Source: Pseudolabrys sp. (GTDB taxonomy: Bacteria; Pseudomonadota; Alphaproteobacteria; Rhizobiales; Xanthobacteraceae). Taken from it: a stretch of DNA of 32,187 nt. Both the position numbers and the translations under genes were made by a program. Of the stretch, positions 1-32,187 are shown one piece after another; the stretch's first letter is position 1, and every line of letters starts with the position of its first letter. The notes under the pieces were generated by a model. That model did not search any database. It was not told the origin of the DNA and saw only the letters and a list, made by a program, of their open reading frames with translations. Location of the stretch: NCBI GenBank assembly GCA_029255525.1, contig JANLJK010000319.1:1-32187 (forward strand). The letters are read 5' to 3'.

Positions 1-113
1 AGTTCGGTTCGCTCTGCGCGCTCGGTGGCTTCACGCCCTATCCGGTGATGAGCGCGCTCACCCATTTCCCGGAAGACTTCGGCGCCGGTCCGCGCCTTGA
101 AGCCGCGGAGTAA
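1..113 (+). CDS. fdsB: NAD-dependent formate dehydrogenase beta subunit (NuoF-like), C-terminal fragment, truncated by window start
   Basis: Open frame from position 3 reads FGSLCALGGFTPYPVMSALTHFPEDFGAGPRLEAAE*, a NuoF/FdsB-type C-terminus, immediately upstream of fdsA. Confidence 0.75.
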   Translation, partial: FGSLCALGGFTPYPVMSALTHFPEDFGAGPRLEAAE

Positions 114-140
114 AGCATGACGACGTTTGCCAAGTACTCC

Positions 141-263
141 GCGTCATGCCCGGCCATAGCCGTTCGAAGAACGGCGTCCTTTCGGACGCCTTTGTGCCGG
201 GCATCCACGCCTTTCTTTTTCGTCCAAGACGTGGATGGCCGGGACAAGCCCGGCCATGACGTC
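141..263. repeat. Palindromic intergenic repeat (cgtcatgcccggcc...ggccgggacaagcccggccatgacg type)
   Basis: Outer inverted arms gcgtcatgcccggccat / atggccgggacaagcccggccatgacg, plus internal hairpins (gccgttcgaagaacggc; gcgtcctttcggacgc). Resembles the abundant Bradyrhizobiaceae-type intergenic repeat. Confidence 0.7.
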
Positions 264-301
264 GTGGGTATCTGTCAGGTCATTGATCGAGGAGACGTCT
301 G

Positions 302-3178
302 ATGTCTCTGGTTCACGAAACCGATTACGGTACGCCGCTCTCCAAGTCGGAAAAGATGGTGACGCTCACCATCGACGGCATGGCGGTGACCGTGCCGGAA
401 GGCACCTCGATCATGCGCGCGGCGATGGAGATGGGCACGCAGATCCCCAAGCTCTGCGCGACCGACATGGTCGACGCCTTCGGCTCCTGCCGGCTGTGCC
501 TCGTCGAGATCGAAGGCCGCGCCGGCACGCCGGCCTCGTGCACCACGCCGGTCGCGCCGGGCATGGTGGTGAAGACGCAAACCGACCGGCTGCATCAGCT
601 CCGCAAGGGCGTGATGGAGCTTTATATCTCCGACCATCCGCTCGACTGCCTGACCTGCTCGGCGAACGGCGACTGCGAATTGCAGGACATGGCCGGCCAG
701 GTCGGCCTGCGCGACGTGCGCTACGGCTACGAAGGCGAAAACCACGTCTTCGCCCGCAAGGACGGCAAGGCCAACGACAACTGGCTGCCGAAGGACGAGT
801 CGAACCCCTATTTCACCTACGATCCGTCGAAGTGCATCGTCTGCTCGCGCTGCGTGCGCGCCTGCGAGGAAGTGCAGGGCACCTTCGCGCTGACCATCGC
901 CGGCCGCGGCTTCGACAGCCGCGTCTCGCCCGGCATGCAGGAGAGCTTCCTCGGCTCCGAATGCGTGTCCTGCGGCGCCTGCGTGCAGGCCTGCCCCACG
1001 GCGACTTTGAACGAGAAGAAAGTCATCGAGGTCGGCAAGCCCGAACATTCGGTGGTGACGACGTGTGCCTATTGCGGCGTCGGCTGCGCCTTCAAGGCGG
1101 AAATGCGCGGCGAAGAGCTGGTGCGCATGGTGCCTTATAAGGATGGCGAGGCCAATCGCGGGCACTCCTGCGTCAAGGGCCGCTTCGCCTGGGGCTACGC
1201 GACCCACAAGGAGCGCATCCTCAAGCCGATGATCCGCTCCTCGATCCATGAGCCGTGGCAGGAAGTGAGCTGGGACGAGGCGATCAATTACGCCGCCTCC
1301 GAGTTCAAGCGCATCCAGAAGAAGTACGGCAAGGATGCCATCGGCGGCATCACCTCGTCGCGTTGCACCAATGAAGAAACCTTCCTGGTGCAGAAGCTGA
1401 TCCGCGCCGGCTTCGGCAACAACAATGTCGACACCTGCGCCCGCGTCTGCCACTCGCCGACCGGTTATGGCCTCGGCCAGGCTTTCGGCACCTCGGCCGG
1501 CACGCAGAACTTCGATTCGGTTGAGGATAGCGACGTCATTCTCGTGATCGGCGCCAATCCAGCGGCGGCGCATCCGGTGTTCGCCTCGCGCATGAAGAAG
1601 CGCATTCGTCAGGGCGCAAAGCTGATCGTCATCGACCCGCGTCGCACCGAAATGGTGGAGTCGGCGCATATCAAGGCCGACTATCATCTGGCGTTGCTGC
1701 CGGGCACCAATGTCGCCGTCGTCACGGCGCTGGCGCATGTCATCGTCACCGAGAAGCTCTACGACGAAAAGTTCATCCGCGAGCGTTGCGACTGGGACGA
1801 ATTCCAGCACTGGGCCGAGTTCGTCTCACTGCCGCAGAACGCGCCCGAGACCGTGGCCAAGCTGTCCGGCGTGCCGGCGGAGATGATCCGCGGCGCAGCG
1901 CGGCTTTATGCCACCGGCGGTAGGGGCGCGATCTATTACGGCCTCGGCGTCACCGAGCATTCGCAAGGTTCGACCACCGTCATGGGCATCGCCAATCTGG
2001 CGATGGTGACCGGCAATATCGGCCGCAAGGGCGTCGGCGTTAATCCGCTGCGCGGCCAGAACAATGTGCAGGGCTCATGCGATATGGGCTCGTTCCCGCA
2101 CGAGCTCGCCGGCTATCGCCACATCTCGCTCGACGAGCCGCGCCATCTGTTCGAGAAGGACTGGGGCGTGACGCTGGACAACAGGCCCGGCCTGCGTATT
2201 CCGAATATGCTGGATGCCGCGGTCGAAGGCTCGTTCAAGGGCATCTATATTCAGGGCGAGGACATCCTCCAGTCAGACCCCGACACCAAGCATGTGTCGG
2301 CCGGCCTCGAGGCGATGGAGTGCGTCGTGGTGCAGGACCTGTTCCTGAACGAGACCGCGCGCTTCGCCCATGTTTTCCTCCCCGGTTCGACGTTCCTGGA
2401 GAAGGACGGCACCTTCACCAATGCCGAACGCCGCATCCAGCGCGTGCGCAAGGTGATGGCGCCCAAGAACGGCTATGCCGACTGGGAGATCACCGTGCTG
2501 CTCTCCAACGCGCTCGGCTACAAGATGGATTACACCCATCCGTCGCAGATCATGGATGAGGTCGCGCGGCTGACGCCCGGCTTCGCCAATGTCTCATATG
2601 AGATGCTGGAGGAACGCGGCTCGGTGCAGTGGCCCTGCAACGACAAGGCGCCGGAAGGCTCGCCGATCATGCACGTCAACGGTTTCGTGCGCGGCAAGGG
2701 CCGCTTCATGATCACCGAATACGTGGCGACCGATGAGAAGACGGGGCCGCGCTTCCCGCTGCTGCTGACCACGGGCCGCATCCTGTCGCAGTACAATGTC
2801 GGTGCCCAGACGCGGCGCACCGCGAACTCGATGTGGTATGCCGAGGACGTGCTGGAAATCCATCCGCACGACGCCGAGCAGCGCGGCGTCAATGACGGCG
2901 ACTGGGTCAAGCTGGCGAGCCGCGCCGGCGAGACGACCTTGCGCGCGGTGATCACCGACAAGGTGGCGCCGGGAGTCGTTTACACGACATTCCACCACCC
3001 CGACACGCAAGCCAACGTCATCACCACGGACTATTCGGACTGGGCCACCAACTGTCCGGAATACAAGGTCACGGCGGTGCAGATCTCGCTGTCGAACGGA
3101 CCGACGTCGTGGCAGCAGGAATACGAACGCTTCTCAAAGGAGACCCGCCGCGTCGCTCCGGCGGAGGCCGCGGAGTAA
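302..3178 (+). CDS. fdsA: Formate dehydrogenase alpha subunit (molybdopterin/Fe-S, NAD-dependent FDH)
   Basis: 958 aa; N-terminal NuoG-like 2Fe-2S domain, CxxCxxC ferredoxin clusters, CAYCGVGC 4Fe-4S motif, NVDTCARVCHSPTG around the predicted Mo-ligand Cys, C-terminal molydopterin dinucleotide-binding domain. Confidence 0.96.
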   Translation: MSLVHETDYGTPLSKSEKMVTLTIDGMAVTVPEGTSIMRAAMEMGTQIPKLCATDMVDAFGSCRLCLVEIEGRAGTPASCTTPVAPGMVVKTQTDRLHQLRKGVMELYISDHPLDCLTCSANGDCELQDMAGQVGLRDVRYGYEGENHVFARKDGKANDNWLPKDESNPYFTYDPSKCIVCSRCVRACEEVQGTFALTIAGRGFDSRVSPGMQESFLGSECVSCGACVQACPTATLNEKKVIEVGKPEHSVVTTCAYCGVGCAFKAEMRGEELVRMVPYKDGEANRGHSCVKGRFAWGYATHKERILKPMIRSSIHEPWQEVSWDEAINYAASEFKRIQKKYGKDAIGGITSSRCTNEETFLVQKLIRAGFGNNNVDTCARVCHSPTGYGLGQAFGTSAGTQNFDSVEDSDVILVIGANPAAAHPVFASRMKKRIRQGAKLIVIDPRRTEMVESAHIKADYHLALLPGTNVAVVTALAHVIVTEKLYDEKFIRERCDWDEFQHWAEFVSLPQNAPETVAKLSGVPAEMIRGAARLYATGGRGAIYYGLGVTEHSQGSTTVMGIANLAMVTGNIGRKGVGVNPLRGQNNVQGSCDMGSFPHELAGYRHISLDEPRHLFEKDWGVTLDNRPGLRIPNMLDAAVEGSFKGIYIQGEDILQSDPDTKHVSAGLEAMECVVVQDLFLNETARFAHVFLPGSTFLEKDGTFTNAERRIQRVRKVMAPKNGYADWEITVLLSNALGYKMDYTHPSQIMDEVARLTPGFANVSYEMLEERGSVQWPCNDKAPEGSPIMHVNGFVRGKGRFMITEYVATDEKTGPRFPLLLTTGRILSQYNVGAQTRRTANSMWYAEDVLEIHPHDAEQRGVNDGDWVKLASRAGETTLRAVITDKVAPGVVYTTFHHPDTQANVITTDYSDWATNCPEYKVTAVQISLSNGPTSWQQEYERFSKETRRVAPAEAAE

Positions 3179-3183
3179 TCCGG

Positions 3184-4005
3184 ATGATCGAACCTGTCCG
3201 CACCGTCGGGGAGATCGCTTGGCGGGGCGGCCGGTTCGTGGCCGGTCAGCGCACGATTCCGGAAGAGACGGCGGTCGCCTTCACTTATAACGGCTCGTCC
3301 TATGCCGTGATGATGGCAACGCCGCACGATCTCGAGGACTTTGCCGTCGGCTTCAGCCTGACCGAAGGCATCATCGCCTCGCCGGACGAGATCGAGCGCC
3401 TGGAGATCGTCGAGCAGGATATCGGCATCGAGCTGCGGCTTTGGCTCGCCGAGCCGCATGCGACCGCCTTCCAGGAACGCCGCCGCTATCTGGCAGGTCC
3501 CACCGGTTGCGGCCTGTGCGGCATCGAAACGCTGACCGAGGCAATGCGCACCCCGGCACGCATTCGCGACACGGTTCGCTTTCGGCCGGACGAGATCATG
3601 CGCGCGCTTCATTCGCTGAACGGCCTGCAGGAGATCAACGGCCAGACGCGCGCCGTGCACGGCGCGGCCTTCTATCAGCCGGGCCAGGGCATCATCGTGC
3701 TGCGCGAGGATGTCGGCCGCCATAATGCGCTCGACAAGCTGGCCGGCGCGCTGGCGCGATCGAGTTGTTCGGCGCGCGGCGGCGTGGGTCTCGTCACCAG
3801 CCGCCTGTCGGTGGAAATGGTGCAGAAGGCCGCGAGCATCGGGCTGCCGATGCTGGTCGCGATTTCAGCGCCAACGGCGCTCGCGGTGCGCATAGCGGAG
3901 GCGGCGGGCATCACCTTGGTGGCTGTCGCCCGCAGCGACGGCTTCGAGATATTCACCCATCCCGCCCGTATCGAGGAAGACCGGAGCCTCCATGTCGTCG
4001 CCTGA
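3184..4005 (+). CDS. fdhD: Formate dehydrogenase accessory sulfurtransferase FdhD
   Basis: ATG at 3184, 5 bp after fdsA stop; FdhD signature GPTGCGLCGIE (CxxC) and DVGRHNALDKLAG. Confidence 0.95.
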   Translation: MIEPVRTVGEIAWRGGRFVAGQRTIPEETAVAFTYNGSSYAVMMATPHDLEDFAVGFSLTEGIIASPDEIERLEIVEQDIGIELRLWLAEPHATAFQERRRYLAGPTGCGLCGIETLTEAMRTPARIRDTVRFRPDEIMRALHSLNGLQEINGQTRAVHGAAFYQPGQGIIVLREDVGRHNALDKLAGALARSSCSARGGVGLVTSRLSVEMVQKAASIGLPMLVAISAPTALAVRIAEAAGITLVAVARSDGFEIFTHPARIEEDRSLHVVA

Positions 4006-4219
4006 CAAGCTGGTCTATATGGCCAATCAGATCGGCAAATTCTTCGTCGCGCAGGGCGAGAGCGAAGCGCCGGCGGCGATCGCCGAGCACCTGAAGAAGT
4101 TCTGGGAGCCGCGCATGCTCACGGCGATCTTTGCGCATTTGCAAGCCGGCGGCGCCGGGCTCGACCCGGTGGTGCGCCAAGCTATCGAGAAACTGGCGGC
4201 CGATCACGCGGTCGTCTGA
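3992..4219 (+). CDS. fdsD: NAD-dependent formate dehydrogenase delta subunit
   Basis: 75 aa, overlaps 3' end of fdhD by 14 bp; MSSPDKLVYMANQIGKFFVAQGE... is typical of FdsD. Confidence 0.9.
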   Translation: MSSPDKLVYMANQIGKFFVAQGESEAPAAIAEHLKKFWEPRMLTAIFAHLQAGGAGLDPVVRQAIEKLAADHAVV

Positions 4220-4224
4220 AGCAG

Positions 4225-4256
4225 AACGGCGCCAGCCTTTGGGGCCGGCGCCGTTT
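4225..4256. terminator. Probable bidirectional terminator between convergent fdsD and TTT binding-protein genes
   Basis: 9-bp perfect inverted repeat aacggcgcc ... ggcgccgtt followed by ttt, between convergent stop codons. Confidence 0.6.
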
Positions 4257-4288
4257 GGAGTAGCGATCGGTCGCTGACCGGACGTGGC

Positions 4289-5269
4289 TTACATCGGCTC
4301 GATGCCGGCCTTCCGGATGATGCCCTGCCACTTCACGGTTTCGGACGCGATGAACTTCTTCAGCTCATCGGGGCCGGGCGCGACCGGCTCGGCACCCTGC
4401 TCGATGAAGCGGGTGCTGACGGCCGGATCCTTCACCGCGTCGGCAAGCGCCTTGTAGAGCTTGTCGATGATCGGCTTTGGCGTGTTCGGCGGCGCCAGCA
4501 GCGCGAGCCAGCCGAAGGTCTCGTAGTCCTTGATGCCGGCTTCGGCTGCCGTCGGTACGTCGGGCAGCGCGGTCATGCGCTTGTTGCTGGTGACGGCCAG
4601 CGCGCGGGCATCACCGCTTTTGATCAGGCCTTGGACGTTCGGCAGGAACTGAAAGCCGAGCGGCACCTGGCCGGCGATGAAGTCGGGCGTGTAGCCGGCG
4701 ATGTTGCGATAGGGCACGTGGGTGAGCTGCGTACCGGTAACCTGCTCGAAATAGGCGCCGGCGAGGTGCTGCGATGAACCGACACCGACCGAGCCGTAAT
4801 TGAGCTCCTTCGGATGCGCCTTGGCATAGGCGACGAACTCGGTGAGCGTCTTTGGCGGTAGCTTGGAATTGATGACGATCACGTTCGGCAGGATCGCGAA
4901 CAGCGAGATCGGCGCGAAATCCTTTTGCGGGTCGTAGCCGAGCTCTTTGGACAGCGTCTTATTTGCCGCCAGCGGCCCGACGGTGCTCATCACCAAAGTA
5001 TAGCCGTCGGGCGTCGCACGCGCGCCCAGGGCGGTGCCGGTGTTGCCGCCGGCGCCGGGGCGGTTCTCGACCACGAAGGTCTGGCCCAGCGAGGTCGCCA
5101 TCTTGTTGAGCATGATGCGCGTGACGACGTCGCTGGCGCTGCCGGCGGCGAAGGGCACGAAGACCTGGATCGGCCGGGTCGGATAGTCCTGCGCCTGCGC
5201 AGCCGTGGCGCCGACGGTCGCGGCGGCGACGGCCAAAGCGGCCGACAGTCGCTTCACAGCCTTCATCAT
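4289..5269 (-). CDS. Tripartite tricarboxylate transporter (TctC/Bug family) substrate-binding protein
   Basis: Signal peptide; YPTRPIQVFVPFAAGSASDVVTRI...VVENRPGAGGNTGT...ATPDGYTL signature of Bug proteins. Confidence 0.93.
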   Translation of the reverse strand: MMKAVKRLSAALAVAAATVGATAAQAQDYPTRPIQVFVPFAAGSASDVVTRIMLNKMATSLGQTFVVENRPGAGGNTGTALGARATPDGYTLVMSTVGPLAANKTLSKELGYDPQKDFAPISLFAILPNVIVINSKLPPKTLTEFVAYAKAHPKELNYGSVGVGSSQHLAGAYFEQVTGTQLTHVPYRNIAGYTPDFIAGQVPLGFQFLPNVQGLIKSGDARALAVTSNKRMTALPDVPTAAEAGIKDYETFGWLALLAPPNTPKPIIDKLYKALADAVKDPAVSTRFIEQGAEPVAPGPDELKKFIASETVKWQGIIRKAGIEPM

Positions 5270-5313
5270 ATTACATCCTCCACGCGTTGTTCGATTCGAT
5301 CTATTGCTCAGTT

Positions 5314-6021
5314 CTAGAAAGCAATCGTTTCCATCAGCCTGTCGCAGTCCGTCTTGCTGCGCGCATCGCCACTGAGGACGATGCGGCCGCGTTCGATGAC
5401 GACGAAGCGGTCGCAGGCCGTCAGCGCTTGATGCACATTCTGTTCCACGAGCAAGATGGCGCAGCCCGCCTCCTTCATCTCGCGGATAATGGTGAACAAA
5501 TCGGCCACGATCATCGGCGCCAGGCCTTCGCTCGGCTCATCAATAAGCAGCAGCGTTGGTTTACCGATCATGACGCGCGCCATCGCCAGCATCTGCTGCT
5601 CGCCGCCCGATAATGTCGTGCCGTTCTGCTCGCGCCGCTCCATCAGGCGCGGGAAGCGCGCGTAGATGCGATCGAGCGCCTTGCGGTTGTCGGCCGAAGA
5701 CCGTCCCGGGACCTGTAGAAAGCCGAGCGTGAGGTTTTCCTCGACGCTGAGGCCGGGGAAGATGCGGCGGTCTTCCGGCACGAAGCCGATGCCGCGGCGG
5801 GCGACGCGGTCCGCGCTCTGGCCGTCGATGCGCTCGCCGTTGAAGACGATCTCGCCGCGCGCCGGCTTGATCCAGCCGGCAATGGCCTTCATCAGCGTCG
5901 ACTTGCCGACGCCGTTGCGGCCGAACACGCCGACCACCTCGCCGTTCTCGATCTTCAGGTCGATGCCCTGGATGATGTGGCTGGTGCCGTAATAAGTGTG
6001 GAGGTTGCGGATATCGAGCAT
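5314..6021 (-). CDS. livF: Branched-chain amino acid-type ABC transporter ATP-binding protein (LivF)
   Basis: Walker A GRNGVGKST, signature LSGGEQQMLAMARVM, Walker B LLLIDEPSEGLAP. Confidence 0.94.
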   Translation of the reverse strand: MLDIRNLHTYYGTSHIIQGIDLKIENGEVVGVFGRNGVGKSTLMKAIAGWIKPARGEIVFNGERIDGQSADRVARRGIGFVPEDRRIFPGLSVEENLTLGFLQVPGRSSADNRKALDRIYARFPRLMERREQNGTTLSGGEQQMLAMARVMIGKPTLLLIDEPSEGLAPMIVADLFTIIREMKEAGCAILLVEQNVHQALTACDRFVVIERGRIVLSGDARSKTDCDRLMETIAF

Positions 6022-6025
6022 AAGG

Positions 6026-6769
6026 TCACGCGTGCCCGAAATAGGCGGTCTGCACCGCCGGGTTGCCGCGCACTTCCGCCGGCGTGCCTTCGGCGAGCTT
6101 CTGGCCTTGATGCATGACGATCACGTGGTCCGACAGGCTCATGACCAATCCGATGTCGTGCTCGATCAAAAGGATTGTGACATCGCTCGACAGCGACTTG
6201 ATCAGTTTGGCGGTGTCTTCGGTGTCGCCGTGGCTCATGCCTTGCGTCGGCTCGTCGAGCAGCAGGACCTTGGGCTTGCAGGCGAGCGCTACCGCGACTT
6301 CAAGGCGGCGCTGCTCGCCATGCGACAGCTTGCCGACCGGGTAGGGCGCCTTGTCGGTGAGGCCGAAGCGTTCCAGCAATTCGTCGACGCGGGCGAGCGC
6401 CGTGCGGCTGGCTGCGACCGGACGCCAGGCCATCGCCATCGGCTCCAGGATCTGCGCGGCGAGGCGCAGGTTTTCCGCCACCGACAATTCGAAGAACAAA
6501 TTGGTGATCTGGAACGAGCGCGCCAAGCCAGCCGCCTGCAGGCGATGCGGGGGCTCGCCGGTGTGGTCGACGCCGTCGATCAGCACCTGGCCGGCGCGCG
6601 GACGCACCGCGCCCGAGATCAGATTGAACAAAGTCGACTTGCCGGCACCATTGGGGCCGATCACCGTGGTGATGCGATGACGCGCGATGGCGAAGCTGAC
6701 ATTGTCGACGGCGCGCAGGCCGCCGAAATGCACCGACAGGTCGCGGACCTCGAGGACGGAGGCGCTCAT
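6026..6769 (-). CDS. livG: Branched-chain amino acid-type ABC transporter ATP-binding protein (LivG)
   Basis: Walker A GPNGAGKST, LSHGEQRRLEVAVAL, Walker B VLLLDEPTQGMS. Confidence 0.94.
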   Translation of the reverse strand: MSASVLEVRDLSVHFGGLRAVDNVSFAIARHRITTVIGPNGAGKSTLFNLISGAVRPRAGQVLIDGVDHTGEPPHRLQAAGLARSFQITNLFFELSVAENLRLAAQILEPMAMAWRPVAASRTALARVDELLERFGLTDKAPYPVGKLSHGEQRRLEVAVALACKPKVLLLDEPTQGMSHGDTEDTAKLIKSLSSDVTILLIEHDIGLVMSLSDHVIVMHQGQKLAEGTPAEVRGNPAVQTAYFGHA

Positions 6770-7755
6770 GATTTCGCTCCCCGGTTCAGCCGGCGTTCGA
6801 TGACGGGCCGCACGATGCCCATCAGGCCGCGCGGCAGGAAGATGACCGCGCCCATGAACAACAGGCCGATGACGATGAGATGGTGCTCGGTGTAGCTGCC
6901 GACGACCGACTTGAACAAGGTCAGCAGGATGCTGCCGTAGAGCGCGCCGACCAATGTGCCGACGCCGCCGGTGACCACGGTGATCACGGCGTTGCCGGAC
7001 GTGGCGAAGAACAACAGCTCCGGCGAGACGAAGCCGCGCAGCATCGGATAAAGCGCGCCGGACAAAGCCGCGATCACGGCGGCGATGACATAGGCGGCGA
7101 GACGGGCGGTGACGGTGCGATAGCCGAGAAAGGGCACGCGCCGCTCATTGGCGCGCAGCGCGATCAGCAGCCGGCCGAACGGCGTGTCGAGCAGATAGGC
7201 CGCCAGGGCATAAAGGATAATGATGAAGGTGAGCACGACGAGGAAGAAGCCGACGGGCGACGCGCTCGAAATCTTGAACAGGCCGAGATTGATGTCGATC
7301 ACCGGCACGCCGATCAGTCCGTCCGACGCGCCCAGCGCGCGGGTATTGTAGACGACCTTGGCGATGACCTGCGCCATGCCGAAGGTGATAAGTGCGAAAT
7401 AAACGCCGCGCACGCGGTTGGCGATGAAGCCGCCGATCGTGCCGACGACGACGGCGCCGATCGCCGTCGCACCCATCGCCGCCCAGAACGACGGCGTCAC
7501 CATCAGCACCAGCGCCGAAAGATAGGCGCCGAGCCCGAAATAGAGCGCCTGGCCGAGCGACAGGAGGCCGGTATAGCCGAGCAGGATGTCGACCGAGAGC
7601 GCGAGCCCAGCGAAGATCAAGGCCTCGGTGCCGAGCCGCAGATAGAAAGTGTCGCCGCTTGCCGCGCCGAACGCGGCAAAGCCGAGAGAGGCCACGACCA
7701 GCACGGCGGCGAGCACATGGCTCGCCCGCATCGATCTCGTCAGCGCGTCAGCCAT
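6766..7755 (-). CDS. livM: Branched-chain amino acid-type ABC transporter permease (LivM)
   Basis: Multi-TM protein with LSLGQALYFGLGAYLSAL motif; 4-bp overlap with livG. Start at 7755 preferred over the upstream ATG at 7770. Confidence 0.92.
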   Translation of the reverse strand: MADALTRSMRASHVLAAVLVVASLGFAAFGAASGDTFYLRLGTEALIFAGLALSVDILLGYTGLLSLGQALYFGLGAYLSALVLMVTPSFWAAMGATAIGAVVVGTIGGFIANRVRGVYFALITFGMAQVIAKVVYNTRALGASDGLIGVPVIDINLGLFKISSASPVGFFLVVLTFIIILYALAAYLLDTPFGRLLIALRANERRVPFLGYRTVTARLAAYVIAAVIAALSGALYPMLRGFVSPELLFFATSGNAVITVVTGGVGTLVGALYGSILLTLFKSVVGSYTEHHLIVIGLLFMGAVIFLPRGLMGIVRPVIERRLNRGAKS

Positions 7756-8644
7756 GGCCGAGCCGTCCAAACAGGCCCTGCGGCCGTACCATCAGCATGA
7801 TCACCATGATCCCGAACACGATCGGGTCGGACCACACCGGCGAGATGTAGAGCGATGAGATGGCCTGCACTTGCGTGAGCAGAAGGCCGGCGACGACGAC
7901 ACCGGCGATCGAGCCCATGCCGCCGACGATGACGACGGTGAAAGCCATCAGGATGAAGTCGCGTCCCATGGTGGGGAACACGGAATAGATCGGCGCCAGC
8001 ATCACGCCGGCAAGCCCCGCGAGCGCCACACCGAAGGCAAAGGCGCCGGCATAGACGTGCTGCACCGGCACGCCGAGCGAAGCCGCCATGTGGCGGTCGA
8101 AGGCGGCGGCGCGCACCATGGCGCCCAGGCGTGTGCGGTAGACGACGAGTGCCACCAGCGCGACGACGGCGGCGCCGCCGAGAATGAGGAACAGCCGGTA
8201 GAGCGGCAGGAAGACACCGAACACGTCGATAGCGCCGGCGATCGGCACCGGCGGCTTCTGCGGATTGGGGCCGAAGACGAGCCGGAAGGCATCTTCCATC
8301 ACCAGCCCGAGGCCGAAGGTGAGCAACAGCGTCGTGACATGCCGCTCGCCGCTATGAAAGACGCGCTGGATCAAACCGCGCTCGACGATGTAGCCGACCG
8401 GCAGCATGATCAGCGGCACCAGCAGCAACAACAGCCAGAACGGCAGGCCGACGGAGGCCAGCGCCAGCGCAATGAAAGCACCGAGCGCGTAGAACTCACC
8501 GTGCGACATGTTGATGACGTCGAGCAGACCGAAAATGATGGTCAGGCCCAACGCCACCAGGATCACGGCCACGCCGAGCACGAGGCCGATGAGTATCTGC
8601 GGCGCCAGCACGAACTGGAAGTATTCGATTGCCGCAGTCATCAT
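7748..8644 (-). CDS. livH: Branched-chain amino acid-type ABC transporter permease (LivH)
   Basis: Multi-TM protein; LTIIFGLLDVINMSHGEFYALGA motif typical of LivH. Confidence 0.93.
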   Translation of the reverse strand: MMTAAIEYFQFVLAPQILIGLVLGVAVILVALGLTIIFGLLDVINMSHGEFYALGAFIALALASVGLPFWLLLLLVPLIMLPVGYIVERGLIQRVFHSGERHVTTLLLTFGLGLVMEDAFRLVFGPNPQKPPVPIAGAIDVFGVFLPLYRLFLILGGAAVVALVALVVYRTRLGAMVRAAAFDRHMAASLGVPVQHVYAGAFAFGVALAGLAGVMLAPIYSVFPTMGRDFILMAFTVVIVGGMGSIAGVVVAGLLLTQVQAISSLYISPVWSDPIVFGIMVIMLMVRPQGLFGRLGHG

Positions 8645-8699
8645 CGAGCCCCGTACGCGCGATCACGTTGCTTTGAGGTAGAATGCGTTGGCCCCACGC

Positions 8700-8790
8700 C
8701 CGCTCGTCCCCGCGAAAGCGGGGACCCAGGGCAGCATGCGCAAACCCCGGTGCTGTGGATTCCCGCTTGCGCGGGAATGAGCGGAGCAAG
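8700..8790. repeat. Paired palindromic (REP-like) element in the livH / binding-protein gap
   Basis: Two perfect hairpins: GTCCCCGC-GAAA-GCGGGGAC (8706-8725) and ATTCCCGC-TTGC-GCGGGAAT (8759-8778), flanked by cgctcgt...atgagcg. Confidence 0.8.
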
Positions 8791-8813
8791 GTGCGGGACC
8801 AAAGGCATTGTTT

Positions 8814-9992
8814 CTAGAACCGCGTGCAGGCGTCAGGACCAATCGCATCCGTACCCGCGACTTGCCCAACGATGCTAAACTTGCCGCCGGTGACGCGGAC
8901 GACGTACATGGTCTGCACCGCCTGATGGTCGCCGGCGCGGAGCGTCTTTTCGCCCTGCGGCGTCTGCCACTTCAGGTCGTTGAAGGCGGTGCGCACCTTG
9001 TCGGTCTCGGTCGACTTGGCCTTCTCGACCGCCGCCTTGTAGGCGTAGATCAGGCCGTACGAGTCGGCGCCGTAGAGGTCGGGGTCGATCTTGTTCGCCG
9101 CCTTGAAGGCCGCGACGAACTTCTTGTTTTCCGGCGTATCGATCTCGGCCGAATAGCCGACGCCGGTGACGAAGCCTTCCGCCGCCTTGCCGATGGCCGG
9201 CAGGTTCTGCGCCGTCACGGTGCCGGAGGCGCCGACAACTGTCAGGTTGTTGAGCAGGCCGAACTCCTGCATCTGCGTGAGCAGGCGCACGGTGTCGTTG
9301 CCGGCGACTGAGGTGTAGAGCACCTGCGGCTTGGCGGCGCGCATCTGGCCGAAATATTGCGTGTAGTCCTTGCTGTCGAGCGGGGCGAAAACCTCGCCGG
9401 TCGAGGCGGCGCCGACCTTCTCGGCGCTCGCCTTGAAGGCGGCGACGGTCGAACGGCCCATCTCATAGTCGGGACCGAGATAGAACACGTTGGCCTTCGG
9501 CTTCTCCTTCGACAGCCACACCGCGAGCGCCGCCGACTGCTGGCCCGCGCGCGCATTCACGCGGAAGACGTTTGGCGAGCACTTGTCGGCGGTGATCGAG
9601 TCGGCGAACGACACCGTGGTGGCGATCAGCTTGCCGGCGCGTTCGGCGACCTGGCCGACGGCGAGCGTCGAGCCGGAGTTCACGGTACCGGTGAGGAAGT
9701 CGACCTTGTTCACCTGGAACAGCTTGTCGGCCTTCTGCACGGCGACGGAGGGGTTGGCTTCCTCATCCTCGTAGATCAGCTCGACCGGCCGGCCCATGAT
9801 GCCGCCCGCCGCGTTCACTTCCTTGGTGGCGAGGTCGAGACCCCACCGCACCTGCTGGCCGATGCCGGCATAGGTGCCGGACAAAGGCGTTACGACGCCG
9901 ATCTTGATCGGATCGGCGGCTTGAACGCTTTGGGCACTGACCAGCGCGGTAGCCGACAGCAGCGCCGCCAGAATGGTCGTCTTGTAGGTCAT
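8814..9992 (-). CDS. ABC transporter substrate-binding protein (Leu/Ile/Val-binding family, periplasmic)
   Basis: Signal peptide; DPIKIGVVTPLSGTYAGIGQQVRWGLDLATKEVNAAGGIMGRPVELIYEDEEANP typical of the LivJ/K-like family. Confidence 0.93.
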   Translation of the reverse strand: MTYKTTILAALLSATALVSAQSVQAADPIKIGVVTPLSGTYAGIGQQVRWGLDLATKEVNAAGGIMGRPVELIYEDEEANPSVAVQKADKLFQVNKVDFLTGTVNSGSTLAVGQVAERAGKLIATTVSFADSITADKCSPNVFRVNARAGQQSAALAVWLSKEKPKANVFYLGPDYEMGRSTVAAFKASAEKVGAASTGEVFAPLDSKDYTQYFGQMRAAKPQVLYTSVAGNDTVRLLTQMQEFGLLNNLTVVGASGTVTAQNLPAIGKAAEGFVTGVGYSAEIDTPENKKFVAAFKAANKIDPDLYGADSYGLIYAYKAAVEKAKSTETDKVRTAFNDLKWQTPQGEKTLRAGDHQAVQTMYVVRVTGGKFSIVGQVAGTDAIGPDACTRF

Positions 9993-10044
9993 GTCATCCT
10001 CCCTTGGATATTTTTAATGTGACGGCCGGCGGCCGCCTTCGAAC

Positions 10045-10848
10045 TCAGCTTCCCTTGAACTTGGCCGGGCGCTTGCCGTGGAAGGCTTCGACGCCTTCCT
10101 TGAAGTCGTCGGACTGGCGCAGACGGCTGTAGCAGTGGCCTTCCAACTCGATGGCGATGGCGAGCGTGGAGTCCTCGGTGTCGTTGAGCAGCTTCTTGGC
10201 CGTGCGCTGGGCGATCGGCGAGAAGGTCAGAAGCTCGTCGACCAGCGCGTCGGTCGCGGCCTCCAGCTTGTCGTCCGGTACGCATTCGGTGGCGACGCCC
10301 CAGTCATAGGCCTGCTTGCCGGGGATGCGCTTGGAGCGCATCACGATGTCCTTGGTGCGGGTGATGCCGACCATCTTCTGCAGGCGCGCCGAGCCGCCGG
10401 AGCCGGGGATCTGGCCGAGCTTCTGCTCGGGCAGCGCGTAGAAACAGGTCTCCGACACGATGCGGAAATCGCAGGCGAGCGAGACTTCGAAGCCGACGCC
10501 GAAGCAATAGCCGCGGTTGGCGGCGATGACCGGCTTGGAGCAGCGGCTAGGGGCGGCGATGTTCCAGGCGAGCTTCGACACGTGCTCGGGCGAGGCTTCC
10601 ATGAAACCCTTGATGTTGCCGCCCGAGGAGAAGTGCTCGCCGACGGCGCGCAGCACGATCACGCGCACGCGCGTATCCTCGTCCAGGGCCTCGAACACCA
10701 GGCGGAGCTGGTCGCGCTGCGGCATCTCGATGACGTTCAGCGGCGGCCGGTTCAGGATGATATCGGCGCGCTGCTTGGCTTCGTTCAATTCGACCGAGAA
10801 GCCGTTGAGCGTCGCCAGACGCGGATCGGTGAAAGTCATGACGGTCAT
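10045..10848 (-). CDS. hmfE: Enoyl-CoA hydratase/isomerase family protein; predicted HmfE-like 2-oxoglutaroyl-CoA hydrolase
   Basis: Crotonase fold (GEHFSSGGNIKGF, ANRGYCFGVGFEVSLACDFRI, LPEQKLGQIPGSGGSARL); gene order Mo-hydroxylase / CoA ligase / crotonase as in furoate clusters. Confidence 0.72.
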   Translation of the reverse strand: MTVMTFTDPRLATLNGFSVELNEAKQRADIILNRPPLNVIEMPQRDQLRLVFEALDEDTRVRVIVLRAVGEHFSSGGNIKGFMEASPEHVSKLAWNIAAPSRCSKPVIAANRGYCFGVGFEVSLACDFRIVSETCFYALPEQKLGQIPGSGGSARLQKMVGITRTKDIVMRSKRIPGKQAYDWGVATECVPDDKLEAATDALVDELLTFSPIAQRTAKKLLNDTEDSTLAIAIELEGHCYSRLRQSDDFKEGVEAFHGKRPAKFKGS

Positions 10849-12395
10849 GCGGCAGTTCCTTGTGAACGTGATTTGTCCTCGGCCTCGAATTCGCCCGCGA
10901 CCAATTTGCGGCGCAGGAGCTTTCCGACCGGCGATTTGGGGATTTCGTTGACGAAAACGTACTGCCGCGGGCGTTTGAAGTTAGCGAGCCCGGAGGTGCG
11001 GCAGAACGCGTCGAGTTCTTGTTCGTCGACCGCGTTACGGCGCTTGATGAAGGCGGCGACGATCTTGCCCCAGCGCTCGTGCGGCAGGCCGACCACGGCC
11101 ACTTCCGACACGGCGGGATGCAGCGATAGGCAGCTTTCGATCTCGACCGGGGAGACGTTCTCGCCGCCTGTGATGATCATGTCATCGACGCGGCCGGTGA
11201 CGAACAAGTCGCCGTCCTTGTCGACATAGCCGGTGTCGCCGGTGAAGTACCAGCCGTCGCGCAGCGACTTGGCGTTGGCATCGGGCCGGCGCCAATAGCC
11301 TTCGAAGGCCTCGTCGCTGAGCAGCAGGGCGATGATCTCACCTTCCTCGCCCGTCGCGGCGAGATCGTTGGGATCGGCGGCATCCAGCTTCACCACGCGG
11401 ATGCGCTGGTTGATGCCGGCGCGACCGGCCGAGCCTGGCTTCTTCGGCGCGTGCTGGTCGATGGTGAAGGTGTAGATCTCGGACGAACCGTAGTGATTGA
11501 CGAACAGGTCCGGCTTAAAGACGGCGTCGAGCTCTTTCAGCAAGCCATCGGTCATCGAAGCGCCGGCAAAGCCGAGCTTGCGCACCGACGATACGTCGAC
11601 CTGGGTGAATAAGTGATTGTGGATGAGGTCATGATAGAGCGTCGGCACGAGATAGAGGTTGGTGACCTTCTCGGTCATGATTAGCGCTAAAGCCTGGCCG
11701 ACATCGAAGCGTGGCAGACAGACGAAGACTCCGCCGATCAGCGACATGGCGAGCATCGAGCGCACGCCCATCGTGTGATAGAGCGGCATGACGCCGAGCG
11801 TACGCTCAAAGCTGGCATATTGGTTCTGCGCCACATGGGCGATCGCCGCGGCGCGCTCGGCGCGCTGGCGGCGGGGCACACCCTTCGGCTTGGCGGTGGT
11901 GCCGGAGGTGTAGAGCATCACCGACCAGGCATCGGCGCCGACGCGCGGCACGGCCTTCGGCGCATCGCCTTGCGGCATCGTCGAGAAGGCGACTTCGTCG
12001 CCTTGCGCCGTGCCGAGTGCGATCCGAATGCGCGATTTGGCTTCGTGCGACTCGCGCACGGCCTCGGCCGAGACGTCCTCGAACACGATGGCTTTGGCTT
12101 CCGAGTTCTCGACGCAGTAGTCGATCTCGTCGGCCTTGGAGCGCCAGTTGACCGGCGTGATGACGACGCCTGCGAACTGGCAGGCCCAATGAATGGTGGC
12201 GGCTTCCCAGCGGTTCTGCAGCGCGGTGACGAGATGATCGCCCGGCATCAGGCCGAGTCTGTCGAAGGCCGCGACCACCTTCGATATGCGGGCGTACCAT
12301 TGCGCATAGGTCAGGCGCACCGCGCCGTCGACGATGGCGAGCGCATCGGGATCGCGCTCGACGCTGGAGAGAAAGCTGTTGCCCAGATCAAGCAT
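10845..12395 (-). CDS. hmfD: Acyl-CoA synthetase (AMP-binding); predicted 2-furoate-CoA ligase
   Basis: AMP-binding motif MLYTSGTTAKPKGVPRRQ, GWYFTGDTGYVDKDGDLFVTGRVDDMIITGGENVSPVEIE, C-terminal KSPVGKLLRRKL. Start MLDLGNSF at 12395 chosen. Confidence 0.75.
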   Translation of the reverse strand: MLDLGNSFLSSVERDPDALAIVDGAVRLTYAQWYARISKVVAAFDRLGLMPGDHLVTALQNRWEAATIHWACQFAGVVITPVNWRSKADEIDYCVENSEAKAIVFEDVSAEAVRESHEAKSRIRIALGTAQGDEVAFSTMPQGDAPKAVPRVGADAWSVMLYTSGTTAKPKGVPRRQRAERAAAIAHVAQNQYASFERTLGVMPLYHTMGVRSMLAMSLIGGVFVCLPRFDVGQALALIMTEKVTNLYLVPTLYHDLIHNHLFTQVDVSSVRKLGFAGASMTDGLLKELDAVFKPDLFVNHYGSSEIYTFTIDQHAPKKPGSAGRAGINQRIRVVKLDAADPNDLAATGEEGEIIALLLSDEAFEGYWRRPDANAKSLRDGWYFTGDTGYVDKDGDLFVTGRVDDMIITGGENVSPVEIESCLSLHPAVSEVAVVGLPHERWGKIVAAFIKRRNAVDEQELDAFCRTSGLANFKRPRQYVFVNEIPKSPVGKLLRRKLVAGEFEAEDKSRSQGTAA

Positions 12396-12897
12396 CGGTT
12401 GGGGCCTCCCGCAGTCTTTTTGCCGCATCCATGGCCGCGGCCAGGATCGGGACATAGCCGGTGCAACGGCACAGATGACCGCCGAGGAAATCGCGGAGAT
12501 CGTCCTCTGACGGGTCAGGCTTCCGGCGGAAATAGTTGTCGAGCGACATCAGAATGCCGGCGGTGCAGAAGCCGCACTGCAAGGCATGATGACGGCGGAA
12601 GGCTTCCTGCAACACCGAGAGCCGGCCGGGCTCGGGCGCGAGGCCTTCGACGGTGCGGATATTCGCGCCATCAATTTGCACTGCAAGCGTGAGGCAGGCG
12701 CGTGCGGTCGCGCCGTCGATCTCGATGGTACACGCGCCGCAGACGCCGTGTTCGCAACCGACATGCGTGCCGGTTGCGCCCAGCTCATGGCGCAGGAAAT
12801 CGGTGAGCAGCATGCGCGGTTCGGCCTGCGCCTCCACAGCGCGGCCGTTAAGCGTGAAACGGATGGTGTGGCGCGCGTCGGCGCTCAGGCGCGGCAT
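12388..12897 (-). CDS. hmfC: Xanthine dehydrogenase-family 2Fe-2S small subunit; predicted 2-furoyl-CoA dehydrogenase iron-sulfur subunit
   Basis: GCEHGVCGACTIEIDG and CGFCTAGILMSL...GHLCRCTGY double 2Fe-2S motifs. Confidence 0.78.
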   Translation of the reverse strand: MPRLSADARHTIRFTLNGRAVEAQAEPRMLLTDFLRHELGATGTHVGCEHGVCGACTIEIDGATARACLTLAVQIDGANIRTVEGLAPEPGRLSVLQEAFRRHHALQCGFCTAGILMSLDNYFRRKPDPSEDDLRDFLGGHLCRCTGYVPILAAAMDAAKRLREAPTDA

Positions 12898-13712
12898 TTG
12901 CGGGCCTCCTCGATGGTGGCAAGGCCCATCTGGCGCACCAGTTCGCGGCGATAGCGCGCGGTGGCGTGCAGGTCGTCGCGGGCGTCCAATTCCCAGGCGA
13001 AGGCGTCGAGCGCGTCGGTGAGCGCCGTGCCGTCGAGTGCGGGCCAGTCGCGCAAGGTCGGCTTGTCGGCGACGCCGCCGACGGCAAGGCGGATGGACTT
13101 GTCGGTTGCCACGGCGGCGCAGGCGACGATGGCGAAGTCGCCATGGCGGCGGCCGAATTCCTGGAAGGCATAACCGGTGCAGGCTTGGCTTTTCGGGATC
13201 AGCACGGCCTCGATCAGTTCATTGTCGGCGCGTGTCGTCGACATCATGCCGGTGAAGAATTCGTTCGCCGCGACGCGGCGCTTGCCGCGGCGGGTCGACA
13301 GTTCGACGGCACCATCGAGCGCCAGAAGCGACAGCGGAATCTCCGCGCTCGGATCGGCATGCGCAACGGAGCCGCAGACGGTGCCGCGGCTGCGGGTCTG
13401 CGCATGGCCGACCCAGGGCAAAGCGGCCTTCAAGAGCGGCAGGCTGTCGCGCAGATCCGGCCAGGCCATCAACTCGGCCTGTCTCACCGCCGCGCCGATG
13501 CGGATATCGTTGCCGCTCGCTTCGATCTTGCGCAATGCGGGGAGGTGCATGATGTCGATCAGCACTTTGGGTCGCACCAGCCGCATCGACAGCATCGGCA
13601 TCAGCGTCTGTCCGCCGGCGATGACGCGGGCGTCCTTGCCGCATTCGGCGAGCGCGGTATGTGCCTCGGCGATGTCGCCGGCGCGGATGTAATCGAAACG
13701 GGCGGGCTTCAT
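12885..13712 (-). CDS. hmfB: Xanthine dehydrogenase-family FAD-binding medium subunit; predicted 2-furoyl-CoA dehydrogenase FAD subunit
   Basis: CoxM-like: AGGQTLMPMLSMRLVRPKVLIDI, RSRGTVCGSVAHADPSAEIP. Confidence 0.78.
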   Translation of the reverse strand: MKPARFDYIRAGDIAEAHTALAECGKDARVIAGGQTLMPMLSMRLVRPKVLIDIMHLPALRKIEASGNDIRIGAAVRQAELMAWPDLRDSLPLLKAALPWVGHAQTRSRGTVCGSVAHADPSAEIPLSLLALDGAVELSTRRGKRRVAANEFFTGMMSTTRADNELIEAVLIPKSQACTGYAFQEFGRRHGDFAIVACAAVATDKSIRLAVGGVADKPTLRDWPALDGTALTDALDAFAWELDARDDLHATARYRRELVRQMGLATIEEARKCRA

Positions 13713-16654
13713 GCGCCCCTCCCGAACAGGCGGGCGAACAAGCCGGGTTTCGCGCCGCCGGTGTGGCGCACCAAAGCCGCAAAGAACTGCTTGATGACGA
13801 CTTTCGCCGCGCCGTCGAGCAGGCGGCCGCCGATGGAGGCGACCTTGCCGCCGATCTCGGCATCGTAATCGTAGGTGACCTGCGTGCCGCCTTCGACCGG
13901 CGTCAGCTTGATGCGGCCGGCGCCGCGGGCGTCACCCAGCGCGCCATTGACGACACCGGTGAGCGTCACCGCGCGCGGCGCGTCGAGGTCGGACAGCTTG
14001 ATGTCGGCTTTGTAGCGACCGGTGACCGGACCGACGCCGAGCGTGACCTCGGCGCGGAAATGCGTGTCGGCGACCTTCTCGACGCCATGGGCGCCGGGGA
14101 TGATCGCTTCCAGCGTCTTCGGATCGAGCAGCATGCGCCACACGGTCTCGGGCGGCACGTTGACGCGCGCTTCGCCGCTGCCGCGCAGCGCGCGGCCTTT
14201 GCCGGCGAGCGGCGCAGTCGCTTGCGCTTTCGGCGGCGCGCGCTCGGCGTCGTGAATGTGCGCGGCGATCTTGGCCGGCGTCAGCGGCAGGTCGATCGAG
14301 TCGATGTTGAGCGCATCGGCCACCGCATTGGCGAGGCACACCGGCGTCGACATGCAGTTGCCTTCGCCGACGCCCTTGGTGCCGAGCGGGGTAAACGGCG
14401 ACGGCGTTTCGACATGCAAAATCACCGGCTCCGGCACTTCCATCGTCGTCGGCACGAGATAATCGGCGAAGGTGCCGGTGAGGAAGCTGCCGTCCTCGCC
14501 GTAAGCGTATTCTTCGTACATCGCGGCGCCGACGGCATGCGCGAAGCCGCCGGTGACCTGACCCGCCACCATGCCGGGGTGCAGGATTCGCCCGCAATCA
14601 TGCATCGTGACGTATTTGTCGATGCGGATGGCGCCGGTGACGCGGTCGATGTCGATGCCGCAGAAGTCGAAGATGAAGCCGTGGCAGAGCGAGGAATTGA
14701 CCTCGTCGCCTTCGGTCGGCGGGGTCAATTCGGGCGGCGACCAGAAGGCGGTCTCGCGCAGCGCCTGGTTCTCTTCCGGCACAAGGCCGGGCGACCAATG
14801 GCTGGTGGCGGCGAGGCGCGAGAACGGCACCGCGTTGTCGGGATTGCCGCGCGCGCGGACTTTGCCGGCGGCGAATTCGATGTCGTCGGGACCGACATTG
14901 AGCTGTGCCGCCGCCATCCTGGCGAGCTTGGCCTTGATCTTGTCGGTAGCGAGCTTGGCAGCGCCGCCGACCGCCGCGGCGAAACGGCTGGAGTAATTGC
15001 CTGACGCGATCGACCAGGCGTCGCGCGCCGAATCGAAGTCGGTAACGACTCGGATGTCGGCCGGCTTGAGGCCCAGTTCATCGGCGACGATCTGCGAGAG
15101 CACCGTGCGGTGACCCTGGCCTTGCGGCACCGAGGAGACGTGCACCGACACGCTGCCGAGCGGATCGAGAGAGATGGTCGCGGTCGCCTGCGCGCCGTTT
15201 TTCGGCCCGGCCTTGCGGCGCTCTTCCGGCGTCAGCGCGGTGGTGATGTAGCCCATGTTGGAGACGCTGGGCTCGACCGCGGCGACGACGCCGATGCCGT
15301 AGAGGCGGCCTTCGGCGCGGGCTTTTTGCTGGCGCTCACGCAGTTCGGCGAACTGGCCATCGGCGAGCGCGGCCTCGAAGGCTTTCATGTAGTCGCCCGA
15401 ATCGAGCAACGCGCCGGTGGCGGTGCGATAGGGGAAGGCGCCGGAGGGAATGAGATTGCGGCGGATGACGTCGACCGGATCGAGCGCGAGCTCGACCGCG
15501 ATGCGCTGCATCAAGCGTTCGAGCGCGTAATAGACCTGCGGGCCGCCGAAGCCGCGGTTCAGACCGGTCGGCGTCTTGTTGGTGAGCACGACGCGGTTGC
15601 GCACCGAGACGTTGCGGATGTCGTAGGCGCCGGTGAGGTTGCCGTGCATGCGGTAGAGCGTCGCCGGCTCGGGGGCGCGGATGTGCGCGCCGACGTCTTC
15701 CAACTGGTCCCAGGCCAGCGCGCGCACGCGGCCGTCGGCGTCGACGGCGGCTTCCAAGGTCGTGACGCGGTTGGTGGCCGACACGGACGCGGCGAGATGT
15801 TCGAGACGATCCTCGATCCACTTGACGGGACGTCCCGTGGCGCGCGCGGCGACGCCCATCAGCACGATGTAGGGGAACACGCCCTGCTTGACGCCGAAGC
15901 TGCCGCCGGAATCGGGCGGCGTGCGCAAACGGAAGCGGTTGCCGGGCACTTTCAGTGCCCGGGCCATCACCGCGTGCAGGCTGAACGGACCCATGAAGTT
16001 GGCGAGCACGTCATAGGCGTCCTCGGCGGCGTCGTATTCGGCGACGAGGCCGTAGGTCTCCATCGGCGTGCAGGAATTGCGCGGATAGCGGATGGTTACC
16101 GACACGCGGCGGGCCGCGCTGGCGAAGGCGTGCTCGGGATCGCCGTAGCGGAACGCGCGTTCGCTGGCGAGATTCGATTTGAGGCCGTCGTGCAGCACCG
16201 GCTGCGCCGGGTCGAGCGTCTGCTCCGGATCGACCACGGCGGCGAGCGGTTCGTAATCGACCTCGATCAGGTCGATCGCGTCTTCGGCGACGTAGCGGCT
16301 CGCGGCGACGACCACGGCCACCGGTTCGCCGACATAGCGCACGCGATCGACGGCGATCGGCCAGCATTCGATGGGCGCTTTCACGCCGACGACGAGGCTG
16401 GCCGAGAGCCTGGTGACGTCGGGGCCGGTGAGCACGGCGGCGACGCCCGGCAGTTTGCGCGCGTCATCGGCGCGAATGGCGGCGATGCGCGCATGCGCGT
16501 GCGGCGAACGCAAAATGGCGGCGAAGAGCGTGCCCGGCTTGACGCCGAGATCGTCGATGAATCGTCCGCGCCCGGTCAAAAGCGCGGCGTCTTCGACGCG
16601 CTCGACCGATTGGCCACACCACTGGGTGGGATTGACGGACATAACCTTGGGCAT
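13709..16654 (-). CDS. hmfA: Xanthine dehydrogenase-family molybdopterin large subunit with C-terminal CoxG/SRPBCC-like domain; predicted 2-furoyl-CoA dehydrogenase large subunit
   Basis: 981 aa; TPPDSGGSFGVKQG, NRGFGGPQ, GQGHRTVLSQIVADELG, GVGEGNCMSTP motifs; last ~165 aa (GSGEARVNVPPETVWRMLLDPKTLEAIIPGAHGVEKV...) resemble CoxG/SRPBCC. Confidence 0.8.
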   Translation of the reverse strand: MPKVMSVNPTQWCGQSVERVEDAALLTGRGRFIDDLGVKPGTLFAAILRSPHAHARIAAIRADDARKLPGVAAVLTGPDVTRLSASLVVGVKAPIECWPIAVDRVRYVGEPVAVVVAASRYVAEDAIDLIEVDYEPLAAVVDPEQTLDPAQPVLHDGLKSNLASERAFRYGDPEHAFASAARRVSVTIRYPRNSCTPMETYGLVAEYDAAEDAYDVLANFMGPFSLHAVMARALKVPGNRFRLRTPPDSGGSFGVKQGVFPYIVLMGVAARATGRPVKWIEDRLEHLAASVSATNRVTTLEAAVDADGRVRALAWDQLEDVGAHIRAPEPATLYRMHGNLTGAYDIRNVSVRNRVVLTNKTPTGLNRGFGGPQVYYALERLMQRIAVELALDPVDVIRRNLIPSGAFPYRTATGALLDSGDYMKAFEAALADGQFAELRERQQKARAEGRLYGIGVVAAVEPSVSNMGYITTALTPEERRKAGPKNGAQATATISLDPLGSVSVHVSSVPQGQGHRTVLSQIVADELGLKPADIRVVTDFDSARDAWSIASGNYSSRFAAAVGGAAKLATDKIKAKLARMAAAQLNVGPDDIEFAAGKVRARGNPDNAVPFSRLAATSHWSPGLVPEENQALRETAFWSPPELTPPTEGDEVNSSLCHGFIFDFCGIDIDRVTGAIRIDKYVTMHDCGRILHPGMVAGQVTGGFAHAVGAAMYEEYAYGEDGSFLTGTFADYLVPTTMEVPEPVILHVETPSPFTPLGTKGVGEGNCMSTPVCLANAVADALNIDSIDLPLTPAKIAAHIHDAERAPPKAQATAPLAGKGRALRGSGEARVNVPPETVWRMLLDPKTLEAIIPGAHGVEKVADTHFRAEVTLGVGPVTGRYKADIKLSDLDAPRAVTLTGVVNGALGDARGAGRIKLTPVEGGTQVTYDYDAEIGGKVASIGGRLLDGAAKVVIKQFFAALVRHTGGAKPGLFARLFGRGA

Positions 16655-16767
16655 CCCTGCGGCGCGCTCTTACGAGGGGCGTATTCGCGGGAACGCTGTC
16701 ACGGTCCGGCAGACCGGGCGATGCCGTCGCGTCTCATCACTTACCGAAGAGTCTCATTTCGAGATCT

Positions 16768-16836
16768 AGAGCGTTTTCGAGCGAAGTGGAAACCGGTTCG
16801 CGTGAAGAAAACGCGTCAAAACAAAAAGCTAGAGCC
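16768..16836. repeat. Short intergenic repeat of Rhizobiales type (ctagagcgttttcgagcgaagtggaaaccggttcgcgtgaagaaaacgcgtcaaaacaaaaagctagagc)
   Basis: ctagagc direct ends, inverted gcgttttc/gaaaacgc arms; recognised as a widespread Rhizobiales intergenic sequence. Confidence 0.65.
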
Positions 16837-16838
16837 CC

Positions 16839-16859
16839 GGCTTTGATTCTATCAAAGCC
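16839..16859 (-). terminator. Hairpin downstream of the AraC-family gene
   Basis: Perfect 8-bp stem GGCTTTGA-TTCTA-TCAAAGCC starting 9 nt past the araC-family stop (minus strand). Confidence 0.45.
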
Positions 16860-16868
16860 AGAAAGGCC

Positions 16869-17729
16869 CTAGGCGCCGATCGGCGAGCCCATGCGCGCGA
16901 CCTGGCGGAATTCGCTCGGCGTTACGCCGGCGTGGTCGCGGAAAAAGCGCGTGAAGTGCCCCGGCGCGCTGAAGCCGAGCGTGTCGCTCACCGCGGCGAG
17001 GCTGTTGTCGGTATGCACGACCGATTTTACCGCCAATTCCATGCGCAACAGATTGAGATAGACATGCGGCGTCATGCGGGTGGAACGCTCGAACAGCCGG
17101 TAGAAATGCGCCCGCGACAGGCCGGCCTCTTTCGCCAGCGAATCGACGTCGTGCGCGGCCTGCGGCGCGATGCGTATAAGGTTCACTGCGCGGCGGATGC
17201 GCCAGTCGAAGCGATCGCGGTTGCGGTCGACATCCGCCAGCCGGCGCGCCACGGTCCGCCACGGCGTGAATCGCTCGATCACCGAGATCATCAGGTCCGA
17301 CAGCAATTGTTCCTGTTCGGTGCCGGCGCCAGGATCGGCCAGCATGATCGTTGCAAGATCCATCGACAGGCGGCGGATGCGCGGCGAAACCTCACCCGCG
17401 GGCTTCTCGAAGAAGCCGGAGGCGCCGCTCGCGGCCCAATTCGGCCGGAAGGTCTTGAGCCAATCGGGCTCGATATAGAGCGCCAGAATGATGGTGCGCG
17501 GCCGCTCTTTATAATGAACGTAAGCGTGCGGCTCCCAGGCGTTGATCAGGACGGCCTGCTGATCCGTGAGCTGCACGAGATTGTCGCCGACGGCGAACTG
17601 CGTATCGGCGCCGTCCGCCTTGATCAGTACATGGCAATGCGGATGCGCGTGACGCACCAGCGAGCGGTCCATGTCGAGCAAAGCGACACGGCCGAAGGCT
17701 CCATGCATGATGCGTAGCGCGTTCGACAT
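16869..17729 (-). CDS. AraC-family transcriptional regulator (N-terminal cupin-like domain)
   Basis: C-terminal double HTH: DVDSLAKEAGLSRAHFYRLFERSTRMTPHVYLNLLRMELAVKSVVHTDNSLAAVSDTLGFSAPGHFTRFFRDHAGVTPSEFR. Start at MSNALRIM. Confidence 0.93.
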   Translation of the reverse strand: MSNALRIMHGAFGRVALLDMDRSLVRHAHPHCHVLIKADGADTQFAVGDNLVQLTDQQAVLINAWEPHAYVHYKERPRTIILALYIEPDWLKTFRPNWAASGASGFFEKPAGEVSPRIRRLSMDLATIMLADPGAGTEQEQLLSDLMISVIERFTPWRTVARRLADVDRNRDRFDWRIRRAVNLIRIAPQAAHDVDSLAKEAGLSRAHFYRLFERSTRMTPHVYLNLLRMELAVKSVVHTDNSLAAVSDTLGFSAPGHFTRFFRDHAGVTPSEFRQVARMGSPIGA

Positions 17730-17845
17730 GAAATTCTCGTTGCACCCGGCGGGGTGCCATCCGCAATTCAACGCGTATGCGTGCTTAATTAGCGCATCGC
17801 GTAGGCGACGAATAGTCCCTATTTCTCAAGGGTTTTTGATGGCCG

Positions 17846-18379
17846 TCAGGCAAGGTAGCCGATTGCGGCTGCAATCAATAAGGGTGCCGGCGGAATTTCG
17901 GAGCCAGCGGTCGCGTTGCGCTGCACAAAAAGAGCGACATTGGCTGGCACCGCCGTTGCCGCTTCGGCTTGCTTGCCTGCTCCACCCAAGAGCGATGGTG
18001 CAAGATTAAAGAGAAGGGCTTGCTCAACCTGTTCCGCGCGCAATTCGGCGGCGGCGATCTCCTTGCGTAGCTCCTTGACGGTATCGTCGGCCATCTCAGG
18101 GACGGACTTCATCGTCTGGCGGACCGCGCGCAACGGCCGCACCACGGTTTCATGCCAGCGGCGCACCTGGCCCTCAATGGTTGCGAGCGCCAAATCGTCG
18201 AGCGCGATGTTCCTTTCCGCACCGAGCCATGCGCAGAACAGAAGCACATTCACGTCGATGTTCAATGCGCTCTGCAGCGCGAGACATTCCGCGGCAACAC
18301 CGGGTTGCGCATAAACCGCTAGAGAAAATTTCCAAAACGGATTATCGCATCGAAGCACGGCGTTTCCTTGCGCGGGCAA
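17846..18379 (-). CDS. TIGR02444 (DUF2390) family protein
   Basis: 177 aa; N-terminal NPFWKFSLAVYAQPGVAAECLALQSALNIDVNVLLFCAWLG characteristic of the family. Confidence 0.75.
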   Translation of the reverse strand: MPAQGNAVLRCDNPFWKFSLAVYAQPGVAAECLALQSALNIDVNVLLFCAWLGAERNIALDDLALATIEGQVRRWHETVVRPLRAVRQTMKSVPEMADDTVKELRKEIAAAELRAEQVEQALLFNLAPSLLGGAGKQAEAATAVPANVALFVQRNATAGSEIPPAPLLIAAAIGYLA

Positions 18380-18432
18380 TTGCGTACGAAACGTTTACCA
18401 TCGTTCTCCCTTGTCGGGATAGGACCTTCGCC

Positions 18433-19860
18433 ATGGCCAATACTTCATCCGCTGCCAAAACCGCGCCGACCAATCGCCCGCAGCCGATCACCACATTGCG
18501 CGCCTGGCTCGATCATCTCGCCGCGCGTGATCGGCTGGCGGTCATCAAGCCCGGCACGGCGCTGAAGTTCGAACTGGCGGGGATCGCCAATCGCTTCGAT
18601 GGCCGGAAGGCGACATTGTTCCCGCGTCCCGACAATCATCCGATGCCGGTGTTGTCGGGGCTCACGTCCGACCGCCAATGGATGGCGGAAGCCATGGGCG
18701 TGGAACCGTCCGAGTTGCTGGCGCGCTTTCAGGACGCCGCGCTCAATCCGCTGCCCTGGAAAGAAGTCGAAAGCGCACCCGTGCAGCAGGTCGTGCATCG
18801 CGACGTCGATCTCACCAAGCAACTACCGATTCCGGTGCATAACGAGCACGACAACGGCGCCTATATCACCGCCGGGCTGATGATCGCGCGCAACCCCAAG
18901 ACCGGCGTGCAGAATGTGTCGATCCACCGCTTGCAGGTGAGTGGGCCGAATAGGCTCGGCGCGCTGCTGTTGCCGCGCCACACTTATACGTTCTTCGATA
19001 TGGCTGAGCGCGCCGGCCAGCCGCTCGATGTCGCCATCGTCGTCGGTGTCGATCCTTTAACCTTGCTTGCGTCGCAAGCCATCGCGCCGATCGACTTCGA
19101 CGAGCTCACCATCGCCGGTGCGCTGCACGGTGCGCCGCTGCCGGTGGTGAAATGCATTTCCAACGAGGTGCGCGTGCCGGCCGAGGCCGAGATCGTGATT
19201 GAGGGCCGCCTGCTGCCCAATGTGCGCGAGATGGAAGGCCCGTTCGGCGAATTCCCGCAATATTACGGCGAGCCGGCCAAGCGTCACGTTATCGAGGTGA
19301 CCGCACTGACGCACCGGAAGGACGCCATGTTCCATACCATCGTCGGCGGCGGGCTCGAACACTTGTTGCTCGGCGGCATTCCGCGCGAGGCGACCTTGCT
19401 GGCGCATCTCCGCCGCAGCTTCCCGAATGTTCGCGACGTCCATCTCGCCCGCGGCGGCGTCTGCCGTTATCATCTCTATGTGCAGATCGACAAACGTCAG
19501 GAAGGCGAGGCGAAGAACATCATGATGGGGGCCTTCGCCGGCCACTACGACATCAAGCACGTCGTCGTCGTTGATGAGGACGTCGACATTCATGATCCGA
19601 CGGAAGTCGAGTGGGCGGTGGCGACGCGCTTCCAGGCCGACCGCGATCTCATTGTCATTCCGGAAAGTCAGGGTTCCAAGCTCGATCCGTCGACGCGCAA
19701 CGGCGTCGGCGCGAAGATGGGCATGGATGCGACCAAGCCGCTCGATGCCGAGGAGATGAAATTCAAGCGCATCCGCGTGCCCGGCGAGGAAGAGATCGAT
19801 CTCGACCGCGTCGTCGGCAAGGAGTCGAGCGCCAAATGGCGCGACGCGGTGGGTGGTTAG
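18433..19860 (+). CDS. hmfF: UbiD-family decarboxylase; predicted HmfF-like 2,5-furandicarboxylate decarboxylase
   Basis: 475 aa from ATG 18433; UbiD signatures (VHRDVDLTKQLPIPVHNEHDNGAYITAGLMIARNP, EGPFGEFPQYYG, GIPREATLL, SQGSKLDPS); located between hmfA-E-like genes and a UbiX gene. Confidence 0.78.
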   Translation: MANTSSAAKTAPTNRPQPITTLRAWLDHLAARDRLAVIKPGTALKFELAGIANRFDGRKATLFPRPDNHPMPVLSGLTSDRQWMAEAMGVEPSELLARFQDAALNPLPWKEVESAPVQQVVHRDVDLTKQLPIPVHNEHDNGAYITAGLMIARNPKTGVQNVSIHRLQVSGPNRLGALLLPRHTYTFFDMAERAGQPLDVAIVVGVDPLTLLASQAIAPIDFDELTIAGALHGAPLPVVKCISNEVRVPAEAEIVIEGRLLPNVREMEGPFGEFPQYYGEPAKRHVIEVTALTHRKDAMFHTIVGGGLEHLLLGGIPREATLLAHLRRSFPNVRDVHLARGGVCRYHLYVQIDKRQEGEAKNIMMGAFAGHYDIKHVVVVDEDVDIHDPTEVEWAVATRFQADRDLIVIPESQGSKLDPSTRNGVGAKMGMDATKPLDAEEMKFKRIRVPGEEEIDLDRVVGKESSAKWRDAVGG

Positions 19861-19864
19861 GCCC

Positions 19865-20022
19865 GTCACCCTGAGGTGCTCGGCGCGCACCGATCTCGGA
19901 TTTACCCGAGATCGGCATCTTAGAGCACAAGTCGGCTAGAGCCGACTTGTGCTGCCGAGCCTCGAAGGGTCTGTGCCCGTCATCCTTCGAGGCTCGCTTC
20001 GCTCGCACCTCAGGATGACGGA
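19865..20022. repeat. Composite palindromic intergenic repeat between convergent ubiD and ubiX genes
   Basis: Hairpins cgatctcgg-atttac-ccgagatcg (19891-19914) and agcacaagtcggct-ag-agccgacttgtgct (19924-19953), and imperfect gtcatccttcgaggctcgc...gcacctcaggatgac (19979-20020). Confidence 0.8.
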
Positions 20023-20043
20023 TCAAGCTACGCGTAAGAAAAG

Positions 20044-20706
20044 TTACCGAGTTGAAGGCTCCTTCGCCCTCTTCTTCAACCCACCCCAGCGCCGCACGGT
20101 GCCGAGGTTAATGTCGAACAGGTCGAGGACGCGGCCGAGCGTATGGTCGACCATGTCTTCGAGCGATTGCGGCTTCGTGTAGAAGGCCGGCACCGGCGGA
20201 TAGACGATGGCGCCGGCTTCGGTCACCGCCGCCATGCTGCGGATATGGCCCAAGTGCAAGGGCGTCTCGCGCAGCATCAGCACGACCCGGCGGCGCTCCT
20301 TCATCGCGACATCGGCGGCGCGTGAAATGAGGTTGGCGGTCACGCCGGTTGCGATCTCGGCCATCGTCTTGATCGAGCAGGGTGCGATGACCATGCCGAG
20401 GTTCTGGAACGAGCCTGAGGAGCAGGCGGCACCGACATCCTGGTTCGGATGGACGATGTCGGCGAGCGCTTCGACATCGGATAGCTTGAAATCGGTCTCG
20501 CTCGCGATGGTCATCTGCGCCGCGCGCGAGATAATGAGGTGCGTCTCGATGTCGGTGTCTTTCAGAAGTTCCAGCAGGCGAATGCCGTAGATCGCACCGG
20601 AGGCGCCGCTGATGCCGACAATCAGCCGCTTAGCTGGATCGTTCGACGACTTCTTCGATTTGGTCTTTTGCAGCACCGTCGCTCCGTTCGATGATTGTCC
20701 GGCCAA
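20044..20706 (-). CDS. ubiX: UbiX-family flavin prenyltransferase (HmfG-like)
   Basis: RLIVGISGASGAIYGIRLLELLK, MVIAPCSIKTMAEIATG, RRVVLMLRETPLHLGHIRSM, PPVPAFYTKPQSLEDMVDHTLGRVLDLF. Confidence 0.92.
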   Translation of the reverse strand: MAGQSSNGATVLQKTKSKKSSNDPAKRLIVGISGASGAIYGIRLLELLKDTDIETHLIISRAAQMTIASETDFKLSDVEALADIVHPNQDVGAACSSGSFQNLGMVIAPCSIKTMAEIATGVTANLISRAADVAMKERRRVVLMLRETPLHLGHIRSMAAVTEAGAIVYPPVPAFYTKPQSLEDMVDHTLGRVLDLFDINLGTVRRWGGLKKRAKEPSTR

Positions 20707-20887
20707 GAAATATCACTCTACCGGAAAAGTCATCCGCTGCCTTTTGCGGTGGTCCGCGCCGAGGACGCATGACCACTGACGGAGGGCTCGCGTATCGAGC
20801 GCCGCGGTATCGCCGCGTCATTTACCCTACCGCGTAAGCTTAATTCGTGCCTTCGGTTAAGGCGGCACGCACTGGTTGCTATATATA

Positions 20888-20918
20888 ACAGATAAAATCT
20901 GTAGTACATATTTACTAC
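20888..20918. promoter_or_regulatory. AT-rich overlapping palindromes upstream of the secreted-protease operon
   Basis: acagat-aaa-atctgt (20888-20902) and gtagta-catatt-tactac (20901-20918), 12 nt upstream of the ATG at 20931, in an AT-rich island. Confidence 0.4.
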
Positions 20919-20930
20919 CGGAGTGAGGCG

Positions 20931-22625
20931 ATGGGGAGGCCTGTTGATCTTAGGCAGCGATTGAAAATCGCGCTGAGCGGCGTCGCGTTGCTTGGTCTCA
21001 TGGTTGCGACGGCGCCAATCTCGATCGCACAAACCCGCAAGACACCGGTGCCGATGCCACCGCCGCGGGCGGTGCTTGCGCCGCAAGCGCCATTGTCCCA
21101 AGCGCCGTCTCCATCGTCCGACATCCGAAGCGCGCAAACCGCACCCGCCGGCGGGCCGCTCGGTCAGCAGCCTTTGAACATGGTGCGCACCGCGCCGGAA
21201 CAGATCGGGCAAGTGCCCAACCACTTCTTTTGGATCCGCCCGGGGCTACAGGCCGTACAAGACCCAGTCGACGGGCAACTCGTCTTTATGAACGACGAAG
21301 GGCGCATCGTCGCGCGCGCCAGATTGCCAGCGGGTTTCGTCCCCGAAGAGGTTTTCGCCGAGGCGCACCAGATTCGTTTGATCGACGGCGGTCGCCGGCA
21401 GGTCGCGATCCCCCGCAATCTCGACGTGACCGCGACCGTTACATTGGCCGAGACGATGGTCGCGGCCAACAGCGGGATGCGCACGTTACAGCTGACGCGA
21501 CGTGGGTCGCAGGAGCTGCTGTATCGCGATAATTCGCGTAGCGGCTCCCCCGCTCTGGAAGTCCGATCCGTTACCGGCGGAACGTTGGCGCAGGCCTACG
21601 AGGTCGGTCCGGGCCGGGGCGACGATCGCTATGTCGTTACTGAGGAGATTGTCAGCGCCAAGCCGGCCATCAAGGTGCGCGTCTTCGTGCAGCGCTTCGA
21701 CCGAGCGGGCCATCTCACCGGGATGGTCTTCGTGCCGCTCGACGGCATGGACGCTGTCCCGCGTGATTTCATCACCGTCACCGGCGAGGGTGTGGTGCGC
21801 CAACTGGTGCCGACTGAAAGTGGCGTCAAAATCCGTCAATTTGAATTCTCTGCCGCGCCGGCGAAAGGGCGCAAATTCAATGACAGCGACCTCAGGGGCC
21901 TGGGCAAAGCCGGGCGCGAGCTTTCGGTCGAGACCAACATCGGTCAATTAGGAAACTTCAGCCGTTTTCAGAAAGCAAACGAGGTTCGCTTCAAGGTCGA
22001 CGTGCCGACCCCGCCAATCTCGCGCGAAGACGTCATCAAGGGCGCGAATGCCTATTTGTCCATCAACTGGATGATGGCGCCGGAGAACTTCATGCGCTCG
22101 GGTATCGAAAACACCTGCGTGCCTGGAGAGGCCAAGTTCTGGCGGCGTCCGACGCGGTTCACGCCGGAGACGATCGGCCAGACGATCGGCCCGATGCCCT
22201 ATCGCTGGGGCGGTGACGACACGCCGGCGACCTTCCGGCTGCGGCTCGATTGGGGCGCGCTCGCCGGCAGCATCTGCACCTGCCGTGATCCCGCGCTCGA
22301 TTACTGTCTGTTGTCAGCGTCGGTCGGCATCGACTGCTCGGGTCTGGTCTCGCGCGCCTGGGGTATCGAGAAGCGCGGCACCTCCGGTCTTCTCGACGTC
22401 AGTACCGAGGTGGACAGTCTTGCCGACGTGAAGCCTGGCGATGCGTTCGATTGGCCGGGACGGCATGTGCGTCTGTTCGTTAACAAAGCGCCGGGCGCGG
22501 CCACCGCCTATACCGTTATCGAAGCCTCGACGCGGCTGGAATGCGAGGGCGCGTGCATGCGCACATATCGTCCGAGCGAGCTCGACGGCTACCGCATCAT
22601 CCGTTATCGCGGCATCACGGATTGA
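20931..22625 (+). CDS. Secreted protein with C-terminal NlpC/P60-like cysteine peptidase domain
   Basis: Signal peptide; GIDCSGLVSRAWG (Cys codon 22335-22337), PGDAFDWPGRHVRLFVNK (His codon 22464-22466), TVIEAST. Confidence 0.65.
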   Translation: MGRPVDLRQRLKIALSGVALLGLMVATAPISIAQTRKTPVPMPPPRAVLAPQAPLSQAPSPSSDIRSAQTAPAGGPLGQQPLNMVRTAPEQIGQVPNHFFWIRPGLQAVQDPVDGQLVFMNDEGRIVARARLPAGFVPEEVFAEAHQIRLIDGGRRQVAIPRNLDVTATVTLAETMVAANSGMRTLQLTRRGSQELLYRDNSRSGSPALEVRSVTGGTLAQAYEVGPGRGDDRYVVTEEIVSAKPAIKVRVFVQRFDRAGHLTGMVFVPLDGMDAVPRDFITVTGEGVVRQLVPTESGVKIRQFEFSAAPAKGRKFNDSDLRGLGKAGRELSVETNIGQLGNFSRFQKANEVRFKVDVPTPPISREDVIKGANAYLSINWMMAPENFMRSGIENTCVPGEAKFWRRPTRFTPETIGQTIGPMPYRWGGDDTPATFRLRLDWGALAGSICTCRDPALDYCLLSASVGIDCSGLVSRAWGIEKRGTSGLLDVSTEVDSLADVKPGDAFDWPGRHVRLFVNKAPGAATAYTVIEASTRLECEGACMRTYRPSELDGYRIIRYRGITD

Positions 22626-22630
22626 GCCTC

Positions 22631-23605
22631 ATGGCAACACGGATCTCAGTCACTTTGATCGCCGCCGTGCTGTCGGCGTCAGTGTGTTCGCCGGCCCTGG
22701 CGATCTCCACGCTGGAGGACACGCTGCGCGACCTGCCGCGCATCATTCGAACGCCGTCGGCCTTCCCGCCGAACAATGCGGTTCACCGAAGCTTCAAAGG
22801 GCTGGGTGCGAATGAAAACGGCAACAATAACGGCAATGGCAATACATCTCCCGACTCGGGGCCGGGCGCCGATTCCATGCCGGCGGTCGTGCCGGCATCG
22901 GCATTTCCCTTCACGGCGGCCGTCAGCGAGGGCGCGGACCTGGAGAAGGATTTCCTTTGCGCGGGTGCGTTGGTTGCGCCGAACTGGATTCTGACGGCCG
23001 CGCATTGCACTTACAACATCGAACGCCGCTGGCCGAACAGCCTGGGCGTCTTTGCGTACCTGCAGATATCGAGCTTGGCGGCGCACGGGGGCGGTTTCGC
23101 GGTCGAACGGATCGTGCCGCATCCGCAATATGACGCTCGCACGCTGGCGAACGATATCGCTCTTTTGAAGATCGATACCGGGGGCCGGACCTCGGTGCAG
23201 CCAATTAGGCTTGAGGGGCCGCCTCCGGCAAAACAGGCCGGCGAGATTGCAACCATTCTCGGATGGGGCATCACCACCGATCAGCGGGGCCGGCAACATC
23301 GTGAAAGGCTTCAACTCATCCAGGGAGCCATCATCGACGACGGTGTTTGCTTCGGCGTCTCGAACTTTCCGGCGCTGCGGAGCTCCAACGTATTCTGTGC
23401 AAAATCGCTGTTGAAGTTTCACGACGTCTGCTTCCGCTTCGGCGGCAGCCCCGTCGTTCTATTCGACGATCAAGGGCGTCCCTATCTCGCCGGACTGGTT
23501 TCGTGGCCGGCGACCTGCCCGAGCGAAGGCCGCAAGCCGAACGTCTATGTCGATGTCCAATCCTATGTGCCATGGATCAGGAGCGTCATCGATGCGAAGA
23601 AATAG
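22631..23605 (+). CDS. Secreted trypsin-fold (S1) serine protease homolog, catalytic Ser motif degenerate
   Basis: Signal peptide; LTAAHCTYN and ANDIALLKI conserved; expected CxGDSGGP is CFRFGGSP. Confidence 0.82.
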   Translation: MATRISVTLIAAVLSASVCSPALAISTLEDTLRDLPRIIRTPSAFPPNNAVHRSFKGLGANENGNNNGNGNTSPDSGPGADSMPAVVPASAFPFTAAVSEGADLEKDFLCAGALVAPNWILTAAHCTYNIERRWPNSLGVFAYLQISSLAAHGGGFAVERIVPHPQYDARTLANDIALLKIDTGGRTSVQPIRLEGPPPAKQAGEIATILGWGITTDQRGRQHRERLQLIQGAIIDDGVCFGVSNFPALRSSNVFCAKSLLKFHDVCFRFGGSPVVLFDDQGRPYLAGLVSWPATCPSEGRKPNVYVDVQSYVPWIRSVIDAKK

Positions 23606-24512
23606 CTCAATCTCGCGCATGGCGCTTGTCTTGTTGGCCGGGCTGTTCGTCGCCGGCGAAGCGCTGCCCGTCCTGGCGCAAAGCGGCCTACGCCAGCTTC
23701 CGACGGTGCGGTCCGCGTATCAGCGTCGTGTCGACAGCATCGCCAGCGGCGAGCCTGAGCAGGTCTTCAGCGGCGCGGCGAGTGTGACCCCCAACCATGG
23801 CGCGCCATGGATGGTGTCGCTGCAAGTCTGGGGCGCGCGACGGCAGTTGGGTCATTTCTGTGGAGGGGCTGTCGTCGACCCAGCCTGGGTGCTGACCGCC
23901 GCGCATTGCCTCGCCGGTGCAGCCACGACGGCGGGTAGCGCGCCGGAGCCGAGCAAGATCCAGGTGATGACGGGCTCAAACGTGTTGTTCGCCGGCGGCA
24001 AGATCCTGACCGTCGACCGCTTCGTTATTCACCCCAACTATAATGTCACAGAGGAGCGAGTGCCTGTTAACGATCTCGCGCTGTTGCATGTCACCGGTGC
24101 GGCCTTGGAGCCGCTGCCGATCCTGCCGGAGGCCGCCGTGGCGGATGCTCTCAAGGACGGGTCCAAGGTGCGCATTTACGGCTGGGGCACTTCGTCGTTC
24201 CGCAACGCCGCGCCGATATCGAATACGCTGCTTTTTGCCTTTGTCGATGTCGTCGGCACCGGGAAGTGCAACGAACCAGCTGTCTATAACGGCGTCGTGA
24301 CCGACGCGATGTTCTGCGCGGGGCTCGGCTTTGCGGATGCGTGCCAGGGCGACAGCGGCGGCCCGGCTGTCGCTTATCTCAACGGCGAGCGATATCTTCT
24401 CGGCATCACGAGTTGGGGCGTCGGGTGCACCGACAAGAAATATCCCGGCGTGTATGTCAACGTCCCGAAATACAAAGGGTGGATTCAGTCCACGGTCGGC
24501 GGTACGCCGTGA
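23592..24512 (+). CDS. Secreted trypsin-like serine protease (S1)
   Basis: Signal peptide; LTAAHCL, VNDLALLHV, DACQGDSGGPAVAY. ATG at 23592, 14-bp overlap with previous gene. Confidence 0.92.
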   Translation: MRRNSSISRMALVLLAGLFVAGEALPVLAQSGLRQLPTVRSAYQRRVDSIASGEPEQVFSGAASVTPNHGAPWMVSLQVWGARRQLGHFCGGAVVDPAWVLTAAHCLAGAATTAGSAPEPSKIQVMTGSNVLFAGGKILTVDRFVIHPNYNVTEERVPVNDLALLHVTGAALEPLPILPEAAVADALKDGSKVRIYGWGTSSFRNAAPISNTLLFAFVDVVGTGKCNEPAVYNGVVTDAMFCAGLGFADACQGDSGGPAVAYLNGERYLLGITSWGVGCTDKKYPGVYVNVPKYKGWIQSTVGGTP

Positions 24513-25729
24513 GCGTCGTCAAAGCCATAGTGTTCATGCTGGCCGGCTGTGTACTGGCGCCGGCGCCGCTGGTCGCGCAGCAGGTGCAATACAATCTTGG
24601 GCCGCGCATGCTTTATCCGCCGCCGGTGCCCTCGCTGCGGTCGGACGTGCCGCTCGCCCAGCGTGATGCGTTCTCCCGCCTGACAGTGGGGACGAGGCTG
24701 CTGGCGGTCGGTCCGCGCATCATTGGTGGTGAACCCGCGCCGACGGGCGCTTTTCCGTGGGTCGCCTCGCTCGGCCTGAAAGTATCCAATCAGCAGGATG
24801 GACACTTCTGCGGCGGTGCGTTCATCGCGCCCAACTGGGTGATCACCGCCGCGCATTGCGTCAACAGCGAATCCGCAAACAAGATTCAGGTCTTGGGCAA
24901 TACCAATACGCTGAATCAAGGTGGCGCCATCCATTATGTGGACAAGATCATCATCCATGAGAAATACGACGCTGACGGAAGCGACTTCGACGTGGCGCTC
25001 CTGCATCTGGCGAAGCCCTTCAAGGGGCGCACTATCCGTCTGATCACCACGACGGATGCGCAGCGACTGGCGCGGCCGGGCGATATGGCGGTAGTCGCCG
25101 GTTGGGGCTTGACCGCGGAAGACGGTACGGTGTCGAACGTGTTGCGCCGCGTGACCGTGCAGTTCGTTTCCAATGCGACGTGCAACGGTCTCTCGTCCTA
25201 TAGCGGCGCCATTACCGACCGCATGATTTGCGCGGGCTTTCCGGAGGGCGGCAAGGACTCCTGCCAAGGCGACAGCGGCGGGCCGCTGATGGTGGCTGAC
25301 GGTGCTGGCAGCTATCTCCTGGCCGGGGTCGTGTCGTTTGGCGAAGGCTGCGGCCGGCCCAACAAATTTGGCGTTTATACCAACATCGCGGTCGTGCAGC
25401 CTTGGGTCGCTTCCAAGATTGGTTCCGGCCGCGAGGTCAGCGAGGCGCTGCCGGCGGCGACACCGGCACCGTCCGCCGCGCGCGGGCGGTCCGTTGCTCC
25501 GGCGCCAGTGCCGGAATCAAGCATCGCACCGGCCCCCCGGATCAAAAGTACGGTGGCGAGCAACAGTCGTGCGTCCGTGCCGCGGCAGGCACTGTCGAAG
25601 CGATCCGCGCTGCATGGCGGCAAGAAAAGCGAAGGCCGACGACTGACCGGAACGCCCGACAGGCGGTTGACGCCGCCGCCGCGCCGCGCCTCCTCCGCCG
25701 ATGATTCGCGATTCATCTTCAGGCGCTGA
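24509..25729 (+). CDS. Secreted trypsin-like serine protease (S1) with basic Pro/Ala/Arg-rich C-terminal tail
   Basis: GTG start overlapping previous stop (gtga); RIIGGEPAPTGAFPWVASL, ITAAHCV, DFDVALLHL, DSCQGDSGGPLMV. Confidence 0.9.
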   Translation: MSVVKAIVFMLAGCVLAPAPLVAQQVQYNLGPRMLYPPPVPSLRSDVPLAQRDAFSRLTVGTRLLAVGPRIIGGEPAPTGAFPWVASLGLKVSNQQDGHFCGGAFIAPNWVITAAHCVNSESANKIQVLGNTNTLNQGGAIHYVDKIIIHEKYDADGSDFDVALLHLAKPFKGRTIRLITTTDAQRLARPGDMAVVAGWGLTAEDGTVSNVLRRVTVQFVSNATCNGLSSYSGAITDRMICAGFPEGGKDSCQGDSGGPLMVADGAGSYLLAGVVSFGEGCGRPNKFGVYTNIAVVQPWVASKIGSGREVSEALPAATPAPSAARGRSVAPAPVPESSIAPAPRIKSTVASNSRASVPRQALSKRSALHGGKKSEGRRLTGTPDRRLTPPPRRASSADDSRFIFRR

Positions 25730-25756
25730 CCGGCGGCGCCGCGGCCTGCGGCTCAC

Positions 25757-26305
25757 TCAACGCCTGCCGATCAATGCGGGGGTGTTGGCGTCCAGGATCC
25801 GCAGATTATTGATGATGGTCTGGCTCTTCGGATCGAGACGCAGCGCTTTGTTAAATTTGGCGCGCGCGGTCTTGAAGTCGCCGCGCGACATATACGAGAA
25901 GCCCTGGTTGTTGAGCACCTGCACACTCTCGCCGGACAGTCTGATCGCCATCGCATAAGCGCGGTCGGCGAGGTCGAAGCGCCGGACATGATCGTAGCTC
26001 GCTGCCAGTCCGATCCAGGCCTCGAAGTTTGCGGGATCTTTCTCGACGGTCGCGCGGAAATAGCGCTCGGCCAGCCCGTATTCGGTACGCTTGAAGTGCT
26101 GCAGGCCGAGGCGGAAAGTCTCGGTCGGCAGCACATCCGAGAAATCGATCGGGTCGGGTGGCGGCGTCGTGCCCACGATGTCCAACGGCGTGTCGGACAC
26201 CGCCGGCGCGTCACCCAGTGTTTGACATCCGGCAAGCGATACGGCCAGCAGACCGGCCCCAAGGCAGCGCGTGGCACGTGAACGAGCGAGCCTCACTGTC
26301 ATCAC
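25757..26305 (-). CDS. tadD: TPR lipoprotein, TadD-like (Tad pilus assembly)
   Basis: Lipobox LAVSLAGCQ; TPR repeats; located next to secretin and Tad genes. Confidence 0.78.
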   Translation of the reverse strand: MMTVRLARSRATRCLGAGLLAVSLAGCQTLGDAPAVSDTPLDIVGTTPPPDPIDFSDVLPTETFRLGLQHFKRTEYGLAERYFRATVEKDPANFEAWIGLAASYDHVRRFDLADRAYAMAIRLSGESVQVLNNQGFSYMSRGDFKTARAKFNKALRLDPKSQTIINNLRILDANTPALIGRR

Positions 26306-26344
26306 GTCACGTCTTTGCCGCAGTGTTGGTTCCGAGGCGTGGTG

Positions 26345-26725
26345 TCATCGCGCGGTGCTGCTCGCCGTCGACGACCCGCCGCTTCCGCTGCTGGAGAAGC
26401 CGCTGGTTTCGATTTGCACCGGCGCGATCGGTGGCGGCGCCAAGGGCAACTTGCTGACGTCGCGGTAGCGTTGGATGGCGCCGCTCATGCGTTCGCCGTT
26501 ACCGGGAATGCGCCGATTGCCGACGTAGCGCGGCCAGGGGTCGATCACATGCGTGGCGGCGTTGATGTCTTTGGCATCGCCGGCGCCGGGGAAGATCTTG
26601 TCGGTCCGCTGCAGGTAGGGCGCGGCGAAGTCGTAGATGAGCGGGTCGCCAGCAAAGGCGCTCGTAGTTGCGCACATTGCCGCGATCATTGCGAGGCCGC
26701 CGAAGGTCATTATTCTGCTGCGCAT
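26345..26725 (-). CDS. Small secreted hypothetical protein between tadD and cpaC
   Basis: Start at 26725 gives signal peptide MRSRIMTFGGLAMIAAMCATTSAFA and ~100 aa mature protein; 10 bp from cpaC stop. Confidence 0.65.
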   Translation of the reverse strand: MRSRIMTFGGLAMIAAMCATTSAFAGDPLIYDFAAPYLQRTDKIFPGAGDAKDINAATHVIDPWPRYVGNRRIPGNGERMSGAIQRYRDVSKLPLAPPPIAPVQIETSGFSSSGSGGSSTASSTAR

Positions 26726-26735
26726 GGGCAAGTCC

Positions 26736-28271
26736 TCACTTCGCGTCGGCTGGCATGATGTAGCCGGACGGCCCGCGCAGCGGGACGCCGACGGCGACGG
26801 TCTCCGGCTGCTTCTTGCGCACCTCGCTCTGCCCGAGCAGGAACAAATCGACGTCGTTGCCGGACAATTGCCCGTCGATCGGCGTCGCAATGCGCTGACC
26901 TGGCGCCGCCGGCTGGACCAAGTGCGGTGTCACGATCACGACCAGATCGGTTTCGTGCTGCTGATAGGAGGTGCTGCGAAACATCGCGCCCAGCACCGGC
27001 ACCGAGCCAAGCCAGGGCACCTGCGCGATGTTGCGCAAACCTTCGGTCTGCAACAGGCCCGCAATGGCAAAGCTCTGTCCGTCGCGCAGCTCGATGGTCG
27101 TTCGCGCTTCGCGCTTGGTCAGTGCCGGGATCTGGAAGCCGGAAACGACGACCGCATTGGTATAGTCGAGTTCGCTCACTGATGGCGTCAGGCGCAGATT
27201 GATAATGCCGTCGGCGGTGACGGTCGGCATGAAGGTGAGTTGCACGCCGAAAGGCTTGTACTCCACCGTGATCAGCGGGGTCGTGCTCGACGTGGATTGC
27301 ACGACCGGCACGGGCACTTCGCCGCCGGCGAGGAAGCTCGCCGTATCACCGGAGAGCGCGACCAGATCCGGCTCCGCGAGCCGGCGCACCAGGCCCTTGG
27401 TTTCAAGCGCGGTGATCAGAAGGTCGATCCTGGCATTGTTGTTATTGACCAGATTTGCAAGCGCGACGCCGAACGGCGCGCCGCTGGTGCTGCCGACGAA
27501 GGTCGATGCGGTCTGGAAGAGCGGCAGGCCGCCGGGCGTTGCGGTCGGGCTCTGGCCGACCTGGGTGGGGGCGCCCACCCCGGTGTTGAAGCCGCGGTTG
27601 CCGGCTCCGTTGGCGACGTACCAGTTGACCCCCAGATCGCGGCCCGCGTCGCGGCTGGCCTCCAGGAAGCGCACCTTCAGCATGACTTGCTGCGACGCTG
27701 ATACCCGCATCGCATTGACGACCGGGCTGTTCGGCGTCGTGGTCTTGGCGATCTGCATGGCGCGATCGGCGGTCACCGCGTCCCGGGCCTCACCGCTCAG
27801 CACCACCTGGCCATTGCTCGAGGTGACGCGGATGCCGCTGGTGCCTGTGCCGCCGCGGATCTGGGCGGCAAGGCTTTGCGTGTCGATCGTGACATCGACA
27901 TCGAGCACCGCGATCAGGTGCTTGTCCTGATCGAAAGCGGAAATGTTGGTGGTGCCGATCTTCTTGGCCTGGATGTAGATCACGCGGTCCGATAGCGCGA
28001 GCACATCCGCGATCTCGGGCGAGCCGATGACGGTGGAAGCGAAGGGCTGGTCGAGGCGCACCGTGAGCGACTTATTCTGCGCCACGGTGACGTGCCGCGT
28101 TGCTGCTTCCTCGATGACGATGCGTTGCGAGTTCTGGGCGCGGGGCGATGAGCGGGGTTCTGCGGCGTCCGCGTCCGGGGTGACTGCCATGCCGATCGGT
28201 GCAAGCACCGAGATCAACAGGAGGACACGCTTGAGCCCACGACGACCGACGCCTCGCGACAGACACACCAT
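26736..28271 (-). CDS. cpaC: Tad pilus secretin CpaC/RcpA
   Basis: Pilus assembly N-terminal domain (TVAQNKSLTVRLDQPFASTVIGSPEIADV), BON-like region, secretin domain (VPVPV...ITVEYKPFGVQLTFMPTV...VVIVTPHLVQPA). Confidence 0.93.
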   Translation of the reverse strand: MVCLSRGVGRRGLKRVLLLISVLAPIGMAVTPDADAAEPRSSPRAQNSQRIVIEEAATRHVTVAQNKSLTVRLDQPFASTVIGSPEIADVLALSDRVIYIQAKKIGTTNISAFDQDKHLIAVLDVDVTIDTQSLAAQIRGGTGTSGIRVTSSNGQVVLSGEARDAVTADRAMQIAKTTTPNSPVVNAMRVSASQQVMLKVRFLEASRDAGRDLGVNWYVANGAGNRGFNTGVGAPTQVGQSPTATPGGLPLFQTASTFVGSTSGAPFGVALANLVNNNNARIDLLITALETKGLVRRLAEPDLVALSGDTASFLAGGEVPVPVVQSTSSTTPLITVEYKPFGVQLTFMPTVTADGIINLRLTPSVSELDYTNAVVVSGFQIPALTKREARTTIELRDGQSFAIAGLLQTEGLRNIAQVPWLGSVPVLGAMFRSTSYQQHETDLVVIVTPHLVQPAAPGQRIATPIDGQLSGNDVDLFLLGQSEVRKKQPETVAVGVPLRGPSGYIMPADAK

Positions 28272-28609
28272 GCTCGCTTCCCCCGTAACGCAACGGAGCG
28301 AGTCGACGACCTTGACCGTGTCGGTTTGCGCCTGCTTGGCTTAATCCGCGGACGACAACCGGCCGCCCTGGGCCCGGCCTCGCTATCGCGTTTCCTGTCT
28401 CCTCTTGGAAACGTGCGGCTCATTATTCAAGCTTGCCGGAGTGCACGGCTAGCATAAGCATACTACCGGCCACTATTTTTCGTTTGCTCCACAGTATTTA
28501 CCGCGCCGTGCCGTTCGGATCGGCGCTGTCTCGCTTGATGGAGGTCAATCGCTCGCGGTGTCGCTGCGCCATAAAGCCATATGCGAACATGCTGTGATGG
28601 CGAGACCGA

Positions 28610-29890
28610 ATGCTGAGTCGATGGGTAAAATTGTACAGCCGGTTGTTGAAGCGCGAACGCGGTAGCGTCGCGATCCAGCTCGGGATGGCGATGACCGCCA
28701 TCGTCGGCATGGCGGGCCTCGGCGTTGAAATCACGTTTCTCGTCTACAAGCACCGTCAGATGCAGTCGGCGGCGGATTCGGCCGCGATGGCCGGCGTCAC
28801 GGCATTGTCGCGGGGCTATCCGGCCGATCTCTCAGTGGAGGCGCGCGCGGTGGCGGCCAGTGTCGGCTTCGTCAACGGCGTCGACAATGTGAACGTCACT
28901 GTCAACAATCCGCCGTTGAGCGGCAATCATGCCGGTGACAGCAATGCGGTCGAGGTGATCGTCAGTCAGCCTCAGGTTCTGAGCATGGTGACTGTGTTTC
29001 AGGCGAGTGGTTTGTTCGATGTCGGCGCGCGCGCGGTCGCCGCGCTCGGCGGTTCGGGCAGTGCGTGCGTCTTGCAGCTCCTCAATACCAGCATCACCGG
29101 CGTGGCCATGAGCAACGGTGCGGTCGTCAATCTCGTCAGTTGCGGCCTCGATGCCAATGCCAAGAGCTCGTCCGCGCTGTCGGTGACCGGCGGCGCTACT
29201 CTCAACACACGATTCGTCTCGGTGAGCGGTAGGACATCCGTCAGCAATGGCGGCACGATCAATGCGGCCGATGGCGTTAAGACCAACCAGGATCCGGTCA
29301 CCGACCCCTATGCCGCCGTGACGGCGCCGACCTTCTCGGGCTGTAACTATACCAACAAGTCTCTCGGCCACAGCAACAGCGGTCGCCAATACATCTCGCC
29401 CGGGGTCTATTGCAACGGTCTCAAGTTCACGAACGACGCCATCGTGACGATGAACTCCGGCGTCTACATCATCGATCGCGGCACGTTCGATGTCGGCGGC
29501 GCGGTGCAATTGAGCGGGACGGGAGTCGCGATCTATCTCACCAAGAGCACCGGCAGCAGCTACGCCAAGGTGAATATCGGCAATGGCGCGACGGTCTCGC
29601 TCAGTGCGCCGACCAGCGGCACCTATGCGGGTCTCGTCTTCTTCGGCGACCGAAAAGGCAGTACCAGCAATACGAGCACGTTCGGCGGTGGCGCCACGTT
29701 CAGTATTACAGGGGCGATCTATTTCCCTACCCAGACCGTCAGCTTCTCGAACGGCATTTCGAATCCGTCGGGCTGCACGCAATTGATCGCGGGCAAGATA
29801 ACGTTCTCCGGCGGCGCGCAGTTCAAGAACGATTGCGCCAACACCGGTGTCATCACCGTCGGCGGCTCGACAACCACCTTGGTGGAGTGA
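28610..29890 (+). CDS. tadG: TadG-like pilus-associated protein with repetitive Gly/Ser/Thr/Asn-rich C-terminal region
   Basis: ERGSVAIQLGMAMTAIVGMAGLGVEITFLVYKHRQMQSAADSAAMAGV typical TadE/G N-terminus; remainder β-helix-like. Confidence 0.75.
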   Translation: MLSRWVKLYSRLLKRERGSVAIQLGMAMTAIVGMAGLGVEITFLVYKHRQMQSAADSAAMAGVTALSRGYPADLSVEARAVAASVGFVNGVDNVNVTVNNPPLSGNHAGDSNAVEVIVSQPQVLSMVTVFQASGLFDVGARAVAALGGSGSACVLQLLNTSITGVAMSNGAVVNLVSCGLDANAKSSSALSVTGGATLNTRFVSVSGRTSVSNGGTINAADGVKTNQDPVTDPYAAVTAPTFSGCNYTNKSLGHSNSGRQYISPGVYCNGLKFTNDAIVTMNSGVYIIDRGTFDVGGAVQLSGTGVAIYLTKSTGSSYAKVNIGNGATVSLSAPTSGTYAGLVFFGDRKGSTSNTSTFGGGATFSITGAIYFPTQTVSFSNGISNPSGCTQLIAGKITFSGGAQFKNDCANTGVITVGGSTTTLVE

Positions 29891-30357
29891 TGAGAAGGAT
29901 CGTGCGCATCGTGCTCTTGCAGGCTTGGCGGCAGGGCTCGCGCGGCTCGGCCGCGATCGAGTTCGGCCTCGCTATTCCGCTGCTTCTGGCGCTGTTGATG
30001 GGCGTCGTGGAACTCGGTTTCGCCATGTATGAGGCCATGCAAGTCTACAGCGCGGCTGAAACCGGCGCTGCCTATGCAGTGAAGAACGGCTGGGACTCGG
30101 CCGGCATTTCATCGGCGGTCGTCTCGGCGACCGGCACCACGGGCATCACTGCTTCGCCGGCGCCCGAACAGTTCTGCGGTTGCCCGAGCGAAAGCGGCAT
30201 CCTGACGACGAGCTGCAGCGCCACCTGCACCGGTGGCAACGCTGCCGGCCAGTATGTGCGGGTCAGTGCCTCGCTCGCGCATGCGACGATCCTGCCTTTT
30301 CCGGCTCTGTCGCTGCCGACGACCTTTACGGCCAATTCCGTCGTGCGGTTGAACTAG
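29890..30357 (+). CDS. tadE: TadE-like pseudopilin
   Basis: ATG overlaps previous stop (gtgatg); GSRGSAAIEFGLAIPLLLALLMGVVELGFAMYEAMQVYSAAETGAAYA. Confidence 0.86.
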   Translation: MRRIVRIVLLQAWRQGSRGSAAIEFGLAIPLLLALLMGVVELGFAMYEAMQVYSAAETGAAYAVKNGWDSAGISSAVVSATGTTGITASPAPEQFCGCPSESGILTTSCSATCTGGNAAGQYVRVSASLAHATILPFPALSLPTTFTANSVVRLN

Positions 30358-30359
30358 CC

Positions 30360-30776
30360 ATGGCCGGCGCGCCCCTCGGACGTCTCTTGCGCGGTCAACG
30401 GGGCGCCGCGGCCATCGAATATGCGCTGATCCTGCCGATGATGCTGCTGTTCGTGATCGGCATTATCGATGTCGGGCGGCTGCTGTGGACCTACACGACA
30501 CTGACGCGCGCCACCGAGGCGGCGGCGCGCTGTGGCGCCATCAACACGACGGACTGCGGCACGACGGCGCAGATTCAGGCGCGTGCCGTGACGGAAGCGT
30601 GGGGGCTGACGATCGCCAACTCGGCTTTCACTGTGACCTTCCCCAGCTGTGGCGTGCAGGTCGTTGGCAGCTATGATTTCGCCTTCGCCATTCCCGCGCT
30701 CGCCGGCGCCACGCCGTTGGGCACGATCACGCTGACGGCAACCGCTTGTTATCCGGTCATGACGACGGCGAGCTGA
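30360..30776 (+). CDS. TadE-like pseudopilin
   Basis: GQRGAAAIEYALILPMMLLFVIGIIDVGRLLWTYTTLTRATEAAARCGA. Confidence 0.86.
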   Translation: MAGAPLGRLLRGQRGAAAIEYALILPMMLLFVIGIIDVGRLLWTYTTLTRATEAAARCGAINTTDCGTTAQIQARAVTEAWGLTIANSAFTVTFPSCGVQVVGSYDFAFAIPALAGATPLGTITLTATACYPVMTTAS

Positions 30777-30781
30777 TATTG

Positions 30782-31720
30782 CTAACGCTGCGCGAAGGCA
30801 TCGATCAGCCGCAAGGCGGCCGGGCCGCCGACGATCAGGAAGATGGTCGGCATCAGAAATAGGATGACCGGCAAGGTCAGATAGGCCGGCAGACGGTTGG
30901 CGCGCTCTTCCAGCTCGATCAGATAGTCGTTGCGCAATTCGGCCGCGACCACGCGCAACGCCTGCACCAGCGGTGTGCCGTAGCGTAAGGTTTGCGCCAA
31001 TGTGGTAACGACCGAGCGCACGCTCGGCACGTCGACGCGTTCGGCCATGTTGGTAAGTGCCATATCGCGGCTTGGCAGGATTCGCAGGTCGGCCAACAGG
31101 AGATTGAGCTCGTCGGCGAGCGCCGGTTGCGACCGCTGCAATTCCGTGACGACCCGGGTTAGTCCGTCTTCAAGCGACAATCCCGCCTCGACACAGACCA
31201 CCAACAGTTCGAGCGCATCCGGCAGGCCCGAGCGCACGGCTTTTTTGTGTTGGCGTGCGCCGTAGGAGATGAACAGCATCGGGACGAACCAACCGACGAT
31301 CGCGGCCATGGCGGCGATCAGAATTGGCAATATCGACGACGCCTGGAAGGCGGGAATTTCGCGCACCCAGAAGAATGTCGCGACACCGAGGATCAGCACG
31401 GTGGCGAGCCGGCCGATCATGAAGACGGTGAGGGCGCGCGCTGGCGGCAGGCCTAGTCCCGACAAGAGGCGGATGATTTCGCGCTGCGACGGCTCCGACA
31501 TGCCGCGCACCGGCATCCGTAGAATGGACTCGTCCGATGATGCCGCTTGTTCGCTGCCGCTGAGAATGGCGAGGCCGGGCTGCACCATGCCGACGCGACG
31601 GGCGAGTTGCTCGTCGCGCATGCGGGCGCCGGAAGCGATCAAGGCAAGCCCCCCCACGACGAGAGCGATCATGCCCAGGAGAGCGAGAAGGCTGGCTGGA
31701 ACACTCTGAAGGATCGACAT
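30782..31720 (-). CDS. tadC: Type II secretion F-family protein TadC
   Basis: LPDALELLVVCVEAGLSLEDGLTRVVTEL, LTNMAERVDVPSVRSVVTTLAQTLRYGTPLVQALRVVA, C-terminal LPVILFLMPTIFLIVGGPA. Confidence 0.92.
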   Translation of the reverse strand: MSILQSVPASLLALLGMIALVVGGLALIASGARMRDEQLARRVGMVQPGLAILSGSEQAASSDESILRMPVRGMSEPSQREIIRLLSGLGLPPARALTVFMIGRLATVLILGVATFFWVREIPAFQASSILPILIAAMAAIVGWFVPMLFISYGARQHKKAVRSGLPDALELLVVCVEAGLSLEDGLTRVVTELQRSQPALADELNLLLADLRILPSRDMALTNMAERVDVPSVRSVVTTLAQTLRYGTPLVQALRVVAAELRNDYLIELEERANRLPAYLTLPVILFLMPTIFLIVGGPAALRLIDAFAQR

Positions 31721-31732
31721 ACGCGGTCTCCT

Positions 31733-32187
31733 TCAGATGGTGGTGACGCTGCGCATCATTTGCCGCATCGTCAGGCCGGCGAGCGCCAGCCCGCCCGCCG
31801 CGATGATCAGGATAATGTGGCCGCGCGGATCGTTGATGAGGGGCAAGAGATAGTCGGGTTGAATCAGGAGCAGCGAGCCGACGATCAAGAAAGGCAGTCC
31901 GCTCAGCACATAGGCCGAGACCCGGATTTCCGCCGTGGTGGCGCCCGCCTTCAGCCGCACCGCGCGGCGGCGGCGGACAATGTCGGCCAGGATTTCCAGC
32001 GTGGCGGCGAGATTGCCGCCGGTGACGTGCTGCAGGACGATCGCGACGGTGAAGAAGCGAAAATCCGGCAGGCCGATACGCCGGCTGCTGACATCGAGCG
32101 CGTCCTCGATCGGCGTGCCGATTTCGATCTGGTTGGACAGGTCCACGAAGACCGTGCTGACCGGGGGCGGGGATTCCTTGCTGATCG
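31733..32187 (-). CDS. tadB: Type II secretion F-family protein TadB, N-terminal part beyond window
   Basis: IEIGTPIEDALDVSSRRIGLPDFRFFTVAIVLQHVTGGNLAATLEILADIVRRR; frame remains open to the window edge. Confidence 0.9.
   Translation of the reverse strand, partial: ISKESPPPVSTVFVDLSNQIEIGTPIEDALDVSSRRIGLPDFRFFTVAIVLQHVTGGNLAATLEILADIVRRRRAVRLKAGATTAEIRVSAYVLSGLPFLIVGSLLLIQPDYLLPLINDPRGHIILIIAAGGLALAGLTMRQMMRSVTTI

Follow-up and report, generated by a model that had tools for sequence, protein, structure and literature searches.

The locus described here lies in a window of 32,187 nucleotides, which is the whole of one contig (C319) of a 4.2-Mb genome (456 contigs, 85% complete) whose named close relatives are Pseudolabrys. 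It raises the question of whether genes for a molybdenum hydroxylase, an acyl-CoA ligase, and a crotonase-family enzyme, lying beside ubiD and ubiX homologs, constitute a pathway for the degradation of furan acids and whether their arrangement is a new one. Gene identities and conservation computed here, combined with reactions carried over from characterized relatives, make it very probable that this is an hmf locus that would support growth on furan acids by the route from FDCA through 2-furoate and furoyl-CoA to 2-oxoglutarate; the locus would then be a further probable FDCA/furoate pathway, in a bacterium resembling Pseudolabrys.

The minus strand carries, between positions 16654 and 4289 and in the order of reading, hmfA-B-C-D-E, livK-H-M-G-F, and tctC, with the hmfABCDE run occupying 16654–10045. 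By coordinates, hmfA and hmfB overlap by 4 bp, hmfB and hmfC by 13 bp, hmfC and hmfD by 8 bp (assuming that hmfD starts at 12395), and hmfD and hmfE by 4 bp; open reading frames, domains, and coordinates thus bear out the adjacent genes for a three-subunit molybdenum hydroxylase, a ligase, and a crotonase, overlapping by 4–13 bp, that had been reported in a preliminary description. That description did not mention the LivKHMGF-TctC run, which directly follows hmfE on the same strand and encodes a LivK-type binding protein (8814–9992; PF13458, E = 1e-85), LivH- and LivM-type permeases (7748–8644 and 6766–7770, the latter with a likely start at 7755), LivG- and LivF-type ABC ATPases (6026–6769 and 5314–6021), and an orphan periplasmic binding protein of the TctC type (4289–5269; PF03401, E = 4e-69). 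The permeases and ATPases were assigned from their translations and from the loci of relatives, in which livK and livF are kept downstream of hmfE. None of the gaps after hmfE exceeds about 170 bp, which, together with the overlaps, suggests that hmfA to tctC is likely to form one transcription unit; a promoter and terminator scan of the locus gave a yield not above that from shuffled sequences. Upstream of hmfA are genes for an AraC-family regulator (16869–17735, minus strand; HTH_18, E = 2e-22) and a DUF2390/TIGR02444 protein (minus strand), followed by hmfF (plus strand) and hmfG (minus strand). The genes on either side are unrelated: formate dehydrogenase alpha to the left, and Tad-pilus genes and trypsin-like proteases to the right. 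No tRNA, long flanking repeats, or GC shift was found around the locus; "island," the term originally given to it, is a descriptive word only.

The seven Hmf proteins share 50–81% identity with their counterparts in hmf clusters of Burkholderiales in which HmfH-type and HmfT-type genes are found too. Taken with the occurrence of hmfABCDE as a single unit in the order A-B-C-D-E and with the match of HmfF to an FDCA decarboxylase considered below, these identities give good support to the earlier assignment of the locus to furan carboxylates. HmfE (10045–10848), a crotonase-family hydratase/hydrolase (PF00378), is 76–81% identical to Burkholderiales hmf cluster proteins, and HmfD (10845 to about 12395), a predicted 2-furoate-CoA ligase of the AMP-binding family (PF00501), is 63–66% identical to Burkholderiales HmfD. 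The specificity of HmfD is not settled by its sequence, since its nearest solved relatives are aryl-CoA ligases that act on 4-chlorobenzoate, and that of the molybdenum hydroxylase is likewise not legible from sequence; the lower-pathway enzymes could on these grounds be supposed to have as substrate not 2-furoate but a related heteroaromatic acid, such as the carboxylate of a pyrrole, a thiophene, or a substituted furan. We regard this as improbable, given that all five proteins fall within the range of identity to Burkholderiales hmf clusters stated above and that an HmfF-type UbiD gene is present within about 10 kb in 36 of 77 complete hmfABCDE loci.

The subunits of the predicted furoyl-CoA dehydrogenase are HmfC (12388–12897; 2Fe-2S subunit with Fer2 and Fer2_2 domains, assigned by comparison with Burkholderiales), HmfB (12885–13712; FAD subunit, PF00941 and PF03450), and HmfA (13709–16654), the molybdenum subunit, which was identified from its MoCoBD_1, MoCoBD_2, Ald_Xan_dh_C, and COXG domains and from its position in a tree. 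The C-terminal CoxG domain fused to HmfA is common to the aligned HmfA proteins of Alpha- and Betaproteobacteria, and the GxGE glutamate of the hydroxylases, Glu764 in the HmfA of the window, is invariant in all eight aligned HmfA sequences. Membership in the same protein family, and the fact that the best NCBIfam models are those for CO dehydrogenase, glyceraldehyde dehydrogenase, and 4-hydroxybenzoyl-CoA reductase, might suggest that the enzyme is one of the latter type, or a nicotinate or xanthine dehydrogenase or a CO dehydrogenase, and that the locus serves another pathway, but all such matches lie far below the curated cut-offs, and we consider it very unlikely. For the α, β, and γ subunits of 4-hydroxybenzoyl-CoA reductase, the scores are 388, 63, and 159 bits against NCBIfam cut-offs of 994, 405, and 258, and HmfB, with 275 residues, is shorter than the β-subunit model of 321 positions. 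For CO dehydrogenase the scores are 480 bits against a cut-off of 950 and, with the CoxL model of the aerobic enzyme, 450 bits against 991. The active-site loop of CO dehydrogenases is of the AYRCSFR type, whereas that of the window's enzyme, read directly, is GLNRGFGGPQ. Xanthine and nicotinate dehydrogenases were rejected on curated cut-offs and motifs, the xanthine dehydrogenase score being far below its cut-off, and the CoxG fusion and operon order fit HmfA.

The UbiD and UbiX genes previously noted beside the hmf run are confirmed as hmfF (18424–19860, plus strand) and hmfG (20044–20706, minus strand), and such a pairing of an HmfF-type UbiD with a UbiX partner is, like the unit hmfABCDE, characteristic of hmf clusters. 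HmfG scores 241 bits with TIGR00421, above the curated cut-off of 109, and is a UbiX-type flavin prenyltransferase. HmfF, a predicted FDCA decarboxylase, matches the Pelotomaculum FDCA decarboxylase (PDB 6H6V) over its whole length with an E value of 1e-142, compared with 1e-65 for the next kind of enzyme, indole-3-carboxylate decarboxylase, and about 1e-53 to 1e-52 for enzymes of the protocatechuate/ubiquinone type; on this gap a ubiquinone-type identity was rejected. His296 and Arg304 of PtHmfF (6H6V chain numbering), the latter of which we take to be an important active-site arginine, are both kept in the window's HmfF as His313 and Arg321. The histidine, numbered His297 in the work concerned, sets the furan specificity of HmfF (PMC7976604). 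The least probable reading, that UbiD and UbiX serve another decarboxylation such as that in ubiquinone synthesis and adjoin hmf by chance, could draw on five near relatives that have the hmfABCDE-liv module without hmfF, but is hardly tenable in view of the far closer relationship of HmfF to the FDCA decarboxylase and the presence of hmfF near hmfABCDE in distant genera as well.

In the pathway that we propose for furan acids, FDCA and/or 2-furoate would enter the cell, most likely through LivKHMGF, a role suggested by the position and conservation of these genes; LivK is similar to ABC-type binding proteins of known structure from the branched-chain amino acid class and is a candidate furan-acid binder. 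HmfF, with prenylated FMN supplied by HmfG, would remove one carboxyl group from FDCA to give 2-furoate, HmfD would convert this to 2-furoyl-CoA, HmfABC would hydroxylate the ring at C5, and HmfE may complete the ring opening and/or hydrolyze the thioester to yield 2-oxoglutarate. The AraC protein probably activates hmfABCDE-livKHMGF-tctC as one unit; transport, regulation, and the limits of the transcription unit are the inferred parts of this picture. In Pseudomonas umsongensis GO16, a mutant with hmfF deleted can no longer grow on HMF or FDCA but still grows on furoate, and an AraC protein is named as the lower-pathway regulator (PMC12064950). The preliminary description called the gene set a candidate complete one, which holds for the enzymes of the Cupriavidus basilensis scheme but does not extend to the putative ring-opening hydrolase (hyd) of GO16 and other hmf clusters or to the XdhC-type maturation protein listed for GO16 (PMC12064950), neither of which is in the window.

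As noted before, hmfH and hmfT are absent from the window, there being no match to HmfH-like or HmfT-like genes on the contig; a PsfA gene is likewise absent from the window. No close orthologs of HmfH, PsfA, or HmfT were found in the 85%-complete genome (best identities 45, 33, and 33%), so that the HmfH or PsfA-type dehydrogenase and the HmfT that would mark a full HMF/furfural cluster were found neither nearby nor elsewhere in the assembled part. The HmfH candidate, a GMC protein with 45% identity encoded on another contig (C296), was not taken as HmfH because it lies among non-hmf genes, its neighbors being ABC-transporter, crotonase, CoA-ligase, and acyl-CoA dehydrogenase-like open reading frames. 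The failure to find these upper-pathway orthologs, in an assembly of 85% completeness, makes aldehydes improbable as entry compounds and the uptake of furan acids from outside plausible.

The C. basilensis HMF14 type of cluster was represented in the comparison by those of C. necator NH9 pENH92 and of a plasmid from Burkholderia aenigmatica rather than by the HMF14 sequences themselves. It shares with the window all seven enzymes, the order A-B-C-D-E, the CoxG-fused HmfA, and the presence of hmfF with hmfG, but has a LysR gene beside hmfA where the window has AraC, an MFS transporter (HmfT) in place of the Liv ABC transporter, and an HmfH oxidase that the window lacks; the Cupriavidus and Burkholderia clusters themselves hold hmfF, hmfG, and genes for an HmfH-type GMC oxidase and an HmfT-type MFS protein. 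In the window, by contrast, hmfG is on the opposite strand to hmfF and a DUF2390 gene is present. P. umsongensis GO16 resembles the window in hmfABCDE, hmfF, the UbiX-type psfC, and the AraC lower-pathway regulator but has psfG/psfA, hmfT, hmfI, hyd, and psfD in addition (PMC12064950). The Pelotomaculum thermopropionicum HmfF, compared at the level of sequence, differs from the window's protein by divergence only. Similar in layout are the Bosea vestrisii plasmid (NZ_CP126308) and Dinoroseobacter shibae pDSHI01, which carry AraC-hmfABCDE-livKHMGF near genes for UbiD, UbiX, and a TIGR02444 protein and, in Bosea, tctC as well. Both differ from the window in having an aldehyde dehydrogenase and a LysR gene, and in the Bosea locus hmfE is followed by a PaaI thioesterase and hmfA is annotated as two open reading frames.

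The arrangement is therefore not new, contrary to what was first proposed: AraC-hmfABCDE-livKHMGF occurs in many alphaproteobacteria, also with hmfF and hmfG nearby. It is kept, at about 72–95% identity per protein, in about nine Pseudolabrys-type genomes. Among these hmfF has been gained or lost around the block, being near it in G008, G016, G001, and G002, beside its start at a contig end in G013, and absent from the near relatives G034, G033, G027, G010, and G029. The cultured relative Pseudolabrys sp. Root1462 has the lower pathway only. Relatives of TctC are found in the same place in G001 (81% identity), beside hmfF in G002 (73%), and after livF in Bosea (47%). Of 80 HmfA loci in a species-genome collection, which were the best-scoring and not a random sample, 77 have the complete hmfABCDE set, a grouping far from chance. 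Within about 10 kb on each side, these 77 include AraC in 67, Liv ABC genes in 13, BenE in 19, and an HmfT-type MFS gene in 32, besides the 36 with hmfF. On a FastTree phylogeny of 97 HmfA proteins, the three transporter types require 8 changes among the labelled rows and hmfF requires 16, an upper bound owing to contig edges; the window's HmfA falls in a fully supported clade of seven rows, all with Liv, of which only the window's own has hmfF. The tree and the locus counts indicate that the enzyme core is stable and that the uptake system (ABC, BenE, or MFS) and the FDCA module are exchanged, which is useful for the choice of transporters and decarboxylases in work on bioplastic monomers. 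The layout of the window is one of several already in databases; the catabolic locus is soundly identified and of a known kind, and its transporter variant is already widespread in sequenced genomes.

The catabolic locus alone is thus of modest interest, and the part worth following is the DUF2390/TIGR02444 gene within the cluster (17846–18379, minus strand, start codon approximate), which had been overlooked and which, through a possible role in the supply of prenylated FMN, is the one new lead of this analysis. Its product belongs to both families, scoring 106.8 with PF09523 (threshold 25; E = 9e-31) and 103.1 with TIGR02444 (threshold 48.3). A DUF2390 gene is present in 11 of the 80 HmfA loci, including those of Methylobacterium, Xanthobacter, Roseomonas, and Bradyrhizobium, and each of these loci also contains hmfG. 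The best hmfG orthologs of G008 and G011 (79 and 86% identity) are far from hmfF and immediately next to a DUF2390 gene, and in G009, G015, and G032 DUF2390 copies adjoin UbiX/UbiD pairs that are not HmfF. Among 241 alphaproteobacterial genomes, DUF2390 and UbiX occur together in 82, UbiX alone in 28, DUF2390 alone in 1, and neither in 130, an association with a Fisher p of about 1e-38 when shared ancestry is ignored. The DUF2390 of that single genome is a fragment at a contig end.

We would give roughly even chances to the proposal that, in Alphaproteobacteria, DUF2390 is a dedicated partner of UbiX that assists in providing UbiD-type decarboxylases with prenylated FMN, in furan degradation as well as in other UbiD pathways. 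The structure of the protein is predicted with confidence (pLDDT 94) and is almost all helical. When this model was compared with the PDB by fold, no entry reached E = 0.001 (best 0.33, TM 0.34) and hence no function emerged; a search of the PDB with a sequence profile was likewise without significant matches. Conserved residues include Tyr13, Gln26, Arg74, Arg77, Lys81, Glu102, and Glu106, of which the Arg/Arg/Lys and Glu residues of the modeled fold would suit phosphate binding. As the donor of UbiX is dimethylallyl phosphate or diphosphate, varying by enzyme (PMC6541611), a role for DUF2390 in donor supply is possible; our guess is that it might be the source of dimethylallyl phosphate for UbiX or else hold or hand over the cofactor. 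In the open literature searched, DUF2390 is named once in each of two papers, and there may be a report elsewhere. Should the link prove functional, it would identify a missing player in the supply of prenylated FMN, and it is open to direct test in tractable alphaproteobacteria, among them Caulobacter vibrioides, where both families occur.

Outside the Alphaproteobacteria, UbiX is present in 27 of 30 genomes with DUF2390, but in none of 15 same-contig cases are the two genes less than 5 kb apart, so that the evidence for the link is confined to Alphaproteobacteria. There, 31 of 84 DUF2390 copies are within 1 kb of ubiX (26 of the 31 convergent; 22 families), and the UbiD genes of these genomes are mostly elsewhere, which indicates that the tie is to UbiX. 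In one genus of the same order as the window's source, two genomes have both genes, adjacent to each other with 133 and 140 bp between them, and both are missing from five sister genomes.

The hmf locus on a Bosea vestrisii plasmid (NZ_CP126308; locus L047) has a gene for a PaaI-type thioesterase (L047:26682-27158) between hmfE and livK, and the encoded protein is a candidate for the enzyme that hydrolyzes 2-oxoglutaryl-CoA, a step usually assigned to HmfE. The annotation of this plasmid splits hmfA (L047:20040-22965) into two overlapping ORFs, which suggests that the gene contains a frameshift.

The hmf cluster of the window includes a DUF2390/TIGR02444 gene (17846-18379), and this family has a statistical and positional tie to UbiX in the Alphaproteobacteria. 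The compared genome G024 (locus L042) has two DUF2390 ORFs (407-1366 and 2142-2438), one full and the other shortened, that adjoin an hmfG ortholog (81%), with a divergent HmfF (50%) close by. In the same-genus genomes G001 and G016, hmfF is adjoined by a second UbiD paralog (L030:4-450 and L031:4885-6204), the extra paralogs scoring 36-37% against HmfF.

Elsewhere in the source genome, a GMC oxidoreductase (G000:C296:16238-17935) is 45% identical to HmfH of C. necator, but its gene has different neighbors. Among the genes flanking the hmf locus, that for the formate dehydrogenase alpha subunit is complete (302-3178; TIGR01591, 949 bits), and the ORFs that follow it (3109-4005 and 3765-4094) may be its accessory genes. 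Three consecutive ORFs at 22541-25729 appear from their sequence to encode trypsin-like serine proteases, which is an unusual tandem; two of the three have the GDSGGP motif.
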